Shown here: in pieces, positions 1-64,000 of the stretch | Position numbering within the stretch: position 1 is the first letter of the stretch | How the letters are laid out: each line of letters begins with the position of its first letter | Origin: a virus | Length of the DNA stretch: 64,000 bases | Virus record (IMG/VR): IMGVR_UViG_3300035698_011365 | Location: 1-64,000 of that record | Direction: 5' to 3' (one strand) | Made by a program: the position numbers and the translations under genes | Notes under the pieces: generated by a model | Database searches by the model: none | What the model saw: the letters and a program-made list of their open reading frames with translations, nothing else | What the model was told of the DNA's origin: nothing

Positions 1-422
1 ATAACCTCATACTCATCTTCTGATATTGCTTTAACAAAAATGGATGGGTTGCGGCTAAGGCACTCCATAAAAGATGGTTCTAAGTTTAATTCTTTCGCCC
101 ATTCATTAACTAATTTTGAAAATCTATCTTCTAACTTTTTAATATTGTCCTTTTTATCTAAATTATTAAACCAGTCGTCGCCAAACTCCCCAACAACATC
201 ATAAGCACTATCTATCGCCTCTTCTACAAGACGGTTACCACAAGGGAAATAGTAAGATGCATTACGTTTTACAAAATTTGCGGAGTATATTTCTAAAGTA
301 CCGCCGACTTCAATTAGTTCTTGTGAAAAAGCAGTCTGATAAACTTCATCAATACCTTCAGTAGTAAAAATATCATCTTGATAACTATATAAAATTTCTT
401 CGCTCATTTTAACATTACTCAT
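1..422 (-). CDS. Hypothetical phage protein, 3' end cut by window edge
   Basis: The reading frame starts at an ATG at 420-422 and runs without a stop to the left edge, so only the N-terminal 140 residues are present. The translation begins MSNVKMSEEILYSYQDD and is acidic and soluble, with no membrane segment and no motif I recognise. A second ATG at codon 6 (MSEEIL) could be the true start. It is the last gene visible in the minus-strand early series, so transcription arrives from the right. Function unknown. Confidence 0.6.
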   Translation of the reverse strand, partial: MSNVKMSEEILYSYQDDIFTTEGIDEVYQTAFSQELIEVGGTLEIYSANFVKRNASYYFPCGNRLVEEAIDSAYDVVGEFGDDWFNNLDKKDNIKKLEDRFSKLVNEWAKELNLEPSFMECLSRNPSIFVKAISEDEYEV

Positions 423-479
423 TTTTCAGTCCTTTCCAGTTATTAGGCATAGTAGTAGTTATTCTGAGATCAGCATCAC

Positions 480-701
480 TTATTGGCATGTTGATTTCTC
501 GAACATATTGTCAAAATCACCATCAACACTCCATTCAGCAGTCATAAGTATTGGCCATAGTGATGCTGCTGTAAGCAATGAATAAGTTTGTTCATCAGAC
601 AGTCTACCACACTGCTTATATACTGTTTCTACACCTTTACCGAAGTAGATAGATGTAAATACAAACCATAATATAAACCATGTAAATGTTATTTCTTTCA
701 T
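480..701 (-). CDS. Small single-pass membrane protein
   Basis: A 73-residue protein starting MKEITFTWFILWFVF. I chose the ATG at 701 rather than one seven codons upstream because AAAAGGA sits at the right distance before it, and because it overlaps the upstream stop codon in a TAATG junction. Residues 5-20 form one hydrophobic segment; the remainder is soluble and contains LSDEQTYSLLTAASLWPI. Function unknown. Small membrane proteins are common in phage early regions, where they often act on the host envelope, but nothing here shows that directly. Confidence 0.6.
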   Translation of the reverse strand: MKEITFTWFILWFVFTSIYFGKGVETVYKQCGRLSDEQTYSLLTAASLWPILMTAEWSVDGDFDNMFEKSTCQ

Positions 702-923
702 TAGTAGTCCTTTTCTTCGCAATATTTAATCCAGTGCTTTAACCAATCATCTCCATAAATCTTTTTATATAAGATCATTGTATTATATTTGTTATCGACT
801 CTGTCAAAAACAGTTTGTCTCTGTGCTCTTAATGAAGAGATCTGTAAGAAGAGGATCATCTATAACATCCATGATATCACTAACATCTGCACGAGTGAGT
901 TCGTCTTTTGTGATTATTGTCAT
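701..923 (-). pseudogene. Small gene split between two frames (possible +1 frameshift)
   Basis: A 39-residue frame (804-923) starts at an ATG with a good AGAGGA ribosome site and ends at TTT TGA C. The +1 frame then continues, protein-like, as DRVDNKYNTMILYKKIYG and ends at 701-703 in a TAATG overlap with the next gene. The downstream frame has no ribosome site of its own. The simplest reading is one gene of about 70 residues joined by a +1 shift. TTT TGA C resembles the RF2-type +1 site (CTT TGA C). A sequencing indel or a decayed gene would look the same. Confidence 0.45.
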
Positions 924-924
924 A

Positions 925-1359
925 TCAGAGTCCTCTGTAATAAGCGCAGGTGTTGTTGTCGAAAAAGTAAATGGTTAGGGTAAAAGGGCCGTTACATCTT
1001 GCTATAATTGAAGTAACAAGGTTACGCTCTATTATTTGATATTCTACTAATTCTTTTGATACCTCAAGACGAGCTTGAATAAGTGCAGTTACAGGACTAT
1101 CAGCATTAAGTGATATTGATCCACTTGTAGGAAATGTCTGTACGATACTGAGGTCAGTAAGAACACGTTCATATTCAGCATTGTGTATAGCTATTTTACC
1201 GGCTACCTGAGACAAGTCAGCTCGCTCCCATGAATGAAACATCCAAGATACGATAGTCATTGGTAGCCATAGAATTAGGAGGATAGCTGTAAGGGTTGCA
1301 AAAAAGAAGGTTAAAGGGCTAAGGATGCTCTGATAGAGCCATATTGAGATTGATTTCAT
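925..1359 (-). CDS. Membrane-anchored protein, function unknown
   Basis: A 144-residue protein with one strong transmembrane segment at about residues 13-40 (SPLTFFFATLTAILLILWLP), followed by a soluble domain of about 100 residues rich in helix-forming sequence (ARLEVSKELVEYQIIERN). Its start overlaps the stop of the upstream zinc-ribbon gene (TCATGA). Its stop is 1 bp from the next ATG, so it is co-transcribed. The topology predicts an inner-membrane protein with the bulk on one face. No family recognised. Confidence 0.65.
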   Translation of the reverse strand: MKSISIWLYQSILSPLTFFFATLTAILLILWLPMTIVSWMFHSWERADLSQVAGKIAIHNAEYERVLTDLSIVQTFPTSGSISLNADSPVTALIQARLEVSKELVEYQIIERNLVTSIIARCNGPFTLTIYFFDNNTCAYYRGL

Positions 1360-1526
1360 GATGTACCTACCCTTTTAATTATTGCTTTACCGCAGCTCTT
1401 GCATCTTCTTTCCTGAGCTGTGACGATTGTTCTTTTTTCTAGTTCTTCACCTAGAAAACCGTGCTCCATGTTTTCTGGAGGATCATATTTCCAGTCATGA
1501 ATTCCAAGTCTACAAAGTAGTCTCAT
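1356..1526 (-). CDS. Small zinc-ribbon-like protein
   Basis: A 56-residue protein beginning MRLLCRLGIHDWKY and ending with a CKSCGK knuckle and basic residues. The pattern of an N-terminal CRLGIHDW and a C-terminal CxxC is familiar from many small phage proteins and suggests one zinc bound by C5, H10 and the CxxC pair. The start has an AGGAGA ribosome site 8 nt upstream. The stop overlaps the next start. Probably regulatory or nucleic-acid binding, but that is inference from the fold type only. Confidence 0.65.
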   Translation of the reverse strand: MRLLCRLGIHDWKYDPPENMEHGFLGEELEKRTIVTAQERRCKSCGKAIIKRVGTS

Positions 1527-1557
1527 AGTGTATCTCCTGTTATATTATGAATAGGTT

Positions 1558-1623
1558 GAGTCAGTGAAGTCTTGGGGGGGAACTCCACTGACTCTATCTA
1601 CAGGGAATGGGGGAAAACCCTGT
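1558..1623 (-). other. Tandem hairpins between genes
   Basis: Two inverted repeats lie downstream (minus strand) of the 1633-1983 gene: 1600-1605 with 1618-1623 (6 bp), and GAGTCAGTG at 1558-1566 with its complement at 1586-1594 (9 bp). Neither is followed by a U-run, so these are more likely mRNA-stabilising or processing hairpins than intrinsic terminators. Confidence 0.45.
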
Positions 1624-1632
1624 AAATTAGGA

Positions 1633-1983
1633 TTAAATATTTAATTCTTTATCAGTTAATTTGTTGATTCTCTTAAACCAATGCATGTTTATATAGAACT
1701 TTGGTTCTGCACCCTTGGGAATATCGAAAAGCTTTGTTTTCTTATTCCATTTACATAATGAATATTCTAGTATGCCTGCAGCAGTCTTATACTGAACATA
1801 CCATAATGGAAACCCTCTAGGAGTTTCGGTTACTGGATGCGTATTCTTATTTTTAGGCAAGTACTCAATCCATGGCTCATTAATTACACCCTTGAGTAGA
1901 TCTGCTGCATTGATTCTTGTACGTCCGTTATCACCATAGAGTATTACGGTGCCTCGGACTTTCTTTAACATTTTACTTAGCAT
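1633..1983 (-). CDS. Hypothetical phage protein, 116 aa
   Basis: A basic 116-residue protein rich in aromatic residues (PRGFPLWYVQYKTAAGILEY, then KFYINMHWFKRI near the C-terminus). No membrane segment or recognised motif. The MLSKMLKK start leaves internal Met5 as an alternative. It sits alone between a structured 200-bp gap upstream and tandem hairpins downstream, so it may form its own short unit. Function unknown. Confidence 0.6.
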   Translation of the reverse strand: MLSKMLKKVRGTVILYGDNGRTRINAADLLKGVINEPWIEYLPKNKNTHPVTETPRGFPLWYVQYKTAAGILEYSLCKWNKKTKLFDIPKGAEPKFYINMHWFKRINKLTDKELNI

Positions 1984-2182
1984 AATTATTCCCTAAATGT
2001 TTGTGAGTGGCTGTGAGGGAGTAAGCTCATCTTTTCGGTTTGCATTGCCTATCAGAATTTTGCTATCTCCCTCGGATCACCAGCCGGTTGATTAGAATTA
2101 GTTGCTGGTTTCATCACACAATACCAGCGGCTTGCTCGTTACCCTTACGCGTAGGGACTGTGATACGTGTCCGAGTCAGTGA
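1984..2182 (-). other. Structured gap without a convincing gene
   Basis: About 200 bp between two minus-strand genes. It contains an 8-bp palindrome TACGCGTA at about 2149-2156 flanked by CCC/GGG, and a CCAGC/GCTGG pair at about 2090-2118. Two tiny minus-strand frames of 19 and 20 codons (beginning MQTEKMSLL and MKPATNSNQ) are present but lack good ribosome sites. It does not fold as a tRNA: there is no T-loop consensus. It is probably an untranslated leader for the 1633-1983 gene. Confidence 0.35.
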
Positions 2183-2698
2183 TTAGAAAAATACGGCTCC
2201 ACCTACACTGAAGTAGCTGTTGGAGCTGAATTGATTAAATGTATAATCAGCATGAGTGAATGCTAATGTTAATTTGGTGTTGTCTGTCGGCATTATGGCG
2301 CCTACGAGTGAGAATTCCTTCACACCGCCGCCTACTGAGCCTGCAAGAGCTATACCGCCCTTGTGGAGCATTCCTGAGCCAATCGCTAAAGACATACCTG
2401 TAGCAGGCATTGTCCATCCACGATCACCTCTATCGCCTTTAAAGCCACGATCACCTTTGATACTGAGTCCATCAAGGCCGTCAATACCGTCATTTCCGGG
2501 GTCACCCTTAATTCCGATACCTGGATCACCTTTCATGCCTTTGGCACCGGTGGCTCCTGTATCGCCTGTATCTCCCTTGTCACCTTTAAAGATGTCAAGG
2601 TAATTACAACCTCCCCAGCAAGTAGCGTTAGCCATTTGAGGGATAGCGAACATCGTAATCATTGAGAGGGCAATAATAATTATTTTACGTTTTAACAT
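2183..2698 (-). CDS. Secreted collagen-like protein with outer-membrane-anchor-like C-terminus
   Basis: A 171-residue protein in three parts. Residues 1-25 are a classic Sec signal peptide (basic start, hydrophobic core, cleavage after ANA). Residues about 37-95 are an almost unbroken collagen-like Gly-X-Y tract (GDKGDTGDTGATGAKG). The last 75 residues alternate hydrophobic and polar positions and end in aromatic FF (YFSVGGAVFF), as in four-stranded YadA-type anchors. The layout is that of a miniature trimeric autotransporter: signal, stalk, beta anchor. Known of the family: trimeric surface adhesins. Inferred: surface display during infection, perhaps to block superinfection. It lies among early genes, not with the fibres, which argues against a virion part. 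Confidence 0.7.
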   Translation of the reverse strand: MLKRKIIIIALSMITMFAIPQMANATCWGGCNYLDIFKGDKGDTGDTGATGAKGMKGDPGIGIKGDPGNDGIDGLDGLSIKGDRGFKGDRGDRGWTMPATGMSLAIGSGMLHKGGIALAGSVGGGVKEFSLVGAIMPTDNTKLTLAFTHADYTFNQFSSNSYFSVGGAVFF

Positions 2699-2809
2699 AT
2701 TTCTTTCCTTTTTTTGAAATTAGCTAGTAGTCTCTCCTACAAGTCTCGCACACATTTTGTTCGAGGACATTCTTATAAAACAAGAGTCTCTCTTTGTCAC
2801 GGGGTACGT

Positions 2810-3109
2810 TTACGACAAATTCTTATTATATTTGTGATAGAAATCTTTGATAGCCTCTACTCTTAGTAGAATAGCTATAATGGCTATTTTAAGATCTGGA
2901 TTCATTTCTCTGATCCAAACAGTATCTCTAGAACTAGCTCTAAGAGACGTTTTAGGAGTAACATTGTGAATAGTGAGTTTAGCCTCATACGTAGTGTCAT
3001 TAGCTTCAATTTCTAATTGGCCGTGCTCTTTAGCTTTATCTATTATATCTTCAAGGGTTCTGTTTTCAAGTGGGGCAATGATGTTCTCCATTTTAGTTTT
3101 GAGAGACAT
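2810..3109 (-). CDS. Hypothetical phage protein, 99 aa
   Basis: A 99-residue soluble protein. The N-terminal third is helical and charged (ENRTLEDIIDKAKEHGQLEI), followed by beta-like sequence and a hydrophobic helix (KIAIIAILLRVEAIKDFY) near the C-terminus. AAGGA lies 7 nt before the ATG. A 5-bp hairpin with a GGA loop (3136-3148) lies 27 nt upstream in the end of the preceding gene. Function unknown. Confidence 0.6.
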   Translation of the reverse strand: MSLKTKMENIIAPLENRTLEDIIDKAKEHGQLEIEANDTTYEAKLTIHNVTPKTSLRASSRDTVWIREMNPDLKIAIIAILLRVEAIKDFYHKYNKNLS

Positions 3110-3118
3110 GTTTATTCC

Positions 3119-3280
3119 TTATTTGTTTGCAGCAGATGCCGGAGGCATGGCGACTAGGTTCAATCTTCTTTCCACATGGCTCTTTCTACACTCTTCTGTG
3201 CAGAACTTTTTTGTGTACCTGCGAGCAGTAGGCCCCTTGATGTGTACATATTTTTTTCCACATTCATTACAAGTTTTCAT
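3119..3280 (-). CDS. Small four-cysteine zinc-ribbon protein
   Basis: A 53-residue protein beginning MKTCNECGKKYVHIKG with a second pair in KKFCTEECRKSH: C4, C7, C32 and C36 form a CxxC...CxxxC treble-clef or zinc-ribbon arrangement. I chose this start because AGAGG lies 7 nt upstream and the ATG overlaps the stop of the preceding membrane-protein gene (ATGA). The frame is open for 28 more codons upstream, but those are the shadow of the overlapping gene. Likely a nucleic-acid or protein-binding regulator. Confidence 0.65.
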   Translation of the reverse strand: MKTCNECGKKYVHIKGPTARRYTKKFCTEECRKSHVERRLNLVAMPPASAANK

Positions 3281-3462
3281 GTGAATGCCTCTGCGAAGAG
3301 CATCCAGAGCCCCATTACTACACCATAAGGAAAGAATACCAATCCAACTACTAGATGGCCCCATGCCTCAACTGAGGCGCTTATGAAGAGGAACCACAAA
3401 TAGCCAATAAATCCTATGATGGTTGAGCTAACACCCAACAAAGTAAGTAATGTATCCCTCAT
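3277..3462 (-). CDS. Small two-pass membrane protein
   Basis: A 61-residue, very hydrophobic protein with two predicted membrane helices: about residues 6-29 (LTLLGVSSTIIGFIGYLWFL) and 36-56 (GHLVVGLVFFPYGVVMGLWM). Only a short charged turn lies between. It overlaps both neighbours by 4 bp (ATGA junctions), so translation is coupled. Its position among early genes suggests a host-envelope target. Function unknown. Confidence 0.65.
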   Translation of the reverse strand: MRDTLLTLLGVSSTIIGFIGYLWFLFISASVEAWGHLVVGLVFFPYGVVMGLWMLFAEAFT

Positions 3463-3737
3463 GATATTGTTTCCTTTAATTTATCTTTTTCAATTTCTAG
3501 ATCTAATCCTATTAAAGCCATTTCAATTACATTAACTAGTTGTTGAGTATCTACATTACACATAATAGGCTCCCTTAAAAATCCTTTATTGTTTTTAAGG
3601 TCTTGTTTAAGATTATCCATACTAATTTTTAAATTATATCTAAATTTTTCGTTAGAGGTCATAGGTTTTTCCATATGCCACTCATCAACTGTTGGAGAAT
3701 TTAGTAAAGAGTTTGTTGTACCACATGTATTAGGCAT
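3459..3737 (-). CDS. Hypothetical protein with C-terminal LK-x-x-I tail
   Basis: A 92-residue acidic protein; the C-terminal half (PIMCNVDTQQLVNVIEMAL, then EKDKLKETI) resembles the beta strand, helix and KLKxLI tail of the paralogous small proteins at 6.0-8.4 kb. A start at Met22 or Met26 is possible, but the MPNTC start has GGAAT upstream and overlaps the previous gene by 8 bp. Function unknown; membership in the paralogous family is inferred by eye. Confidence 0.55.
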   Translation of the reverse strand: MPNTCGTTNSLLNSPTVDEWHMEKPMTSNEKFRYNLKISMDNLKQDLKNNKGFLREPIMCNVDTQQLVNVIEMALIGLDLEIEKDKLKETIS

Positions 3738-3975
3738 CTTTATTTATTCCTATTAGATTTTGTAATGTCAATCTTGCTTTTTCATGTTCTAGGCCTTTAA
3801 GAGCCCAGAATAGTAGAAGAGCTTGAGATGATGCAGATACCTTGATTTGACGGGATATAGTCATTACTTTTTCTTCATCTTTTGAATACTCTTCAACAAC
3901 TGTATGTCTTAATTTAAATATTCTTATTAGGCTATCTATCGCCTTGAGAGTAGTCTCATCATTGTTTTCAAACAT
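3730..3975 (-). CDS. Hypothetical protein with translation-controlled start
   Basis: An 81-residue helical protein (DETTLKAIDSLIRIFKLRH; ASSQALLLFWALKGLEHEKA) ending in ARLTLQNLIGINKDA, a weak match to the LK-LI tail seen further upstream in the operon. Its ribosome site AGAGGAATTAGG is one complete arm of a 12-bp inverted repeat (3981-4049), so the start is predicted to be hidden when the leader folds. Function unknown. Confidence 0.6.
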   Translation of the reverse strand: MFENNDETTLKAIDSLIRIFKLRHTVVEEYSKDEEKVMTISRQIKVSASSQALLLFWALKGLEHEKARLTLQNLIGINKDA

Positions 3976-3980
3976 ATCAC

Positions 3981-4049
3981 CCTAATTCCTCTGTAAGTAG
4001 CTTCAGGTGGCTGGCACAGCCACAAAGGAGCGCATTAAGAGGAATTAGG
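3981..4049 (-). promoter_or_regulatory. Leader RNA structure sequestering a ribosome binding site
   Basis: On the minus strand CCTAATTCCTCT (from 4049 to 4038) pairs perfectly with AGAGGAATTAGG (3992 to 3981), 12 bp. The second arm is the Shine-Dalgarno region of the gene starting at 3975. Inside the loop is a second perfect hairpin, GTGGCTG-TGC-CAGCCAC (4007-4023). The arrangement is typical of a translational switch, either binding a protein or unfolding with coupled translation. A complementary CTCCTTT stretch also lies in the loop. Confidence 0.55.
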
Positions 4050-4059
4050 TATAATATCA

Positions 4060-4224
4060 TTACTGAGGCTTTCTTGGTCTTCCCGGGCTTGATTTAACCC
4101 AATGAGCTTGTGTGGTGTCGGGATTAGCGTCTGCGTATGCTTTTTTACACCATCTACCGGTGTCTGATCTGCGATAAGCTTTACGATGTAAAACTCCTCT
4201 GATCATCTTACGATGACTTGCCAT
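4060..4224 (-). CDS. Small very basic protein, possible nucleic-acid binder
   Basis: A 54-residue protein, MASHRKMIRGVLHRKAYRRS and onwards, with about 14 Lys/Arg, ending in SPGRPRKPQ, an AT-hook-like SPGRPRK core. It has an AAAGGAGA ribosome site 8 nt before the ATG. The extreme charge and the GRPRK motif suggest DNA or RNA binding. Known: AT-hooks (core GRP flanked by basic residues) bind the minor groove of AT-rich DNA. Inferred: that this protein does so. Confidence 0.6.
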   Translation of the reverse strand: MASHRKMIRGVLHRKAYRRSDTGRWCKKAYADANPDTTQAHWVKSSPGRPRKPQ

Positions 4225-4350
4225 TATGGTTCTCCTTTAATTAAAATGGTGAACCATCTTACCATATTATCATTATATTTCTAGTTTATTAGCTGCTATG
4301 GCTTTTCTCAATGTCTCTTCGTTTTATTCCTTACTGCTTGTAATTATTTA

Positions 4351-4388
4351 GGGGGATGAAAGAGAATGAGTGTAAACTTTCATCCCCC
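4351..4388 (-). terminator. Strong 12-bp hairpin, terminator-like
   Basis: GGGGGATGAAAG at 4351-4362 pairs perfectly with its complement at 4377-4388 around a 14-nt loop, about 30 nt downstream of the stop of the 4421-4660 gene on the minus strand. Only a mixed TAAATAATT follows rather than a pure U-run, so it may be a weak terminator or an mRNA 3'-end protector. Confidence 0.5.
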
Positions 4389-4420
4389 AAGGCAGAAAAC
4401 AGGAGAGTAAACTACCTTAA

Positions 4421-4660
4421 TTATTTTTTAGTGAATAAGACAGAATTCTCTTCTAGAGCTTCTTGCCTCATTAGTTGCTTTTTTATTTTGAAAGCGAATT
4501 CAAGCTTTTCAAGTATATTATCGTAACCGCTTAATGATTTGTTTTGAATCATCCTCTGCAGCTTACGCTCTTTAATTTTATCTATTAAGTTACCTAATGT
4601 ATGTAAGCTTAATTTAGGGAGAGAGCTAGTAAATGACTCACTTTCTTTTGAACCTGTCAT
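4421..4660 (-). CDS. Hypothetical phage protein, 79 aa
   Basis: A 79-residue basic helical protein (TLGNLIDKIKERKLQRMIQN, then DNILEKLEFAFKIKKQLM). AAGGAG lies upstream of the ATG. It is the first gene after the polymerase operon; a GGA-loop hairpin (4753-4771) lies about 100 nt upstream and the strong 4351-4388 hairpin lies downstream, so it could be expressed as a single-gene unit. The KERKLQRMI segment faintly resembles the LK-LI motif of its neighbours. Function unknown. Confidence 0.55.
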   Translation of the reverse strand: MTGSKESESFTSSLPKLSLHTLGNLIDKIKERKLQRMIQNKSLSGYDNILEKLEFAFKIKKQLMRQEALEENSVLFTKK

Positions 4661-4752
4661 CTTATAGGCTCCTTATGGTAAATACCTGTATCTTTTTGAA
4701 AGTTAGTTTATAGGTTTAGATGTTTTAAGTACTTCTGAAAAAATACTCCCCA

Positions 4753-4771
4753 AAATTGCCGGAGGCAATTT
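4753..4771 (-). promoter_or_regulatory. 3-nt-loop hairpin (GGA loop): candidate virion RNAP promoter or terminator
   Basis: AAATTGCC-GGA-GGCAATTT, an 8-bp perfect stem with a 3-nt loop, lies between the stop of RNAP subunit 2 and the next gene. The 3-nt loop with a central G on the template strand is the architecture known for N4 virion RNAP promoters. However, on the minus strand the right arm ends in a short T-run (CAATTTTGG), so it could instead terminate the polymerase operon. Confidence 0.45.
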
Positions 4772-4792
4772 CAGAGAGCGAGTTTAGCGTTC

Positions 4793-5785
4793 TTAACTTA
4801 GAGCATATTCAGCACTTATCATTTGTTCTGGAAGTGTATGTGACATCTTCTTATGAATCAAGTTTGGTTCACATATTTCACGTAGTATATCCTGAAGGAG
4901 ATTGCTTTGTGCTATCTCAATTAGAGTATCTAAATAGTTCTGTCTTACTTGGTTCATATAATTAGGTGAAGCCCAGAATGAGTCATGTATCGATAACAAA
5001 GCAAAGCCAGCAATATGCGCTTTCCTTATTTGTTCCCTAACAACATATCCATCAATAGAATGAACTATGTTAGCAGCTAGAGATAGACCTGTAGGTGATG
5101 GTTCATTGATATACATTCTATGAGTGAATGTAGCATGATCCAATTCATCTATTTCAATCTTCTTATCAACACGCTGCATGACCGGTACTACGGCTCTGTG
5201 GCCATCTGGTAACGTCCATGAATGTCTATAAGCTTCAGGATCCCAGCATCCCTGCATATCTTCCATACATTCTAAAGCTCCCGGTAAGAGATAACCTATT
5301 ACTTCATAGAATAGCTCTAGAGCAGGTGTATCAACTCCAAAGACTTGCTTGGGTTGATTCTTAGAACCATAGAAAGTAGTCATCACAGGTGGTTTGACTA
5401 TTTCCTTACTGTATTCCTCTTCAGAGGCATTAGACATGATATCTGCTACTGCTTGATAGACATCTTCCCTAGTACCTGAGTTGATTAGGTTAACTGCTGC
5501 TGCAGTAGCCTCACAACCACTCAAGCAAGCCATTATCTGAAGGCCTGAAGCGGTGGCATCAAGTCCCATGATGAATCCTGTAGGAATCTTAGATTCAGCA
5601 CTCATACGGGCTCTGACGGCCTTCCTGAATAGGACTGGTTCTTTAGCATCATCTGATTGCTCATAGAGATCAATACATGATTGGGTAGAAGACCACTCAA
5701 GTCTTTTACTCCATGTTAGCTTATCAAAACCATATTGATTGGCTATATCTATATTTATATATTCTGTTCCAGTAAATTGTTGCAT
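4793..5785 (-). CDS. N4-type early RNA polymerase subunit 2 (catalytic half; N4 gp16-like)
   Basis: A 330-residue C-terminal half of a T7-like single-subunit RNA polymerase, working with the subunit at 8437-9339 to transcribe middle genes. Catalytic motifs are in order: motif A GLDATASGLQ (about residue 75), motif B KPPVMTTFYGS (about 140-150), motif C LLSIHDSFW (about 265), giving the two metal-binding aspartates and the Lys/Tyr of the O-helix. The start at 5785 has AGGAG 7 nt upstream; an ATG eight codons earlier lies before that ribosome site. N4 gp16 is about 400 residues, so this copy is somewhat short. In N4 the two subunit genes are adjacent; here about 2.6 kb of small genes lies between them. 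Confidence 0.88.
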   Translation of the reverse strand: MQQFTGTEYINIDIANQYGFDKLTWSKRLEWSSTQSCIDLYEQSDDAKEPVLFRKAVRARMSAESKIPTGFIMGLDATASGLQIMACLSGCEATAAAVNLINSGTREDVYQAVADIMSNASEEEYSKEIVKPPVMTTFYGSKNQPKQVFGVDTPALELFYEVIGYLLPGALECMEDMQGCWDPEAYRHSWTLPDGHRAVVPVMQRVDKKIEIDELDHATFTHRMYINEPSPTGLSLAANIVHSIDGYVVREQIRKAHIAGFALLSIHDSFWASPNYMNQVRQNYLDTLIEIAQSNLLQDILREICEPNLIHKKMSHTLPEQMISAEYALS

Positions 5786-5813
5786 AAGTTTTCTCCTGTT
5801 TATATGCATTAGG

Positions 5814-6026
5814 TTAAGTATTAATTAGTTTTTTAAGTATTTTCCGTTGTTTTTGTAGACTACCCCAATAGAATACAGCTAAGTTCATACCATCACTATG
5901 AGAGATTGTTGGATCTATAGCTTGAAGTGCGGTACCTAGTACTTTTAGTTTAACTCTTGGATTAAGAGCTATCTGTTTATGTAATTCTTCTATATGAGAT
6001 GTATTTAGCTTGAGATCCTTATTCAT
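5814..6026 (-). CDS. Small protein with LKKLI C-terminal tail
   Basis: A 70-residue protein ending in QKQRKILKKLINT. It lies directly upstream of RNAP subunit 2 and overlaps the previous stop (ATGA). The body (HIEELHKQIALNPRVKLKVL) is shorter than and only loosely similar to the paralogous family here, but the terminal basic LKKLI motif is shared. Function unknown. Because it lies inside the polymerase operon it should be expressed with both subunits. Confidence 0.6.
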   Translation of the reverse strand: MNKDLKLNTSHIEELHKQIALNPRVKLKVLGTALQAIDPTISHSDGMNLAVFYWGSLQKQRKILKKLINT

Positions 6027-6292
6027 GCTTTAATTAGGCTTCTCAAGGTATGCTCTGCATATGCCTTGTCTACGTCGATAAGCAGTTCTCCAAGAGCAAG
6101 AGCGTCTTTTAGTTTAAGATGTATTGTAGCACTCTTCTCATCTTCATAGGCTTGAAGTATTATAGTATATTCTTGTTTCGTTTTAGATCGAGTTGAACTA
6201 TTATTTGGTTCTAATGTTAAATCCATATGATCATTAGCTTGTGCCTCACAGTTTGCTTCAAATACTATTAATTCTTTTGATGACGTTGACAT
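6023..6292 (-). CDS. Member of the small LK-LI paralogous family
   Basis: An 89-residue protein. The C-terminal part follows the family pattern: a beta hairpin (EYTIILQAYEDEKSATIHLK), a helix (KDALALGELLIDVDKAYAE) and the tail HTLRSLIKA. Neighbours share this arrangement with little identity outside the tail, as expected for old tandem duplicates. It is translationally coupled by overlap. Role unknown. The setting between the two polymerase subunits suggests that the family acts in early infection. Confidence 0.6.
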   Translation of the reverse strand: MSTSSKELIVFEANCEAQANDHMDLTLEPNNSSTRSKTKQEYTIILQAYEDEKSATIHLKLKDALALGELLIDVDKAYAEHTLRSLIKA

Positions 6293-6295
6293 ATT

Positions 6296-6562
6296 CTATT
6301 CCTTGTCTTCTGTTATTAGTTTTTTAAGTTCATTTGAGGCATGTAATTGATGTAATGCATTTAAAGTTTCTCTGAGCCTATTAGAAGTATCTTTAGTAAG
6401 AGTAGCTGAAGTCTTTTCACCGCTTTCAGTGACTTGTATGTTTATTAAGAATCCAGTAGATTTATCCTCTATTACATCTATTTTTATTGAATCTCTCTTT
6501 CTTGTTGAGCAGAGAGAGGTAAATATCCCAGTCCATGCGTCTGTAATTCTTAATATACTCAT
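6296..6562 (-). CDS. Member of the small LK-LI paralogous family
   Basis: An 88-residue protein, start taken as the ATG at 6562, which overlaps the upstream stop (ATGA) and has AGGTGATG upstream; a TTG two codons earlier is in frame. Family pattern: strands SIKIDVIEDKSTGFLINIQV and TSATLTKDTS, a helix RLRETLNALHQL and the tail NELKKLITEDKE. Function unknown; see the array described around 5.8-8.4 kb. Confidence 0.6.
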   Translation of the reverse strand: MSILRITDAWTGIFTSLCSTRKRDSIKIDVIEDKSTGFLINIQVTESGEKTSATLTKDTSNRLRETLNALHQLHASNELKKLITEDKE

Positions 6563-7083
6563 AGGCAATCCACATCACCTGAAGAATTCCTAAATGAGGT
6601 AGACATAATCTCTGAATAGTAACCATTAGAACTGCCATGCCACCTTAAGACAGCATAGTTCTTAGCAGTAGCTATTCTGTAGAAAGTCCATGTATTAGAT
6701 TCATCATCATATACTTGGTCAGGGTCTGCTACATCCTCAACAGGCTCAATGAGTTTCTTGAGCTCCAGCTTTCTAAGCTCTATTGAATTTACTAGAGGAT
6801 TTACTGGAGGATCTATATCATGATAAGAATTTGATGCCTCATCAAATTGTATGATAGGATCTCCTACAAGACCTTGTAAGCTTCCATTAATGTCTGATAG
6901 GTACACATGCTCACAACAGTCTTGAGTGTGGTACATTTCTAGTCTTGAACCATCACTAAATACAAATGCAAGTGAGCTTGCATTCATGTAGGTATTAGGG
7001 CTATTAGTAGCCTCGTCATAATCATAGTCTTTGATTATCTCAACTAATACTTTATTGAGTATTTTATTTGTTATTTCTTTCAT
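6559..7083 (-). CDS. DUF7448-like protein with an inserted LKKLIEP segment
   Basis: A 174-residue protein. Residues about 38-75 (FVFSDGSRLEMYHTQDCCEH, then VYLSDINGSLQGLVGDPI) and 128-165 (TWTFYRIATAKNYAVLRWHG, then SSNGYYSE) match the two blocks of a widespread uncharacterised phage family that I recognise as DUF7448. Between them is an extra stretch with LRKLELKKLIEPVEDVADPD, the motif that ends the neighbouring small proteins. So the motif can also be carried internally. Function of the family is not known; Cys-Cys-Glu in the QDCCEH block is a conserved hallmark. Confidence 0.65.
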   Translation of the reverse strand: MKEITNKILNKVLVEIIKDYDYDEATNSPNTYMNASSLAFVFSDGSRLEMYHTQDCCEHVYLSDINGSLQGLVGDPIIQFDEASNSYHDIDPPVNPLVNSIELRKLELKKLIEPVEDVADPDQVYDDESNTWTFYRIATAKNYAVLRWHGSSNGYYSEIMSTSFRNSSGDVDCL

Positions 7084-7084
7084 A

Positions 7085-7336
7085 TTAATCTCCTGTTATT
7101 GGTGGATCTATTAAGTCTTTAAGTTTTTGTCTTTTTATACATTCAGCTTGTTCTAGAAGTATTGCAGCTAATTCACGAACTTCCTCTATATTTAAAAATA
7201 CAGAGTCATTTGCTGAATGTAATGATAGTTCTATAGCTAATGGAGCTCCTCCATCATCATTAAGAGCATAGTAAATTTTCCCACTGGATTCTTTGACTTT
7301 AAAAGTATGCTTTTCAAAGCGATCTTCTTTACTCAT
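7085..7336 (-). CDS. Member of the small LK-LI paralogous family
   Basis: An 83-residue protein with the clearest family layout: strands KIYYALNDDGGAPLAIELSL and DSVFLNIEEV, a helix RELAAILLEQAECIKRQ and the tail KLKDLIDPPITGD. The SLHSANDSVFLNIEEVREL region lines up by eye with INTTANVPLLLTADQVDEM in the 8134-8437 gene. Function unknown. Confidence 0.65.
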   Translation of the reverse strand: MSKEDRFEKHTFKVKESSGKIYYALNDDGGAPLAIELSLHSANDSVFLNIEEVRELAAILLEQAECIKRQKLKDLIDPPITGD

Positions 7337-7341
7337 GTAAA

Positions 7342-7602
7342 TTACTCAGCATCACTGGGTTTAATCATCTTAAGAAGTTCATGCTTAGTCATATGATGTA
7401 GTGCAGAATCAATGTATTCTCTTAATTCTAATAGCTCTTCTTTGCCTACTATTACTACAGGCTCTTTTCCACTGTGTATATCAAGTCTGAAGAATACTTT
7501 ATTGTCTGAATTATAAGATACTTCAAGGGTATCTTCGTCATCCCTAATACATGATAGCTTAAATAATTTACTAAAGCGTTCGTCATTATTTTGTGCAGTC
7601 AT
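7342..7602 (-). CDS. Member of the small LK-LI paralogous family
   Basis: An 86-residue protein: strands DTLEVSYNSDNKVFFRLDIH and EPVVIVGKEE, a helix LLELREYIDSALHHM and the tail KHELLKMIKPSDAE. It overlaps the upstream gene by 4 bp. It shares the strand, acidic helix and basic tail arrangement with its neighbours. Function unknown. Confidence 0.65.
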   Translation of the reverse strand: MTAQNNDERFSKLFKLSCIRDDEDTLEVSYNSDNKVFFRLDIHSGKEPVVIVGKEELLELREYIDSALHHMTKHELLKMIKPSDAE

Positions 7603-7847
7603 GGGTGTATCGCTCCTACTAAGTTATTATGTTGAATTGACCATGACTCCCATTCATGATTTGGATCAGGAATAAAGACCATTGTTACTCTTGTAACATC
7701 ATCAAAGTGTTTAATATCTGCATCTCTACCATAAAAAGAAGTATCATCTTCATGGATCTCATGTTTAACAATCCAACCACCAAATACCTTCATTCTTGAT
7801 ATAAGAGCATCATTCATAGGATAGAATTTATCAGCCAATAGAGTCAT
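7599..7847 (-). CDS. Hypothetical phage protein, 82 aa
   Basis: An 82-residue soluble protein without the LK-LI tail, although it lies inside the array. It begins MTLLADKFYPMNDALISRMK and has a beta-rich centre with RVTMVFIPDPNHEWESWSIQ. Start and stop overlap its neighbours by 4 bp on both sides. No family recognised with confidence. Confidence 0.6.
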   Translation of the reverse strand: MTLLADKFYPMNDALISRMKVFGGWIVKHEIHEDDTSFYGRDADIKHFDDVTRVTMVFIPDPNHEWESWSIQHNNLVGAIHP

Positions 7848-8137
7848 GTTAATTTACCTTCTAGTATGAGTTTAAGTCTATGTTTTTTATAGCTTTCAAT
7901 ATAGTCTGCAAGATTGTTGGATAACTCTTCTAAAGTATCTAAGCTAAGGTTTGTTTGAGTCTCTATGTCTGTTATAATTCCAGCAATATGTCTGTCCCTA
8001 TTAGAGGCTCTTATGCTAAATTGGAAGTTACTACTTAAGTCGTGTTCTTCAGGAAGAGAGATACTCAAGGTATCTTCTTTTCTCTCACAACACTTTATCA
8101 AAAGAACATGTGCAAAGGATTCCCAGTTATCATTCAT
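7844..8137 (-). CDS. Member of the small LK-LI paralogous family
   Basis: A 97-residue protein: strands DTLSISLPEEHDL and NFQFSIRASNRDRHIAGII, a helix LDTLEELSNNLADYIESYK and the tail KHRLKLILEGKLT. Its ATG overlaps the TGA that ends the +1 frame of the upstream gene, which helps to place the true end of that gene. Function unknown. Confidence 0.65.
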   Translation of the reverse strand: MNDNWESFAHVLLIKCCERKEDTLSISLPEEHDLSSNFQFSIRASNRDRHIAGIITDIETQTNLSLDTLEELSNNLADYIESYKKHRLKLILEGKLT

Positions 8138-8437
8138 GGTTCTAATACCATAAGTAACTTCATTTTTTTGCGTTCATCTCTTATAAGTATAAGCTTATTA
8201 ATCATTTCATCTACTTGATCAGCTGTAAGAAGTAAAGGAACATTGGCTGTGGTATTTATTCCTAGCCTCAAACTCTTTCATCCCGTTTCTTAAAGATGCT
8301 TCTTTGAAGTGAGAAGTAAGAAGATAAACAGCAGCTTCTGGTACTTCTGTTAAAATAGGAGGCGTAGTTGATAAAGTAAGACAGTCCTTATATTCTGTAG
8401 CACATGTAGCTATTTTATTATCTTCATATATATCCAT
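8134..8437 (-). pseudogene. LK-LI family gene interrupted by a +1 frameshift
   Basis: The first frame (8219-8437, 72 codons, MDIYEDNKIATCATEYKDCL) starts in a TAATG overlap with RNAP subunit 1. After about residue 55 the +1 frame carries the family signature: SLRLGINTTANVPLLLTADQ, then a helix and KKMKLLMVLEP, ending at 8134-8136 in an ATGA overlap with the next gene. Joined, the protein would be about 100 residues, like its paralogues. The zero frame instead ends in an unrelated low-quality tail. Either a recent indel, a sequencing error, or a programmed shift near 8270-8285. Confidence 0.55.
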
Positions 8438-9339
8438 TAGGTTATTAACTCCTTCTTCTTTAAATTAAGTATAGCTTTCTTAAAAGAAGTGCTCTGTAAG
8501 TTTACTTGATAACCTTGTGAATATACTCTCCCACGTTTATCAAATTTCCAATTCAAATAGAACTGGTTCCCTTGCTTGATTAGATCTTCATAAACATGTC
8601 TAGATGAAATTACGATACGAAGAAAATTGGACATTTTCTCTGGGGTATCGAGAGGTCTCTTAGACTTCTCTTCTTCCAGAAGTACTGCCTTGTCTAGACA
8701 TAAAGGGATGGCGCCAGCAATATTTAGAATATCTAATGCTTGATACTCTTCATGATGATTTCCTGAGCCAAGAATTACAGAGTCATTCTTAGTTAAGTAG
8801 CCTGAAGTATAGTTATTTGTGATGGGTTGTGGTTCACAAATCATAGGTGGCAAATACTTCTTGTCCTCAAGTTCCTGTAGCACTGACTCATCTAGTTTGT
8901 AATTTGACTCCAACATTATTGAGCCAGTCTCACTATTTTTTGCTAGTATGATGTCATACAGGTCTGTCTCACATACCACTGTAAGAAGCTCTGCAGCTGT
9001 TTTGATACCAGCATAAGCGTTTTCGAACTTCAGTACCTGAGCGAGCCTCGCTGAGGCTGCTTGGATAGGTTGTTGACCTACTGGTGGTACTGTTATGATT
9101 AGGATTTCATCAACAATATCTGAAATAAGTACATTCTTTCTGAGATGGTCTACCCTAGCTTGTTTACTGTGGTAGTAATCTTTACCGGTGATGTAATTGA
9201 TTACTTGTTTTGTGGCTTGTCTCTTCAATAATTTGAAGTCCATTTGTTTAAGAGCATCAGTAATAATCTTTCTGATATTATGCCTTGAAAAGCTGTCTTC
9301 TATTTGTGCTTGAAGTATATGTGAATGTAATATAGCCAT
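8437..9339 (-). CDS. N4-type early RNA polymerase subunit 1 (N-terminal half; N4 gp15-like)
   Basis: A 300-residue N-terminal half of a T7-like RNA polymerase. It ends just after the hallmark FDKRGRVYSQGYQVN, equivalent to the DxRGRxY motif that contacts the template in T7 RNAP. The catalytic half is encoded at 4793-5785. Length fits N4 gp15 (about 270). The start has ACAGGAGA upstream, the same ribosome site as subunit 2. In N4 the heterodimer transcribes middle genes and is made from early mRNA. Only the first 3 bp overlap the next small gene. The C-terminal ILNLKKKELIT resembles the tails of the small proteins that follow, perhaps by chance. Confidence 0.85.
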   Translation of the reverse strand: MAILHSHILQAQIEDSFSRHNIRKIITDALKQMDFKLLKRQATKQVINYITGKDYYHSKQARVDHLRKNVLISDIVDEILIITVPPVGQQPIQAASARLAQVLKFENAYAGIKTAAELLTVVCETDLYDIILAKNSETGSIMLESNYKLDESVLQELEDKKYLPPMICEPQPITNNYTSGYLTKNDSVILGSGNHHEEYQALDILNIAGAIPLCLDKAVLLEEEKSKRPLDTPEKMSNFLRIVISSRHVYEDLIKQGNQFYLNWKFDKRGRVYSQGYQVNLQSTSFKKAILNLKKKELIT

Positions 9340-9362
9340 GGTTCTCTCCTGTTTATGACTGG

Positions 9363-9680
9363 TTAATTAGTTAGTAGTTCTTTAAGTTCTCGTTCTGCGT
9401 GGATAGTTTTTACACATGTATCTTGAGCAACAAAATAAATAGGTGATTTATCGTGTGCTAGTTTAATACAGAATTGTTCTGTTCTTCCTAATATATGAAC
9501 CAATTTGAAATTATATTTTATACTTAATTCTTTATGTTTACGATTATAAACAATAGGAATTTTAATATATCCACCTCTCTTTAGTACATCTATTATTAGT
9601 AATATTTGAGCCAATGTATGTTCTTTCATTATTCTGTTTTCCCATTTTTTATGTTGAAGCATATTAAATGCCGGAGGCAT
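9363..9680 (-). CDS. Small protein with LKELL tail, first gene of the polymerase operon
   Basis: Up to 105 residues. The first start (MPPAFN, at 9680) lies inside a GGA-loop hairpin. If that hairpin is a promoter, the real start is internal, probably MKEHTLAQILLIIDVLKR at 9629 (88 residues). The C-terminus follows the LK-LI family: FCIKLAHDKSPIYFVAQDTC, then AERELKELLTN. It opens the operon containing both RNAP subunits. Function unknown. Confidence 0.55.
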   Translation of the reverse strand: MPPAFNMLQHKKWENRIMKEHTLAQILLIIDVLKRGGYIKIPIVYNRKHKELSIKYNFKLVHILGRTEQFCIKLAHDKSPIYFVAQDTCVKTIHAERELKELLTN

Positions 9681-9681
9681 T
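9667..9681 (-). promoter_or_regulatory. 3-nt-loop hairpin (GGA loop): candidate virion RNAP promoter for the polymerase operon
   Basis: AATGCC-GGA-GGCATT, a 6-bp stem with a 3-nt loop and central G on the template strand. It lies directly after the tandem terminators at 9713-9788 and before the genes for the early RNA polymerase. In N4 these polymerase genes must be read by the virion polymerase, so a promoter is needed here. No other candidate is visible between the terminators and the operon. Confidence 0.5.
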
Positions 9682-9712
9682 ATCTGGACTCTCTTACTGT
9701 TTAAATACTTAA

Positions 9713-9745
9713 CAAAAAGAGAGCTTTAATCCGTCTAGGATTAAA
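9713..9745 (-). terminator. Second of two tandem intrinsic terminators
   Basis: TTTAATCC at 9725-9732 pairs with GGATTAAA at 9738-9745 around a 5-nt loop. On the minus strand it is followed by GCTCTCTTTTTG. It backs up the stronger terminator 10 bp upstream. Confidence 0.65.
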
Positions 9746-9754
9746 ACATTAACT

Positions 9755-9788
9755 AAAAAATAGAGAGAGCTCACTTGAGCCCTCTCTA
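9755..9788 (-). terminator. Intrinsic terminator after the 9816-10112 gene
   Basis: TAGAGAG at 9761-9767 pairs with CTCTCTA at 9782-9788 and GCTC with GAGC inside, around an ACTT loop, with one internal mismatch. On the minus strand six T follow. A textbook rho-independent terminator closing the short unit that begins at the 10167-10185 hairpin. Confidence 0.85.
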
Positions 9789-9815
9789 TGTAGTCGTAGT
9801 CGGTAGTGTTGAGGA

Positions 9816-10112
9816 TTAGAATAAACCAGCTGTTGCTTCTTCTTTTTGATCATTCCATGTATATGAAATGTCAAGTTCAACATCAGGATTCGCACGGATA
9901 AATTCAATGAATTTAACAATACGAGCTTGATGAGCAATAGCTTCAGATTTAGCAGTTGAAGGATCACGCAATTCGTTAGCTAGTGGAATACCACCTAGAC
10001 GCAATTTGTTAGCGCCTTTAGCTTTAACATCAATGTTGAACCAACCCTGCGTATCAGGAAGGGCTACTGCAGTTACATTTGATTTCTTCGCGGCTTTATT
10101 TTGAACACTCAT
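9816..10112 (-). CDS. Single-gene early unit, hypothetical protein of 98 aa
   Basis: A 98-residue soluble protein, MSVQNKAAKKSNVTAVALPD then GWFNIDVKAKGANKLRLGGI, mixed alpha/beta with an acidic C-terminus (ELDISYTWNDQKEEA). AAAGGAA lies before the ATG. It is the only gene in a unit bounded by a hairpin promoter (10167-10185) and tandem terminators, so it is likely to be made in large amounts very early. Its codons are less AT-biased than those of its neighbours, consistent with high expression. N4 makes an early single-stranded-DNA-binding protein, gp2, for RNAPII recruitment. I cannot tell whether this is its counterpart. Confidence 0.7.
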   Translation of the reverse strand: MSVQNKAAKKSNVTAVALPDTQGWFNIDVKAKGANKLRLGGIPLANELRDPSTAKSEAIAHQARIVKFIEFIRANPDVELDISYTWNDQKEEATAGLF

Positions 10113-10166
10113 AAGAGGTTCCTTTCTTCAGTTAAGATTAAAGTTATTTGACAAAATTGTCTTAGC

Positions 10167-10185
10167 CTATGCGCGGTGCGCATAG
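10167..10185 (-). promoter_or_regulatory. Hairpin promoter for virion RNA polymerase (GGT loop)
   Basis: CTATGCGC-GGT-GCGCATAG on the template (+) strand: an 8-bp perfect stem, a 3-nt loop, central G. It lies between the terminator at 10251-10279 and the gene starting at 10112. The inner 15 bases match the other two candidates (12193-12207, 12716-12730) in register, as RTGCGY-KGT-RCGCAY. This is the architecture known for N4 early promoters, where the loop G about 11 nt from the start site is read on single-stranded template. Predicted start near 10165. Confidence 0.75.
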
Positions 10186-10250
10186 CCAATCCTAACCACC
10201 CACACTACCGGTGAAGTATTAGTGCTGTCTTATGTGTTAAGAGGTGTGTT

Positions 10251-10279
10251 AAAAATGAAGGGGAACCCGAAGGTTCCCC
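10251..10279 (-). terminator. Intrinsic terminator with UUCG loop
   Basis: On the minus strand GGGGAACC-TTCG-GGTTCCCC is followed by TTCATTTTT. An 8-bp GC-rich stem with the very stable UUCG tetraloop, closing the unit that ends with the 10332-10727 gene. Confidence 0.9.
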
Positions 10280-10331
10280 GAATGTGCTCTTTAGAGCTTA
10301 CAATAATTTAAGCATGATCATTCTCCCCTTA

Positions 10332-10727
10332 TTATCCTGACACCATTATGATTTTGATATCAGATGCTTTGGCTCTACGCACCATGTCTGCAGTGCCACG
10401 TCCACCGTCAAAGGCTACCAATACATTTGGGTTGCCTTCATCAATCATTCGCTGATTACGTTGGAAGCCTGCAATCACATTGTACCTGCCATAAGCACCA
10501 TGTTTGATTACAGCACCCTCTACTTCAATGTTCTTCCAATCAGCAGGGTATTCTTCAATCTCAAGACCACGCTCTTCAGCCCACTGATGACCGAGTATAT
10601 CAGCACCAGATGCCATACCAGTAATGAGCGTAGTAATGAAATGAGTCTTCATTATTGAATCAAGGACAGCATACAAGTTAGTTACGTTGTTGTATGTACG
10701 TCCACCAGTTATTAATAATTTAGTCAT
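10332..10727 (-). CDS. SLOG-family protein (YspA/DUF2493-like)
   Basis: A 131-residue Rossmann-like protein. LLITGGRTYNNVTNLYAVLD at the N-terminus, LITGMASGADILGHQWAEER in the middle and the PADW motif, then RNQRMIDEGNPNVLVAFDGG and GTADMVRRAKASDI match the SLOG superfamily YspA/DUF2493 group along its whole length. Known: SLOG domains bind or process nucleotides or nucleotide-derived signals. Inferred: it may sense or remove a nucleotide signal in the infected cell. It has a good AAAGGAG site and lies at the end of the unit that includes the XRE-sigma4 gene. Confidence 0.82.
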   Translation of the reverse strand: MTKLLITGGRTYNNVTNLYAVLDSIMKTHFITTLITGMASGADILGHQWAEERGLEIEEYPADWKNIEVEGAVIKHGAYGRYNVIAGFQRNQRMIDEGNPNVLVAFDGGRGTADMVRRAKASDIKIIMVSG

Positions 10728-10739
10728 GTCATTTCTCCT

Positions 10740-10847
10740 TTAAAATGGCCAGATGTTATACGCATCGCCAATGTTATAAATAATATACAAGTTCGTAACA
10801 GCTACAAATGCCACTGCTATCGAATAGATAAATGAAATCATTTTCAT
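10740..10847 (-). CDS. Very small membrane protein, 35 aa
   Basis: MKMISFIYSIAVAFVAVTNL then YIIYNIGDAYNIWPF: one transmembrane helix with a short polar tail. It has AAAGGAG 7 nt before the ATG, its ATG overlaps the stop of the XRE-sigma4 gene (ATGA), and its stop is followed by the ribosome site of the SLOG gene. These features strongly support a real gene in spite of its size. Function unknown; host-membrane targeting is possible. Confidence 0.7.
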   Translation of the reverse strand: MKMISFIYSIAVAFVAVTNLYIIYNIGDAYNIWPF

Positions 10848-11404
10848 ATTTTAACTCCTTTAGATGTAAGTTTAGGTTTTAAATCACGATAACATTTGTG
10901 AATGATCTGACGAACACGTTCACGAGTTACGTTATGTTTTGCACCAATGTCTTCTAAGGTATAATTGTTATGGAGCATTTCAAGCATGTCTTGAGCTCTT
11001 TCAGGAAGAGTCTTAATAGCATCATCAATGATAGCAGATCTCTGATCATTTATCACTTTTTGTTCTAGATCACTTTCACCGTTTTCAATGCTTACAAGCT
11101 CTTCTATGTTGACCTCCAGCTCTGCCATTTTCTTGTCTTTAGGTATAGTAAGCAGCCTTCTTGGAAATAGCTGTACAGGCATTACATTTAATGCTTCGCA
11201 TATTGCTATTACTGATGGTTTGTAATCACCGTCAACCTTATAAGGAGAGGTCTTTAGAGCACATATTGCTCCAACAGTTGTTGGGTTAACATTAGAAGCT
11301 CTAGCAAGGTCTGCTTGATTCATTCCTTTGCTTTTAAGAATACGCATAATATGTGCATTCTTGACTTTTATCTGTAATAGATAATCTTTTTCAGTATTAC
11401 TCAT
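10844..11404 (-). CDS. XRE helix-turn-helix / sigma-70 region 4 fusion transcription factor
   Basis: A 186-residue regulator with two DNA-binding parts. Residues about 17-80 form an XRE-type helix-turn-helix (MRILKSKGMNQADLARASNV, then NPTTVGAICALKTSPY). Residues about 115-178 resemble sigma-70 region 4: LPERAQDMLEMLHNNYTLED, then IGAKHNVTRERVRQIIHKCY, the classic TLEDIG/VTRERVRQI core that binds -35 elements and the host polymerase beta flap. There is no region 2, so it cannot act as a full sigma factor. It could redirect or block host polymerase, or act at the host-type promoter near 13.56 kb. Made early from the 12193 hairpin unit. Confidence 0.82.
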   Translation of the reverse strand: MSNTEKDYLLQIKVKNAHIMRILKSKGMNQADLARASNVNPTTVGAICALKTSPYKVDGDYKPSVIAICEALNVMPVQLFPRRLLTIPKDKKMAELEVNIEELVSIENGESDLEQKVINDQRSAIIDDAIKTLPERAQDMLEMLHNNYTLEDIGAKHNVTRERVRQIIHKCYRDLKPKLTSKGVKI

Positions 11405-11405
11405 A

Positions 11406-11531
11406 TCATTTGTCCCATAGTTTAGATGCTAAAGTAGCACCTGTTATTATTAAGCTGACTATCAAGACAGCGCCCATTCCTGTAGCCACTACAAATGTAA
11501 TGACTGCAGGATCATTTATTAAATAGTCCAT
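11406..11531 (-). CDS. Small single-pass membrane protein, 41 aa
   Basis: MDYLINDPAVITFVVATGMG then AVLIVSLIITGATLASKLWD: one long transmembrane helix (about residues 9-35) with glycine-rich GMGAV. AACAGGAGA lies upstream of the ATG, the same ribosome site as the RNAP subunits. The stop is about 4 bp from the XRE-sigma4 start, so it is in the same unit. Function unknown. Confidence 0.68.
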   Translation of the reverse strand: MDYLINDPAVITFVVATGMGAVLIVSLIITGATLASKLWDK

Positions 11532-11617
11532 AGTTAGTCTCCTGTTAATTAAGGTTAAGTTATTAGTTTACGTAATGTAGGCAGCATTATTACTGCCCAC
11601 ATATATATCTATTACTA

Positions 11618-12139
11618 TTACTCATAACCAATGCAGTACTGCATCTCATTATGAGTCATCTCAATACAACCAAAATCATGATCATCTTGAGCTCTTTTAG
11701 TTGGAGCAGTAAAACCCCATTTAGCACGAGGAACTCTATAACCCATGCCTTCACTCTTAGTATCAAGAGCAATACACGCAGCATAAGCCTCTTTATGATG
11801 CTCATACCAATCAGCATTAAAACTGACTTTACGAAGCTCACTTTTAGCAAAGTCCAAGATAGCAGTTCTTGTTTTACAAGCGCTCTTCCATACGACTTTA
11901 TTAGTTACAAGACTCACAATTGAGTTCTTAGGAGTAACTAAATACAGCGTATAGTCATGACAAACCATTACAGCTTTATGACTAGTAGGAGTCACTTTAC
12001 TGACTCTCACGCGCTTATTACTATTACTACCTTCTAAGGTAGGATTAATAATCTGCACGAGGTCTATCGTAGGCATGTCTACTACTAAATAAACAGCACC
12101 TAAATACTTAACGAATGAGCCTATAAGATTACCGGCCAT
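11618..12139 (-). CDS. Early hypothetical protein, 173 aa
   Basis: A 173-residue protein, the first gene behind the 12193-12207 hairpin promoter. The N-terminal half is beta-rich (NLIGSFVKYLGAVYLVVDMP); the centre has a SACKTRTAILDFAKSELRKV helix, and the C-terminal third is rich in His, Asp and aromatic residues (DDHDFGCIEMTHNEMQYCIG). No family recognised. Being first in its unit it should be one of the earliest proteins made, so it is a good candidate for a host take-over factor, although nothing in the sequence shows this. Confidence 0.65.
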   Translation of the reverse strand: MAGNLIGSFVKYLGAVYLVVDMPTIDLVQIINPTLEGSNSNKRVRVSKVTPTSHKAVMVCHDYTLYLVTPKNSIVSLVTNKVVWKSACKTRTAILDFAKSELRKVSFNADWYEHHKEAYAACIALDTKSEGMGYRVPRAKWGFTAPTKRAQDDHDFGCIEMTHNEMQYCIGYE

Positions 12140-12192
12140 GACACTTCTCCTCTATTGATATGTGCTAGGTTAATCCCAACACTTCATGTCCT

Positions 12193-12207
12193 GTGCGCTG
12201 TGCGCAC
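12193..12207 (-). promoter_or_regulatory. Hairpin promoter for virion RNA polymerase (TGT loop)
   Basis: GTGCGC-TGT-GCGCAC on the template strand: 6-bp stem, 3-nt loop, central G. It lies 54 bp upstream of the 12139 gene and downstream (minus strand) of the terminator at 12359-12394. It matches the consensus RTGCGY-KGT-RCGCAY of the other two sites. A module of TAACACACC repeats, then TAAGATAGCACC, lies between the terminator and the hairpin; a near copy (TAAGACAGCACT) lies in the same place before the 10167 hairpin. Confidence 0.75.
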
Positions 12208-12358
12208 CTCACCTCTCAGGGAGCTCCATACAGGGCCCCTATGTGTGTACATGCTCATACTCTAGCGCCGCAGGCAGTATCACGCACTGTGCACCACTAC
12301 AGGAGCTTCCTACAAGGTGCTATCTTACAGGTGTGTTAGGGTGTGTTAAGGTTGTGTT

Positions 12359-12394
12359 AAAAAATAAACCCCCTATATCTGTTAGGATATAGGG
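12359..12394 (-). terminator. Intrinsic terminator after the 12406-12672 gene
   Basis: On the minus strand CCCTATATC-CTAACA-GATATAGGG is followed by GGTTTATTTTTT. A 9-bp stem with a U-run, closing the first early unit 11 bp after the stop codon. Confidence 0.85.
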
Positions 12395-12405
12395 AGCGTA
12401 TGGTA

Positions 12406-12672
12406 TCAGTCTTTAGTGATCTCGGCTTGTGCCTCGATGTTGTCGTTGTCCATATCTTTAAGAAATGAATCAACGGTCTTCTTACATCCAGTCTCATAGC
12501 CACGAGCTAAGTGATCAGTACCACCTACCACGTGCTTAGTGATAGATAGTAGTGATTGCGTGTCAGCAACGGTGAGGTTGATGGCAGCTGTACCAAGCAG
12601 GCCTAGACCAACACATGCAGCGTTGATAAGGGTGATTGGGCCAGTAATTGCAGGTAAAGTTGTAGTGGTCAT
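12406..12672 (-). CDS. First early gene, small protein with hydrophobic N-terminus
   Basis: An 88-residue protein: a hydrophobic N-terminal half (TLINAACVGLGLLGTAAINL) that could insert in the membrane, then a polar helical C-terminus (CKKTVDSFLKDMDNDNIEAQ). AAAGGAGA lies 8 nt before the ATG. It forms a one-gene unit between the 12716 hairpin promoter and the 12359 terminator. In an N4-like map it would be the gene closest to the genome end that enters first. Function unknown. Confidence 0.68.
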   Translation of the reverse strand: MTTTTLPAITGPITLINAACVGLGLLGTAAINLTVADTQSLLSITKHVVGGTDHLARGYETGCKKTVDSFLKDMDNDNIEAQAEITKD

Positions 12673-12715
12673 AAGAGATCTCCTTTGTTAAATGACAGGC
12701 ATGAAGCCCATACTG

Positions 12716-12730
12716 ATGCGTGGTACGCAT
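12716..12730 (-). promoter_or_regulatory. Hairpin promoter for virion RNA polymerase (GGT loop)
   Basis: ATGCGT-GGT-ACGCAT on the template strand: 6-bp perfect stem, 3-nt loop with central G. It lies 44 bp upstream of the first early gene. Same register and near-identical sequence to the 10167 and 12193 sites. N4 likewise has three such early promoters near its left end. Predicted start near 12712. Confidence 0.78.
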
Positions 12731-12863
12731 GTGTGTGAATGAGTGATTCGAGTCGGGGGGGTTGTTTTGGGATCCCCCTTCTCTACTACTGTTCTGAACT
12801 CGTCTGTATTTTATAAATTTATGAAAAAACCTGCTCTTAATAAAAAATAATATAATTTAAGTA

Positions 12864-12986
12864 TTGATCCAATTTAAATAAGAGCTATAGTGATTAGGCT
12901 TTAATTAGTCATTTGAGCAATCCTATATTATGTTATGTTATGTGATTAAGATCCCTCGGTAGTGTGATTCCTACCGGGGGTTTTTT
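12864..12986 (+). ncRNA. Candidate short plus-strand RNA (promoter-like boxes to terminator)
   Basis: A sigma70-like pair TTGATC (12864-12869) and TATAGT (12886-12891) with 16-bp spacing is followed, about 55 nt after the predicted start, by a strong intrinsic terminator: CCCTCGGTAG (12953-12962) pairing with CTACCGGGGG (12971-12980), then six T. There is no frame between them. No plus-strand gene lies upstream, so the terminator otherwise has no transcript to end. A product of about 88 nt is predicted. TTATG occurs three times in a row inside it. Confidence 0.35.
12953..12986 (+). terminator. Strong plus-strand intrinsic terminator
   Basis: A 10-bp stem with one G-T pair, an 8-nt loop, and TTTTTT directly after. 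It points towards the late genes and would stop any plus-strand transcription entering from the early side or from across the joined genome ends. Confidence 0.85.
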
Positions 12987-13020
12987 ATGTGTGTAAAATA
13001 CATAGACTATCTTACCAATT

Positions 13021-13200
13021 AACTAGGGAGTTATAATTAGTATTTTAGGGCCTGTGTCGAATTACTAATGTGCTTTGCTCGCTTGCGCTCGCTGCACGTC
13101 GTAATTCTCCTCGGCCGGTAGTGTGAGGGGGAATAATGTATGTAGGTGCAGTGCAATTGAGGCGAGCGGAGCGGAGCCGATTGCAGTACGGGGTCACTTA
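13021..13200. repeat. GC-rich inverted-repeat segment at the presumed genome-end region
   Basis: This segment is much richer in G+C than its surroundings. GAATTAC (13059-13065) pairs with GTAATTC (13101-13107), with GTGC/GCAC nested inside. GCTCGC near 13076 is complementary to GCGAGC near 13162; CAAT/ATTG flank a GAGCGGAGCGGA core near 13153-13184. No gene is visible. Structured GC-rich blocks next to phage ends can mark cleavage or recombination sites, but this is inference from position. Confidence 0.4.
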
Positions 13201-13237
13201 TATATATTATGAGCCCGGGAGCTGTGAAAATAATATT

Positions 13238-13441
13238 TTATAATATTATTGTTTTGGGAGTGGTTGGTGGGAGTTTGGCGGGGCCTTCATCGAAGATGGC
13301 GAAGTGGACTGTGATTCCTGTTTCATCTTGGTTTATTGTAACTCCGAAGGGCATGTCTTTAGTAATGGTCTCTATTAGCTTACGGAGCTGAGTGGCATTC
13401 ATCTGTGTTTGTGTTCTGGTTTGGTTTGGATTTATAGCCAT
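13238..13441 (-). CDS. Small soluble protein at the start of the early side
   Basis: A 67-residue protein: a polar start (MAINPNQTRTQTQMNATQLR), a helix, then beta-like PFGVTINQDETGITVHFAIF and a proline-rich tail. Codon use and composition look like a real protein. The ribosome site is weak (AAGAAC). It lies about 107 nt downstream of a strong sigma70-type promoter at 13555-13584, so it may be made by host polymerase before or beside the hairpin units. Function unknown. Confidence 0.5.
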   Translation of the reverse strand: MAINPNQTRTQTQMNATQLRKLIETITKDMPFGVTINQDETGITVHFAIFDEGPAKLPPTTPKTIIL

Positions 13442-13554
13442 GGTAAGAGGTTCTTTTATAGTTATTGGTTTGATGAAGCGCCCCCCGGATATATCCTTTG
13501 CGCTGAGGAATATACCGAAGGGGTTCCAGACATCTTATGGTGAGGTCAGGAGCC

Positions 13555-13584
13555 AGTATATAACAAATAATATGGGTTTGTCAA
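13555..13584 (-). promoter_or_regulatory. Host-type sigma70 promoter, minus strand
   Basis: A perfect TTGACA (13579-13584, minus strand) and TATACT (13555-13560) with an 18-bp spacer in AT-rich DNA. It points into the 13238-13441 gene and on towards the early region. Predicted start near 13548. N4-type early genes are read by the virion polymerase, so a near-consensus host promoter at this end is unexpected. Confidence 0.55.
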
Positions 13585-13665
13585 AAGGGTTGGATTTAGG
13601 GGGAGATTTTAGTGGCCAGATTTTTGCTCTTAGTTGTCTTATATTACTTAGTCTTATATAGGGTA

Positions 13666-13700
13666 TCATATATGAGAGGCATACAGGGTGTCATATATGA
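13666..13700. promoter_or_regulatory. Twin palindromes, operator-like
   Basis: TCATATATGA occurs at 13666-13675 and again at 13691-13700, each within a longer direct repeat (GGGTRTCATATATGAKAGG), 25 bp apart. Two identical 10-bp palindromes at this spacing are typical of a dimeric repressor or activator site. It lies between the minus-strand promoter at 13.56 kb and the first late gene at 13.89 kb. Confidence 0.45.
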
Positions 13701-13890
13701 TAGGTCTCATAACCTCCCGCTGGTGATAGGTCACTTTGATTGAAGAAAGTTGAAATGAGGGGTTGATTTGTTGAAATAGTTGATGTAGAGTAGTGAAATA
13801 GTTAGGAAATCGAACTATCAGTGCAGTACAATAACAGAAAGTTATTGAATCTCGTTTAACAGAAAAGTTAATTAAAATAGGATTACTAAG

Positions 13891-14202
13891 ATGATTAGAA
13901 AATATAAGGCGATTATGCCGCCTGTAACAGCAGTGCAGTGGACAGGGGAAAATAAGAGAGAAGTGTATAGCTTTTTGGGTTCTGAAAAAATAGAGGGACA
14001 AGCCATTAAAAGTAAGAGTAAGTATTTTTATATTCAGTATGGTGATGTGACAGATAGCTTAATGCTAGTGAACCAACATCCAAACAGTAATGATTCAAGA
14101 GTATCGGTAGGAAATATGATAGTGAAGATGGGTACCGGCCTATACGACCACTTCTCTAAAGATTACTTTGAAACAATATATGAGGAAACATTAGATGACT
14201 GA
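13891..14202 (+). CDS. Small phage protein of the AVQW type
   Basis: A 103-residue protein. The MIRKYKAIMPPVTAVQWTGE start and the GDVTDSLMLVNQHP and DHFSKDYFETIYEE elements match a very common phage family (starting xYRKKPVxVEAVQW and ending in an F..xYE box) of unknown function. It is the first plus-strand gene of the late block and is followed by overlapping small genes. Confidence 0.7.
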   Translation: MIRKYKAIMPPVTAVQWTGENKREVYSFLGSEKIEGQAIKSKSKYFYIQYGDVTDSLMLVNQHPNSNDSRVSVGNMIVKMGTGLYDHFSKDYFETIYEETLDD

Positions 14203-14350
14203 ACATGAAGCCGTAAGTAGAATATATCAGCAGAAGGTTGATCATATTGAATCAGAGGGTGCAACACTCTCAAAAAGAAAAATCAAAATTGTGGTGGAGT
14301 TTCTAAACTCCCAAGGATTTGCGGATCTAGCAAAGGAGTTAGATACATAA
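14195..14350 (+). CDS. Small helical protein, 51 aa
   Basis: A 51-residue charged helical protein, MTEHEAVSRIYQQKVDHIES then KRKIKIVVEFLNSQGFADLA. The ATG overlaps the previous stop by 8 bp and its TAA overlaps the next ATG (TAATG), so it is embedded in a coupled series. No family recognised. Confidence 0.6.
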   Translation: MTEHEAVSRIYQQKVDHIESEGATLSKRKIKIVVEFLNSQGFADLAKELDT

Positions 14351-14496
14351 TGCCTCTACTAGCAAAATATATGATAATTGTATCAGCAGCACAAATGACC
14401 TATAAACTTTATACCATGGTTCGTAAAGATTATGAACAAAGGCAGCGAGTTAAACAATTCAAAGCAATAGAGGATAACTACGATGGGTCAGAATAA
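14350..14496 (+). CDS. Small protein with hydrophobic N-terminus, 48 aa
   Basis: MPLLAKYMIIVSAAQMTYKL then TMVRKDYEQRQRVKQFKAIE: an N-terminal hydrophobic helix followed by a basic then acidic tail. Both ends overlap neighbouring genes (TAATG start; its last 14 bp overlap the next start). It could be a small membrane anchor. Function unknown. Confidence 0.55.
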   Translation: MPLLAKYMIIVSAAQMTYKLYTMVRKDYEQRQRVKQFKAIEDNYDGSE

Positions 14497-14752
14497 TTTC
14501 GACAGAACAGTGATATTACAGGAAGCGCGTACTTATTTAGGGACGATCGACAAGCATATTCTTGAAGGCTTTGATAATTTATATGTGGCTTGGATGAATA
14601 GTAGAAGTGATGCGGGATATCACAGTATGATTAATTTAGCAGGGGCTTACGGCTATACCCATTATAACACATTAGGTGGTAAATATGATGTCAGCGACGA
14701 TACAAATAAAAAGGATGGATACAGTGATCATACGCCACAATTTACCGACTAG
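14483..14752 (+). CDS. Hypothetical phage protein, 89 aa
   Basis: An 89-residue protein (MGQNNFDRTVILQEARTYLG) with a helical N-terminus and a Gly/Tyr-rich second half (GYHSMINLAGAYGYTHYNTL). Its 3' end overlaps the next gene by about 68 bp, an unusually long overlap in this block, so one of the two starts may be wrong. Function unknown. Confidence 0.5.
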   Translation: MGQNNFDRTVILQEARTYLGTIDKHILEGFDNLYVAWMNSRSDAGYHSMINLAGAYGYTHYNTLGGKYDVSDDTNKKDGYSDHTPQFTD

Positions 14753-15065
14753 TAAATTCACTAAGCTTGATAGAAGAGTATTCGCCAATAAAGATATCAG
14801 TGACGGCGCTGTGAGATTGTATGGCTACTTGTGCGGATTAAGAAATGGTGCTAACTTCAGTGATACGTATATCAAGAAAGCACTTAACCTAAGTCAAGCA
14901 GTGCTATACCGGCGTAAGAAAGAACTTAAAAATTTGGATCTACTCCTAATTGACCAAGTAAGCCCAAGAGTTTATATTGCTTATATTGGTTTCAGTAGTT
15001 TCGGAGCAACGCAGGTAAAGCATATGTGGAAGGATGAAGAGGATTTGCCTGATGAATGTCTTTGA
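14685..15065 (+). CDS. Winged helix-turn-helix DNA-binding protein
   Basis: About 126 residues. From about residue 24 it reads LDRRVFANKDISDGAVRLYG, YIKKALNLSQAVLYRRKKEL, then NLDLLLIDQ: the helix-turn-helix and wing of the winged-helix domain found in replication initiators and phage regulators. AGGTGG lies upstream of the ATGATG at 14685/14688; ATG 14676 is also in frame. At the head of the late block it may control late or packaging genes, or may bind replication DNA. Function inferred from the fold only. Confidence 0.6.
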   Translation: MMSATIQIKRMDTVIIRHNLPTSKFTKLDRRVFANKDISDGAVRLYGYLCGLRNGANFSDTYIKKALNLSQAVLYRRKKELKNLDLLLIDQVSPRVYIAYIGFSSFGATQVKHMWKDEEDLPDECL

Positions 15066-15294
15066 TGAAGACTTCGATCCATATAAAACAGAATTAGAGC
15101 ATACGAAGAGAGAGCTTCGTAGGCTAATAGATCCCCCAAAACCTACAACTACAAAGTATGTATTCAAGTTAAAAGAGTACCAAAGGAAGGTGTTACACGA
15201 AATGGATGAAGCATCCTTTTTCTCTGCAGGTCGTGGAGGTGGTAAGAGCAGACTAATGAATATGACTAGTCTAAAAACTAAATTAAAACCATAA
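15052..15294 (+). CDS. Walker-A-only protein with an LRRLIDPP motif
   Basis: An 80-residue protein starting at the ATG at 15052 (AGAGGA upstream). It has the acidic start MNVFDEDFDPYKTELEHTKR, then ELRRLIDPPKP, the motif shared with the early small proteins, then a sequence resembling the start of a helicase or terminase ATPase: FKLKEYQRKVLHEMDEASFF then SAGRGGGKSRL. The GRGGGKS P-loop is intact, but the protein stops 17 residues later, with no Walker B. So it is a truncated ATPase, a regulator that mimics one, or a fragment left by rearrangement. Confidence 0.5.
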   Translation: MNVFDEDFDPYKTELEHTKRELRRLIDPPKPTTTKYVFKLKEYQRKVLHEMDEASFFSAGRGGGKSRLMNMTSLKTKLKP

Positions 15295-15303
15295 GGAACT
15301 AAG

Positions 15304-15612
15304 ATGACTAAAAAACTCACAGATGAAGAAAAGAAAATGAAGAAAGAAACTAAAGCCGAAGAGAAAGTGGTTTTAGGAAAGTATCAAGGCGATGATGGTA
15401 ATGGTAATGACTTCTTAACTAAAGAGGATAGTGATGAGCATGTTGCTAGAGAAAAAACGAACAAAACGAAAATAAAAACAAAAGCAGCAAAGCCTCGTAA
15501 TTATGAATCTACGCCTAAATCAACACACGATATGAAGGTAGAGGCTACTCTTAAGGCCCGTGCCCTCAAGAATGAACAGATTAAAATGTCTATGGGTAAC
15601 GCAGCTAAATAA
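15304..15612 (+). CDS. Highly charged lysine-rich protein, 102 aa
   Basis: A 102-residue low-complexity protein: about a quarter Lys, many Glu, Thr and Ala (MTKKLTDEEKKMKKETKAEE; KTKIKTKAAKPRNYESTPKS). Predicted disordered, with helical ends. It is the last gene before a strong terminator. May be a DNA-condensing or assembly protein; there is no family match. Confidence 0.55.
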   Translation: MTKKLTDEEKKMKKETKAEEKVVLGKYQGDDGNGNDFLTKEDSDEHVAREKTNKTKIKTKAAKPRNYESTPKSTHDMKVEATLKARALKNEQIKMSMGNAAK

Positions 15613-15637
15613 TAAGATAACCATAATACCCCAATTT

Positions 15638-15669
15638 AAAAGCTCTTGTTTAATTACAGGGGCTTTTTT
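15638..15669 (+). terminator. Intrinsic terminator
   Basis: AAAAGCTCTTGT (15638-15649) pairs with ACAGGGGCTTTT (15656-15667) over 12 positions with two G-T pairs, around TTAATT, followed by TT. It ends the small-gene unit 13.9-15.6 kb and separates it from the fibre genes. Confidence 0.82.
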
Positions 15670-15734
15670 ATTGTTGATCTCATGGGAAAACTAATCTATC
15701 CTTTCGAATACACAAATAATTTCGAGGACTCGAT

Positions 15735-16130
15735 ATGGCCAATGGCGTTTTTACAGTAGCTAAAGAAGCATTTATGAATGGTGATTTAGATATGAATACA
15801 AATACAATCAGAGCACGGTTGGTTAAGAGTACTTATACTCAAGATCTGGCTGATACTTCCATGACTCCAATCACGAAGATTACGGGTACAACAGATCAGA
15901 CACTAGGTTCCCCTACTATTGCTGATGGCGTGTTTGATGCAGCTGATCCAACATGGACAGCAGTAGCAGGTGGTGAAACAATTACAGCATGTGTTGTATT
16001 TAAGTTCGTGACAGATGACGCAGGATCAACCCCTATTGTATGGATTGAGCTTTCAGATACAGCCACCAACGGTTCTGATATTACAGTTAACATGGATTCA
16101 GGCGCTAATAAGATTTTCGCATTCACTTAA
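15735..16130 (+). CDS. Conserved phage structural protein (head/tail decoration type)
   Basis: A 131-residue beta-rich protein. MANGVFTVAKEAFMNGDLDM, TIRARLVKSTYTQDL, DGVFDAADPTWTAVAGGETI and the final SGANKIFAFT match a common phage family typically placed among fibre and head-fibre genes (N-terminal ANGxFxxAKxAFLNGD, C-terminal GxNKIFxL). Probably a small virion component. Next to the fibre genes here. Confidence 0.65.
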   Translation: MANGVFTVAKEAFMNGDLDMNTNTIRARLVKSTYTQDLADTSMTPITKITGTTDQTLGSPTIADGVFDAADPTWTAVAGGETITACVVFKFVTDDAGSTPIVWIELSDTATNGSDITVNMDSGANKIFAFT

Positions 16131-16155
16131 TCTTCTCTAACGCATGGGAGAAGAT
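16130..16155 (+). promoter_or_regulatory. Hairpin covering the ribosome site of the next gene
   Basis: ATCTTCTC (16130-16137) pairs with GAGAAGAT (16148-16155). The right arm contains the GGAGAAG ribosome site of the gene starting at 16158, and the left arm begins at the stop codon of the gene before. Translation of the upstream gene would open it: translational coupling. Confidence 0.5.
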
Positions 16156-16157
16156 GA

Positions 16158-16664
16158 ATGTGCAAAGTTCTTTTATTGAAACACAATAAAGATGTAGATA
16201 GAGAATCAGGTGATATCATTGCGGTGTTACCTGATACTCACCAATGGGGTATGCGTGAAAATAAAGAAGTATGGCTTAAAGCAGGAAAACCTGAGAAGGA
16301 TTATCCTGATCATTTCCGTATTCTAGAATTTCCTGGATTATCAGAAGCAGACTTTAAAGCTAAAATGATAGCAGCAACTGGTGTGCCTCTTAAGAACAAG
16401 CACATGATTGATGTTACTAAATTAGATAAGAAATACAAAGATAAGGTTGATGCTGGTGAAGATGTAATCAGTATCGCTGATCTTGATAATGATATACTTA
16501 AAAAAAGTAATATAGCTAAAATCAAAGCCTCTGGTGAAGAGAAGTCCAAGATAGAGCATCAAAAGACTAAAAGATGGACTGACAAAGTGTCTGTCATTAA
16601 AGAAGTTAAAGGCTTCTCGGATGCTGAGATAGAAAAGACATATAAATATAAGAAACTAGTTTAA
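16158..16664 (+). CDS. Hypothetical protein, 168 aa
   Basis: A 168-residue lysine-rich protein. The N-terminal half (KHNKDVDRESGDIIAVLPDT, then WGMRENKEVW and HFRILEFPGL) resembles small phage proteins that accompany fibre genes and describe local position-dependent structure, and the C-terminal half is helical and charged (KRWTDKVSVIKEVKGFSDAE). It sits between a decoration protein and two appendage proteins with 1-bp junctions, so a virion or assembly role is likely. No family named. Confidence 0.55.
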   Translation: MCKVLLLKHNKDVDRESGDIIAVLPDTHQWGMRENKEVWLKAGKPEKDYPDHFRILEFPGLSEADFKAKMIAATGVPLKNKHMIDVTKLDKKYKDKVDAGEDVISIADLDNDILKKSNIAKIKASGEEKSKIEHQKTKRWTDKVSVIKEVKGFSDAEIEKTYKYKKLV

Positions 16665-17746
16665 TGACAGATATCGTATTCACAATAGGAACAGGCAAAG
16701 ACTATAGCACTGTCTCTGCTTGTGCGAGTAATGAAGCCACTGACCTTCCAAGCGATGGCGACACACACACGTATAAATGTGATGCTGGAACTTATACCGA
16801 CAATACAGCTTTCTCTGGCTATACAGCAGACGCAACAAACTATTTAAGAATTACTTGCGCTGATGGTGATGAACATCTTGGTCAGCTTTCTGGTGGTGTT
16901 ATCTGGGATCAAGGCGGCGGCTCAACAGGTGTATGGCGACCCTTATCAGGCACTAGAATAACCTTTGACAATATTCATTTTGAAGACAGCGTTTTCCCAC
17001 ATGACAATAATGGTGGTTCTATATTTGATTGTTATAATATCATTGTAACCAACAGTGGTGGTGACGGCATTCCACCTTCTGAACTTCAGGGTGATGTTTA
17101 TCATATCATGTCGATCAATGCGGGTGATGATGGGATGTTCCTAAATGGGGTAGATAGCGCGTGGGGATGTGCTTCTATCGGTGCGGGAAATCGCGGAATA
17201 TACGGCGGTGCTTTAACAGATTGTTACTCAGTTGACAGCTCTGGCGATGATTTTAGTAATCCATCAAGTCAAACTAAATGTTTTGCATCCGATACAACGG
17301 GGACAAACGATAACGCCACATTGTATGATGATGCGACAAAAGGCTCTGCTTCAAGTGGTGATATAATCGTTACTGAAAGCGCATTGGCAACCTTTGATGG
17401 AACTTTGATTGATCACGCTAATAATGGTATTTTTGAAAGCGGAACAAACGCAGGAAAACCAACAAATGACATCGCGGGTGTTGCTAGGCCAAATCCTCCA
17501 TCTGTTGGCCCTTTTGAAGGTGGTAGTGTTGTATTAACTCGTGAGCAAGATAGCTTCCGAATATATACTGATGGTACTGAATCTGGCTCAGTTGCTGAAG
17601 AAGCACAGAATACAGATGCAACTATAGTTCCGGAGACTCCTTTTCAAATAAGAATAGGGATGCAAACTGTAGGTGATGCACCGGCTGAAGCTGCTAAACT
17701 CCAGTACCGTAAAGTTGGTGAGTCAGTTTGGAGGGATGTTGATTAA
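16664..17746 (+). CDS. Beta-helix appendage/tailspike-like protein
   Basis: A 360-residue protein. Residues 1-250 have the pattern of a right-handed parallel beta-helix: an early GTGKDYSTVSACASNEATDL block, then short turns such as TRITFDNIHFEDS, YNIIVTNSGGDGI, YHIMSINAGDDGMFLNG and TDCYSVDSSGDDF, at roughly 22-25-residue spacing, with a LIDHANNGI and AGVARPNPPSVGPFEGG closing block. The last 75 residues (SFRIYTDGTESGSVAEEAQN to KLQYRKVGESVWRD) are a beta domain found on phage fibres. Its stop overlaps the start of the giant fibre. Likely host-surface recognition. Confidence 0.65.
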   Translation: MTDIVFTIGTGKDYSTVSACASNEATDLPSDGDTHTYKCDAGTYTDNTAFSGYTADATNYLRITCADGDEHLGQLSGGVIWDQGGGSTGVWRPLSGTRITFDNIHFEDSVFPHDNNGGSIFDCYNIIVTNSGGDGIPPSELQGDVYHIMSINAGDDGMFLNGVDSAWGCASIGAGNRGIYGGALTDCYSVDSSGDDFSNPSSQTKCFASDTTGTNDNATLYDDATKGSASSGDIIVTESALATFDGTLIDHANNGIFESGTNAGKPTNDIAGVARPNPPSVGPFEGGSVVLTREQDSFRIYTDGTESGSVAEEAQNTDATIVPETPFQIRIGMQTVGDAPAEAAKLQYRKVGESVWRDVD

Positions 17747-20700
17747 TGGCCATTCTAGGTAGATGGACAGCAGGAACAACCACGCTAGACCCGACTACAA
17801 GTTGGGCCGCTCCCGCTAGTCTATTCACTACTCAAGCCAGAAACGATAGCTCCACATATACGTACACTGCCGCTACTTCCTTGATAGCTTTGCCGACACC
17901 TGTTGTTGCGGATGGTTACTTATTAAGAGCATCATTTGAGTACGAAGATACCAGTAATGGTCGTCTTAACCCTGTTGGTCGATTTATTCAAGCAAGTGGT
18001 ACTGGCAACTTTGTTAGTCAAACCGTATCTGGATATAACCGTGACACCTCAGAAGACAGATCGTATGTCCAAGTAACGGCTGTTGTTGATAGCCCGTCAG
18101 ATGGTGCAACATTCCAGTTCCAATGGAAGCGTGATAGTGATGCTCCTACAGGCGGTACGGTTGATAGTGTTATTGAAATCATACCGCTGTATTACTCCAA
18201 TATTGGTATGTACAGCACTTCCACGAATACAAGCTTTGCTACGATCACGAAAACGCAAGTGCCTGTTACTTCGGTGTATCAATCTGATACTGCGGCGATT
18301 GAGGTTTCCGGTGGTGTTGTAACGATCAAAAGCGACAATAAGAAATACCTGATTATTGGCGGTGTTTATGGTGAGGGTTATGCCGATGGTTCTCGTACTC
18401 AAAGGCTGATGGGTCTTGAATACGATGGTGTGTTTGATCATTCAACAAAAGGCTACATGTATTGCCGTAATTCTGCGAACGCGATGAACGGTGCGCTATG
18501 TTGGGATATTAAAGAACGTGTTACAACGGACATTGCTATTGAGCTACAAGCTTGGTGTGCTGATAGTCAAACGTATGCTTCTGATAATGGTGCTTCTGAT
18601 AACTTGGGACAAGCTCCTACTCTGTCCGCGCATAGTTTAGTTGTTATCGAACTTAATGACGATGCCGAAGCGTTTAAGACTTACGATAGTACAGGGCTTC
18701 AAAATGCCGCTTCATTGACTGATTTGAATGTGGTTCGTGATACTTCATTTGCTGATGCTGCTTCATTCGTAAAATCAAGCAATACGGGTATGAATTGCGA
18801 AGTCTCTATGGATGGCTTCTTCGGTGGTACGGTTTATAATGCCCGTTACTCTACAACAGGTTTAAGAGAGACAGTAAAAACCCACATCACTGTTGATGGT
18901 GTTGAAGATGTAACAACGAAAGATGGTAGTTATTCTCGTGGTTTGCAATCCACAACATCTACGTATGCGGGTGGTAGTAATCCCGGTGGTTTCATTGCGA
19001 TAACAGCCGACGAAGATGTTGGTATAAGTCACCAACGTATTACAGGTGGTGAAGCAGGAACGGGGCGAACAGGTGCAGGCGCTGTTGGCCTTTGGGGTCT
19101 TAACCTTGATACTCTTGAAGATGCTGGTGGTGGTGGCCCACAAACCCTAAATGCTACTGGTTTCGCTGTTCCCCTGCTTTTTGGTACTGCTACTATTACA
19201 GTTGCCACAGATGTAGAAATGGTACTTGGTTCAGCAACACCCGGAGGAACTACTTCTAGGCTTACTGGATTAACAGGGACATTTAGTGGTGGACGTATTG
19301 AAGAGACTGCTGCACAAAACCCTTCAACAACTACAGTTGATGTTGCTTCAGACGGACATCGTGAGGATGTTTGGTCAATCCAGTTTACAGGTAATGCTGA
19401 AGCTGGAGCAGATTATGAATTCCGTGCCCTGTACGGAGCTGATCTTGTCCCAGACACTGTAACAAATACCCCTACTGTTACTAATGCAGCTGCAACAGAT
19501 CAAGATTTAAGCTCCACCTCCTTAGCTATATCAATAGCGGTAGGAACAGCTACTTTATCTGTAGGATCGGTTAGTTTAGCTGCTTCAAGTATATCAATAC
19601 CTATAGTGATTGGGTCTGGTACTCTAACAGAAGGAGCAGTGTCCCTTGCCTCTTCTTCTGCTGCCATTCCTATTGCTATTGGAGATGCGTCACTAAGTAC
19701 AGGAGTCCTTGCCCTTAGCTCCTCATCTGTGATCTCGCCCATTGCAGTTGGTGACGCATCGCTAACACTCGGAGCTGTCAACCTAAGCGCAACATCACTG
19801 GAAATTCCTATAGTGATGGGAGACGCCTCTGCAGTATATGGCGCTTTATCTATATCAGCCACAAGTATAGATATAAATATAAGCATAGGAGATGGCGGCT
19901 TAACAGTAAGTGGTGGAGTTGAGTTAACAACATCAAGCCTATTAATTCCTATTACCGTTGGTACTGGTAATATATATGCGGCGCCACAGAATTTATCCAG
20001 TAGTTCAGTATTAATTCCTATTTCTATAGGAACTGCTGATTACACCCTAGGAACGACTTCATTATCTTCCAGTAGCTTAACAATTCCAATAGCAATGGGT
20101 GATGGGAGCATTACAGTTGGTGGAGTGAACCTTTCAGGTTCCTCTGAAACAATTCCTATTGTTGTTGGTGATGGTTCTATAGATTTGGGAACCACAATAT
20201 TAAATACATCTAGTGTAGAAATACCTATTGCAGTTGGCGGTGCAGCTATTGCGGCCGGAGATGGTGTATTAAATGCTTTCTCTGTAACCCAAGTAATTAC
20301 TGTTGGTGATGCGACCCTTGTTCAGGGTGATAACACACTCTCAGCAACCTCTGTAACCATGGATATAAATATTGGAGATGCTACTCTATCCAGCTCACTT
20401 ACGTTATCAGCGACAAGTGTAGAGATTCCTATAGTATTTGGTTCAGCTGCTTTAGATCTTGGGGATGGGAGCCTTAATGCTTCCAGTGTAACTATTGATG
20501 TTTCCATGGGTGATGCGACCATAAGCGCAACTCCTATTAGTATATCTGGAGCAACCTCTTTAGAAATTCCGATTATTCCTGGAGATGCAAATATAAACCT
20601 AGGTACACTAGGATTAGTAGCATCCTCTGCAGATATATCAGTTGAAGTAGGAAATGCCGGTATAACTGTAGGAGCTGTAACGCTGAGTGCAGCCTCTGCA

Positions 20701-21393
20701 GAGATCGTTATTGATTATGGTACTGCAACTCTTGATGCAGACAATGTTATAAGCGCTAGCAGCGTTGAAATGGCGATAGAAATAGGGAATGCAACCCTAT
20801 CTACAAGTACAGTGTTCCTCGCAGCCACCAGCTTAGAGATAGATGTTGATATTGGTGATGCAGCTATAGTATTCCCACCTGTATTCTTATCTGTAGATGG
20901 TTTGAATATCCCAATTGTTGTTGGTAATGCTTCATTAACGCAGTCATTCCAAAATATAGATGCAACAGGTTTAGAAATAGACATTGTTGTAGGTAATGCA
21001 GACCTCACAATAGGTACAGCAATCCTTTCTGCGAGTAGTGTAGAGATTCCTATAGAGATTGGATCAATAACACTATCCGGAGCCCTTAATGTATCTGCCT
21101 CAAGTGTAGTAATTCCGATAGTTGTTGGTGATGCTGACATAGATTACCACACCTTCTTAGCAGCTACCGGTATTGAAATTCCTATTGTAGTCAGGGGCGG
21201 AAGACTCTTATCAGAATTAGCCGCTTCAGAAGACAGAGGTATTGAAATTGAAGCGATCGACAGGACTATAGAGATTGAATTAATGGATAGGACGATTGAA
21301 ATTGAGTCCTTGGATAGAACAATAGAGTATGATATTCAGGATAGGTGTATTGAAATACAATTACTGGATAGAACAATCAATATAGGAAAGTAA
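17746..21393 (+). CDS. Giant repetitive fibre/appendage protein, 1215 aa
   Basis: A 1,215-residue protein in three parts. Residues 1-590: beta-rich head, including lectin-like segments (PLYYSNIGMYSTSTNTSFAT). Residues about 592-1150: 25 tandem repeats of about 23 residues with consensus S(V/L)EIPIVVGDATLTLGxxxLSAS. Residues 1163-1215: six 9-residue repeats of DRTIEIExx. Such repeats would stack into a long beta-solenoid or beta-prism stalk. There is no cysteine in the repeats and almost no charge. The position next to the beta-helix protein and terminase fits an N4 appendage gene, but the length and repeat are unlike N4 gp65/gp66. Confidence 0.7.
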   Translation: MAILGRWTAGTTTLDPTTSWAAPASLFTTQARNDSSTYTYTAATSLIALPTPVVADGYLLRASFEYEDTSNGRLNPVGRFIQASGTGNFVSQTVSGYNRDTSEDRSYVQVTAVVDSPSDGATFQFQWKRDSDAPTGGTVDSVIEIIPLYYSNIGMYSTSTNTSFATITKTQVPVTSVYQSDTAAIEVSGGVVTIKSDNKKYLIIGGVYGEGYADGSRTQRLMGLEYDGVFDHSTKGYMYCRNSANAMNGALCWDIKERVTTDIAIELQAWCADSQTYASDNGASDNLGQAPTLSAHSLVVIELNDDAEAFKTYDSTGLQNAASLTDLNVVRDTSFADAASFVKSSNTGMNCEVSMDGFFGGTVYNARYSTTGLRETVKTHITVDGVEDVTTKDGSYSRGLQSTTSTYAGGSNPGGFIAITADEDVGISHQRITGGEAGTGRTGAGAVGLWGLNLDTLEDAGGGGPQTLNATGFAVPLLFGTATITVATDVEMVLGSATPGGTTSRLTGLTGTFSGGRIEETAAQNPSTTTVDVASDGHREDVWSIQFTGNAEAGADYEFRALYGADLVPDTVTNTPTVTNAAATDQDLSSTSLAISIAVGTATLSVGSVSLAASSISIPIVIGSGTLTEGAVSLASSSAAIPIAIGDASLSTGVLALSSSSVISPIAVGDASLTLGAVNLSATSLEIPIVMGDASAVYGALSISATSIDINISIGDGGLTVSGGVELTTSSLLIPITVGTGNIYAAPQNLSSSSVLIPISIGTADYTLGTTSLSSSSLTIPIAMGDGSITVGGVNLSGSSETIPIVVGDGSIDLGTTILNTSSVEIPIAVGGAAIAAGDGVLNAFSVTQVITVGDATLVQGDNTLSATSVTMDINIGDATLSSSLTLSATSVEIPIVFGSAALDLGDGSLNASSVTIDVSMGDATISATPISISGATSLEIPIIPGDANINLGTLGLVASSADISVEVGNAGITVGAVTLSAASAEIVIDYGTATLDADNVISASSVEMAIEIGNATLSTSTVFLAATSLEIDVDIGDAAIVFPPVFLSVDGLNIPIVVGNASLTQSFQNIDATGLEIDIVVGNADLTIGTAILSASSVEIPIEIGSITLSGALNVSASSVVIPIVVGDADIDYHTFLAATGIEIPIVVRGGRLLSELAASEDRGIEIEAIDRTIEIELMDRTIEIESLDRTIEYDIQDRCIEIQLLDRTINIGK
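19519..21200 (+). repeat. 25 tandem 69-bp units coding 23-residue beta repeats
   Basis: Every unit encodes S-hydrophobic-E-I-P-I-V-V-G-D-A-x-L followed by about ten variable residues and LSAS/T. Identity is high at protein level (the EIPI and VGD/VGN cores) but the DNA is diverged by silent changes, so the array is old and kept by selection rather than freshly amplified. Units vary by one residue (22-24). Confidence 0.8.
21232..21390 (+). repeat. Six 27-bp units coding 9-residue DRTIEIE repeats
   Basis: Units read DRGIEIEAI, DRTIEIELM, DRTIEIESL, DRTIEYDIQ, DRCIEIQLL, DRTINIGK. They form the extreme C-terminus of the giant fibre. Strict D-R at the start of each unit and alternating I/E suggests a charged beta-ladder, perhaps the docking point for the following small protein. 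Confidence 0.8.
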
Positions 21394-21394
21394 T

Positions 21395-21715
21395 ATGAAG
21401 AAAACATGGAAGACTACGTTAGATCATGAGGGTGATCATACCTATAAAATAGATTTCAGTAAAGAAATGACGAATTTAGGACACACCCTACAATCAGTAG
21501 CGTTAACATTAAGCACAGCAGCAACTGCTGCAGGGCTTGTGGTCTCTTCAGAAAATATTGTAGGTGATGTCTATTACTGTAAATTCAGTATTCCGAATGT
21601 GTCTAATCAAGACTTTAGTTCAAAAGGACAGACCTTAGATATGGAAGTGATTTACACCTCTAGTGGGGGTGAGGTAGATGCATTTACTGCATCAATCCAT
21701 ATTAAAGATAAATAA
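21395..21715 (+). CDS. Small beta-sandwich protein following the fibre
   Basis: A 106-residue beta-rich protein beginning MKKTWKTTLDHEGDHTYKID and ending VDAFTASIHIKDK, with alternating strands (SVALTLSTAATAAGLVVSSE) as in an Ig-like domain. Its ATG is 1 bp after the fibre stop, so the two are coupled. Likely a fibre chaperone, cap or attachment protein; function inferred from position. Confidence 0.6.
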   Translation: MKKTWKTTLDHEGDHTYKIDFSKEMTNLGHTLQSVALTLSTAATAAGLVVSSENIVGDVYYCKFSIPNVSNQDFSSKGQTLDMEVIYTSSGGEVDAFTASIHIKDK

Positions 21716-21770
21716 TTAATTGATTTTAACTATATAAAGCCTATATACTAAATTCTTTTAAAGGAATGGT

Positions 21771-22490
21771 ATGTCTACATTATTATCTGAAGAGCAGTTT
21801 ATTAAGGTGCTCCCCCCTAAGATGAGAAAGTCTGTTAACCCGGGTTTAATGAAAGCCATTAACGGAGTTATTAGTGATCCAACTATAAGGGATTCTTTCA
21901 GAGAAAACTTATTAAGCTATACGAGTGTTATGGCTGACGGTAAGTTTAAAATGCCACAGTATTTAGAAGCCGTGCATTATGTCAGTTATAAATTATTTGG
22001 TTCAAGCAATATAGAGGCTTACTGTAAAACCTTTCCAGACAGATATCAAAGATTCTTAGATAACGGTGTAACTGATAAAGCTATATCCAGTTATGTTAAC
22101 GCTTATAATAATGGTAAGCTTGTTAATCTTATTATGGAACAGACCATGGTTCCTACTTATATTCTTAATGCGGATATATACCAAAAAGCTATTAATACCC
22201 AAGCAGAATTAATGACCACAGCTAATTCAGAGAAAGTTAGATCTGATGCGGCAAACAGCTTGCTTACTCATTTGAAGGCACCAGAGAATACTAAGGTAGA
22301 ACTGGATGTCACAATCAAAGAAGACAAGTCAATTACTGATTTGCGTAAGACCACAATGGAATTAGTGGCCAAGCAGAGAGAGCTCATTAAAAATGGGGAT
22401 ATGAACGCTAAAGAAATAGCTCATTCTAAGCTATTGGTTCAAAATGATGCTGGAGAGTACGAGGAGAGCATGATTGACGTATCCCCTTAG
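21771..22490 (+). CDS. Putative terminase small subunit (N4 gp69-like position)
   Basis: A 239-residue, largely helical protein immediately before and overlapping the large terminase by 17 bp. Features: PPKMRKSVNPGLMKAINGVI at the N-terminus, central IEAYCKTFPDRYQRFLDNGV, a long C-terminal coiled region with DLRKTTMELVAKQRELIKNG. In N4 the gene next to the large terminase is gp69, suggested to be the small subunit. The role (DNA recognition for packaging) is inferred from order and helical character. Confidence 0.6.
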   Translation: MSTLLSEEQFIKVLPPKMRKSVNPGLMKAINGVISDPTIRDSFRENLLSYTSVMADGKFKMPQYLEAVHYVSYKLFGSSNIEAYCKTFPDRYQRFLDNGVTDKAISSYVNAYNNGKLVNLIMEQTMVPTYILNADIYQKAINTQAELMTTANSEKVRSDAANSLLTHLKAPENTKVELDVTIKEDKSITDLRKTTMELVAKQRELIKNGDMNAKEIAHSKLLVQNDAGEYEESMIDVSP

Positions 22491-24093
22491 TATTGAAACA
22501 GATCGTGATGATGATCATGTAAAAACTGTTGAAGAGCATGTTAATAGTATTGCTTATGGAACAGACGGAAACTATATCCCTAGCGACTTTGCACTAGAGT
22601 TTATCACATTTATTAAATTAGTGAATGGTGAGGCCGGGGAAGAGAACTTAACACCTGTATTACATTATAGAATGTTGGATCAAGTAAGAGGCAAGAGGAA
22701 GAACATCGTAAATATGTTGTTTCGTGGCGCCGCTAAGACTACTTTGTTGGGCGAATATCTGTTTTTATACTTGGGAGTTTATGGTTCTCTTCCCGACTTT
22801 GGTAAGATAGAGCTTGCTCTCTACGTATCTGACAGCATCGAAAACGGTGTTAAGAATATGCGTAAAAACTTAGAGTATCGCTGGGAGAATAGTGACTTCC
22901 TAAAAGAATATATACCACATACAAGGTTTACTGATGTCAGATGGGAATTTAAAAACAAAGCGGGCAATATATTTGTTGTCAAAGGATATGGAGCGAAAAC
23001 TGGTGTACGGGGAAGTAAAGAAATGGGTGTTCGCCCTGTGCTTGCTGTCTTGGATGACTTGGTTTCTGATGAAGACGCTAGATCGCCTACAGTTATTGCC
23101 TCTATAGAAGATACAGTCTACAAAGCTATCGACTATGCGATGCATCCTACCAAATCCAAAGTGATATGGTCAGGTACCCCCTTCAACTCAAAAGATCCAC
23201 TATACAAAGCGGTTGAGTCTGGTGCTTGGCACGTTAATGTGTACCCAGTGTGTGAGAACTTTCCTTGTTCTGAAGAAGACTTCAGAGGTGCGTGGGAAGA
23301 TCGCTTCACATATGAGTATGTTAAAGAGAAATATGATAAAGCTTTCAAGGCAGGTAAGATTGATACATTCAATCAGGAGCTTATGCTTCGAATTATGTCT
23401 GATGAAGATAGATTAGTCCAAGATACAGACATATCATGGTATTTACGTAAGACTGTTCTTGAAAATAAGAGCAGATTCAACTTTTACATCACCACTGACT
23501 TTGCTACGAGTGAGAAAACCTCTGCAGACTTTAGTGTGATATCAGTATGGGCTTATAATAATGTTGGTTCATGGCTCTGGGTGGATGGAATCTGCGCAAA
23601 GCAGCTTATGGATAAGAATGTTAATGATTTATTCAGATTGGCTCAGATCTACTCCCCTCAACAGGTAGGTGTAGAGGTATCAGGACAACAGGGGGGCTTT
23701 ATTCCTTGGATCCAAAGAGAAATGATGACACGTAATCAATACTTCACGTTGGCAAGCGAGAATAACAATAATAAGCCGGGAATTAGACCTAATACTAACA
23801 AGATGGAGCGTTTTAATGTTATGCTCCCTATGTTCAAGCAAAATAAGGTCTATTTCCCTGAAGAACGTAAAACCAGTCCTGAAATGGTTGAATGTATGAC
23901 TGAACTCTCCCTAGCAGCCAAGGGAGGCTTCAAGAGTAAGCATGATGACTTTATTGATACAATTGCTATGCTCGGTGTACTTAGTCCATGGAAACCTACT
24001 CAAGCAGGGGATATGCATGATAAAGATAATACGGGTTTGTGGGACATTGAAGTAGAAGAATCAAAAAACAGCTTGGGTTCTTATATAGTTTAG
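22474..24093 (+). CDS. Terminase large subunit (N4 gp68-like)
   Basis: A 539-residue packaging motor. ATPase: Walker A NMLFRGAAKTTL (about residue 83), Walker B VLAVLDDLVSDED (about 189-201). Nuclease (RNase H-like): FYITTDFATSEK (Asp near 341) and the late acid pair HDDFIDT (about 488-494). Length fits N4 gp68. The start I accept is a TTG (TTGACGTAT) 9 nt after GGAG; there is no closer ATG before SIETDRDDD. Cuts and pumps genomic DNA into the capsid through the portal. Confidence 0.88.
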   Translation: MTYPLSIETDRDDDHVKTVEEHVNSIAYGTDGNYIPSDFALEFITFIKLVNGEAGEENLTPVLHYRMLDQVRGKRKNIVNMLFRGAAKTTLLGEYLFLYLGVYGSLPDFGKIELALYVSDSIENGVKNMRKNLEYRWENSDFLKEYIPHTRFTDVRWEFKNKAGNIFVVKGYGAKTGVRGSKEMGVRPVLAVLDDLVSDEDARSPTVIASIEDTVYKAIDYAMHPTKSKVIWSGTPFNSKDPLYKAVESGAWHVNVYPVCENFPCSEEDFRGAWEDRFTYEYVKEKYDKAFKAGKIDTFNQELMLRIMSDEDRLVQDTDISWYLRKTVLENKSRFNFYITTDFATSEKTSADFSVISVWAYNNVGSWLWVDGICAKQLMDKNVNDLFRLAQIYSPQQVGVEVSGQQGGFIPWIQREMMTRNQYFTLASENNNNKPGIRPNTNKMERFNVMLPMFKQNKVYFPEERKTSPEMVECMTELSLAAKGGFKSKHDDFIDTIAMLGVLSPWKPTQAGDMHDKDNTGLWDIEVEESKNSLGSYIV

Positions 24094-24135
24094 AGTAATA
24101 ATTACTGATTAAATATTTAAGCAGAGGATTCAATC

Positions 24136-24837
24136 ATGCTACTTTCAGAAATCTTTGACCAGCTAACGTATGGTGAATTAAAGCAACTAGATATGGGTGG
24201 TGATGATGGTGGAGCTATAGATCAGAAAGATTATCCTCAAGTTGTTGCGCATGTTAACCTAGGTTTAACAGAACTCTATAAACGATTTCCTATTAAAATG
24301 AGAACAGTAACAATTGAACAAGATGCTTCTATTGGGACTTACTTTTTAGATTCTACTTTTTCTGCGGTGGATGGAACAGCAAGCACCCTGTATCTAATAG
24401 ATACTGTTGCTGATCGGTTTATAGATAATGTTTTAAAAGTAGAGAAAATCCGAGATGTAGACGGAGATCTACTGGATTTTAATGATGCTAACAGTATTAC
24501 CTCCATTAATACTTATGATTATAATGCGATATCTATTCCTAACCCAGTTACCGGTACATTCATTAGTGTAGAGTACCGTGCAGATCATGATCCAATTTCA
24601 CCAATTGAATTAGATCCAACAACTGTAGAAGTGAAGCTACCAAGAAGTCTACTTGCAAGCTTACTTCAGTATGTAGGCTATAGGGCGTATGCTACGACTC
24701 CACCTATTGATGGAGTTGACAGATCAGGGCAATATCTAGCTAAATTTGAGGCTGGACTCACAAAACTTGTTAACCTTGATCTTATCAACGATGTTGAGAA
24801 AGAGAATCAGAAGCTGTGGAATAATGGATGGCCGTAA
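24136..24837 (+). CDS. Tail/head-tail connector protein (N4 gp67-like)
   Basis: A 233-residue protein. MLLSEIFDQLTYGELKQLDM and NLGLTELYKRFPIKMRTVTI are typical of the virion protein found next to the terminase in N4-like phages (N4 gp67) and resemble podovirus tube adaptors. Mixed alpha/beta; the last 10 bp overlap the fibre gene. Likely joins the portal to the tail. Confidence 0.75.
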   Translation: MLLSEIFDQLTYGELKQLDMGGDDGGAIDQKDYPQVVAHVNLGLTELYKRFPIKMRTVTIEQDASIGTYFLDSTFSAVDGTASTLYLIDTVADRFIDNVLKVEKIRDVDGDLLDFNDANSITSINTYDYNAISIPNPVTGTFISVEYRADHDPISPIELDPTTVEVKLPRSLLASLLQYVGYRAYATTPPIDGVDRSGQYLAKFEAGLTKLVNLDLINDVEKENQKLWNNGWP

Positions 24838-27800
24838 CCCCTAAAACCTCCAACGTCGGAGGTGTTCAAATACATGTTGATGCTGCCTATAATAATATTA
24901 AACAGGTAGCAGATAACCTAGAAGCATTACTAGCCTTAGAAAACTACTTCAGTAATATGAATGGAATTTATCTAGGGGAGTTTGCTTCTGCTCCTTCATT
25001 GAGAGGAGATACAACTGCTCTGCAGAATGGTGATCATTATTTTAATACTGATAACACCATTATGTACACTTATTTAGATTCTGCTTGGATTTATAGTCCG
25101 GTGTTTTACACACAAGCTGCTTTAAACACTGCAGTAGGAGCAGGCCCCTTTCATACTTGGGTTGCTTATGCAGATGATAACATCGGTACCGGTATATCAG
25201 AACAACCGGGAAGTAGAGAATATATAGGTTTTGCTTTAGGTAATTCAGTTGCTGCAGTTAGTATTTTAGATCCAGATATATTTAATTGGTCTAAGATCAC
25301 CGGAGCTGACGGCATTGATGGTGTCGACGGCGCTGACGGTGCGCAAGGAATCCAAGGCGACGCAGGAGCCGCTGGGTTAGATGGAGCAGACGGAAGTGAC
25401 GGAGCTAAAGGTGATCAGGGTGATCAAGGAATAAAAGGTGATACTGGAGACACGGGGGCTACCGGAGCCGCAGGCGGAACCGGTGCAACCGGTTCGCCGG
25501 GTATAACAGGAGATACGGGCCCTAAAGGGGATATCGGCTTAACTGGTTCTACTGGTTTAACAGGCCCTGCCGGAACTGATGGAGCTGATGGAGCAACAGG
25601 GCCTGCGGGTTCTGCAGGTGCTAAAGGTGATAAAGGTGATACTGGGTCTCAAGGAATCACTGGTGCAACAGGTCTCACAGGAGATAACGGAATTCCAGGG
25701 ACTGCAGGCTTAAGCGGAATAGCTGGCCCTGCAGGAGCAACAGGTTCTAAGGGAGACAAAGGTGACACAGGGTTAACTGGGTCTACTGGTGCAGCAGGGA
25801 TCGATGGAATAGACGGATCTGATGGCACAAATGGAACTAATGGAAGTACAGGAGCTACAGGAGCTACAGGTACTACTGGCCCAACTGGGGCTAAAGGAGA
25901 TACCGGAAGTACTGGTGCTACTGGTGCTGGAGGTTCAACTGGAGCTCAAGGCCCTCAAGGAATTCAGGGATTAACTGGAGATACCGGAGCCCAAGGAATT
26001 AAGGGAGATAAAGGAGACACTGGTGATGCAGGAGCAGATGGTTCTGATGGAAATGTAGTTATACAAACTCCTGTAGAACCTTCAAGTATATCTGTATATC
26101 CTTTAAGCGAATCTATAAGAATTACATGGTCTGTACCTAATTACTCAGGGCACTGGTACACTAAAATATACAGAACCACATGGGATGGCATTACTCCCCC
26201 GACTTTTGATGAAGGAGACTTCCTGCAGTCAGTACAGGGAGATTACTTTGACTACGCCGTAACTCCGGATACTGATTATTATTATTGGCTTAAACATGTT
26301 AATTTAGATGGAACAGAGTCTACTGTAAGTGGGGGCAACGGAACCAAAACACTAATAGGTGTCTCAGATGATATTGATTGGGTCACTCTATCTAATTTAG
26401 ATGCAGTTTTAGAAGCTAGATTAAATCAAATAGATACAACATTGATTGATGGTGAAGCAGGCTTATTAGGGGCTATGGCAGCTATAAGAGGTGAATATGA
26501 TATTCTTGACGCTGCTTTTGCTGATGTTGAGGATGATTTGATAGATGCATCAACAGGGTTATATAAACAGTTCAGTGATCTAAGTGAAGCTTATACCATT
26601 ACCGCAGGAGTTGTCGGAGACAACAGTGCCGGACTTGTTTTTGATGTAGGAGCTCAAGGAGCTCACTTCTTCTTTAAAACCAATGTGAATGGGCATATAG
26701 CAGGTTATGGGTTATCTAATACACTTAACGAAGAGGGTAATGCTACAGCTCAATTTGCTGTTTTAGCTGATGAGTTTATAGTAGCGCACCCAGATAATAC
26801 AGAGACTGTTCCATTTTATATATCTGGAGGAGTAACATATCTTACTGAAGCCTTTGTTAAAGAGTTAACTGCTAATAAAATAATTGCAGGTACTGTAGCC
26901 GCAAGCCAAATATATATTGGATCAGATCTCTTTGAACTTAAGGGAGATGTGAACTCTGAATCTAAAGGTGCGTTAATTATTCAGAATGTGGCCAAGACTA
27001 CTGAGTTAGTTAGATTGGGTTATTCTGCAGATGGGGCCAGTGTAGGTCTCTTCTTAAAAGATCATGCCGGTACAGATATTTTCACCGCAGGTACGACACT
27101 CGCAGGAGATATGTTAAACTCCGGAACGATATGGGCTGATGTATCAGGCACAACTGATGCTCCAGATGATAACGCTACAAGAGATGTTTACCAAGGTAAC
27201 TATGATGCTGGAACAGCATATATTGTAGGCGACACTGTTTTAGAGTCTGGTAACATATATAGAAATATTTTAGCCTCGACAGGTAATACACCGCCTAATG
27301 GGACATACTGGACGCTATTTATTACAGGTGGATTATTTAAAGATATTAAGTTTAAAGCAAGCGCCGCTGTACCAAGCACTCCTACAGGTGCTTCTCCGGT
27401 TGACTGGACAGATCATGTACCAGCAACAGGCGGAACAGTGTTCCAGTCATTCGCCCTTAAAGATCAAAATGGTTCTGTTATCGGGGCTTGGTCAACACCT
27501 ACAGTATATATTGGTAGATTTAAGGGTGCGTACAGTGGTGGTACGGATTATTTCTTAGGAGACAGTGTAACGCAAGGAGGCTCGACATATATTTGTTTAG
27601 ATGAAACTACTGATGGTATCTCTGGACAAGCCCCACCAACGGGAGCAGGAAGTAATACATATTGGGATCCTTTAGCTATTAAAGGCGATCAAGGTGATGA
27701 GCCAACGACATTTAATGAAACATTAACATGGTCTTCAGGAGCAAACCTAAATCTGAGAGATCAAGCAGATATTCTTGGTTATGATGGTGTCGGTGATGCA

Positions 27801-28451
27801 ACATTTGCAGTAACAGTATCTGCAGACATTATATCAAGTACCACTGCTAGTGCTGCTATTGATACAGGAAGCTGGCCGGGAGTTACTCTTGATCTTGATA
27901 TTATCGTAAATTCCGGTGTCGTTGTAAGAGGACGAGGGGGTAACGGGGGTGCGGGTGGTAATGGAGATATTACAGGTAATGGTGGTGGAGCTGGTGGTAT
28001 CGGTATCAAACTTAACGAAGATTGTAATATTTCTCTTGGTTCTACAGCTCGTGTCTCCGGTGGAGCAGGAGGAGGCGGCGGCGGAGGTGGTTATGAAGAT
28101 CCTGAAGGTGCTGGTGTTGGTTATGGTGGCGGAGGAGGAGGAGGTTGGCCTCTAGGAGCTGCAGGTAATGGCCCGGGAAGTGCTACTAACGGTACAGCAG
28201 GTACTGCAACAGAAGGCGGTGCTAATGGTACTGGCTTTAATTTCGGTGGTAATGGTGGTGCAGGTGGTGACAGAATATCCACATACAGCCCTGAAGCAGG
28301 AACAAATGGTGTAACAGGAGCAGCAGGTGATCCGAACACCAATAGCGGCGGGCCGGGAGGCGCTGAAGGTGACGCTATTGATAAAAATGGGTATTCGTGT
28401 ACTATATCCGGTGCAGGCTCATCAAATACATATGATGTAGTTTCAACTTAA
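24828..28451 (+). CDS. Mosaic collagen-like tail fibre with lambda J-like and polyglycine adhesin domains
   Basis: A 1,207-residue fibre. Order: N-terminal attachment domain (1-160); collagen Gly-X-Y tract (about 160-410, GAKGDQGDQGIKGDTGDTGA); fibronectin-III-like domain (about 418-510, SISVYPLSESIRITWSV); a region matching the central domain of lambda host-specificity protein J (DUF1983; about 520-725, with HIAGYGLSNTLNEEG then ADEFIVAHPDN); two chitin-binding-like modules (about 771-831, 895-960: YDAGTAYIVGDTVLESGNIY); and a glycine-rich C-terminus (about 1030-1200, GGNGGAGG and GGGGGGG runs) like the polyglycine-II adhesin tips of T-even gp38. Receptor-binding fibre with a siphophage-derived middle. 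Confidence 0.75.
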   Translation: MAVTPKTSNVGGVQIHVDAAYNNIKQVADNLEALLALENYFSNMNGIYLGEFASAPSLRGDTTALQNGDHYFNTDNTIMYTYLDSAWIYSPVFYTQAALNTAVGAGPFHTWVAYADDNIGTGISEQPGSREYIGFALGNSVAAVSILDPDIFNWSKITGADGIDGVDGADGAQGIQGDAGAAGLDGADGSDGAKGDQGDQGIKGDTGDTGATGAAGGTGATGSPGITGDTGPKGDIGLTGSTGLTGPAGTDGADGATGPAGSAGAKGDKGDTGSQGITGATGLTGDNGIPGTAGLSGIAGPAGATGSKGDKGDTGLTGSTGAAGIDGIDGSDGTNGTNGSTGATGATGTTGPTGAKGDTGSTGATGAGGSTGAQGPQGIQGLTGDTGAQGIKGDKGDTGDAGADGSDGNVVIQTPVEPSSISVYPLSESIRITWSVPNYSGHWYTKIYRTTWDGITPPTFDEGDFLQSVQGDYFDYAVTPDTDYYYWLKHVNLDGTESTVSGGNGTKTLIGVSDDIDWVTLSNLDAVLEARLNQIDTTLIDGEAGLLGAMAAIRGEYDILDAAFADVEDDLIDASTGLYKQFSDLSEAYTITAGVVGDNSAGLVFDVGAQGAHFFFKTNVNGHIAGYGLSNTLNEEGNATAQFAVLADEFIVAHPDNTETVPFYISGGVTYLTEAFVKELTANKIIAGTVAASQIYIGSDLFELKGDVNSESKGALIIQNVAKTTELVRLGYSADGASVGLFLKDHAGTDIFTAGTTLAGDMLNSGTIWADVSGTTDAPDDNATRDVYQGNYDAGTAYIVGDTVLESGNIYRNILASTGNTPPNGTYWTLFITGGLFKDIKFKASAAVPSTPTGASPVDWTDHVPATGGTVFQSFALKDQNGSVIGAWSTPTVYIGRFKGAYSGGTDYFLGDSVTQGGSTYICLDETTDGISGQAPPTGAGSNTYWDPLAIKGDQGDEPTTFNETLTWSSGANLNLRDQADILGYDGVGDATFAVTVSADIISSTTASAAIDTGSWPGVTLDLDIIVNSGVVVRGRGGNGGAGGNGDITGNGGGAGGIGIKLNEDCNISLGSTARVSGGAGGGGGGGGYEDPEGAGVGYGGGGGGGWPLGAAGNGPGSATNGTAGTATEGGANGTGFNFGGNGGAGGDRISTYSPEAGTNGVTGAAGDPNTNSGGPGGAEGDAIDKNGYSCTISGAGSSNTYDVVST

Positions 28452-28468
28452 CAACTTAAGGGTACAAT

Positions 28469-28879
28469 ATGACTGATAAGAAAAAGAAGATAATTAAAAA
28501 AACTCCTGCTAAAAAAGCAGCAGTTAAGAAAACTAAACCTAAGAAAGTAGGCCTACCTAAGCCAGTGATGAAACCAAAGAACATTGGTAAAGTAGCTGGA
28601 GTTAAGAAACCGGTTAAGAAGCCAGTTACTAAACCTACAGTAAAAAAAGCCGCACCTAAACCTAAAGCGGCTGTTAAACCTAAACCAGCACCTAAGCAGG
28701 TTTATAAACCAGTAGCTCCTACAGCTACTCCTATAATCGAGGAGAAGACCGTGAAGAGTAATAAAAAAGTAATCTTTTTAGTAGCCGGACTAGCACTACT
28801 AATTGCAGTGTTCCTAGTGGTTCGCTCTACTGATGACGATGTCATTGATAACAGTTCCATTGCTGAAGGCGATCTTTAA
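28469..28879 (+). CDS. Histone-H1-like lysine/alanine/proline-rich protein with a C-terminal membrane anchor
   Basis: A 136-residue protein: about 90 residues of Lys-Ala-Pro repeats (KKTPAKKAAVKKTKPKK; KPVKKPVTKPTVKKAAPKPK) as in bacterial H1-like proteins, then EEKTVKSNKKVIFLVAGLAL, a transmembrane helix (about residues 98-118), and an acidic tail (STDDDVIDNSSIAEGD). A basic tail of this kind would bind nucleic acid, lipid A or peptidoglycan polymers. Tethering it to a membrane is unusual. Coupled to the lipoprotein gene that follows. Confidence 0.6.
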   Translation: MTDKKKKIIKKTPAKKAAVKKTKPKKVGLPKPVMKPKNIGKVAGVKKPVKKPVTKPTVKKAAPKPKAAVKPKPAPKQVYKPVAPTATPIIEEKTVKSNKKVIFLVAGLALLIAVFLVVRSTDDDVIDNSSIAEGDL

Positions 28880-29028
28880 TGAAAAGCCTTCTGGTAATAT
28901 GCTGTTTAGCTTTATCAGCGTGTGGAGGAGGTAATACTCCTCCTACCGATAAAGGCTTGAGTATTCCGTCTGGTAAGGCTTTCTGTGAAGATTACCCTGA
29001 CCACGAATTCTGTAATTTAGAGGAATAG
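28879..29028 (+). CDS. Small lipoprotein, 49 aa
   Basis: MKSLLVICCLALSACGGGNT: a lipoprotein signal with lipobox LSAC, so C15 is the lipidation site. The mature part has two more cysteines (AFCEDYPDHEFC) that could form a disulphide in the periplasm. Its ATG overlaps the previous TAA (TAATG). Small phage lipoproteins can serve as superinfection-exclusion factors or outer-membrane spanins; a separate o-spanin candidate lies at 31140, so exclusion is the better guess. Confidence 0.65.
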   Translation: MKSLLVICCLALSACGGGNTPPTDKGLSIPSGKAFCEDYPDHEFCNLEE

Positions 29029-29032
29029 GATC

Positions 29033-29431
29033 ATGAGCCGTAAAGCATTAGGCCCAATATTCAGAGAGATGAAACGCATCTTCATATGGACATCAGACAA
29101 GAAGCAGTACAAACGTATTGATGATTGGCGTGTACCTGAGCTCAGTAAAGATGGTAAGCTTAGAGATGATTGTGATGGTTTTATCACTTATGCACATAAG
29201 TTAATAAGAAAAGTTTTGCCTGATAAAGACAAAGTTAAAATGTTTCCTATATACTGTAAGACACCTGAAGGTGGACACGTAATTCTTGCTGTAGAGTGTG
29301 ACGATCGACAGTATATATTTGATAACAGACAGGCTCGTATAGTAAGCTTGGACTTCTTAAAACGTAGAGAATACTCCGATTTTAGAAAACCCAAAGGCTC
29401 AATATCAGGTAAGTGGTATCCACTGGATTAG
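29033..29431 (+). CDS. Transglutaminase-like cysteine peptidase (BTLCP/C93 type)
   Basis: A 132-residue protein matching the bacterial transglutaminase-like cysteine peptidase family: catalytic Cys in KLRDDCDGFITYAHKLIRK (about C47), His in PEGGHVILAVECD (about H83) and Asp in QYIFDNRQ (about D95) are all present. There is no signal peptide. It lies between a lipoprotein and the lysis genes. Could modify peptidoglycan-bound or surface proteins, or mature virion proteins. Role inferred. Confidence 0.72.
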   Translation: MSRKALGPIFREMKRIFIWTSDKKQYKRIDDWRVPELSKDGKLRDDCDGFITYAHKLIRKVLPDKDKVKMFPIYCKTPEGGHVILAVECDDRQYIFDNRQARIVSLDFLKRREYSDFRKPKGSISGKWYPLD

Positions 29432-29455
29432 ATATATCCATTTTAAATCTAATTG

Positions 29456-29494
29456 ACGGAAGCTGTATATTTACATACACTTCCGTTATTAATG
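29456..29494 (+). terminator. Hairpin between the peptidase gene and the lysis cassette
   Basis: ACGGAAG (29456-29462) pairs with CTTCCGT (29480-29486), with TGTA/TACA inside, followed by TATTAAT. A weak intrinsic terminator or processing site. Confidence 0.5.
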
Positions 29495-29510
29495 TGTACA
29501 GGAGGCTTAA

Positions 29511-29933
29511 ATGCCTGAAACAATTCTAGAGAAAGCATCAAAAAACTTAAAGATGTTAGCAACAGTGTTTACTAGTGCAGGTATATTAATAGCGGGTAGT
29601 GTAAGCATGTGGGCTTATAACAGCTGGGCTGCAGATGATGTAGATTTAGAAGAAAGATTTAAATCCCTTTTAATTAGTCAACAAGCTTTTGATAGTGTAA
29701 GTCGTATGAGACTTAAGAGAGACATCGAAAAAGACCAGTTAGAAGATATTGAGGATGATATAAGAGATCTCAAAAGAGAGAGAAATTTAAATATAAGACA
29801 AGGAATTGCTCCGGAGCCCTCACTTGAAGACGATATTGAAGATCTTGAAGAAGAGAGAGATGAGCAAGAACGGCAGCTTGAATCAATAGAACGCGACTTA
29901 AATTACATATTGGATACACCCCCTGATGTCTGA
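29511..29933 (+). CDS. Membrane-anchored acidic coiled-coil protein
   Basis: A 140-residue protein: one N-terminal transmembrane helix (about 18-36, VFTSAGILIAGSVSMWAY), then a long, very charged coiled coil (EKDQLEDIEDDIRDLKRERN; EDLEEERDEQERQLESIERD). It overlaps the endolysin gene by 8 bp. The topology resembles an inner-membrane spanin, but a better i-spanin lies at 30857. It may be a second periplasmic bridge or a lysis regulator. Confidence 0.6.
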   Translation: MPETILEKASKNLKMLATVFTSAGILIAGSVSMWAYNSWAADDVDLEERFKSLLISQQAFDSVSRMRLKRDIEKDQLEDIEDDIRDLKRERNLNIRQGIAPEPSLEDDIEDLEEERDEQERQLESIERDLNYILDTPPDV

Positions 29934-30372
29934 ATATTTCGAAGCAGAGCACCCTGATCTAGTAAACCATGTAGAATTTAAAAAGAGATGGCCTGATTTT
30001 ATTCCATCTGAATTGGCTTGCTCATGTTGTAACAAGATTAAGATACAATATACATTTATGGATAACATTCAAAAGATTAGAGATGAGTCAGGGATTGTGA
30101 TGGCTATTTCTAGCGCTTATAGATGTCCTAAGCACAATGCTTCTGTATCAGCCACTAAGAGCACCACAGGGCCTCATACAACAGGCCATTCAGTAGATAT
30201 AGTAGTTTCTAGTGCTGCAGCGAGAAAGCTTACCCGTGTGGCTCTTAAAAGAGAGTATAGAATGACAGGTATAGGTATTAAGCAAAAAGGTGACTATAAG
30301 AAGAGATTCCTTCACTTTGATAACTTGCCTAAAGGAAAAAACCAACCCCGGCCGCATATGTGGTCATACTAG
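29926..30372 (+). CDS. Endolysin, M15-family peptidase
   Basis: A 148-residue protein matching Peptidase_M15_3: SSAYRCPKHNASVSATK, then GPHTTGHSVDIV with the zinc-binding H-x6-D pattern, and RFLHFDNL supplying the third ligand and HMWSY the end motif. It would cleave peptide stems of peptidoglycan (L,D- or D,D-endopeptidase). It has no signal peptide, so it depends on a holin for release. N4 itself uses a muramidase here, so the lysis enzyme has been replaced. Confidence 0.82.
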   Translation: MSEYFEAEHPDLVNHVEFKKRWPDFIPSELACSCCNKIKIQYTFMDNIQKIRDESGIVMAISSAYRCPKHNASVSATKSTTGPHTTGHSVDIVVSSAAARKLTRVALKREYRMTGIGIKQKGDYKKRFLHFDNLPKGKNQPRPHMWSY

Positions 30373-30381
30373 GAGAAGACA

Positions 30382-30525
30382 ATGTTAGATCTATTAGCTT
30401 ATCTACTTGCAGTTCTTTGGCTTGCTGAACGAGTCGGTAAATGGATTCCAGACGATGCTACTGGTGTTCTTGGATGGATTCGCAAAGCAGGTAAAACTAT
30501 TTCTATGTACACAGAGAATAAGTAA
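30382..30525 (+). CDS. Small holin-like membrane protein, 47 aa
   Basis: MLDLLAYLLAVLWLAERVGK: one hydrophobic N-terminal helix, then an amphipathic tail (GVLGWIRKAGKTISMYTE). GGAGAAG upstream; the TAA overlaps the next ATG. The position between endolysin and a two-helix membrane protein suggests a holin, antiholin or pinholin. Confidence 0.6.
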   Translation: MLDLLAYLLAVLWLAERVGKWIPDDATGVLGWIRKAGKTISMYTENK

Positions 30526-30857
30526 TGCTTGCGCCTAAAACCACAAAACAAAACAAAAGCAGAGGAACCCGCCGTGCCATACTTAAAGGTGCGGCTGGTA
30601 TGCTTTGTGGAATATTCTGTATTGTTCTTGTTGGTTTGGCTAATGAAGATGTAGCGAATCGAGCAGTGTTAATGTTTGGTATTATATCTCTTATTGGAGG
30701 CTGTGCAGTAACAGTTATCATTACATATATGAGTGCAGCAGCACATGAAGACAAAGGCTCAGAAGTAGAACCTGATCCAATTCCAGAAGAGAAGTGTGAA
30801 GAAATTACAGTCAGTGTAAAAAAGCACAGCCATACATCATGGGAGGACGAATTGTAA
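30525..30857 (+). CDS. Two-helix membrane protein, holin candidate
   Basis: A 110-residue protein: a basic N-terminus (KTTKQNKSRGTRRAILKGAA), two transmembrane helices (about 22-40 and 47-70: GMLCGIFCIVLVGLA; VLMFGIISLIGGCAVTVIIT) and an acidic C-terminal tail (about 80-110). Size and topology fit class II holins. Sits between endolysin and spanins, with 1-bp TAATG junctions on both sides. Confidence 0.65.
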   Translation: MLAPKTTKQNKSRGTRRAILKGAAGMLCGIFCIVLVGLANEDVANRAVLMFGIISLIGGCAVTVIITYMSAAAHEDKGSEVEPDPIPEEKCEEITVSVKKHSHTSWEDEL

Positions 30858-31381
30858 TGTTTGCTTTTCTAGCAAGTCCATTAGTAAAGTGGGTAGCCAT
30901 AGCCGGAGCAGCTACAGTAGCTATTTGGTATGGCTCAGTACAGGTTAAAAGTGCCCTTATGACATGGAACCAAATGAATAAGAATATTGGTGAATACCAG
31001 CAAAAAGAAAAACAAAATACTGACGATCTTAATGCTTTACAAGGCTTGTTAACTGCAAAGAATATAGAACTATTAGATATGCAGGTAAAGTTCGTTAAGA
31101 ACGAGACAGCCCTTAATGCGATAATGGAGAGATATGACGATGTTAATCAAACTTTACAAGAGCATCAGCTCAATACTCTTATGGTTCGTAAACCCGGCCT
31201 TATGGAGGGTGTCTATAATCGTGGCACTGATAAGTATTATCGGATGCGCGAAGAGTCAAGAGCCGCCCCTTACAACCATTACATTACCCCAAGAACTGAG
31301 TTGCCCAATACCATTAGAATTGATCCCCCCGAAACCAGAGCAATTGGCACCGGTGGAGTGGACGATCCTAGTAGTAACTGA
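30857..31381 (+). CDS. i-spanin (Rz-like)
   Basis: A 174-residue protein starting MFAFLASPLVKWVAIAGAAT: one N-terminal inner-membrane helix, a periplasmic coiled coil (NIGEYQQKEKQNTDDLNALQ to QTLQEHQ) and a proline-containing C-terminus. I chose the ATG at 30857 (overlapping the previous stop; GGAGG 10 nt upstream). It contains the start of an outer-membrane lipoprotein gene in another frame, the Rz/Rz1 arrangement. Confidence 0.75.
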   Translation: MFAFLASPLVKWVAIAGAATVAIWYGSVQVKSALMTWNQMNKNIGEYQQKEKQNTDDLNALQGLLTAKNIELLDMQVKFVKNETALNAIMERYDDVNQTLQEHQLNTLMVRKPGLMEGVYNRGTDKYYRMREESRAAPYNHYITPRTELPNTIRIDPPETRAIGTGGVDDPSSN

Positions 31382-31553
31382 TCAGGAAACAGGAGAAGTA
31401 AAAGGATATGCTGCTTTAGACGAAGCTAATTATAGGAATTGGGTCTTCAATAATGTAGCAGCGAGTAAATGGGAAGACTTAGCATCCTCTCAATTGATAC
31501 AGTACTTAGATGAAAAACAAACAATTTATAAAATTCCCGGATCAGAACAATAA
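31140..31553 (+). CDS. o-spanin (Rz1-like lipoprotein), partly embedded in the i-spanin gene
   Basis: Up to 137 residues in the +1 frame of the i-spanin gene. LWRVSIIVALISIIGCAKSQ carries a lipobox (SIIGC). The mature part is proline-rich at first (SCPIPLELIPPKPEQLAPVE), as in Rz1. The start is uncertain: ATG 31140 (GGAGAG upstream) gives a long leader, and GTG starts nearer the signal peptide are possible. It extends 170 bp past the i-spanin stop. Confidence 0.7.
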   Translation: MLIKLYKSISSILLWFVNPALWRVSIIVALISIIGCAKSQEPPLTTITLPQELSCPIPLELIPPKPEQLAPVEWTILVVTDQETGEVKGYAALDEANYRNWVFNNVAASKWEDLASSQLIQYLDEKQTIYKIPGSEQ

Positions 31554-31562
31554 GGAAATGCA

Positions 31563-32045
31563 ATGAGTACAGATAAACCAGAGCACATGGCGGATAGCTC
31601 CAAGTATATGTTTGGTCTTTTAATAACTTGCCTGATTGGGATGGTAAGTTATGTATGGGTAAGCCGAGACAGTGATGTAAACATACTTGCTGAAAAAGTA
31701 GGTGAACTGGCTGTATCTACCGGAGCATTGAATGCTAACTTTGCTATTATGCTTGATACAAACAGAATGAACAATAAACAGCTAACTGCAGCGATTATAG
31801 ACCTAAGAACAACTGTTGCTGATCAAGCTCCTGCTTCTATAATCTCAATAAATAACAAAGAAGCTGTTGAAAAAATACAAGATACTATGTGGTCAAGTGC
31901 TGATCATGAAGCCTACGCAGCCAGAACAGATGTACGCAAAGATCAGTTAGAAGAGACAACAAACAGAATTAAGTTTGAGATAGAGAAAATAAAAAATTAT
32001 CTCAAACTAGTTCACGATGAGAACCCACCACAATTTGAAGATTAA
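31563..32045 (+). CDS. Membrane-anchored helical protein before the portal
   Basis: A 160-residue protein with one N-terminal transmembrane segment (about 15-33, YMFGLLITCLIGMVSYVWVS) and a helical, charged remainder (ILAEKVGELAVSTGALNANF; RIKFEIEKIKNYLKLVHDEN). Could belong to the lysis cassette or to the head module. No family recognised. Confidence 0.55.
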   Translation: MSTDKPEHMADSSKYMFGLLITCLIGMVSYVWVSRDSDVNILAEKVGELAVSTGALNANFAIMLDTNRMNNKQLTAAIIDLRTTVADQAPASIISINNKEAVEKIQDTMWSSADHEAYAARTDVRKDQLEETTNRIKFEIEKIKNYLKLVHDENPPQFED

Positions 32046-32059
32046 TATAAAGGTGTTAC

Positions 32060-34237
32060 ATGGATATTCTAGAAAAAGCCGAAGATGTGGGTAAAGAGGG
32101 GTTCTCTGGAGATGAGAGCAAAGCCCTTACAGATTGGGCTAATGAGCCTACTGTAGCCGATCTTAAGATGGATCTTACCGATGCTAAGAGTGATGTAGAT
32201 GATCACATCAGCAAAGTAGATACATGGCTTGAGAATCTGAACATAACCGGTCAGGCTGTTGTAAATAACGGTAAGACCCGGTCAAGTATTGTTCCTAAGC
32301 TTATCCGTAAACAAGCTGAGTGGAGATATGCTTCTCTATCTGAACCTTTTCTAAGTACAGCAGATGTATTCAATGTAGATCCAGTAACGTATGAAGATAA
32401 ACAAGCCGCCTATCAAAATGCCCTTATTCTTAATAACCAGTTTAATACTAAAATAGATAAAGTACGTTTTATTGATGAATATATCCGTACAGCAGTGGAT
32501 GAAGGTACTGTTATCGTCAGGACTGGATGGGAATTTGAAGAAGGTGAAGTAGAAGAAGAAGTTGCTGATTGGGATTACGAAGTAACAGAAGATCCTAAGC
32601 AAGCTCAAGAAGTAATGCAGCAAGTACAACAGTTCCAGGAGAATCCTCAAATGCTTGAGGAACTCCCAGAAGAAATGAAAAGAGCTGTAGAACTAACCCA
32701 AGAAAACGGGATGCCTATTGTTCCTGTTCAAGTTGGTTCGCATATGGAAACACGTAATAGGACTATTAAGAACCATCCAACTGTTGAAATATGTAATTAC
32801 AAGAATATCGTTATTGATCCTACCTGTATGGGGGATCTAGATAAAGCAAGCTTTATGTCATATAGCTTCGAAAGTTCTAAAGCAGAGCTTAAGAGGGATG
32901 GCAAATATTCGAATCTAGATAAGATAGTAGTTGATGCTAATTCAGTATTAGCAACACCAGACCACCAAACCAATGATGAAAGTAATTTTGCTTTCCGGGA
33001 TGAGCCTAGAAAGAAAGTAGTAGTCTATGAATATTGGGGTTATTGGGATATCGACGGAGAAGGTGTAGTAGTTCCTGTTGTTGCTGCATGGATCGGTGAC
33101 ACTATGATTCGATTGGATAAGAATCCATTTCCAGATAAGAAGATTCCATTTGTAACTGCTCAGTACCTACCGGTACGTAGATCTATCTATGGTGAACCAG
33201 ATGGTGAGCTTTTAGAAGACAACCAGAAGATTGTAGGTGCCGTTACTCGTGGTATGATCGATATCATGGGTAGAAGCGCCAATGGCCAACAGGGAGTGCG
33301 TAAAGACGCTCTGGACGTTACAAACAAGCGTAAGTTTGATAACGGCGATGATTACGAGTTTAATAGCGGTATGAACGCTAAAGACGCTTTTTATATGCAT
33401 ACATATCCTGAGATTCCTCAATCAGCTCAGTTTATGCTGGGAATGCAGAACAACGAAGCTGAAAGCCTTACCGGTGTCAAAGCTTTCTCAGGGCCTTCAG
33501 GCCTAACAGGACAAGCCCTAGGAGATAGTGTAGGTGGTATTAAATCAGCTATGGATGCTGCTTCTAAAAGAGAGCTTGGAATTCTAAGAAGGCTTTCTGC
33601 AGGTATCAACGAAATAGGTCGTAAGATCATTGCTATGAATGGTGCATGGCTCGAAGAAGATGAAGTAGTTCGTATTACGAATGAAGAGTTTGTACCAATC
33701 AGTAAAGATGATCTAGAAGGTAACTTTGATTTAAGACTGTCCATAAGTACTCCTGAAGCAGATGAAGCTAAAGCTAAAGAATTAGCATTTATGCTTCAAA
33801 CCACAGGACAAACTATGGGCCCAGAATTTAGTCAGATTATATTATCTGATATAGCCAAATTACGTAAGATGCCTGAATTAGCTGCTAAGATTAAGGATTT
33901 TGCTCCACAACCTAATCCTATCGAGCAGAAGAAAGCAGAACTAGAAGTAGCTCTGTTAGAGGCTCAAATCGAAACTGAAAAATCCAAAGCTAGAGAGAAC
34001 AATGCTGAAGCTGGGCTTGATGAAGCCAAGACAAGTAATATCAATAGTGATACGGATCTAAAAGATCTAGACTTCCTTGAACAGGAGTCAGGAACCAAGC
34101 AGGAGAGAGACCTGCAGAAGCAAGACCGAGGAGCTCAAGCAAATATGGACAGTAAACTAGTAGATCACGAACTAAATAAAGATATTAAACGTGAAGAAGC
34201 TAAGTTTGCCGGAAATACTTCGAGTAATTCTCAGTAA
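32060..34237 (+). CDS. Portal protein (N4 gp59-like)
   Basis: A 725-residue portal. N4-type features: TLENLNITGQ-like block near residue 55 (WLENLNITGQAVVNNGKTRS), then KLIRKQAEWRYASLSEPFLS, the acidic loop 155-190, and VYEYWGYWDIDGEGVVVPVV in the wing, the KKIPFVTAQYLPVRRSIYGE segment, and a helical C-terminus with QKKAELEVALLEAQIETEKS. Length fits N4 gp59 (763). Forms the dodecameric DNA channel at one vertex, docking the terminase. Confidence 0.88.
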   Translation: MDILEKAEDVGKEGFSGDESKALTDWANEPTVADLKMDLTDAKSDVDDHISKVDTWLENLNITGQAVVNNGKTRSSIVPKLIRKQAEWRYASLSEPFLSTADVFNVDPVTYEDKQAAYQNALILNNQFNTKIDKVRFIDEYIRTAVDEGTVIVRTGWEFEEGEVEEEVADWDYEVTEDPKQAQEVMQQVQQFQENPQMLEELPEEMKRAVELTQENGMPIVPVQVGSHMETRNRTIKNHPTVEICNYKNIVIDPTCMGDLDKASFMSYSFESSKAELKRDGKYSNLDKIVVDANSVLATPDHQTNDESNFAFRDEPRKKVVVYEYWGYWDIDGEGVVVPVVAAWIGDTMIRLDKNPFPDKKIPFVTAQYLPVRRSIYGEPDGELLEDNQKIVGAVTRGMIDIMGRSANGQQGVRKDALDVTNKRKFDNGDDYEFNSGMNAKDAFYMHTYPEIPQSAQFMLGMQNNEAESLTGVKAFSGPSGLTGQALGDSVGGIKSAMDAASKRELGILRRLSAGINEIGRKIIAMNGAWLEEDEVVRITNEEFVPISKDDLEGNFDLRLSISTPEADEAKAKELAFMLQTTGQTMGPEFSQIILSDIAKLRKMPELAAKIKDFAPQPNPIEQKKAELEVALLEAQIETEKSKARENNAEAGLDEAKTSNINSDTDLKDLDFLEQESGTKQERDLQKQDRGAQANMDSKLVDHELNKDIKREEAKFAGNTSSNSQ

Positions 34238-34286
34238 CTTTTAATCTATCTCTATCCCACAGGGAAGAGGACACAAAGGAATAACT

Positions 34287-34625
34287 ATGTCTAATGATCT
34301 ACAACAAGTCGAAATCTCTATCAAACAAGCTAGAGACATGATTAAGAAAGCCAAACTCCTAGAACGTCTTTATAAGAACCCTCAGTTTAAAGAGCTTATC
34401 GTAGAAGGCTATTTAAAAGACGAAGCGGTACGACTTGTACTACTAAAGTCTGATCCACAAATGGAATCAGAGGAACGCCAGAAGCAGGTTGATATTGGTA
34501 TTGAAGGTATTGGTTCATTCTACCAACATCTAAACACTATTAGAATGCTAGGTAATAGGGCAAAACAAGATTTAGATGCACATGAAAACACTCGTGATGA
34601 GCTCCACGCTGAGGAAATCAACTAA
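34287..34625 (+). CDS. Small head-module protein, 112 aa (N4 gp58-like position)
   Basis: A 112-residue helical protein (QQVEISIKQARDMIKKAKLL then ERLYKNPQFKELIVEGYLKD) located between portal and scaffold, with a 1-bp junction to the latter. Conserved in position in N4-like phages. May assist head assembly; no experimental role is known to me. Confidence 0.65.
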   Translation: MSNDLQQVEISIKQARDMIKKAKLLERLYKNPQFKELIVEGYLKDEAVRLVLLKSDPQMESEERQKQVDIGIEGIGSFYQHLNTIRMLGNRAKQDLDAHENTRDELHAEEIN

Positions 34626-35836
34626 TGTCAGATGTGCATGAAAAGGAAGAGGTCGAAGAAGAAACTTTTCTAGACCTATCGGATGAAGAAATTTTAAACA
34701 TGGCTCCTCCAAAAGAGGAGCCTACACCCGAACCTGAAGCAAAAGCTGAAGAAGAACGGGGATCTGAAGAGAAGAAAGAAGAGGAAGAACAGCCGGAGCC
34801 TGAGCTCGAAGCTGAACAAAAAGAGGAAGAAGACGAAGGTGAGGAAGAAGAAAAAACCTCACCACTGGGTGCTTCTGATGATGATGCTGGAGACCCCCCT
34901 CCTGCAGAAGAAGAACCTAAACGTGAAAAACTTACTTTAGAGAAACCGGAAGCGGATAAAGAAAAAGAAGCTAAACCGGACGATAAAGAAGCTGAAGTTG
35001 CTATAGATTATGAAGCTGAATATAAGAAAATCATGGCTCCGTTTAAAGCTAACGGTAAAATGATGTCTCTTAATAAAGCTGAAGAAGCGGTGTCCTTAAT
35101 GTCTATGGGCGCTAACTATAACTTAAAGATGCAGGCTATTAAACCACACCTTAAAGTTATTAAAATGCTTGACAATAATAACTTACTTGACGAAAGTAAG
35201 ATAAGTTATGTAATTGATTTGGTTAAACACAATCCAGATGCTATTACAAAGCTGCTCAAGGATAGTGGTATAGACCCACTCAATGTTGATGTAGAAGAAG
35301 ATTCTAAATATAAGACTACTGCCGCTTACACTGTTACTGATAAAGAAGTAGAACTTGATTCTGTCCTAGATGACATACAGCATACCGAAAGCTATCAAGA
35401 AACAATCGACATCATTAGCAATAAATGGGATGAGCCTAGTAAAAGAATCATTATAGATAACCCCAATGTTATAACTTCAATAAATGAGCAAGTAGGCAGC
35501 GGTGTCTATTCTCAAATTAAAGATGTAATGGAGAGGGAACGAGTCTTAGGCAACTTAAAAGGCCTTTCTGACATCGAAGCATATCAACAAGTTGGTATAT
35601 ATATGCAGGAGAACCACTTATTCAAAGAAGATGAACAAAGTCCTCCACCTCCACAAAAGAATGCAGATACTCCCCCAGCCAAAAAAGATAAGCCAATCGA
35701 TCCAGAGCTCAAAAAGAATAAACTAGCCGCAGGTGGCACTAAAAATGCTCCGTCTAAAGCTCCTAAAAAAGAATATGATATTCTTAATATGAGCGACGAG
35801 GAGATTGAGAAGTTATCTGCAAATGATTTTAATTAA
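34625..35836 (+). CDS. Scaffolding protein (N4 gp57-like)
   Basis: A 403-residue, very acidic protein. Residues 1-135 are low-complexity Glu/Lys/Pro (EEVEEETFLDLSDEEILNMA, ends EAKPDDKEAEVAI); the middle is helical (YKKIMAPFKANGKMMSLNKA); the C-terminal part includes a basic, proline-rich segment and DILNMSDEEIEKLSAN, which repeats the N-terminal LSDEEILNM motif. Position between portal and major capsid protein fits a head scaffold. Confidence 0.75.
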   Translation: MSDVHEKEEVEEETFLDLSDEEILNMAPPKEEPTPEPEAKAEEERGSEEKKEEEEQPEPELEAEQKEEEDEGEEEEKTSPLGASDDDAGDPPPAEEEPKREKLTLEKPEADKEKEAKPDDKEAEVAIDYEAEYKKIMAPFKANGKMMSLNKAEEAVSLMSMGANYNLKMQAIKPHLKVIKMLDNNNLLDESKISYVIDLVKHNPDAITKLLKDSGIDPLNVDVEEDSKYKTTAAYTVTDKEVELDSVLDDIQHTESYQETIDIISNKWDEPSKRIIIDNPNVITSINEQVGSGVYSQIKDVMERERVLGNLKGLSDIEAYQQVGIYMQENHLFKEDEQSPPPPQKNADTPPAKKDKPIDPELKKNKLAAGGTKNAPSKAPKKEYDILNMSDEEIEKLSANDFN

Positions 35837-35852
35837 CTAAGGAGCCCCAATA

Positions 35853-37364
35853 ATGGTGCAAATTTATAACGATCCCGCAGGTGGATCAGCCTCTACGATT
35901 GGTACTCAGTTCCGTACTGACTACTACAAAAAGAAAGCCCTCATTGAAGCACGTAAAGAAACGTACTTCGGTCAACTAGCTGATGTGACTAACATGCCTA
36001 AGAACATGGGTAAAACCATTAAGTGTTATCACTATCTTCCTTTGCTCGATGATGCCAACATCAACGATCAGGGTCTAGATGCTGCTGGTGCAGCGGTCAC
36101 ACAATCAGTAACTATTGTTGTTACCCGCGCTGATGGCGGTATTCCTAACATCCCTAATAACGGCCGTTCAGTAGGTAATGCTGTTCACTTCGTTGGTGAT
36201 GGTGCAAATGCTGCCGCTGCTGAAGATGCAGCTGTTAATCTATTTATGGATTGGGCTACTTCTGATGTTCTTGGTGGCGGTCTTGCTGCTAGTGAAGCAA
36301 ACTCAGATGGTGGCTTTGCTACTGCTGTTCAATCAGGTGGTACAGTCTATGATGCAGGATACCGTGCTTCACAACCTAATGGCACATTGATTACTGTTGC
36401 TGCTTCTGCTCTAGAAGCTCAGTCAGTACCTCAAACTGGTAATCTTTATGGTTCAAGTAAAGACATCGGTGCTATCGCTGCTAAACTTCCAGTTCTTTCA
36501 GAAACTGGTGGTCGTGTTAACCGTGTAGGCTTTAAACGCCGTGAGATTGAAGGAACTATTGCTAAGTTTGGTTTCTTTGATGAATACACACAGGAAAGCA
36601 TGGACTTTGATACAGACTCCGAATTGCAAATGCACATTAATCGTGAAATGGTAAGCGGTGCTAACCAGATGACCGAAGCTGCACTTCAAATCGATCTACT
36701 TAACGGTGCCGGTGTTGTACGTTTTGGTGGTTCAGCCACTTCAACAGCAACTGTTACTGGTGTGTCAGGCCCATCGATCATTACTTATAATGATCTTCTA
36801 CGTATGAATATCGATCTCGATAACAACCGTACTCCTAAGAATACTAAGATTATATCTGGTACTCGTATGGTAGATACTCGCGTTGTTAATGCTGCTCGTT
36901 ATATGTATGTAGGTGCTGAATTGACACCATCTCTTAAAGCTCTAGCTGACACATTCAGTAATCAAGCATTCATCTCTGTTGAGAAGTATGCTAATGCTGG
37001 TATGGTAGCTGTTGGTGAGATTGGTTCAATTGATCAGTTCCGTGTCATCGTAGTTCCTGAAATGCTCCATTGGGCAGGTGCAGGTGCTGCAGAAGGTACT
37101 AACACAGGTTATCGCACAACTGGCGGCAACTACGACGTATATCCAATGCTTATTGTTGGTTCAGAATCCTTTACTACTATTGGTTTCCAAACTGACGGTA
37201 AGACCGTTAAGTTCAGTATTAAACATGCTAAACCGGGTTCTACCGAATCATTTGCGAATGATCCATACGGTGAGACTGGCTTCATGTCTATTAAGTGGTA
37301 CTACGGATCAATGATCCTACGTCCAGAACGTATCGGTCTATTTAAAGTGGCTTGCCCTTGGTAA
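35853..37364 (+). CDS. Major capsid protein (N4 gp56-like)
   Basis: A 503-residue HK97-fold-type coat protein. The start [20 protein letters not shown] and [20 protein letters not shown], then [20 protein letters not shown] are typical of N4-type coat proteins. The C-terminus ends [17 protein letters not shown]. It is longer than N4 gp56 (401), by a Gly/Ala-rich insertion at about 80-200 ([17 protein letters not shown]). GC-richer codons reflect high expression; a terminator follows. Confidence 0.85.
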
Positions 37365-37386
37365 GCGCTTATAGCTAACTAAATTA

Positions 37387-37423
37387 GGAGAGGGCTGAAT
37401 AAGCTCTCTCCTTCTTACCTTTC
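37387..37423 (+). terminator. Intrinsic terminator after the major capsid gene
   Basis: GGAGAGGGC (37387-37395) pairs with GCTCTCTCC (37403-37411) with one G-T pair around TGAATAA, followed by TTCTTACCTTT. It would limit read-through so that coat protein mRNA exceeds that of downstream genes. Confidence 0.75.
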
Positions 37424-37447
37424 AATTAAATAAAGAGAATAACTCCA

Positions 37448-38020
37448 ATGACAGACCAAAACGCAGAAACAACTGTACCTGCTCCTAGCGAATTAGAAGT
37501 ACTTAAAGCTAGGGCAGTTACTCTCGGAATATCCCATCACCCAATGATAGGCGTAGACAAGCTTAGAGAAAAGATTAATAGTCAGATCTCTGAAACACTT
37601 CCAGAACCGGAAGTAGTAGCTGTCAAAGTCAACCCAAAAGAAGAAACAGAACTGGAACGAATTAATAGGCTCCGTCGTGAGTCTAATAAGTTGGTTCGTG
37701 TTGTTGTTACTTGCAGGAATCCTCAAAAAAGTGAGTGGGAAGGTGAAATCTTTACAGCAGGTAATAATGTTATCGGCAGTGTTAAGAAATATGTCCCATT
37801 CAATAATACAGAAGGCTGGCATGTACCTCAGATCATTCTAGATATGATGTATGACCGTAAGTGCCAACTCTTTGTTAATGGTAAAAATTCCAAAGGGCAC
37901 GATATCAAAGTGGCTAAACATATCCCTGAGTTCTCAATAGAAGTATTGCGATCTCTTACAGTAAATGAACTGGATGATCTAGCTAAGAGACAGGCTATGT
38001 CTCATTCTATAGATAAATAA
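37448..38020 (+). CDS. Head-associated protein (N4 gp55-like)
   Basis: A 190-residue protein. N-terminal part is helical and acidic (SELEVLKARAVTLGISHHPM), with the core VRVVVTCRNPQKSEWEGEIF, VKKYVPFNNTEGWHVPQIIL and HIPEFSIEVLRSLTVNELDD. This block is conserved next to the coat gene of N4-like phages. Probably a head decoration or assembly factor. Confidence 0.7.
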   Translation: MTDQNAETTVPAPSELEVLKARAVTLGISHHPMIGVDKLREKINSQISETLPEPEVVAVKVNPKEETELERINRLRRESNKLVRVVVTCRNPQKSEWEGEIFTAGNNVIGSVKKYVPFNNTEGWHVPQIILDMMYDRKCQLFVNGKNSKGHDIKVAKHIPEFSIEVLRSLTVNELDDLAKRQAMSHSIDK

Positions 38021-38041
38021 TAATAATAAGGTATAATCACT

Positions 38042-40375
38042 ATGACCACTATTGCATTAACAGACCTGACTACTAAAGACCTCGAAGGTACTGGTATCTT
38101 CGATGAATTAATGTACTCAGTAGATCTCCACATCCACAGAGAGTTTAAAGCAAATAGAATTACAGGTAGTGATTATGCTAAAGCTTATGAGGGTGCAGTG
38201 GGTGTTGTGTTACAGCAATCCATTGCATTCCTTATGGGGAAAGATACAGCTGCTGCACAGACAGACCTATTAGTAGCTCAGACAGCTACTGAGGCTTTAC
38301 AAGCTTCTCTGGTAACTGCACAGGTTTCCAAGATGGGTAAAGAAGAGACTCTCATTGATGGACAGATTACAAAACTTGAAGCAGATGAAGAGTTAGTGGA
38401 TCAAACCAAAGCTAACGCCATACTCGAAGGTGTTAACATTCCTATTGAAGGAGCCAACCTTACTAAAGAAGGTTTGAAGACTCTGGAAGAAACATTACTT
38501 GTTACAGCTCAGAAAACCAAACTTGCTGGTGCCGATACAGCCTTGGCAGTGACCCAAGAACTTAAACTAGATGCTGACATCGCTCTAACAGGGGCACAGC
38601 AGACGAAACTAGCCGGAGCTGATACAAACGACGTTGTAGCCGCAACAGCGCTTAAAACAGCTCAGACAGCTAATACGACTGCAGAGACTACTAAGATTGA
38701 TGAAGAGACTGATTTGATTACTGCTCAAACCGGTAAGACAGATGCAGAAGCATCAGTGTCTACACAACAGGCTCTTAAGATTGTTAAAGATACTCTTCTT
38801 GTTGAAGCTCAAACATCTAAAGTAGCTGATGAAGAATTGTTAGTGGTTCAACAAATTCAGAATGCATTAGCAGAAGAGTCCAAAATAGATAACGAATCTG
38901 CTACTGAATTAGTTAAAGCTCTTAATATTGGTGCTGAAACTACTAAGCTTGCCGGTGTAGATACAGTTAATATGACGGCTCAAACAGCTAGACTAACAGC
39001 AGATACTGCGAAACTTGGTCAAGATGTTCTTGAAAGCCAAGCTCAGGTAACTAAACTATCTGGTGTTGATACTGCTCTGGTTACAGCCCAAACAGCTAAA
39101 ATAGGTAAAGATGAGGATCTAATAGATCAAGAGATACTTGTTAAGCAACAGGATGTGTTGGTAGCACAACAAGAAGTGCTGAACATGGCTCAAGAGGTAT
39201 TACTATCAACAGCTAAAGTTTCTAAGATGACAGAGGACACTGCACTTGTAGTAGCTCAAACAACTCAGTCAACTGCGACATCTGCAAACATTGCTGCAGA
39301 GACCCTTAAAACAACTGAAGAAAAAGATCTTCTTGTTCTTGAGCAGACTAAATTAGCAGGCCCAGATACTAACTTAGTTAACGCACAGGTATCAAAATTA
39401 GGTAAAGACGAAGATCTAGTTGATGCATCAATTACCAAGATGGCTGATGAAGAGTTACTTGTGGTTCAAAAGATCGCAGAGAGTGTTGCCCAGACTGCAG
39501 CTATTTCTGCTGAAGCAGGCAAGATCGCTGAAGAAGAAGCCCTTCTTACAGCACAAACTGCTAATGTATCTGCTAAGACAACTACAGAAGCGTCTACTAA
39601 ACTAAACATAGAAGCAGATACTTCACTTAAAGGAGCTCAACAAACTAAATTAGCAGGAGCAGAGACCAGCTTAATTACTGCTCAGATTAGTAAATTAAAT
39701 GATGAAGAGCTTCTAACAGTACAACAAACAGCTAAGACCTTAGCTGAAGTTGGATTGATCAGTAAAACTGAAGACAAGATGGATCAAGAGATCCTCAATA
39801 TGGTTCAGGAAGTGGCACTCTCCACAGCTAAAGTTGTGAAGATGGGTCATGAGGGAACTGTAATGTTAGCACAGTCTCTTAAAGTACCTGCTGAGACTGC
39901 ACTGCTTGAAGCACAAGAGCTCAGAACAGATGCTGAGACTCTGTTGATTGGTGAACAGACTGATAAGACAACTGCAGAAGAGCTCTTACTAGTACAAGAG
40001 AAAACCAATGCAATTACTCAGAACACGTTGATTACAAACCAATCAACTAAAGCTCTTTCTGAAGTGGCTCTACTTAATCAGAAAAAAGTATCTGAGGCAG
40101 CTCAAACAGTTGATACCACCACTTCAGGAGCTACTGCTCAAGTTGGTGCGGTTGCCGGTGTGATTGGTAAGCAAAAAGGACTGTACACTGCACAGACAGA
40201 CGGTTTCGCTAGGGATGCTGAACAGAAGCTCTCTAAGATTATGGCAGACATGTGGGCAGTGGGTGCATCCATTGAAGGTACAGGCTTTGCTTGGCCGGAT
40301 GCTTATAACCCTGCAACTACTTCAGGTAATGTTGTTGATGTTCTTAATAAAGCCAAAACAGGAATTGGCGCATAG
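38042..40375 (+). CDS. Repetitive coiled-coil virion protein (N4 gp54-like, expanded)
   Basis: A 777-residue protein. The N-terminal domain (TTKDLEGTGIFDELMYSVDL, RITGSDYAKAYEGAVGVVLQ) and the C-terminal domain (FARDAEQKLSKIMADMWAVG, then FAWPDAYNP) fit N4-type gp54-like virion proteins. Between lie about 600 residues of degenerate units such as TALVTAQTAKLAGAD and KGDEDLVDAQ-like KDEDLIDQ, rich in Ala, Gln, Thr and Leu with heptad spacing: a long coiled coil. N4 gp54 is much shorter, so the rod is expanded. The role is probably fibrous or in the head interior. Confidence 0.7.
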   Translation: MTTIALTDLTTKDLEGTGIFDELMYSVDLHIHREFKANRITGSDYAKAYEGAVGVVLQQSIAFLMGKDTAAAQTDLLVAQTATEALQASLVTAQVSKMGKEETLIDGQITKLEADEELVDQTKANAILEGVNIPIEGANLTKEGLKTLEETLLVTAQKTKLAGADTALAVTQELKLDADIALTGAQQTKLAGADTNDVVAATALKTAQTANTTAETTKIDEETDLITAQTGKTDAEASVSTQQALKIVKDTLLVEAQTSKVADEELLVVQQIQNALAEESKIDNESATELVKALNIGAETTKLAGVDTVNMTAQTARLTADTAKLGQDVLESQAQVTKLSGVDTALVTAQTAKIGKDEDLIDQEILVKQQDVLVAQQEVLNMAQEVLLSTAKVSKMTEDTALVVAQTTQSTATSANIAAETLKTTEEKDLLVLEQTKLAGPDTNLVNAQVSKLGKDEDLVDASITKMADEELLVVQKIAESVAQTAAISAEAGKIAEEEALLTAQTANVSAKTTTEASTKLNIEADTSLKGAQQTKLAGAETSLITAQISKLNDEELLTVQQTAKTLAEVGLISKTEDKMDQEILNMVQEVALSTAKVVKMGHEGTVMLAQSLKVPAETALLEAQELRTDAETLLIGEQTDKTTAEELLLVQEKTNAITQNTLITNQSTKALSEVALLNQKKVSEAAQTVDTTTSGATAQVGAVAGVIGKQKGLYTAQTDGFARDAEQKLSKIMADMWAVGASIEGTGFAWPDAYNPATTSGNVVDVLNKAKTGIGA

Positions 40376-40383
40376 GATAATTC

Positions 40384-42639
40384 ATGGTTCAGGTAATTGG
40401 AGTCTCAGTATCTGCACAGCCCTTGTTACAAGATACAGGGACTACCAGAAACATACTGGCTGAATATGTAATTAGTGCTGTTCGTACCGGTGGCTCTATT
40501 CCTGCAGCTGTTGTACAAGCCTCCAAAGTATCTTTCGATAATGATCTCGATGCTTTCTATGATTATGGGGAGGTCAATACTATCATTGGATTACCTATAT
40601 CTTTTAACTTTTCTGCAAGTGATGCTTTTGCAAACAGTAAAAGAACAGACGTAATTCAGCAAATAGCTGCAGACGAGGGAACCTCTACAGGCAACATAAT
40701 AATAAAAACGATTGATATTAAGTATGTAGATCAGACTATGTTATTTTTAGGGATAGTCTCTGAAGCAGGTCAGTGGAATTACAATACAAACTCTTTTCAA
40801 ATAGACGGAGGGTATTACCCAGTACCTAGAGCTTTTTGGAGAGGTACATTAGGCTCCGGAGGATTAGGAGGAATATATTATAATAGTGAAGACTCTTTTG
40901 GAGGTATAGAACCCTATATCTTTCACTATATTACTACTGATTATAAAAGCCCTAATACAGTGTTCTACCATATTAGGTATAGATTTAGGAGCGATGGTAA
41001 TAATACCACTAGATACTGGAACTATGAAAACGAATCCTTATCAGGAGGTAACTATGATGATCTAAATATAGATGCTTCTCTCGTTATAGGCGGAAGATAT
41101 TTTCCTGTGGTTCCAATAAGAGTAAACAAAGTATGGTCTGATGCCAGCGCCTACTTAAAAAATAACATAGCAGATATTAATAATATCCTTGCTTTCATTG
41201 GATTAGAGTATGAAAACCTAAAGACTGCAGTATCAGAAATAGACAGTGATGATCTAGCCAATGTAGATGATGTCGTTGTTATGCTTGCTTTGGATCTATA
41301 CTCAACTAATGATCATTCATTAGGGTACTTGTTTGAGCAGTTCAAAAGATATCATTATACTATTGATGGCGCCACTGAAGCTGAATGGTGGGCATGGAAG
41401 AATGAAACAGGTATCTGGGCTGCAGCAGGTGGTTGGGAATATACGGATAGACCTCGTAATGTAATTGATGTGAGATCTGCAGTTATAAAAATGAGGCTGG
41501 AATACCAGTATTCCACTGTTAGATCTATTACAGGAAATATTAATAGCTACGCTATACCTACTTTTGCAAACCACAGTTTACCGAATCAACCGGGAGGTAT
41601 TGAAAATCTGGCTGTACCGGTGATAGGGGAAGTAGTTCGTAAGATTAGATATGGTACAGAGATTATAGCAGGAGTGCAGAGTGGGCCCTACAGAACAGAC
41701 GTATTAGTCTACAGAATGCCCACATCAGGTAGCACATTCATTGAAGTAGCCATATTTGGGCCTAAAGCTATCTTTGATGTGCAAAGAGAAGGTTGGGGTA
41801 CCGATGGCCAGTTCTATAGGAAGATGGTCACAGGAGGCCCTGAAGAGGAGAGCTGGACTGATGGAGGTATGCTTGTTCCTATTTCACAGGATATATGTAA
41901 ACTTTTTAATAGTACTGATGAGTCAGCCCTATACAGAGAATCAGTAAGACTTGTTGTAACAGCTTATGAGATTGTTGATCTTGGTTTCTTTGCTAGTAAT
42001 ATATTTGCCTTTATATCTTTTGTTATATCTGTAGTATTTGTATTTATACCGGGAATTCAACAACTTGGATTAGCGTTAAGAGCTGCAGCTTTAGCCGGTA
42101 CATCTGCCTTCCTTGCTTTAAGTACTTATGCATTAACAGTAGTACTTAAGACAATTATAACCAGTGTTGTGATAGCAGGACTTGTTGAAATTATAAACAT
42201 TCTGGGAATAGATGCTGGATTAGTCTTAGCAGCTATGGCTCTTGTAGCTACTGTGGTTATGCAAGGTACGGGAGCTAATCTGGGTATGATGAATGCAGGT
42301 GATATGTTTGCATTAGCTGATTCACTAAATAAAGCCAATCAACAAGTAATTGCTAATAAAACCGGTGAACTCTATGAAGAGATAGAAGAATGGAATGATT
42401 ATGTTAGAACTGAGGAAGAAAGCTTTAGAGATGCTGCTGAAGCCCTTGATACAGGCAGCGTTAACTACAATCTTTATGATCTTATCACCCCACAAAGAAC
42501 TCTAAGTGTTGTAGAAGATCCCAGTTCTTTTTATAATAGGACTATACATAACACCAATCCGGGAGTATTATCTCTGGAAGTGGTGTCAATATATCATACC
42601 GATGCTCTGATATTACCAAAGCCAGAGAACGATTTTTAA
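40384..42639 (+). CDS. Virion/ejection protein with a membrane-inserting region (N4 gp53-like position)
   Basis: A 751-residue protein. Residues 1-530 are beta-rich with a KVSFDNDLDAFYDYGEVNTI segment. Residues about 535-625 are a run of hydrophobic helices (IFAFISFVISVVFVFIPGI; LALRAAALAGTSAFLALSTY; VLAAMALVATVVMQGTGANL), then a polar helical C-terminus. A soluble protein with a hidden multi-helix region before the virion polymerase suggests an ejected protein that forms a channel in the host envelope. Confidence 0.65.
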   Translation: MVQVIGVSVSAQPLLQDTGTTRNILAEYVISAVRTGGSIPAAVVQASKVSFDNDLDAFYDYGEVNTIIGLPISFNFSASDAFANSKRTDVIQQIAADEGTSTGNIIIKTIDIKYVDQTMLFLGIVSEAGQWNYNTNSFQIDGGYYPVPRAFWRGTLGSGGLGGIYYNSEDSFGGIEPYIFHYITTDYKSPNTVFYHIRYRFRSDGNNTTRYWNYENESLSGGNYDDLNIDASLVIGGRYFPVVPIRVNKVWSDASAYLKNNIADINNILAFIGLEYENLKTAVSEIDSDDLANVDDVVVMLALDLYSTNDHSLGYLFEQFKRYHYTIDGATEAEWWAWKNETGIWAAAGGWEYTDRPRNVIDVRSAVIKMRLEYQYSTVRSITGNINSYAIPTFANHSLPNQPGGIENLAVPVIGEVVRKIRYGTEIIAGVQSGPYRTDVLVYRMPTSGSTFIEVAIFGPKAIFDVQREGWGTDGQFYRKMVTGGPEEESWTDGGMLVPISQDICKLFNSTDESALYRESVRLVVTAYEIVDLGFFASNIFAFISFVISVVFVFIPGIQQLGLALRAAALAGTSAFLALSTYALTVVLKTIITSVVIAGLVEIINILGIDAGLVLAAMALVATVVMQGTGANLGMMNAGDMFALADSLNKANQQVIANKTGELYEEIEEWNDYVRTEEESFRDAAEALDTGSVNYNLYDLITPQRTLSVVEDPSSFYNRTIHNTNPGVLSLEVVSIYHTDALILPKPENDF

Positions 42640-42657
42640 TAGGAGACTATAGAAGCC

Positions 42658-43386
42658 ATGAAGAATTACATCCCACCATCTCAGAGCACCTCAACAGGCT
42701 TTCAGCCTATGGACTTTAACTTTAGTCCCAATAAGATGAGCTTTGGAGCTAATAAAAATATTTTTGATTCTAGTAAGTTTCTAGAGGATTTTAGAAGTTC
42801 AAGTGCTAGTGCGGGTTTTGGACTCACAGATGCAGTCAATGGTGGAATTGGCGGTGGAACAGCACTTAAGAACTTAAGTAGTATGTACACAGGTAATAGT
42901 GTTAACTCAGCTGTACAGCCGGGAGCTGGGGGCTTCTCACTTAATCCAAGTAGATCAGATGTTTTTAATCCTTCAGGTAGTCAAATCAGTAGTATGATTA
43001 GACCACCACAAACAGGAGGAGGTAAAGGTTTATTTGGTAGTTTAGCTGATGGCTTCAAAACAGATGGTAAATTAGACTTTGGTAAAATAAACGCATTTGG
43101 TCAATTGGCTATAGGAGGTTTTGGGGCGTATCTTTCTGCTAAACAGCTTGGATTGATGAAGAAACAGTTTGAATTCCAGAAGAGCTTTGACAAAACAAAC
43201 CTTCAGAACTCTGCTCTTGCCTCTAACGTCAATAAAGCAGACAAACAGACAGGACAACTGAACAGAGACTATGCCGGAGGCATTACCAAAAAGTATAGTA
43301 ATGGTTTCGATGGTGATGCTTTTGCTGACCTAGGCCCTGCAAAAGGTAGCAGGTCTAACGAAGAGAAGATGAAAGCAAAAGGTTAA
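42658..43386 (+). CDS. Internal virion protein (N4 gp52-like position)
   Basis: A 242-residue protein: Gly/Ser/Asn-rich, predicted disordered N-terminal 140 residues, then a Gly-Ala-rich helix (FGQLAIGGFGAYLSAKQLGL) followed by MKKQFEFQKSFDKTNLQN. A MKKQ(F)xF...N helix before a disordered tail is common in small ejection proteins of podoviruses. Precedes the large internal proteins. Confidence 0.6.
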   Translation: MKNYIPPSQSTSTGFQPMDFNFSPNKMSFGANKNIFDSSKFLEDFRSSSASAGFGLTDAVNGGIGGGTALKNLSSMYTGNSVNSAVQPGAGGFSLNPSRSDVFNPSGSQISSMIRPPQTGGGKGLFGSLADGFKTDGKLDFGKINAFGQLAIGGFGAYLSAKQLGLMKKQFEFQKSFDKTNLQNSALASNVNKADKQTGQLNRDYAGGITKKYSNGFDGDAFADLGPAKGSRSNEEKMKAKG

Positions 43387-43404
43387 TCCAAGGAGATAAC
43401 GCAC

Positions 43405-46386
43405 ATGGCTTATCAACCACTAACATATAGAACAGTAGGGCTCTCAAACTATGGCGGTATCGCTGATGGTATGAGTGATGCCATTAAAGGCTTTAAATCA
43501 AGTGCTACGACTATTACTGATCAACTTGGGGAGATGGAAGCAAACCAAGAGGCAGATACTCTAGCAGCCTTCCAGAACTCCCTACGTGGACGTAGTGCTG
43601 AAGAAACTGAAGCACTTATTAATGATCCAAATCAATTAGGTCAATTCAATCTTGGTTTAGCTGATCAAACAGCTGTACAGGGTGTACTAGGCAGTGCAGT
43701 TGCACAAGCACGTACACAAGATACAGCTAACTTTAATTATGCACGTACACAAGAAGACCAAAGAGATGCTCCTCTATTAGATGTGCTACGTAATTCAGTA
43801 CTTGAAGGAAGCACTGATCAAGATGAAGCAGCCTATAAAAGTTATTTAGATAGTGGTGGTACTGTTCGAGGTGCTTCTGAGATATTTGCAGGTATCAATA
43901 AAGAAAAACAAGGGAATATATTAGCTGATCATGAGAGCAGCTTTTTACAGAACAGATATGATACTGCACTGGCTGAAGGCGGTAACGCTGATGCTGCTGT
44001 TGGTAAAGCCGCTGAAAAAGATTACATAGATAAGTATGTTGAATTAAATAACGGAAGTAGAGCAGGTGCTCAAGATTCTTGGGATAGGGCTCAAGCCAAA
44101 GAAAAAGCTAAATATAAAGTTGGTGAAATTGTTCAAGGCGAGTGGGATAAACAACTCAAAACATACGCTATTGAGTATGAAGCTGAAACCGGTACACAGA
44201 AATCACAATTAGATGCTGCAAATAAATTACTAGCTCCTGATAGTGTATTATCTGATGATGAAATAGCAAAACAATTAACAGACGTGCTTGTTGCTGCAGA
44301 CGGTAAATCAGAGGACTGGGGTCTATCAATAAAAAGTTTAATCTCAGATTCTTGGACTAATAAATATGTAGAAATTGGCGGGAAAAGGATATCTATTGAA
44401 GGTGTTAGACCTGCTGACTTTATGTATGCAGCTCAAGGTGCTGCGGATAAAGGAGATGAAGCTAAATGGTATACATTATTTGTATCTGTTGATGGCGAAG
44501 TGGATGAAGAGAAATTTAAAGCTGCTTTGGTTCAAAGAGCACGAGATAGGCAAGCAAGCCCTAACGCTGTTGATAAAAAAATTGAGAATGCTGCACTACT
44601 TGAAAAGTATAACCAGAGAGTTATTGATAAAGAGGCCCATTTTAATGCCAAAAGGCTGCAACTAGAGAATGATTATAAAGCTGATACCAGAAACGGTGTC
44701 CGTGCTTTTGGTGCTACTACTCCTCAAGGGGTAGCAAATAATCTTAGAAACGGAGCTAATGGTGTTGGTGGAGATATTTCTACAGGCACTCCTAGTGGTG
44801 TATTAGAGACCCCACCAGCAGCTGTAACAGTTAATACGCCTGAAGCGACTGGAACCGTTATTGAGACTGCTCCTGCAGTAACTCCTGCAGTAACTCCTGA
44901 AATAACCGCAGTAAGAGAGCGATTGTCTGCTCTTGATCAAGCTGCTTTAGATAATCCGTACACCCCGCCTACAGAAATACCTGCAGAAATAGGTACAGGG
45001 ATAGAACAGTCAGTTAAGGATGTATCCGATCTTGCAAACACTTTAGATGAGAATTCAAGTCCAGAAGAGGTAGCAGCAGTTCGGGATCAAGGTAACAAAT
45101 TAATATCTGACTATGTTGGAGTGGTTGGTACTGATGCTATTAAAAATAGTCTGAGAAAAGACGGAAATGAAACCCTTACACGAGCAGATCTTTTGAGAAT
45201 AGCTACGGATATATTATCAGTAGAAGACAGCCCAATAAAAGATTTACGGGGAGGAAGGGCATTAGTAGAGGATAAACCAACTGTTGACTATGTTGTAAGT
45301 GAACTTTCAGAAATGGTTGGTGAAGTTGTATCTACTCAAAGAGCAGAAGCTAAATCAGCATCTGATGCTGAGAACAAAAGAAAAGCTCTTGTAGAGCAGG
45401 TCAAAAATAGTGACAGAACTGCAGGTAGAACTGAAAGAGCAGGCATTCTTTCAGAAGGCAATACTCGTATTGAACGAGAGAATACCCTTAACAGTCTCAG
45501 AGGAAGTAGAAGAAACCCGAATGGTTTAACCATAGAGCAGGAAGTTCAAAATGAGCGGAGAGCAGCTCAAGAAGCCCTTTTGACTAATGCTCAAAATCAA
45601 GGGGGAGAGCAAAGCTTTTTCTCAGGAATTTTTCCAACTTCTCGGGCTGATCAAGACGCAGCTACTTTATCTAATGCAGGATTAGGCCAATATAATCCTG
45701 AAGGCACCGCCATACCCACAGAAACAAAGAGTGCTGGTGTGCAGAGAGCAGAGGATCTTGCTAAAATGAGACAGTTGGGGGAAATTCCTCAACAGCCTGC
45801 TGATGACCTAATAAATGGGTCTTCTGGCGATACAGGCCCAATCGATAACTTAAGTGTAAAAGCCACTACTTCACGAAGAGCAAAGGAAATCACAGGAGAA
45901 GAAGGTAATTTACTGGATGGTGCTAAACCTGATCCGGGGAATGGAGCAAGTAATATTAGTGCAGGTCTTCCCTATAAGACTAAACGTATTAAAGATCATA
46001 TAGGTAAATTATTCAATAAAATAGATGCAGCATCAATTAATATAACAGGCAAGCTTACTGCTGCACAAAGCACTAAACTTACAGAGTCTGTAGTTAAACA
46101 GACAGAAGGTGAGCTTAAAGGCTATCTGAACAACTGGGGAAAGTTATCAACCTTGGTTCAAGATGTTCTTGTAGACAAGACTTATAATAAAGGTCTTACA
46201 AAATTAGATGAAAAATCTAAGAAATTTGTTGATGCTATTCGTTCAAATAATTTACCTTTAGCTCTATCAGAGATGTCTGATAAGTCTCCAAGAGATAAAA
46301 GAAATATTAAAAAAATGAAGCAAGCTATATTAGAGTCTGGTGTTGATACTGCACTGGAATCCGGTGTAAATAATATAACTGATTAA
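43405..46386 (+). CDS. Large internal virion protein (N4 gp51-like position)
   Basis: A 993-residue helical protein. Repeated AQARTQDTANFNYARTQEDQ and YKSYLDSGG segments (residues 100-160) resemble internal core proteins of podoviruses, and the centre carries proline-rich linkers (PAVTPAVTPEITAVRERLSA). No enzyme motif is seen. Its place directly before the virion polymerase fits a companion of the ejected polymerase. Confidence 0.68.
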   Translation: MAYQPLTYRTVGLSNYGGIADGMSDAIKGFKSSATTITDQLGEMEANQEADTLAAFQNSLRGRSAEETEALINDPNQLGQFNLGLADQTAVQGVLGSAVAQARTQDTANFNYARTQEDQRDAPLLDVLRNSVLEGSTDQDEAAYKSYLDSGGTVRGASEIFAGINKEKQGNILADHESSFLQNRYDTALAEGGNADAAVGKAAEKDYIDKYVELNNGSRAGAQDSWDRAQAKEKAKYKVGEIVQGEWDKQLKTYAIEYEAETGTQKSQLDAANKLLAPDSVLSDDEIAKQLTDVLVAADGKSEDWGLSIKSLISDSWTNKYVEIGGKRISIEGVRPADFMYAAQGAADKGDEAKWYTLFVSVDGEVDEEKFKAALVQRARDRQASPNAVDKKIENAALLEKYNQRVIDKEAHFNAKRLQLENDYKADTRNGVRAFGATTPQGVANNLRNGANGVGGDISTGTPSGVLETPPAAVTVNTPEATGTVIETAPAVTPAVTPEITAVRERLSALDQAALDNPYTPPTEIPAEIGTGIEQSVKDVSDLANTLDENSSPEEVAAVRDQGNKLISDYVGVVGTDAIKNSLRKDGNETLTRADLLRIATDILSVEDSPIKDLRGGRALVEDKPTVDYVVSELSEMVGEVVSTQRAEAKSASDAENKRKALVEQVKNSDRTAGRTERAGILSEGNTRIERENTLNSLRGSRRNPNGLTIEQEVQNERRAAQEALLTNAQNQGGEQSFFSGIFPTSRADQDAATLSNAGLGQYNPEGTAIPTETKSAGVQRAEDLAKMRQLGEIPQQPADDLINGSSGDTGPIDNLSVKATTSRRAKEITGEEGNLLDGAKPDPGNGASNISAGLPYKTKRIKDHIGKLFNKIDAASINITGKLTAAQSTKLTESVVKQTEGELKGYLNNWGKLSTLVQDVLVDKTYNKGLTKLDEKSKKFVDAIRSNNLPLALSEMSDKSPRDKRNIKKMKQAILESGVDTALESGVNNITD

Positions 46387-46403
46387 AATAGGAAATACTT
46401 CTT

Positions 46404-49400
46404 ATGAGTGATACTGCTTCTGCACAAATTAACAATATATTAGCCAGTAGAGGAGAAACAGCGACTCCTACTACAGATACTCCTCAAGCACCTGATGCCT
46501 TAGAGAGAGCTATAGCTCGTAGACCTGAAGCACCTATGTCTCCTTTGGATCTCCGTATAGCCGCAAGGGATGCTGAAGCACGTAATGTAACCACTCCTGC
46601 CCTCAATGAGAGAGTAGCTGCCAGAGATGCACAAGACAGCGGTGTATCATCTTTAAATGAGCGTATAGCCGCTAGAGAAGCCCCTACTGTTACTGAAACC
46701 AAAGCAGCTACTATTACAGCTAAGGCACAAGATAAAGTAAATAATTTTGGCGGTAAAACCCCTTCTCCAGAAGAGGCACAACCACAAAGAAGTATGGAAC
46801 AAGCCGTACAAGAAAAGGCTCAAAAACTAGGGTTAGAGAAACCTGTTCCTATTAATATGTCTGATGTGGGTGATGAATCTATATTCAGAGAAATAGCTGA
46901 TATCCCTATCAAAACCGGTCAAGGTGCGGTTATGGGTGTTCGCATGATTGCTGATGCTATGGGTGCAGATAATGAATTATCTCAATCATTACGAGGTGTT
47001 GAAGACTACTTAGGTGCTCTAGTAAGTGCACAATCTAAAGAAGATTCTGCAGAAGTCTCTCGTATAATGGAAGAAGCTAAAAATAAAGGTGTGTGGGAGC
47101 AACTGAAAGCAGGTGCAGAAGCATTTGCTGTGGCTCCTATAGATTTATTAAGTAATGCTTTTGGTACCTCTGTTCCCATAATTCTTGCAGGTATGGCTAC
47201 TGTAGCCTCTGGAGGTGGTACTGTTGCAGTAGGCGCCTCAGGTGTGGCTCTTGGTGGATTAACCGGTGTAGGTGTTACAAAGGGATCTATATATGATGCA
47301 ACTAAAGAAGTTCTATTAGAACAGGGAAAGGTTACTCCTGAGCAGGCTGAGAAGATGGCTGTAGAAGCTCAAGCATACGATGGTGAGAATCTGGATATGA
47401 TTCTTACTGGGGGTGCATTAGGAATATTAGCATCTAGATCGGGTATTGAGCCCGGACTAATAACAGGTATGGGTAAAAAGCTGGCTCAGAGACTAGGTAA
47501 AGAAGTATCAAGAGACATTGCTGAAGGCACAATTAAAGAAGGTGGTAAGAGCGTAGCTAAAAGAAGTGCTTTAAAAAATATAACTGAAGAAACTGTTACT
47601 GAAGCAGCTCAGGGATCTCATGAACAACTTTCAGCTAACGTAGCTAAAAATAGAATTGGAATTGATACTCCATTAATGGAAGGTGTAGTCAGTTCAGGTG
47701 TTCTTGAAGGATTAGGTGGTTTAGGTGTCAGTGGAGTAGCTGATGCTAAGAATATAGTTGGAAAGACAGCAGCTAAAAGTGTACTAAATCTAGATAAGAA
47801 GCTTAAAGAAAGAGATGCTAAAAAAGCAGAAGCAGTAGCCAATGGTGAAGAACCAGCCCCTGCCGGGACTATAAAACAAGAGCTTAAAAACCTTAAGAAT
47901 GATGTTGTTGAAAAGTTCAGCAAAGCTAAACAAACAGTTACATCACAAAAGAAAGCAGTAGATGCACTAAAAGAGCCAGCTAAAGTAGCTGAGGCCCTTC
48001 AACCAGATAATGAGAAGTTCACTAAGGAAGAGAAAGTAATTCTTGCTACTGATAAGTCACGCAGGCCTGCAGCAGATGCAAGCCCTGAAGAGATACAAAA
48101 GTATCAAGGGGAAGTACAGAATGCTCTAGTCGGTTGGTACACTGAGGTACACACAGAATTTAATGAACTTGTAGCCAAGAGCCCTAAAGAAGAGCGCTCA
48201 CCTGCGGATCAAAAAAGAGTTAATGAGCTTTTTGAAATCAAAAGGGAAATAGGTGCCAAGATTAAAAACATTATTGAAGTTGCCAGAGATGACTCTAAAA
48301 CTCTAAAAGATTTTACAAATGCTGTAGACGATGTGAAGAAAAACTCATCACCTCCGGACGCTATTGTTAGAATTCTTGGTTCAACCGGCGGTAAGAACAT
48401 TCCTAATGCAGATCTCAAAAGCTTACAAGAAAGTGATATTAAGCTTCCTGAAAGAGAGAAGGCTATTCTTGATACTCAAATTGAGATCAATAACAAAGTA
48501 GAGGCCCTAGAAAAGAGAGCAACCAGTACTAAAAGTTCTGACTATGTTCATATGGAAGTGGTCAATGGTACTGAAGATAATCTTGGTTTCAAAAACTATC
48601 TCGATAACATTACCATAAGTGTAGAGAGCCAAGAAACAACTACAGTAAAGAAATCAGTCGGAAACTTTAATAAGTTCCTCAAAGGACATAAAGATAAAGC
48701 TGTTGATTTTGCTAATACGATCAAACTCGATAATGCTAATGAAAAAAGTAATACCGAAGAAAGTAAAGCAGCTTTGGATAAATCCGTAGAGCTTTTGAAA
48801 ACCAAATATGATTGGGATCATGAGTTTGCGGGTGCAACAATGAATGTGCTCAAGTTAATCAAGGATGAGGTGGCCATAGGAGAGGCGTACAGCACACAAA
48901 TACAAAATGTGGTGAATACTGGCGCCAAATCAACTGCAGTCCCTACATCAACGCCTAATACTGTTATAGACGATACTGTAATCTCACAGGAAGAGTTTGA
49001 ACAAAGTAATCAAGAAGCACCATTACCAACACCCGATGATTATGCAGGAACATCCGGGCAGGATGCCCCCCTTGGGGAGAGTGCCGGAGTGACCAGCCCA
49101 ACATCGGAAGTTCCTCTTAATCAATCCCCTCCGGATAATGCGGGAACATCTGGGTTAGAGACAGGGTCTTTGAGCGAGGCTTCTTTAGCCGAGTCGAACA
49201 AGACTGGGTCTATAACCGAAGATGAGACAAGCCTATCGGAGGGTCTAAAGACAGAATTAAAAGAGTCGTTGGCTGCTTTGAAAGAAAACAAAGAGAATGG
49301 TGGTACAATTACACCTCAACAAGAACAACTTCTTAAATTAAGTGAAAAGAGAATAAACGGCTTAACAGATACATCTTTAAAACAAAGACTAGTAGAAGCC

Positions 49401-52400
49401 AATACTGCTACTGCTACTGCTACTGCTACTGATAATGGCGCCACTACCACTAAAACCAGACCACTTAAGAAAAGAGCTGAAGGACAAAACAATAGACTTA
49501 GAGAATTCTATAAGGATATTGAATATGTAAAGAAGGCTCGTAAAGCTATTGCTAAGAAACAAGGTAGGCGTAAAGTAACTCAATATACTCCTATTGAAGC
49601 CGTAACAAATGCTATTATTAATAGCGGTAAAAAGATTGTTATGTCTAAAAAAGGTGCATATGACAAAATAAATAATAAGCCTACTAACAAAGAAATTAGA
49701 GGGCTGTTTGTAAGTGAAAAAGCAGCTTCTAAGATGAATCCTGACAGCCTTATAGATGCTGCTGACAATTTAGAACCAGATATCTTTAGGGATGCTGGTA
49801 TAGAACCTGAGATGGATGGTAATTACGTAAAAGCTTCGTGGTTAGCCAAAGTATTTAACGAAGGTACTTTTGATGTTAGAGAAGGCTCAGAACTTGCAGC
49901 AGATAGAGTAGTTGAAGAAGAGATAAAAAGAATAGAAGAGTTTGTTACTGTAACTGTAGGTACAGATGTAGATGCCCCTTCTGTTGATATCATTGAAGCC
50001 TTTAGAAATTATGATAATAATCTAGAAGGTGTCGTACAAGAAGAAGCTTCACAAGAAGAGGACGATGCTGGAGTGCAAGAGGATTCCCTTCGGGAATCCG
50101 ATGGAACGAATAAGCCGTCCGATACTACTCTGCAGGATAGGTTAATGGAAGATACAGGAGCACTCTTTAAGTCTGAAGAGGGTAAGCCTGTACATGTGAA
50201 AGATAACCATCTCAAGAAGCTGTTTAAAGTCAAAGAGCTTAAAAATAGTCTTAATAATGTACTACATAATATAGTGAGCTGGGCAGAGAACTATACTGAA
50301 GTGAACTCTAAACTTAATGACGAAGAGAAGGCTATGGTGAAAAACTTCATAGCTTTTGATAAAGGTATTAATAGAATTCTCACTCAAGGTACATTCACTA
50401 GAGAAGACGGAGTAACTACACAAACTCATAGTCCACTTCTTGCGGCTAATGAGGGTAGAGCATTAGCTTTCAAAAACGATTCGCTTATTAACTTCTTCTA
50501 CAATAAAGAATACGACAAAGAGAATCCGGATACTGACGTACCTCTGCTAGATCCAAATATGGTAACAGCAATGTCCTCTGTTCTTTATGAGTGGTTAGCA
50601 GTACACGGTGCAGGCACCCTGAGCATGGACTCAACCACTGTTGCCAGAACCATAATGGGTTCCGGTAATTCTAAAATTACACCTACAAAAGAGATGTTTG
50701 ATCTCTTAGGGGATAAAGGCACAAACCAGTCTCTATTAGCTGAACAACTAGGTACGAAGCTTATTTCATCACTTGGGTTAAGTGTTTCAGAAAACAATCC
50801 AAACAACTATGTGAGCAAGGCTGCAGTAGATCTGGGTAATGTAATATTGGCTGCAGGGTTCCAATCAGGAATGATTGAGAGAACTGTGGTGTTCACTGAA
50901 GATGTAAACAAACTTAAGGAAGAATACAGGCTTGCTGTAAAAGAAGCAGACGGCACTAAAAAGAAAGTCGATAATGAAGACTTTGATGAAGGTGACGAAA
51001 ATAGTGATTTTACTGATTTCACGGATCTTAGTGAAAGTGCGGCCGAAGGACAAGTATTCTATGTTCGAGTTAAACCTCATACTGTAGAAACCAAGCTTGG
51101 AAGTAAAATACTCCCTAGTCCCTATATACAAGACATAAGAAAGAAATATAAAGGAGGCCAACGAGCATTCCATAATCTATTTGGATCAGTAAGCCCGGAC
51201 AGAGCCCCTTCTTTCGAGAAGCCTAAAGAGAATACTGTTTCTCCTACAATTAAGAAGACAGACTTAAATGTAGCTGAAGAAATTCAAGAGATTCTTCATA
51301 AGAAGGCTCAAGAACCACATCAAATGAGTGACTCTTTTGGTGTTATAAAAGATTTTTCTGATGCTGAACTGTTTGAGTTGTTTGGTGGTATCAATGATGT
51401 AGATAAGAAACAAATAAAACTACAAGCCAAATATAACGCACAGAATACAGAAATTAATAAATTCATAGAAGACATGAGATTCTTCATAGATGGCGCCCCT
51501 AAAGATGACTCAGGGAACCTAACTAAAGATTTCTATTATGATTACGAAATATGGCGTAACAGCCGTATTGGTATGAAAAATAACATCATGAACTACCAGA
51601 GCAGTAAGCTTGCAAGACAGCTGGTTGCTCTTAAGTCTATGAAGGTTGATATCCCAACTGTTAATGAAGACTCCAATAATACTGACATGAGTGAAATACT
51701 TACACTATTTCATATGGCAGTGGCTCAGGGAATGGGCATAGATGAAGGTCTCTCATCAAATGAGATAATCGGTGAGCTTGAAGAACTAATGAGTCCAAAA
51801 GGCCTCTACGGAGGTATAATAGACCTATTGGTTCAGCAAGAACAGGGATATGAGTTAGAACCTAAAGACAGAGCTAGACTTATTAAGGCTACAGCCAAAG
51901 GCGGTCTTCATAAGATATCTGCTATTACGGCATGGGCTAAATACATGCAAGCAAAAGAGACCGGTTCATCTTTCTCTACTAATCTAACAAGAGAGATTGA
52001 TGGTAAAGTGAATGGTGTTGCACATGCATCTTTCCAGTCTACTTTTGATCAAGAAGGTAATCCTGTACGTACTAACTTCATGAATAAGACCGGCATATTC
52101 AGGAATAAGAAGCAGTACAAAACATCTAATGAATACTTCAATGATCCAAAGAATAAAGATGTTTATCAGGATGTGGCTACTGTTGTGGGAGCTAATGTAA
52201 CTGAGGCAGGTAATAAACTTAAAAAAGATCCTAAAAAAGCTAGAGCGTATCAAGTACATCAAGGAGCTTTAGGACTAGTAGGCTCTTTCTTTGAAGTTAT
52301 TGATGGTAAGAATACAGATACTGTTACTAAAGATGGTCGAGAATTCGCTAAAGATCCTGTGATCAAATTCATATACGGTGCTGAAATTTCCAGTATTACT

Positions 52401-55400
52401 TCTGGGGTTGTGGCTGTATCTATGAATAAACTCTATACAGATATAGAAAATACCCTAGGTGATCCAGCAAAACTAAAGATTATAAATAATAGCTTATCCA
52501 ATATACTTGGTAAGGATGCTAAACTTAATAGTGATAACTATTTAACTTATGAACTTAATAACGTGAGTATAACTGCTGAAAGAGATGTAAGAGAGGCATT
52601 AGCCAACACATATAAAGAACCATTAAGAGCTGCTCTTAATGATACCTTCTGGCAGATTAAAGCTGCTAAGAAGAAAATAGTTGAAGCACATCAATTTGCT
52701 TATGAATTGTTTGAAGGAGCTTACTATACAAAAGCCGCCAATGTACTTATAGGAAACAATGGTCAACCTCTTACAATCAAGCAAGAGGAGGATATCCTCA
52801 AGGAGCTTGCTCCATTACTTCCACGTATTGATACTGCGATATCAGACAACAGTGGGAAGAGTGGTGCCTACCTCTGGACTAAAGAGTTAACAAAAGATTA
52901 CGACAGAGTACACATGCAAAAACAGATAGCTGCTCTAGAGAATAGTGGAAGAGATCCTGCTGAAATCAAGATATTTGTTGCAGCTCTTAAAAAAGGATAT
53001 AAGAAACTTAAGTCCAACAGTACAACAAGGAATGAATTCTTTGCTAGAGGCAGTAAAGAGAAGATCCGTAACACCGGTTATGAGAGTAGACTAAATAAAG
53101 GTTCTGAAGACGGTGTAGGTAAACTAGCGGGATTTGCTCGTCACTACGAGATCTTCGAAAGCACTAATAAAGCATTTGTAAATGGTATTCATTCCCTTGA
53201 TAGTATGAACATGCTTGAGATATATGCTGAACTTGAAGCCATGGGTATTCATGATGCTATTATGGTTCCACTTAATACTGAGATTAAAGATGTTGCTTTT
53301 GCTAACCAAGCATTCTTGAAAGTAAATAATAACTACAACCTCAGAGCTGAGAGTATTAATAGGCTTGAGTCTACTATAGAGGCTTACGAGAAGCTTAGAG
53401 ATAACAAGAATAATAAGAAAATACCTTATGGTGTTGTTGTTACTCCTGCTCGTATTGCTGCTATGAAAGCTTGGATGAATGAAGGAGCTAAAGGAAGTGA
53501 TTTTGGCCCTAAAAAACAAGCTGCAGCGAGCCAAAAAACAATACAGAAAGATGTTACTAATCTTGCTAAGAATGGTTTAGTGGATCAATTCCAAGCTAAC
53601 CATACAAGTTATTCAGATAATGTTGATGGTGTAGCTCAAGGTGAGAGCATTAAGACTAAAGACTTAGATAAAGCCACTGCTAAAGATCAAGAGAAGCTTG
53701 AAAAGAAAGTAGATATGGATACTGCTATAGGAATTATAACTGAATTCCGTAGAATAGGTGGTAGCACCAAAGCAGGTATCAAAACTTCTGATCAATCAGC
53801 AGATGCTCAAATATATATGGGAATCCATAAACAAGACCTGAAGCAGGCTGTGGAAGTACTTAAATCTAGTGAAGAAGGTAAAGACTTCTTGGCTGAGGAT
53901 TTTGATAGTTTCCTTGGTTCAGGCCCTAGTGATTATGATGAGAATAACTTCAATCCAAATAAAATATGGGAAGTTAATGGTCAAGGTGCTTTAGACCTGT
54001 TTGATATGTTAGGAACTAAAGGTTTTGGTAACAAGCCTGAGAATGCAGAGCATTCAAAATATTTAAGAGATTTGCTTGTTAGTTTTGGTGTAACTGAATC
54101 AATAGATAACTTGATTATTAAGCTTGAAGAGACCGGTACAGAGAGTGCAGGCTATGCCGTAACAAGAAGTAACGGTAAGAAAGAGATTCATATGCTCTCT
54201 GCTTCCAAGGCCTCTGCTAATGGCATCCGTATGTCAGTACAGGAAACCTATGCTCATGAACTACTTCACATCTTGTCTGAGTCTGTAATTAATACAAGCA
54301 GCAAAGCCCGGGCAGAGCTCGATCGATTATTTAATGAAGTCAGGGATGATCCTACAGTAGATTATAGAGCCTTCTTGAATGATCCAAATGATTTAAGCAA
54401 TCAAGCAGAGAACGACGCTGCTAAAGCCAGATATGACTATATATTTGAGAATACTGAGACAAGACAAGAATCCATCAGAGATGACTCCACAGGTGAAATA
54501 CACACTCATGATCGTAATGACTTCCTTCATGAGTTTTTTGCACTTGGTTTATCTAATGAGAACTTTGTTAAAGCTCTTGCAGGCAGGTTCTCTACTAAAG
54601 AAACTAAACCAGATAATAAGACCCTTTATGATAAAGTGGTTCATATTCTCGTAAAGACTATGGGTTTATTTGATAAGAAGTATAATGATATCCGTAAGGA
54701 TAACATGAGTAATCAGCTTAAGTTTATAGCTAAAAGACTTCTACAAAACAAAGAAGTTTCCAAAAGCAAAGTTCAAACTTTTAATGCTATTACTCAACAG
54801 ATAAATGAGCAGGTACTTTATCCGGCTGTACGTTTTGTTATCGGAAGCATCAAAGGTGCTGCACGGAGTAAATACGTAAAGAACAACAAAAACAGAGTTG
54901 TACGTGATGTTGGTGAAATAATTGATAAAGCTCAATTCAAATATTTCTCTACATATTTTGCTTTCTTGAGTGATGTACGTAAAAGAATGGGTATCAGCGC
55001 TAATAACATCCTAAGCTCTATGTTTAGAGAGGTTGCCGGTACTACTTTTGGAATGCGTTTCTGGCATCGGATGTTGATCTTATCTAATAGAAAGATGGAT
55101 CAAAACCATAAAGCAGTGGATAATCATGTTAGAGCAGAGGCTCTGGGAGCCTATTTGGAGCTCACTGAGGCCGAAAACGTATCAATTACTAAAGGTGGTA
55201 TCAGAACAGACTTCTCCGTGCTGGATGACTCTTATACGCTTGCTGAGATAGCTGAGTTCTATAATACAAGTAACAAAGCAGCTTTGAATAGTGAAATTCA
55301 ATCTATTATGCAAAGGCTTCAGAATGCTTATGACCCTGAAGTTTATAACTTTTACTGGAAGATGTCTGAGAGCCTCGCTAATGTGATGGTTGAGGGCAGA

Positions 55401-57563
55401 GCACTGGAAGAAGATACTTTTGGTTCAGCTTACAGTATTGTTAATATGCATGGCGCCGACTATGAAAAGACTGTGACCCATGAAGATATAAATGATACTG
55501 AGAGATTGATTGATATCCTCACTACGTTGAATGCTATCAAAAAGACCTCTGACAAAACCAAGAATGATCTTCATGGAGTAATGCTTCGTGAGAATGCTCG
55601 TGGAGATGTAGAGGGTGGTATTGATTTCACTATGAAGCTCTTGAAGAAGAATAAAGAAGAGGCACTAAATAATAAGGAATTGTTTAATGGTAACAAAGCA
55701 GAGGTTCGTAAAGGCTTTTCTAAAGAGCTCTATGCTCCTAATGTAACTTTTAAGTACGGTACTGCAGAGGAAGAAGGGGAAATGTTTAAAGATGGTTTCT
55801 TACCTATATCAAACAAGAGCCATGGAGTTGCATTAGACGCTGCTCATGTAGCTGAAAAAAGAATAATGTATGTGAATACAAATTCAGAAATTACTACATT
55901 TCAAAGGGGTATAGTAGCTCTTCAACAAGAAGCAACTATTGGAACCAATGTCTTAGACTTTAATAGTCAGAGAGGTAACAACAGTGTAAATAAAGCAGCT
56001 AAAGATGTAAGAAATATCCAAGCAGCTAAGAAAGCCAATAAGAAAAAGATTTTTGATAGTGCTCCTAGCAGAGTGCTTGATACAGATGCCAATAACTTAT
56101 TGATTCCTATTAATGCTCCTGACGGTACAATTACTGGGTACCGGTATATTATGAAAGAATCTACTAAAGATGAGATTTTGAATAGAGACAACTCTTTTGA
56201 GAAGGTTCTTGGTAAAATGGAAGCCGGTATTGATGATAAAATCAATGCTCGTATGATCAACAAGAAAGTGATTAAAGGGCTCCATACTGAATATACAACC
56301 ATGTTCAGTACAGCTACTCCTAATCACTTTGTTAAGTTGGGCCCTGATTCCAAGAATCCAAGGTATAAAGAGATCTGGCAAATGATGCCTGAGCCAATGC
56401 GTAGAGAGATTAAAGCTGTCTGGGGAACTGACGGAATCTATGTGCGTGAAGAGATAGTAGAATTGGTTTTCGGAAGAAGAAAGTTCTCTATAGCTGATTA
56501 CGGCCGTGAGTCTGTTAAAGCAGGTAATAAGCCGGGTATGATCAATCATACTCTAGGTATGCTGCTCAATAGACCTAATGTTCGTAGGGTAGAGGCTTTC
56601 GTACAGGATCTTGTTAAAATAATAAAAGACATTATTGTTATTAAATCTGTAGCTGTTCTAATAGATAACGTGATTAGTAACTATGTTATTCTTCTTATGA
56701 GGGGAATGTCTATACAGGATATCTTTAAATACAAGAAAGAGGCCCTTATTGATGCTAAAAAGTATAAGGAGCTTCTTACTAAAGAGAGTACGTTGGTTCA
56801 AAAGATAGCCCTTAAAGAACAAAGTAGAACCTCTAAAGGTGCTCCTACTAAAACTGTTATTGATGCTCAGATTAAAAAGATCGAAGGCGACTTAACTATT
56901 GTAAGAGAATCAATAGCAATCAATGCTGTAAGGGATTTGAGTGAAGCAGGAGTGCATCAAACGATTGTGGAAGATGTGTCTCTTGAAGATAATGACAACA
57001 GGCTTCGTGGAAATATTGAAGACTTAATAACTCCTGCTAAGAAATTTGTACCTGAAATAGTACAAGGAGGACTTAAAAACGTATTTCTTACACGAGATAC
57101 GCAAATGTATAAGGCTTTAAGAGATGTCACTCAAATGAGTGATTTTGTTGGAAGATACGCTTTACATCAACATAATACTAAAGTTATGAAGATGAAGCGA
57201 GAAGACTCAATTGAGGATATATTTGCTGCCTTCATTCATTATGATTTGCCTACCCATAAAGGCATTCAATACTTAAATGATGTGGGTATATGGATGTTTA
57301 CTAAATTCTTCTTTAGAATTCAAAAAGAGATATTTAGATCAATATTTGGAGCCCCTAATAGAGATGGCTCAAGAAGAGCAGGTAATCCTACTGCCTCTGC
57401 AGCTGTACTGGCTTCTCAGATATTTGTTGGTGATTTTGCTGATATATATGAAAGTGGTGTTGTTACTGGCTCAGGAAGTCATACATTTGATGTTAATATT
57501 CTTCATACAATATATAAGAATCTTTTATCAGGTGCGTTTACTTCGGCGGCTGTTTCGTATTAG
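46404..57563 (+). CDS. Virion RNA polymerase (N4 gp50-like) with embedded zinc metallopeptidase motif
   Basis: A 3,719-residue protein packaged in the head and injected to transcribe early genes. Catalytic core of T7/N4 type: template Arg R1721 in WRNSRIG, motif A D1866 in EIDGKVNGVAH, motif B R1979/K1983/Y1991 in REFAKDPVIKFIYGA, motif C D2284 in GIHDAIMV. Spacings (145, 117, 8, 293) track those of N4 vRNAP (135, 111, 8, 273). N-terminus: imperfect RIAARDA repeats (residues 40-95), and a Gly/Ala-rich membrane-like stretch (about 245-305). At 2618-2622 is HELLH in AHELLHIL, with HEFFALGLSN about 90 residues later: a gluzincin-type site. The C-terminal 900 residues are helical, of the type shared by ejected proteins. 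Confidence 0.9.
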   Translation: MSDTASAQINNILASRGETATPTTDTPQAPDALERAIARRPEAPMSPLDLRIAARDAEARNVTTPALNERVAARDAQDSGVSSLNERIAAREAPTVTETKAATITAKAQDKVNNFGGKTPSPEEAQPQRSMEQAVQEKAQKLGLEKPVPINMSDVGDESIFREIADIPIKTGQGAVMGVRMIADAMGADNELSQSLRGVEDYLGALVSAQSKEDSAEVSRIMEEAKNKGVWEQLKAGAEAFAVAPIDLLSNAFGTSVPIILAGMATVASGGGTVAVGASGVALGGLTGVGVTKGSIYDATKEVLLEQGKVTPEQAEKMAVEAQAYDGENLDMILTGGALGILASRSGIEPGLITGMGKKLAQRLGKEVSRDIAEGTIKEGGKSVAKRSALKNITEETVTEAAQGSHEQLSANVAKNRIGIDTPLMEGVVSSGVLEGLGGLGVSGVADAKNIVGKTAAKSVLNLDKKLKERDAKKAEAVANGEEPAPAGTIKQELKNLKNDVVEKFSKAKQTVTSQKKAVDALKEPAKVAEALQPDNEKFTKEEKVILATDKSRRPAADASPEEIQKYQGEVQNALVGWYTEVHTEFNELVAKSPKEERSPADQKRVNELFEIKREIGAKIKNIIEVARDDSKTLKDFTNAVDDVKKNSSPPDAIVRILGSTGGKNIPNADLKSLQESDIKLPEREKAILDTQIEINNKVEALEKRATSTKSSDYVHMEVVNGTEDNLGFKNYLDNITISVESQETTTVKKSVGNFNKFLKGHKDKAVDFANTIKLDNANEKSNTEESKAALDKSVELLKTKYDWDHEFAGATMNVLKLIKDEVAIGEAYSTQIQNVVNTGAKSTAVPTSTPNTVIDDTVISQEEFEQSNQEAPLPTPDDYAGTSGQDAPLGESAGVTSPTSEVPLNQSPPDNAGTSGLETGSLSEASLAESNKTGSITEDETSLSEGLKTELKESLAALKENKENGGTITPQQEQLLKLSEKRINGLTDTSLKQRLVEANTATATATATDNGATTTKTRPLKKRAEGQNNRLREFYKDIEYVKKARKAIAKKQGRRKVTQYTPIEAVTNAIINSGKKIVMSKKGAYDKINNKPTNKEIRGLFVSEKAASKMNPDSLIDAADNLEPDIFRDAGIEPEMDGNYVKASWLAKVFNEGTFDVREGSELAADRVVEEEIKRIEEFVTVTVGTDVDAPSVDIIEAFRNYDNNLEGVVQEEASQEEDDAGVQEDSLRESDGTNKPSDTTLQDRLMEDTGALFKSEEGKPVHVKDNHLKKLFKVKELKNSLNNVLHNIVSWAENYTEVNSKLNDEEKAMVKNFIAFDKGINRILTQGTFTREDGVTTQTHSPLLAANEGRALAFKNDSLINFFYNKEYDKENPDTDVPLLDPNMVTAMSSVLYEWLAVHGAGTLSMDSTTVARTIMGSGNSKITPTKEMFDLLGDKGTNQSLLAEQLGTKLISSLGLSVSENNPNNYVSKAAVDLGNVILAAGFQSGMIERTVVFTEDVNKLKEEYRLAVKEADGTKKKVDNEDFDEGDENSDFTDFTDLSESAAEGQVFYVRVKPHTVETKLGSKILPSPYIQDIRKKYKGGQRAFHNLFGSVSPDRAPSFEKPKENTVSPTIKKTDLNVAEEIQEILHKKAQEPHQMSDSFGVIKDFSDAELFELFGGINDVDKKQIKLQAKYNAQNTEINKFIEDMRFFIDGAPKDDSGNLTKDFYYDYEIWRNSRIGMKNNIMNYQSSKLARQLVALKSMKVDIPTVNEDSNNTDMSEILTLFHMAVAQGMGIDEGLSSNEIIGELEELMSPKGLYGGIIDLLVQQEQGYELEPKDRARLIKATAKGGLHKISAITAWAKYMQAKETGSSFSTNLTREIDGKVNGVAHASFQSTFDQEGNPVRTNFMNKTGIFRNKKQYKTSNEYFNDPKNKDVYQDVATVVGANVTEAGNKLKKDPKKARAYQVHQGALGLVGSFFEVIDGKNTDTVTKDGREFAKDPVIKFIYGAEISSITSGVVAVSMNKLYTDIENTLGDPAKLKIINNSLSNILGKDAKLNSDNYLTYELNNVSITAERDVREALANTYKEPLRAALNDTFWQIKAAKKKIVEAHQFAYELFEGAYYTKAANVLIGNNGQPLTIKQEEDILKELAPLLPRIDTAISDNSGKSGAYLWTKELTKDYDRVHMQKQIAALENSGRDPAEIKIFVAALKKGYKKLKSNSTTRNEFFARGSKEKIRNTGYESRLNKGSEDGVGKLAGFARHYEIFESTNKAFVNGIHSLDSMNMLEIYAELEAMGIHDAIMVPLNTEIKDVAFANQAFLKVNNNYNLRAESINRLESTIEAYEKLRDNKNNKKIPYGVVVTPARIAAMKAWMNEGAKGSDFGPKKQAAASQKTIQKDVTNLAKNGLVDQFQANHTSYSDNVDGVAQGESIKTKDLDKATAKDQEKLEKKVDMDTAIGIITEFRRIGGSTKAGIKTSDQSADAQIYMGIHKQDLKQAVEVLKSSEEGKDFLAEDFDSFLGSGPSDYDENNFNPNKIWEVNGQGALDLFDMLGTKGFGNKPENAEHSKYLRDLLVSFGVTESIDNLIIKLEETGTESAGYAVTRSNGKKEIHMLSASKASANGIRMSVQETYAHELLHILSESVINTSSKARAELDRLFNEVRDDPTVDYRAFLNDPNDLSNQAENDAAKARYDYIFENTETRQESIRDDSTGEIHTHDRNDFLHEFFALGLSNENFVKALAGRFSTKETKPDNKTLYDKVVHILVKTMGLFDKKYNDIRKDNMSNQLKFIAKRLLQNKEVSKSKVQTFNAITQQINEQVLYPAVRFVIGSIKGAARSKYVKNNKNRVVRDVGEIIDKAQFKYFSTYFAFLSDVRKRMGISANNILSSMFREVAGTTFGMRFWHRMLILSNRKMDQNHKAVDNHVRAEALGAYLELTEAENVSITKGGIRTDFSVLDDSYTLAEIAEFYNTSNKAALNSEIQSIMQRLQNAYDPEVYNFYWKMSESLANVMVEGRALEEDTFGSAYSIVNMHGADYEKTVTHEDINDTERLIDILTTLNAIKKTSDKTKNDLHGVMLRENARGDVEGGIDFTMKLLKKNKEEALNNKELFNGNKAEVRKGFSKELYAPNVTFKYGTAEEEGEMFKDGFLPISNKSHGVALDAAHVAEKRIMYVNTNSEITTFQRGIVALQQEATIGTNVLDFNSQRGNNSVNKAAKDVRNIQAAKKANKKKIFDSAPSRVLDTDANNLLIPINAPDGTITGYRYIMKESTKDEILNRDNSFEKVLGKMEAGIDDKINARMINKKVIKGLHTEYTTMFSTATPNHFVKLGPDSKNPRYKEIWQMMPEPMRREIKAVWGTDGIYVREEIVELVFGRRKFSIADYGRESVKAGNKPGMINHTLGMLLNRPNVRRVEAFVQDLVKIIKDIIVIKSVAVLIDNVISNYVILLMRGMSIQDIFKYKKEALIDAKKYKELLTKESTLVQKIALKEQSRTSKGAPTKTVIDAQIKKIEGDLTIVRESIAINAVRDLSEAGVHQTIVEDVSLEDNDNRLRGNIEDLITPAKKFVPEIVQGGLKNVFLTRDTQMYKALRDVTQMSDFVGRYALHQHNTKVMKMKREDSIEDIFAAFIHYDLPTHKGIQYLNDVGIWMFTKFFFRIQKEIFRSIFGAPNRDGSRRAGNPTASAAVLASQIFVGDFADIYESGVVTGSGSHTFDVNILHTIYKNLLSGAFTSAAVSY

Positions 57564-57732
57564 TACCGTTCTCTTCAACGATTGCGGCTACCACAATATA
57601 TACAATAAATATTAATGCTGCTACTGCACCTAATACTGAAAGGACAGCTCCTAACATTATTATACCTGCAGCGGCAGCTCCGAGCAGCAATACTGCTACT
57701 ATAGTTATAAAAGCTACTCGGAGTTTATGCAT
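57538..57732 (-). CDS. Small two-helix membrane protein
   Basis: A 64-residue protein with two Ala/Gly-rich transmembrane helices (FITIVAVLLLGAAAAGIIML; GAVAALIFIVYIVVAAIV) and a short polar tail. It is the last gene of the middle operon; its 3' end overlaps the 3' end of the virion polymerase gene by 26 bp, tail to tail, with no terminator visible. Function unknown. Confidence 0.6.
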   Translation of the reverse strand: MHKLRVAFITIVAVLLLGAAAAGIIMLGAVLSVLGAVAALIFIVYIVVAAIVEENGTNTKQPPK

Positions 57733-57734
57733 TA

Positions 57735-58145
57735 CTATGAACCAAATAGATTAGAATTATCTGCAAGTTCTTTTTCAGGAGTGCCTTCAAGTAGGGCATC
57801 TTCTTCTGGATCTGGGTCAGCAATTTCTTCAGTGACCGGTAGTTCCAGTTGTTTATCGTCTACAGGTGCCTTATCTACATGCACTTCTGCAGCAGGTGCG
57901 GCTTCTGTAGCTTCAGCAGCTCTTCTAGCTGCCATTTCTGCTCTAGTAGCCCGTTTACGCTTAACAGGAGCTGTAGCGGTTGCTAGAGCGGGTTTAGTAG
58001 TCTCTTCGACAATAACAACTTCTGCTATATCATCAATGATTACAATGTCGGTTAAACGACCTTGAAAAGATGGATTATGTTTCTCAATATAATCCATTAC
58101 AGCTTGCTCCATTTCAATAGGAGATAGGTTTACTTTAATTTGCAT
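57735..58145 (-). CDS. Acidic-tailed protein ending like the phage SSB
   Basis: A 136-residue protein. The N-terminal 50 residues form an alpha/beta domain (VNLSPIEMEQAVMDYIEKHN, LTDIVIIDDIAEVVIVEE), then a basic patch (PVKRKRATRAEMAARRAAEA), then a long acidic, disordered tail (EIADPDPEEDALLEG) ending DNSNLFGS. The SSB encoded two genes upstream ends NANLFG. GAGGATATT lies upstream of the ATG. The shared tip suggests that both bind the same partner. Function unknown. Confidence 0.62.
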   Translation of the reverse strand: MQIKVNLSPIEMEQAVMDYIEKHNPSFQGRLTDIVIIDDIAEVVIVEETTKPALATATAPVKRKRATRAEMAARRAAEATEAAPAAEVHVDKAPVDDKQLELPVTEEIADPDPEEDALLEGTPEKELADNSNLFGS

Positions 58146-58152
58146 AATATCC

Positions 58153-58629
58153 TCATACTATAAATGTTTGAGAGGCATAATGAGCTAACATTAGTGCATC
58201 TGATTTACCATCCTTCAATCCGCCTTTAGGCCCTCTGATATTTACATCAGGGTAAAGCCTTTCACATATTACTGCTACGTCTTGCTTGATGGTTTTGCTT
58301 TTGGCTTTGATTCCTATAAATCTCTGCCATACTTTAGGCTGAACTAAGTCAATTGATAATCCTACTATAGAGGGGATTACATTGATCTTTTCTACATTAC
58401 GCCCAAATGTAAAATTAGACTTTGCCGACATTCCAAAGAGAGTATGTACGTCCTCGATCATCACTATAGCTATGGAATACTTCTTTTTCTGTACACTAAG
58501 CCATTGAGCAATTTCTCTAGGCTTAGTGTTATTGGGGTAGAACTCTACATATTTGGTAGAGGGAACTACAAGACAGTAATATCCTGTAGCTCCCGGATCA
58601 CACCCAATAAATGCAGTAGGCTCAATCAT
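58153..58629 (-). CDS. RuvC-like nuclease (Holliday-junction resolvase type)
   Basis: A 158-residue RNase H-fold nuclease. Catalytic acids: FIGCDPGATGYY (D10), IVMIEDVHTLFGMSAKSNFT (E near 67) and the C-terminal DGKSDALMLAHYA pair. This is the RuvC layout of D...E...DxxD. It would cut branched DNA before packaging. Its ATG overlaps the SSB stop (ATGA). Confidence 0.78.
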   Translation of the reverse strand: MIEPTAFIGCDPGATGYYCLVVPSTKYVEFYPNNTKPREIAQWLSVQKKKYSIAIVMIEDVHTLFGMSAKSNFTFGRNVEKINVIPSIVGLSIDLVQPKVWQRFIGIKAKSKTIKQDVAVICERLYPDVNIRGPKGGLKDGKSDALMLAHYASQTFIV

Positions 58630-59372
58630 TAACCAAATAGATTGGCGTTTACGGCAGCGTCTGCTTCTGGAGCTGCAGCTGCTTTAGGAGTACCTGCGGT
58701 AGCACCAGAAGAACCAGCATGTTTAGCTAGTTGCTTTGTAACGCCTGTCCACTTATCTGCCCATTTGTGAATGAATACTGCTTCAGTTGCACTGGCTTTG
58801 ATTTCAGTTTGGCTTAGGCTATCAGCTGCACGAAAGAATCGATCAGCTTTATTTTCTTCACGGGTTTCACCAGTAGGAGCATAGCCATTATCACCAAGAG
58901 CTGTTTTATCAACAACTTGCTTGATCATGCCAACTTTAACTGGTTGATTGATGAGTTCATTAAGAACATTAGTTTTCTGAGAAAGCTCACCTTTAGTGTC
59001 TTTGTCCCAGCGCTTAACGACCTTTTCAGTTTCTGTAAGGTCTTCAAGGTTCATACCAGCAACTACTTGTGCTAATGAAGTAGCTAGAGCAAAGTCAGCT
59101 AAAACAAATTCTTTACCAGTTTTCTTATCAGTATAAGTAGTTTTGTTGCCTTTAGAATCACCAGAGATAGGGTAAGTAGTTAGGCGAACCAAAGCATTAC
59201 TACTAACATCACGAAGATGTAGAGTTAAGCTTTTGGCACCAGATGCTGTTGTATCTGAGTAAGCCATTTCGATCATCATATCGTAAAGGCCGCTCTCAAC
59301 CATAAATCCACCGCCAACTGTATCTTTAGTTACGGCTTCATCAGTAGTTTTTGCATTAGCGAATGTGGTCAT
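58629..59372 (-). CDS. Single-stranded-DNA-binding protein (N4 gp45-like)
   Basis: A 247-residue protein starting MTTFANAKTTDEAVTKDTVG (AAGGA upstream; an upstream in-frame start at 59459 would overlap the ATPase gene and lacks a ribosome site). SSB core: YDMMIEMAYSDTTASGAKSL, LTLHLRDVSSNALVRLTTYP, then NVLNELINQPVKVGMIKQVV. The C-terminus is Ala-rich, ending APEADAAVNANLFG. Known of N4: SSB is needed for replication and, through its C-terminus, activates host polymerase at late promoters. Both roles are expected here. Confidence 0.78.
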   Translation of the reverse strand: MTTFANAKTTDEAVTKDTVGGGFMVESGLYDMMIEMAYSDTTASGAKSLTLHLRDVSSNALVRLTTYPISGDSKGNKTTYTDKKTGKEFVLADFALATSLAQVVAGMNLEDLTETEKVVKRWDKDTKGELSQKTNVLNELINQPVKVGMIKQVVDKTALGDNGYAPTGETREENKADRFFRAADSLSQTEIKASATEAVFIHKWADKWTGVTKQLAKHAGSSGATAGTPKAAAAPEADAAVNANLFG

Positions 59373-59394
59373 ATTATTATCGTCCTTATTAAAA

Positions 59395-60111
59395 TTAATC
59401 GTAATATTCATGTAACCGGTCAGTAACCAGTTGCACATCGTTGTCGATGAAGGTTTCACTCACATCCCACATAGACATAGGGCTGCGAATAGCTTCATCA
59501 ATAGTGTTCCGAGTCAATTGAGTCTGGAATACATATTTAAAACCTAACGCTTCTTCTTGAGGCGTTATGTTTAATAGTTTGGATTTATATGGCTCTAAAT
59601 CCGTGATAGGTACTTTTTTGGTGCTGATAACAGTAGAGAAATGACTTTCAATACCGGTATTCATTAATGAGCCTTTCACTTTAACTCTGGTTTCCACGTC
59701 CAGAGTCTTTTCATTAGTGATGCTCAAAGTATGTCCTGTGAAAATGACATTCTTGGTTGAGTTAGCCACATACTGACTCAATAATACTTTAAAGAATTGG
59801 GCATAATCTCCCCAAGCCTTCATAGTATTTGGAGAAGTCAGTACATGGATAGACTCATACATGTCCATCATAAATGTTAAGCTATCTATGACGATAGTAT
59901 GTATAGCGGGGTGGTTTTCAGCTTCAACAAAGATACCTTCTATTTTCTTTGGATCAGTGATTGTTTGCTCACGGAATCCAGACTTAAATGGAAGTTTCTT
60001 GTTGTTTTCACAATTGAGGTAGATAACTCCAGCAGGGTCTTTAAGATTTCTAAAGGCTGCTGATTTACCAGTGGCTGATTTACCACTGATTAATACTAAA
60101 TGGTCGTTCAT
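59395..60111 (-). CDS. AAA/RecA-fold ATPase (N4 gp42-like)
   Basis: A 238-residue ATPase: Walker A ISGKSATGKSAAFRNL (residues 7-22), Walker B IHTIVIDSLTFMMD (about 69-82), then FTGHTLSI as the sensor. Same family as phage recombinases of the Sak4/AAA_24 type, which work with the phage SSB; the gene lies directly upstream of SSB here. Likely recombination or replication-loading. Confidence 0.78.
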   Translation of the reverse strand: MNDHLVLISGKSATGKSAAFRNLKDPAGVIYLNCENNKKLPFKSGFREQTITDPKKIEGIFVEAENHPAIHTIVIDSLTFMMDMYESIHVLTSPNTMKAWGDYAQFFKVLLSQYVANSTKNVIFTGHTLSITNEKTLDVETRVKVKGSLMNTGIESHFSTVISTKKVPITDLEPYKSKLLNITPQEEALGFKYVFQTQLTRNTIDEAIRSPMSMWDVSETFIDNDVQLVTDRLHEYYD

Positions 60112-60138
60112 TATTATTCCTTATGGAGTTTACGAAAA

Positions 60139-60153
60139 CCTGCCGAAGGCAGG
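60139..60153 (-). terminator. Small hairpin between primase and ATPase genes
   Basis: On the minus strand CCTGCC-TTC-GGCAGG is followed by TTTTCG, so a weak terminator or attenuator after the primase gene is the best reading. It also has the 3-nt-loop shape of the early hairpins, but without the central loop G on the template strand. Confidence 0.5.
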
Positions 60154-60154
60154 A

Positions 60155-62302
60155 CTATATATCCCTTTTATGAATGGCTTTAGAAGCTGAGACCATGATA
60201 GTACTGAGGATCTCATTTTCATTCATTTTATCTGGGAGCTTATTATTTAATCCTATAACACTGTTCTGCACTGCGTTTAGATCCATACCGGAATCCACAA
60301 GCATTAGAGCGTATTTGATTAGTTGGTTGCTTCTGTTGCCTGCAGAAGTATTATTTACAAACCAGCGTTCTACATTGTTTAGTGATTGCTGACTGTCGAT
60401 AATTCTCTTTCTCTCTTCATTCTTAGTAGTCTGAGGAATGAATAAGAGAGAATTAAGCAAATCACCGGTATTATAGAAATAACTTCCATTATGAGACATC
60501 CACTTCCTTGATCGTTGGATTGTTTGTGCATCAGCTTCGAATGGAAGCCATTCTAATACATTAGTCATGAATCCCTTAAATTCATTAGCTGATAGTTTTA
60601 GGGTATGTGACATAGGCATTATAATCCTAAACCTGTTCGTTGTAGTACTGTGCCGTTTAGTAGTATAAATAAGGGATGTGTAGTCCTTTAACAGCAGTCT
60701 CGCTGTGTCTAGACTTACTCCGCCATCTATGTCCAATACTACCAGATTAAAGCCCGGAAGTACATTTTCTTCTTTACGATAATCATCAATTAAATGATGA
60801 GAAACCCAATGATAATTAGGGGCTTGAGTGAGTTTATGTAGCTCAGAAAACACACCTTTTTTTGGTACATAGCCTTCTGCTAATTTAGTACTATATGCTA
60901 CAATTACTTCTTTAAGATCGGTCTCTGCTAGAGACTCACCTCTAAGAAACTCAATACCATCTGTTATCTGTTTCTTGATGATAATATTGTTTTTATAGCC
61001 ATGGGCAATGGCCAGAGTCATCATTTCTCTCTTTTGGTTTTCAGATCCCTTATAGAAAGGGAGATCCTCAACCATATCAACATGAGTGACCTCACGGCCT
61101 GTATTAGCTATGTAGTTAGCTAGTTTCACATAATTACGCTCTCTGGTAAGTAAATCACCAAAGGCCTCTCCTGAGTCCTCTACAAGCTTAATAGCGCTAT
61201 AGAGATGATCTTCAGTGACTTCCGGAGATCCATCAATAAATGCATAGGTTCCTGCAAGCTTAAGAGCTTTAAAGTAACGGTGATCTAGTTCAGCTTTCTT
61301 AATCTCTTCGTGATCAGAAAGACTAGCTGCTATTTTCTCACAACGCTGTTTATATTCAATGAGAAGTAAACTTACATCTTTATCAATATCCAGTGTGGTA
61401 CCAAAGCAGATAGGATGAGCCAAATTACCTAAATCATTAGCCAGAGTCTGTAGAAAAGTACTTGCTGTATTATCAGTAAGCATATCATAGATCTGTTCTG
61501 GAGTTAGATTGGTTTCTTTAGTGGAGAGTTTAGTATATCCAAAGAGACATCGACGGGCGTATCCTGTTTCTAACATGCTATAGAATTCTTCTTCCACTCT
61601 GCCGCCATTTAACAATTTAGCAGGTGTTCCGAAGAGCATCATATTAGTAGGAGTCTTCCCGTCGATTTCTTCGCCACGAAGATTCTCTTGGGTATTTTTG
61701 GTTAGTTTTTGTTTGACTTTACCGACATCAAATAGTTCCAGAAATGTATTGAGAACATCAACATTACCTAAAAGATTTGAACCAATTTCATCAATTTCCA
61801 TATTCATAGAACCGCAATCTGCCATAAGCAGTTTGTGCCTCATTTGTTTTACGGCTGCAGTAGTTCCACTATCAAATGAGAAGGCTAGGTTTCCGAGCTG
61901 TTCAAATTCTTTCTCTACTCGAAGAAGCTCTTCACCTTCATCACAATTTTTCTTAGTGGCTCGCTTGATAGCCAGCTTTGCTAGATTGCCTTCACTAATC
62001 TTAATAAAGGTTTCTTCTAGGAAGCGCTCTTTAAATACATTAATGACTTGCTCTTCAACAATATTAGTAGAGTGGCCTTTACCTTCACCAGATGAGGCTA
62101 GATTGAGAGCATATACATTTACAGGGATCTGGCCTCTATCATGTGTTTTGATTGTGGTTCGCATCATAGATGCTACTTTGGTAAAGTAATAAGATACAAG
62201 TACTCTGAAAAAGAGTCTATTTGTGCTCTGTGTTTTTTGACAAAGAACATCAACCAACTGGTCAGAAGTTTTATGATAATCCATTAAATCATAAGTTTTC
62301 AT
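60155..62302 (-). CDS. Helicase-primase (N4 gp43-like)
   Basis: A 715-residue protein with two parts. Residues about 45-340: a P-loop ATPase of the DUF3987 helicase type (NLASSGEGKGHS, with acid MNMEIDEIGSNL). Residues about 490-600: an archaeo-eukaryotic-type primase core, FNLVVLDIDGGVSLDTARLL with the DxD metal site, then YTTKRHSTTTNRFRIIMPMS. So helicase comes first and primase second, the reverse of T7 gp4. C-terminal helices with NKLPDKMNENEILSTI follow. Primes phage DNA synthesis. Confidence 0.78.
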   Translation of the reverse strand: MKTYDLMDYHKTSDQLVDVLCQKTQSTNRLFFRVLVSYYFTKVASMMRTTIKTHDRGQIPVNVYALNLASSGEGKGHSTNIVEEQVINVFKERFLEETFIKISEGNLAKLAIKRATKKNCDEGEELLRVEKEFEQLGNLAFSFDSGTTAAVKQMRHKLLMADCGSMNMEIDEIGSNLLGNVDVLNTFLELFDVGKVKQKLTKNTQENLRGEEIDGKTPTNMMLFGTPAKLLNGGRVEEEFYSMLETGYARRCLFGYTKLSTKETNLTPEQIYDMLTDNTASTFLQTLANDLGNLAHPICFGTTLDIDKDVSLLLIEYKQRCEKIAASLSDHEEIKKAELDHRYFKALKLAGTYAFIDGSPEVTEDHLYSAIKLVEDSGEAFGDLLTRERNYVKLANYIANTGREVTHVDMVEDLPFYKGSENQKREMMTLAIAHGYKNNIIIKKQITDGIEFLRGESLAETDLKEVIVAYSTKLAEGYVPKKGVFSELHKLTQAPNYHWVSHHLIDDYRKEENVLPGFNLVVLDIDGGVSLDTARLLLKDYTSLIYTTKRHSTTTNRFRIIMPMSHTLKLSANEFKGFMTNVLEWLPFEADAQTIQRSRKWMSHNGSYFYNTGDLLNSLLFIPQTTKNEERKRIIDSQQSLNNVERWFVNNTSAGNRSNQLIKYALMLVDSGMDLNAVQNSVIGLNNKLPDKMNENEILSTIMVSASKAIHKRDI

Positions 62303-62679
62303 TTATCATCCTTGCGTATAACTATTGGTGTACCTTTAGGGAGCATATCTCTGTCAATCTTACCTGACCATACTCTAGCTAAAGCAGTGCGAGATTTATT
62401 AGTACCAAGTTGCTCATTGATTTTATCAGTGAGATCCCAACCAGTAAGTCTCTTGACTCCACGTTCTTTTGCAGTGTTGTTCCAGACTAGGAACTGTCTA
62501 TGAGCTTCTATAATGAAGTCATACATATACTGTGTGAGCTTAGTGGTGTCTCTTCTCTTACGAGGTCTCCGAGGAGCAAAAGATTTCTCTTTAGTGAAGA
62601 ATCTATTATGGACTAGTGAAACAGGATTATAAATCCTTATCAGGCGGGATGCTCCACCTAATTTTTTACGAATATTCAT
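62299..62679 (-). CDS. Basic DNA-binding-like protein, 126 aa
   Basis: A 126-residue protein with a strongly basic N-terminus (FAPRRPRKRRDTTKL), then helical DFIIEAHRQFLVWNNTAKER and GWDLTDKINEQLGTNKSRTA, which looks like a helix-turn-helix (DLTDKINEQLGTNKSRTALA). It overlaps the primase start by 4 bp. Likely acts with replication genes. Function unknown. Confidence 0.6.
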   Translation of the reverse strand: MNIRKKLGGASRLIRIYNPVSLVHNRFFTKEKSFAPRRPRKRRDTTKLTQYMYDFIIEAHRQFLVWNNTAKERGVKRLTGWDLTDKINEQLGTNKSRTALARVWSGKIDRDMLPKGTPIVIRKDDK

Positions 62680-62689
62680 TTTGGTTTCC

Positions 62690-63676
62690 TTAAAGTGTTA
62701 AAGTGCCATCGAGAATATAAATGTCTTTTTGCTGACAGATAGAGGTTGCATCACAATATCTACATTTCATTACCATACCTTTAACGGTATCGACTACACC
62801 CACATTACCATCTTGATGAAGACGGCTTAAAGCGTCATTCATATTATCGAAGTTCTTAGTGCTTCTAGCTTTCTTTTGTGGGTTTTTGTAATATTTGTAA
62901 GTAGGAGCAGATCTCCATAGATCTTCATCATTACACTCAGGCATTTTCTCTTCTGGTTCATTCTGATATTTAGCAATATCATCGATTTTATCTTCAACAA
63001 ATCTTTGAACATCAGCAACAGGCATCAGTTCCATTTCAACTTGCTCAATCTTATTCTTAGGATACTTAGGATTAATAAGAACCTGTGATTGAGTCCAGTT
63101 AGTGAAGATATATTGAACGGCCATCCGGTTATTAGTGATAATTGTTGGATTGAGCCATCTGTATATGCTGCCTTGCATGGCAAACTTCTTGTTATAGGGG
63201 TCTTTTACATAAGCAAAGGTACTGGTTGATTTAAAATCTTCCAGTCTACCTTGCATTACTAAGTCGAATTGACCGGTAACAATCACACCTTTGACTATTT
63301 TACTTGATCTCTTCTCCATATAGACAGGGATGAGGCTTGGATCGGCTTTTAAAGCTTCCTCAGAGGGGTTAAGTACCACTTTTGATGCAACTGACTTAGG
63401 ATAACCTAAATCAAGCATAGTGGCCTCTATATCGCCTTCCCAAGCATTTTCAATACCTGAATGGATTGCTTGACCAATACGACTAGCTGCAAGTGAGTTC
63501 ACATTGATAGCTGTGTCTTCTGGTTTAACTCTACCAGAGAGTATAATTTGCTTAGTAGAATTAAGTAAAGTAGTAGCACTTATAGAGTTTGGATCGGGAT
63601 GCGCATCATAGCCACTAGAAGCAAGCCAAACTTTCATAGAGAGGGGTACGTTAGAAGGTAAATTAATTAATGCCAT
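62690..63676 (-). CDS. PD-(D/E)XK nuclease (RecB/Cas4-like exonuclease family)
   Basis: A 328-residue protein. Core: an N-terminal helix with RIGQAIHSGIENAWEG (H motif), VTGQFDLVMQGRLEDFKSTS with the D...(x)DFK catalytic pair (about residues 137-152), then QGSIYRWLNP with the Q-xxx-Y motif. Four cysteines at the C-terminus (CRYCDATSIC, with others nearby) could hold an iron-sulphur or zinc cluster as in Cas4/AddB. Likely exonuclease for replication, recombination or host DNA breakdown. Confidence 0.75.
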   Translation of the reverse strand: MALINLPSNVPLSMKVWLASSGYDAHPDPNSISATTLLNSTKQIILSGRVKPEDTAINVNSLAASRIGQAIHSGIENAWEGDIEATMLDLGYPKSVASKVVLNPSEEALKADPSLIPVYMEKRSSKIVKGVIVTGQFDLVMQGRLEDFKSTSTFAYVKDPYNKKFAMQGSIYRWLNPTIITNNRMAVQYIFTNWTQSQVLINPKYPKNKIEQVEMELMPVADVQRFVEDKIDDIAKYQNEPEEKMPECNDEDLWRSAPTYKYYKNPQKKARSTKNFDNMNDALSRLHQDGNVGVVDTVKGMVMKCRYCDATSICQQKDIYILDGTLTL

Positions 63677-63685
63677 TATTTGTCC

Positions 63686-64000
63686 TTAGTTGTCGAACCA
63701 GAATATTGCCCTTATTTTTTCTGGGTCATTGTCTGTTTTTGATAGGAGTTTCTCCATAATATCATAGGCGTCTTTTAAGCCAAATAATAGAGATTTCTTA
63801 CCTTTTCCCTCTGGAAGAAGAGTTGTTCTTAATAGTTCTTCCTTAAGCTCTTTCATGGTGATCCAAGAAGGACTATGAGCATCTTCCTTCCATGACTGAT
63901 AATACTTATATATACGAGGATCACAATCTTTAGGGATTCCTCTACGATCTCTAGCGTGGATGTTATCAACACGAACTCCGGCTAATAAACCAAATAATTC
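63686..64000 (-). CDS. Conserved phage protein, 5' end cut by window edge
   Basis: The last 104 residues of a gene entering from the right: ELFGLLAGVRVDNIHARDRR, GIPKDCDPRIYKYYQSWKED, then AHSPSWITMKELKEELL. The LLAGVR, RGIP, D..I...Y..W..DAHS.SW.T..EL blocks are typical of a very common small phage family of unknown function. Stop at 63686-63688, 10 bp before the nuclease start. Confidence 0.7.
   Translation of the reverse strand, partial: ELFGLLAGVRVDNIHARDRRGIPKDCDPRIYKYYQSWKEDAHSPSWITMKELKEELLRTTLLPEGKGKKSLLFGLKDAYDIMEKLLSKTDNDPEKIRAIFWFDN

Follow-up and report, generated by a model that had tools for sequence, protein, structure and literature searches.

The window, meaning the whole 64-kb stretch of DNA analysed here, is part of a 73,673-base IMG/VR virus record of the N4-like type. 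The window genes described below between 4793 and 10112 all lie on its minus strand. The genes for the two subunits of an N4-type RNAPII were located at 8437–9339 and 4793–5809. The first, RNAP1, encodes the N-terminal subunit and was matched to relative L003 at 34% identity, its homologues amounting to 57 ORFs of relatives. The second, RNAP2, encodes the catalytic subunit (PHROG 2051, E 2e-109; PF00940, E 2.6e-24); the closest RNAP2 found was that of relative L001 (59% identity), followed by that of L018 (56%). A start at 5785, behind the leader ATAAACAGGAGAAAAC, is more likely for RNAP2 than the one at 5809, and a leader, ATAAACAGGAGA, is common to both polymerase genes. As a previous, sequence-only reading of this DNA had stated, the subunit genes are separated by small, overlapping genes: the gap measures 2.6 kb and holds ten ORFs, in which start and stop bases are often shared, compared with a gap of only 47 bp in N4 itself. 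The name 'early RNA polymerase' given in that reading is inexact. In N4 the early role belongs to the virion polymerase, and RNAPII transcribes middle genes (PMC4496689); the enzyme encoded here is RNAPII, itself made early, for middle genes. A candidate Drc/gp2-like RNAPII cofactor was placed at 9816–10112 by its position and a weak similarity; no PHROG family was found for this protein.

With the exception of RNAP2 and a DUF7448 protein, PHROG and Pfam matches of the gap proteins were at noise level. Relatedness was scored by blind leave-one-out searches, in which a candidate's profile was built from the other members and run over ~3,800 ORFs of the window and of loci related to it. Five window genes were recovered in this way: 6023–6292 (89 aa, tail HTLRSLIKA; rank 1, E 7e-4), 6296–6562 (88 aa, tail NELKKLITE; rank 1, E 1e-7), 7085–7336 (83 aa, tail QKLKDLIDPP; rank 2, E 0.09), 7342–7602 (86 aa, tail HELLKMIKP; rank 1, E 2e-6) and 7844–8137 (97 aa, tail HRLKLILEG; rank 1, E 4e-6). 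Two L001 genes, located at 5258–5497 and 5743–5985 in that contig's own RNAP1–RNAP2 gap, also ranked first, so that all seven candidates were returned at rank 1 or 2. For control, seven small genes were drawn at random 12 times from the same genome and treated identically; none of the 84 resulting trials gave rank 3 or better. Following removal of the last 16 residues, the products of 6296, 7342 and 7844 kept rank 1 (6023 dropped to 13 and 7085 to 144), and kinship therefore reaches beyond the tail. Conserved sites span the whole length of the proteins: a Cys at strand 1, D.[LIM].[LIVY], F.I.I, L, L...L and, at the end, [HNQ].LK.LI. The isoelectric point is 5.0–5.2 in four of the five window members, and net charge is mostly negative.

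A further member seems to be split. The ORF at 8134–8271 ranked 3 of 3812 and holds only the last strand, the helix and the tail KKMKLLMVLEP; the ORF at 8219–8437, in another frame, is the probable N-terminal half, in which IATCATEYKDCLTLS weakly resembles strands 1–2. Because the two ORFs resemble the N-terminal and C-terminal halves, respectively, one member is apparently divided over two frames. At least six genes, six of them named, had previously been assigned to one plan. Five of the named genes are confirmed as members, and the sixth, 8134, represents a C-terminal half only. The gap of this phage thus holds one diverged paralogous family of five or six members of ~85 residues. When the family profile was searched against 28 phage records, solid members were obtained only in RNAP1–RNAP2 gaps, five in the window and two in L001. 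Searched by tblastn against 50,697 phage records, neither 7342 nor 7085 had a match at E 10. IMG/VR scans returned no relative with 6296 and 7342 as queries, and only its own contig with an L001 member. Divergence within the family alignment is too great for a pattern scan.

The remaining gap genes lie outside the family. The gene at 7599–7847 encodes an unrelated 82-aa protein (KVFGGWIV), and a similar gene was found at the same place in L001 (5044–5229). The gene at 6559–7083 encodes the DUF7448 protein (PF24240, E 7e-23; 81.4 bits against a cut-off of 27). This protein carries a lineage-specific insertion with ELRKLELKKLIEP, at about 6740–6785, which is missing from six homologues. The motif previously noticed inside it is real: ELKKLIEP lies within the insertion, is internal and is written with different codons. 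At 5814–6026, a basic 70-aa protein ends in ILKKLINT; its body is unrelated to the family (leave-one-out rank 643) and the gene was rejected as a member. Similarly, 3459 was rejected at rank 281. A basic protein encoded upstream of RNAP1, at 9363–9680, ends in ELKELLTN, and its start may be internal; it ranked 32 and was aligned by hhalign over strands 3–4 and the tail at P 0.045, which makes it a doubtful distant member. The tails reported earlier for 5814 and 9363 are present, but membership is unsupported for 5814 and doubtful for 9363.

AlphaFold models, both built on 7 sequences, were obtained for the 6296 and 7342 products. The 6296 model (pLDDT 74, with sheet and helix at 77–89) consists of four strands followed by a helix; the 7342 model (pLDDT 69) likewise ends in a helix but shows only three clear strands together with a two-residue bridge. 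Run separately, the two predictions share one plan: after the strands comes a single long C-terminal helix, and the LK-LI segment is part of it. Foldseek searches of the PDB with the 6296 model gave PUR-alpha in all of rows 1–11 (5fgo, E 0.04, probability 1.00). For 7342 the first four rows were PUR-alpha, with Borrelia Pur-alpha and SP_0782 as top entries. Using VIA-align, 6296 was superimposed on repeat III of human PURA (Z 7.4, 2.6 A over 67) and of Drosophila PUR (Z 7.4, 2.2 A over 64), followed by Borrelia Pur (Z 6.9) and then by Whirly, MRP1/2, Sub1, PC4 and the T5 PC4 homologue; all structural Z values are below 8, a range for which the tool warns of possible background, but the leading rows belong consistently to this superfamily. 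Most matches of a fold search in BFVD (best E 0.03) were to uncharacterised phage proteins. A PDB sequence search with the family profile gave weak unrelated matches, among them EF_3132 (3pm7, E 0.13), which also occurs in the fold lists. Neither the record containing the window nor L001 was hit by the Pfam PC4 profile (PF02229) at E 10, with T5 recovered as positive control at E 7e-9, and no match was obtained by hhalign of the family against T5 PC4. These predictions moderately support a fold comparable to a single repeat of PUR or PC4, namely a curved antiparallel sheet with one helix at the C terminus. The wording 'PUR/PC4-like predicted fold' is used here in preference to PC4-family membership because the Z values are below certainty, sequence support is lacking and four of the five members are acidic. 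Judging by column spacing, the conserved residues in the tail face another side of the helix than those in its first half.

The frequency of the tail motif [LIM][KR]x[LIM][IL] was compared with that in shuffled tails. Five of the ten gap ORFs carry it, against 0.6 expected, so the tails occur well above shuffled frequency. Outside the gap it was found in 2 of 73 genes (0.95 expected), which confines the enrichment to the gap. Over the relatives as a whole the tail is not enriched (21 of 907, 14 expected, shuffle maximum 23). Given the count outside the gap, the copies proposed earlier at 3459 and in a late gene at 15052 need no explanation; both are at the level of chance.

Part of the repetition was traced to the DNA itself. 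The tails of 5814, 6296, 7085, 7844 and 9363 are identical at a mean of 15.2 of 24 bases, compared with 11.8 (SD 0.6) predicted from the tail amino acids and early-gene codon usage, and the observed value was reached in none of 5,000 simulations. Because this likeness exceeds the prediction from codon usage, some of the repetition reflects recent copying. In addition, the end of 5814 with the RNAP2 leader behind it aligns over ~90 bases to the end of 9363 with the RNAP1 leader (local score 59; maximum of 2,000 shuffles, 49). The joint 'gene end plus polymerase leader' therefore appears to have been duplicated as genes were added. Short homologous gene ends would probably have served as recombination joints through which tails were copied as DNA. 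The same likeness, and the position of the copies roughly 20–55 nt ahead of the next start, could also be read as a repeat DNA or RNA element (a promoter, processing or translation signal) that happens to be translated. We consider this highly improbable: the copies go with the tailed genes and not with particular downstream genes, and no copy of comparable score was found elsewhere. Furthermore, L001 retains the tail peptide with TTA codons (TTA being the commonest Leu codon in L001) and the internal DUF7448 copy uses other codons again, which makes a conserved DNA signal unlikely. The promoter or signal candidate was set aside. Peptide-level conservation combined with copying within this genome fits the data best.

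The same junction was compared among relatives. In about ten contigs the subunits are fused; elsewhere the gap ranges from about 0 to 3.2 kb, and HNH endonuclease genes are present in the junction of L007 and L020. The RNAP1–RNAP2 junction is thus a hotspot of insertion and expansion in N4-like phages. A second family, whose small proteins share the tail (V/L)PxE(L/I)(K/R)xxxLLL, gave 15 matches in seven contigs (L023, L027, L029, L030, L033, L041 and L051; alignment A6). Where these could be placed, they were in the RNAP1–RNAP2 gap or just upstream of RNAP1. This family resembles that of the window in its tandem small paralogs, its common C-terminal tail and its position at the junction, and differs in its unrelated sequence and different tail; profile comparison of the two by hhalign gave no match. 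Since the second family occupies this site without relation to the first, two lineages have expanded unrelated tailed families at one spot.

The reading that we favour, tentatively and at slightly less than an even chance, is that the junction holds a hotspot array of PUR/PC4-like paralogs that associate with one another through the tail helix and act as early nucleic-acid-associated accessory factors. The LK-LI tail would be the conserved end of the family's C-terminal helix. By analogy with PUR/PC4-like proteins, this helix most likely mediates homo- and hetero-dimerisation among the paralogs; in PC4-like proteins the dimer is usually formed by the helices, and the sheet is the nucleic-acid-binding surface (PMC8545432). 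Through the tails in the DUF7448 insertion, 5814 and 9363, other proteins may have been joined to the same assembly. The products would be made early, alongside RNAPII, and would be small nucleic-acid-associated accessory factors, acting either on RNAPII transcription or on host or defence targets. The mostly acidic bodies speak against a PUR/PC4-like explanation, as they are unusual for nucleic-acid binding.

In the sequence-only reading, the shared tail was taken to indicate one common docking partner. The paralogy and the shared tail on which this was based have been upheld, and the predicted folds agree. The docking step has not. It is the family's own C-terminal helix that ends in this tail, and the tail repetition is partly due to DNA copying. 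A portable docking peptide, carried by otherwise different small proteins and binding all of them to a single outside partner such as RNAPII, appears unlikely, even though several observations favour it. Three carriers lie outside the proven family (5814, 9363 and the DUF7448 insertion, the latter with its different codons and its absence from six homologues), an unrelated second family with its own shared tail occupies the same genomic site, and the helical phase shift is accompanied by a conserved [HNQ] ahead of the tail. From the column spacing, the shifted tail could form a separate docking helix. Most carriers belong to one family, however, in which the tail is part of a shared helix, and the duplicated DNA joint accounts for the tails of 5814 and 9363. 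Self-association is the simpler reading, because the tail ends the family's own helix, which is the dimer interface in PC4-like proteins. The junction might also be a hotspot for host-takeover or anti-defence small genes that have nothing to do with the function of RNAPII. This we regard as a real possibility, albeit one we would not bet on: the gap is hypervariable and contains HNH genes, DUF7448 and other small genes, the paralogs are strongly diverged, and AcrIIA22 is a PC4-like anti-CRISPR of hypervariable loci (PMC8545432). Against it, two lineages hold an expanded paralog family and not mixed cargo alone, and no defence-related match was found (a defence library lay outside the search).

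Rather unlikely, in our estimate, is that the family includes RNAPII cofactors, comparable to the ssDNA-binding recruiters N4 gp2 and LUZ7 Drc or to a postulated promoter-melting protein. Such a role would agree with the position of the array between the RNAPII subunit genes. N4 RNAPII requires the ssDNA-binding gp2 and probably also a melting protein, 'X', which is only postulated (PMC4496689), and the fold closest to the 7342 model is that of Borrelia Pur, a small homodimer with DNA strand-separating activity (PMC3764826). The acidic bodies, the Drc-like candidate already present at 9816–10112 and the existence of RNAPII-bearing relatives without the family argue against this role. A bolder version, to which we give little credence, is that AT-rich DNA is opened by PUR-like hetero-dimers, which would also bring in the split RNAPII via their common C-terminal helix and so supply the missing melting factor of N4-type middle transcription, other N4-like lineages having evolved other tailed families at this junction for the same task.

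In N4, a factor that melts RNAPII promoters is only postulated (PMC4496689); the tandem tailed families, expanded at the junction in two lineages, supply named candidates for accessory factors of this polymerase. Alternatively, the junction is a hotspot that can be mined for host-directed phage proteins. Short shared gene ends may, moreover, help phages to multiply small genes.

Among known systems, N4 gp2 and LUZ7 Drc resemble the family as early small proteins of N4-like phages, and Drc-like genes lie near RNAPII genes. The gap proteins gave no PHROG match above noise (the gp2 and LUZ7 Drc sequences were outside this comparison), and a separate Drc-like candidate is present at 9816–10112. 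PC4/Sub1-like proteins, including the T5 homologue and AcrIIA22, share with the family the predicted topology, small size and occurrence in phages (PMC8545432); the window family differs in being unrecognised by Pfam PC4 and hhalign. Compared with PUR proteins, it has no sequence match, is mostly acidic, carries an extended LK-LI helix and occurs as tandem paralogs in a phage operon. Borrelia Bpur and repeat III of Pur-alpha are similar to it in size, provide the best structural matches of both models and have the same arrangement of four strands and a C-terminal helix that is predicted for the family.

At 8134-8437 of the window, one member of the LK-LI-tailed family was apparently divided between two overlapping frames, which may reflect an assembly error, decay or frameshifting. 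Elsewhere in the window, a 186-aa protein (10844-11404) combining an N-terminal HTH with a sigma-factor-like C-terminal region matched PHROG 351 (E 2e-12), and a 171-aa protein from the early-strand region (2183-2698) carried collagen-like GXX repeats and a start resembling a signal peptide. The 86-aa ORF at 15034-15294, within which the chance ELRRLIDPP motif falls, contained a Walker A-like SAGRGGGKS and may represent the beginning of a terminase, truncated or interrupted.

The RNA polymerase subunits RNAP1 and RNAP2 were encoded as a single fused chain in the related N4-like contig L003 (5893-7674) and likewise in L012, L013, L017, L019, L026, L028, L032, L052 and L057, the fused chains measuring ~500-630 aa; the split form was found in other N4-like contigs. 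In L001, the nearest relative of the window, the coding region of the RNAP2 gene (5998-7994) was broken by an insert holding an HNH-type ORF (6998-7780), after which the C-terminal piece resumed at 7830. This insert resembles an intron that carries a homing endonuclease.

A second family of tailed paralogs was located at the RNAP1-RNAP2 junction of L029 (6242-6996), L041 (5988-6959), L023, L027, L030, L033 and L051; it occupies the same junction as the window family, but the sequences are unrelated. In Pectobacterium phage phiA41 (L007), an internal LDxIRTxxLLG-like motif was common to at least seven early small proteins (2442-7326 and 10744-10986), bringing to three the instances in which a short motif recurs among early N4-like proteins.

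What the first reader, a model, noticed from the sequence alone, without database searches (positions are those of the whole stretch)
46404..57563. HELLH zinc-metallopeptidase site inside the virion RNA polymerase
Downstream of the polymerase motifs, residues 2618-2622 read HELLH within ETYAHELLHIL, and about 90 residues later HEFFALGLSN offers a glutamate third ligand, the pattern of gluzincins. A protease delivered together with the polymerase could cut itself loose, cut other ejected proteins, or attack a host target at the moment of entry. I do not know of a described peptidase function in N4 vRNAP.
Basis: partly seen in the sequence, partly recalled or inferred. Interest (0 to 1): 0.78.

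Follow-up and report, generated by a model that had tools for sequence, protein, structure and literature searches.

The report
Protease domain beside virion RNA polymerase
This marine N4-like phage carries, right behind its injected RNA polymerase, a conserved zinc-protease domain of a kind already predicted in N4; the new point is that the domain occupies a different slot from N4's, and N4 keeps only a dead copy in that slot.

Summary
HELLH (aa 2618-2622) and the later glutamate (E2710) are real and look like a zinc site: all four residues are invariant in 71 of 71 distinct live domain copies from schitovirus vRNAPs, and an AlphaFold model shows a zincin core. The idea is not new: Iyer et al. 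2017 (PMC5512222) predicted a zincin peptidase in N4 vRNAP, and Bellis et al. 2025 (PMC12633501) noted its HExxH. I found no demonstrated activity. What I did not find in print: schitovirus vRNAPs have two zincin slots. The window's live domain is not the counterpart of N4's HELVH domain. By sequence and structure it matches N4 residues about 2376-2650, the start of N4's "C2", where the metal ligands are gone and the framework is kept. Across 77 vRNAPs (70 distinct at C2), at least one slot is live in 77 of 77; slot 2 is live in 40 of 40 without slot 1 but in 2 of 37 with it. The live zincin follows the polymerase closely in 75 of 77. Best reading: a peptidase tied to the polymerase-CTD junction, acting after ejection. 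Substrate and activity are inferred.

The parts
46404..57563 (+). virion RNA polymerase (N4 gp50 homologue), 3719 aa
   Evidence: ORF, phrog_2206 E=0, PDB N4 vRNAP phmmer E 2e-30
51564..53255 (+). polymerase catalytic residues R1721, D1866, R1979, K1983, Y1991 and motif C D2284
   Evidence: aligned to N4 residues whose numbers were recalled and whose letters were checked; motif C Asp in 77 of 77 vRNAPs, motif A Asp in 75 of the 75 aligned rows that have a residue there, of 78 rows
53901..54803 (+). zincin domain, slot 2, aa 2500-2800 (approximate ends)
   Evidence: AF2 model of aa 2480-2830, mean pLDDT 73.5, pTM 0.70; structural match to N4 vRNAP 2376-2592, Z 10.0
54255..54269 (+). HELLH, aa 2618-2622: two metal-ligand His and the catalytic Glu
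   Evidence: lies in helix 133-152 of the model
54528..54557 (+). HEFFALGLSN, aa 2709-2718; third ligand E2710 (54531-54533)
   Evidence: E invariant in 71 of 71 distinct live copies; lies in helix 228-238 of the model
56100..57338 (+). conserved far C-terminal stretch, aa 3233-3645, used as an independent bait and ruler

Best explanation
HELLH plus E2710 is the metal site of a live zincin (lethal-factor/PPEP-like fold) built into the vRNAP directly behind the polymerase. Schitovirus vRNAPs have two possible zincin slots between polymerase and C-terminal domain. Slot 2 is the fixed one and is the live one in the window phage. Slot 1 is a cassette inserted between polymerase and slot 2, as in N4. 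Where slot 1 is present, slot 2 has usually decayed to a metal-less pseudo-zincin that keeps its framework. Some live zincin is always kept, nearly always next to the polymerase. Most likely it is a peptidase that acts after ejection, in or next to the polymerase-CTD junction, cutting vRNAP itself or a partner in the ejected complex, which could free the polymerase from its inhibitory CTD. Shown here by comparison: domain, four-residue site, two slots, retention, position. Inferred: zinc, peptidase activity, substrate and timing.
For: Four site residues invariant in 35 of 35 slot-1 and 36 of 36 slot-2 distinct live copies. The model has three strands, then HELLH in a helix, then E2710 in a second helix, the layout Iyer et al. 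give for these MPTases. Best structural match N4 2376-2592 (Z 10.0, 183 residues, 3.8 A), then the anthrax LF catalytic domain 584-776 (Z 6.3). Bimodal spacing from HExxH to the C-terminal stretch: 571-642 or 761-861 aa, none between. The slot-2 profile finds a dead copy in 32 of 35 slot-1-only vRNAPs. Dead copies lose ligands (H2618 2/30, H2622 3/29, E2710 0/33) but keep framework (F2711 32/33, A2673 26/27, E2614 27/30). Motif C to the first live HExxH is 222-388 aa in 75 of 77. In print: the N4 CTD inhibits the polymerase.
Against: No activity, zinc or substrate is shown. Pfam gives no match at its cut-off and Foldseek none at E<=0.001. LF Z 6.3 is in the range the tool calls inconclusive. 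N4 vRNAP is packaged unprocessed according to Iyer et al., and the recombinant protein showed no degradation, so self-cutting would need a trigger. The 28 named or window vRNAPs were chosen through this domain, so their HExxH counts are partly selected. Two live slots occur in 2 of 77, and 3 Rhodovirinae lack a recognisable slot-2 copy.
Confidence: 0.72

Rival explanations
1. The zincin is an injected effector that cuts a host protein in trans (for example a defence or transcription factor); its place behind the polymerase is incidental.
For: Iyer et al. raise this option. LF and PPEP, the nearest structural matches outside vRNAPs, cut other proteins (recalled function; matches). A complete slot-1 cassette is present in Vibrio phage phi 1 and absent from the near-identical VCO139, which is how swappable effectors behave.
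Against: A live copy is kept in 77 of 77 vRNAPs across very different hosts, nearly always closely behind the polymerase; a host-specific effector would be expected to be lost or moved more often.
Confidence: 0.28
2. The zincin works during virion assembly, for example trimming a scaffold or ejection protein in the head, and is spent by the time of ejection.
For: The region containing the MPTase is required for N4 vRNAP encapsidation (Iyer et al., passages); phage P1 DdrB, with an MPTase, is cut before packaging (same passages).
Against: N4 vRNAP itself is packaged unprocessed (same passages). No zincin-dependent head maturation in N4 turned up in the parts of papers read here.
Confidence: 0.12
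3. The site binds metal only to stabilise the fold or lock the CTD, without catalysis.
For: Recombinant N4 vRNAP shows no degradation.
Against: The catalytic Glu is as invariant as the ligands in live copies (71 of 71), which pure metal binding does not require. Dead slot-2 copies keep their framework residues without the ligands, so the site is not needed for folding.
Confidence: 0.1
4. Chance HExxH in a long helical protein.
For: A bare HExxH occurs in 103 of 2000 shuffles.
Against: Conservation of four residues in contigs picked by a distant motif, the zincin layout in the model, and the match to N4 and LF.
Confidence: 0.01

Closest known systems
Zincin-like MPTase domain of N4 vRNAP, described among polyvalent proteins (Iyer et al. 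2017, PMC5512222)
   Same: HExxH helix, second helix with Glu, in the C-terminal part of a giant virion RNA polymerase
   Different: N4's live domain (HELVH 2228-2232, E2310) occupies slot 1; the window's live domain occupies slot 2 and corresponds to N4's dead copy
N4 vRNAP CTD cryo-EM structure (Bellis et al. 2025, PMC12633501; PDB 9pnr, 9pnt)
   Same: The window domain superposes on residues 2376-2592, Z 10.0
   Different: The authors end the HExxH domain C1 at 2375 and report no structural relatives for C2; here C2 begins with a metal-less zincin copy
Anthrax lethal factor catalytic domain and Pro-Pro endopeptidases (PPEP)
   Same: Fold-level match: LF Z 6.3 for the window model; for a slot-1 model LF Z 7.5, Certhrax 7.7, PPEP-2 6.1
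   Different: No LF or PPEP chain in the PDB sequence searches; part of a phage polymerase; substrate unknown

Membership tests
Schitovirus (N4-like) virion RNA polymerase | giant protein matching the vRNAP family, with polymerase catalytic residues | tested here: met
   phrog_2206 E=0; R1721, D1866, R1979, K1983, Y1991, D2284 present and aligned
Schitovirus (N4-like) virion RNA polymerase | packaged in the virion and ejected into the host | not testable with these tools
   inferred from homology; gene lies after virion genes (portal, head and other virion families)
Zincin-like MPTase of polyvalent proteins | HExxH in a helix that follows a beta sheet | tested here: met
   strands 91-98, 103-108, 114-121, then helix 133-152 holding HELLH at 139-143
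Zincin-like MPTase of polyvalent proteins | glutamate ligand in the next conserved helix | tested here: met
   E2710 (model residue 231) in helix 228-238; invariant in 71 of 71 distinct live copies
Zincin-like MPTase of polyvalent proteins | bound zinc and peptidase activity | not testable with these tools
   no coordinates or assay available
LF/PPEP-type peptidases (MEROPS M34-like; family name recalled) | same fold around the site | tested here: inconclusive
   LF catalytic domain Z 6.3, 140 residues, 4.1 A; PPEP not listed for the window model but listed for the slot-1 model; Foldseek E>0.001
LF/PPEP-type peptidases (MEROPS M34-like; family name recalled) | significant sequence similarity | tested here: inconclusive
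   no LF or PPEP chain in PDB sequence searches with the protein or the slot-2 profile
Orthologue of N4's HELVH domain | best match to N4 2124-2375 and the same spacing to the C-terminal stretch | tested here: not met
   best match is N4 2440-2650, E 2.4e-12 to 2.5e-11 by chain; the HELVH site scores -1.3 bits; spacing 615 versus 803 aa; structure 2376-2592

The most novel reading that the evidence does not exclude
Schitovirus vRNAPs obey a two-slot rule: normally exactly one zincin, the one abutting the polymerase, is kept alive. A cassette zincin can take over slot 1, after which the old slot-2 enzyme decays into a structural pseudo-zincin that forms the start of N4's 'new-fold' C2 domain. 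The live zincin is a junction protease that cuts at or near the polymerase-CTD linker after ejection and so relieves CTD autoinhibition, making proteolysis the switch that starts early transcription.
Probability: 0.22. Interest if true: 0.85.

Novelty: new variant of a known kind. Interest (0 to 1): 0.52.

Why it matters
The role of the N4 vRNAP CTD in early transcription is described as unknown. Showing that its C2 part begins with a dead protease, that a live protease was never missing from the vRNAPs examined, and that the live copy sits closely behind the polymerase turns a 'zincin motif' into a testable claim about how an injected polymerase is switched on or uncoupled. It also warns against aligning HExxH motifs between schitoviruses: the motifs of the window phage and N4 belong to paralogous domains. 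If the peptidase proves active, it would be a virion-delivered protease in a widespread phage family with a laboratory model (N4 in E. coli K-12).

Tried and rejected
Tried, with little result: whole-length MAFFT of 28 vRNAPs timed out and was replaced by domain alignments. Pfam finds no family for the window domain at its cut-off. A scan of viral contigs with the window domain alone found only an identical fragment of the window's own phage. Foldseek alone finds no match at E<=0.001; the ranking by VIA-align carries the structural argument.

Considered and rejected: (a) that the window's HELLH is the orthologue of N4's HELVH (first impression; overturned). (b) That H2550, invariant in live slot-2 copies, is an active-site residue: it is kept in 23 of 25 aligned dead-copy rows, so it is framework. 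(c) That a slot-1 remnant hides in slot-2-only vRNAPs: the slot-1 profile gives nothing below E 0.04 in 40 of 40, and their distance from motif C to the C-terminal stretch is about 300 aa shorter at the median. (d) Several independent decays of slot 2: the C-terminal-domain tree separates slot-1 vRNAPs into several places, but the domain tree puts all dead copies on one side of a weakly supported branch (77), so the number of decays is open.

Rows dropped: of 60 contig loci, 1 was the window's own sequence (L030) and 10 were cut short; 49 kept, 46 distinct. The 77 vRNAPs contain duplicates of isolates; 70 are distinct over the C-terminal stretch. The tree of domains used 30 of the dead copies. 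One search counts profile-aligned rows (38 dead-copy rows from 35 proteins searched), so one protein can give two partial rows.

Selection: the 28 named or window vRNAPs are the window, N4 by accession, and 26 public phages chosen by hand for spread out of 148 and 220 matching records from tblastn with the window or N4 zincin region; only the 49 contigs are independent of the domain.

Full report
What was claimed.

The ORF is 3719 aa, matches PHROG 2206 'virion RNA polymerase' and N4 vRNAP chains in the PDB, and sits downstream of virion genes including portal and major head protein, with a DNA primase on the other strand beyond it. The window is part of a 73,673-base virus record. HELLH is at 2618-2622 and E2710 is 88 residues after H2622; a bare HExxH would appear in 103 of 2000 shuffles, the stricter zinc-protease pattern in 2 of 2000. 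The polymerase itself looks intact: R1721, D1866, R1979, K1983 and Y1991 are present and D2284 is the motif C Asp; these align with N4 residues whose numbers I recalled and whose letters one search confirmed.

It is already in print. Iyer et al. 2017 (PMC5512222; [quoted passage not shown] A 2021 review repeats it (PMC8472413, passages). The N4 cryo-EM preprint (PMC12633501; outline, passages and Discussion) notes a conserved HExxH in its C1 domain (2124-2375), reports no structural homology for C2 (2376-3500), and shows that the CTD inhibits transcription. No peptidase activity is reported in what I read.

Conservation. In 28 vRNAPs (window, N4 and 26 named schitoviruses) all have an HExxH in the C-terminal part, and H, E, H and the later E are invariant in 29 of 29 copies. 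Because nearly all of these proteins were found through the domain, I then fetched vRNAP contigs by a motif near the C-terminus: 49 of 59 were long enough, and 49 of 49 have an HExxH in frame. Over all distinct live copies the four residues are invariant in 35 of 35 and 36 of 36. That matches the polymerase's own catalytic residues (motif C Asp 77 of 77; motif A Asp in 75 of the 75 aligned rows with a residue there).

Two slots. The distance from HExxH to the conserved C-terminal stretch falls into two groups, 571-642 aa (window 615) and 761-861 aa (N4 803), with nothing between. I call these slot 2 and slot 1. Of 77 vRNAPs, 40 have only slot 2 live, 35 only slot 1 live, 2 both (PG11 and Vibrio phage phi 1) and none neither. 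A slot-2 profile finds a copy without HExxH downstream of the live slot 1 in 32 of 35 slot-1-only proteins at E<1e-6, N4 at 7.6e-15; the 3 misses are Rhodovirinae. A slot-1 profile finds nothing below E 0.04 upstream of slot 2 in 40 of 40 slot-2-only proteins. Slot-1 and slot-2 profiles are related to each other (hhalign 98.5%, E 1.9e-15), but the dead copies match slot 2 far better (E 1.4e-37) than slot 1 (3e-7) (the dead set was gathered with the slot-2 profile, so this leans towards slot 2). A domain tree separates slot 1 from slot 2 plus dead copies with support 99.

So the window's domain is the counterpart of N4's dead copy. A profile of live slot-2 domains, in which N4 itself has no row, finds N4 residues 2440-2650 (E 2.4e-12 for the best N4 chain) and gives the HELVH site -1.3 bits. 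Independently, the AF2 model of window 2480-2830 (mean pLDDT 73.5, pTM 0.70) superposes best on N4 2376-2592 (9pnr, Z 10.0, 3.8 A over 183 residues) and not on N4 C1. A model of a tandem from contig L051 (mean pLDDT 69.9, pTM 0.44) runs colinear with N4 2124-2592 (Z 14.0, but rmsd 20.5, so the two domains are differently placed).

How the dead copies died. Aligned to live slot-2 copies, they keep the framework (F2711 32/33, A2713 31/33, A2673 26/27, E2614 27/30, H2550 23/25) and lose the ligands (H2618 2/30, H2622 3/29, E2710 0/33); the catalytic-Glu position is still E in 20/30. L070 and L063 look intermediate. The L051 model shows no strands in its dead copy.

A cassette in action. Vibrio phage phi 1 and VCO139 are 96% identical over the aligned part, yet phi 1 carries a stretch of about 218 residues absent from VCO139 and from pVco-5, placed between polymerase and slot 2 and holding a complete zincin (HELIH and a later Glu). 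A gain in phi 1 is the simplest reading.

Position. From the motif C Asp to the first live HExxH is 222-388 aa in 75 of 77; the two others, 681 and 685, are L012 and L056. Whichever slot is live, the live zincin is the first recognised domain after the polymerase.

Fold and family. After N4, the best structural matches are the anthrax lethal factor catalytic domain (584-776, Z 6.3) and its N-terminal domain (57-263, Z 5.8); for slot 1 they are Certhrax 7.7, LF 7.5 and PPEP-2 6.1. The tool warns that Z under 8 may be a common arrangement, and Foldseek itself gives nothing at E<=0.001. I recall that LF's N-terminal domain is itself a dead copy of its catalytic domain, a parallel I did not test.

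Mechanism. In the vRNAPs examined the enzyme site is never lost, it can change slots, and it stays behind the polymerase. This fits a role bound to the polymerase-CTD junction better than a free host-directed effector, but does not prove it. N4 vRNAP is packaged uncut (Iyer et al.) and the recombinant protein showed no degradation, so self-cutting, if any, should follow ejection. A slot-2 phage, phi50-12, shows a vRNAP band in virions, size not given in the text (PMC9525291, passages). I therefore favour a post-ejection peptidase acting on vRNAP or a partner, with a host target as the main rival.

Novelty. The zincin in vRNAP is known. The slot-2 live form, the dead zincin at the start of N4 C2, and the always-one-live pattern I did not find in the papers returned by the searches, of which I read parts of eight. 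Iyer's 'one or more MPTase domains' may cover tandem live copies; the supplementary files were not open to me.

Noticed in passing
L025 aa 1182, L026 aa 1178, L029 aa 1291 (vRNAP numbering): Three Rhodovirinae vRNAPs carry an additional HExxH upstream of the polymerase; in Roseovarius Plymouth podovirus 1 the region matches Pfam Peptidase_M90 above its cut-off (E 4.9e-07), in DSS3phi2 no Pfam match.
   Followed up: partly
L045 (Vibrio phage phi 1) against L009 (VCO139): A complete zincin cassette of about 218 aa is present in one and absent from the other of two near-identical vRNAPs.
   Followed up: partly
L012 (Vibrio phage 1.169, vRNAP 4093 aa) and L056: About 400 extra residues lie between polymerase motif C and the zincin.
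   Followed up: no
window 43405-46386 (+): 993-aa ORF directly upstream of vRNAP, in the place of an N4 ejection-protein gene, with no PHROG or Pfam match.
   Followed up: no
window 24828-28451 (+): 1207-aa tail-fibre-like protein with several collagen-like and tail-fibre PHROG matches.
   Followed up: no
L027 (Pantoea phage G19) and several Vibrio phage records: The G19 vRNAP is annotated simply as 'metallopeptidase', and several Vibrio phage vRNAPs as 'ribonuclease E' or 'coil containing protein', so names in records hide the polymerase.
   Followed up: no
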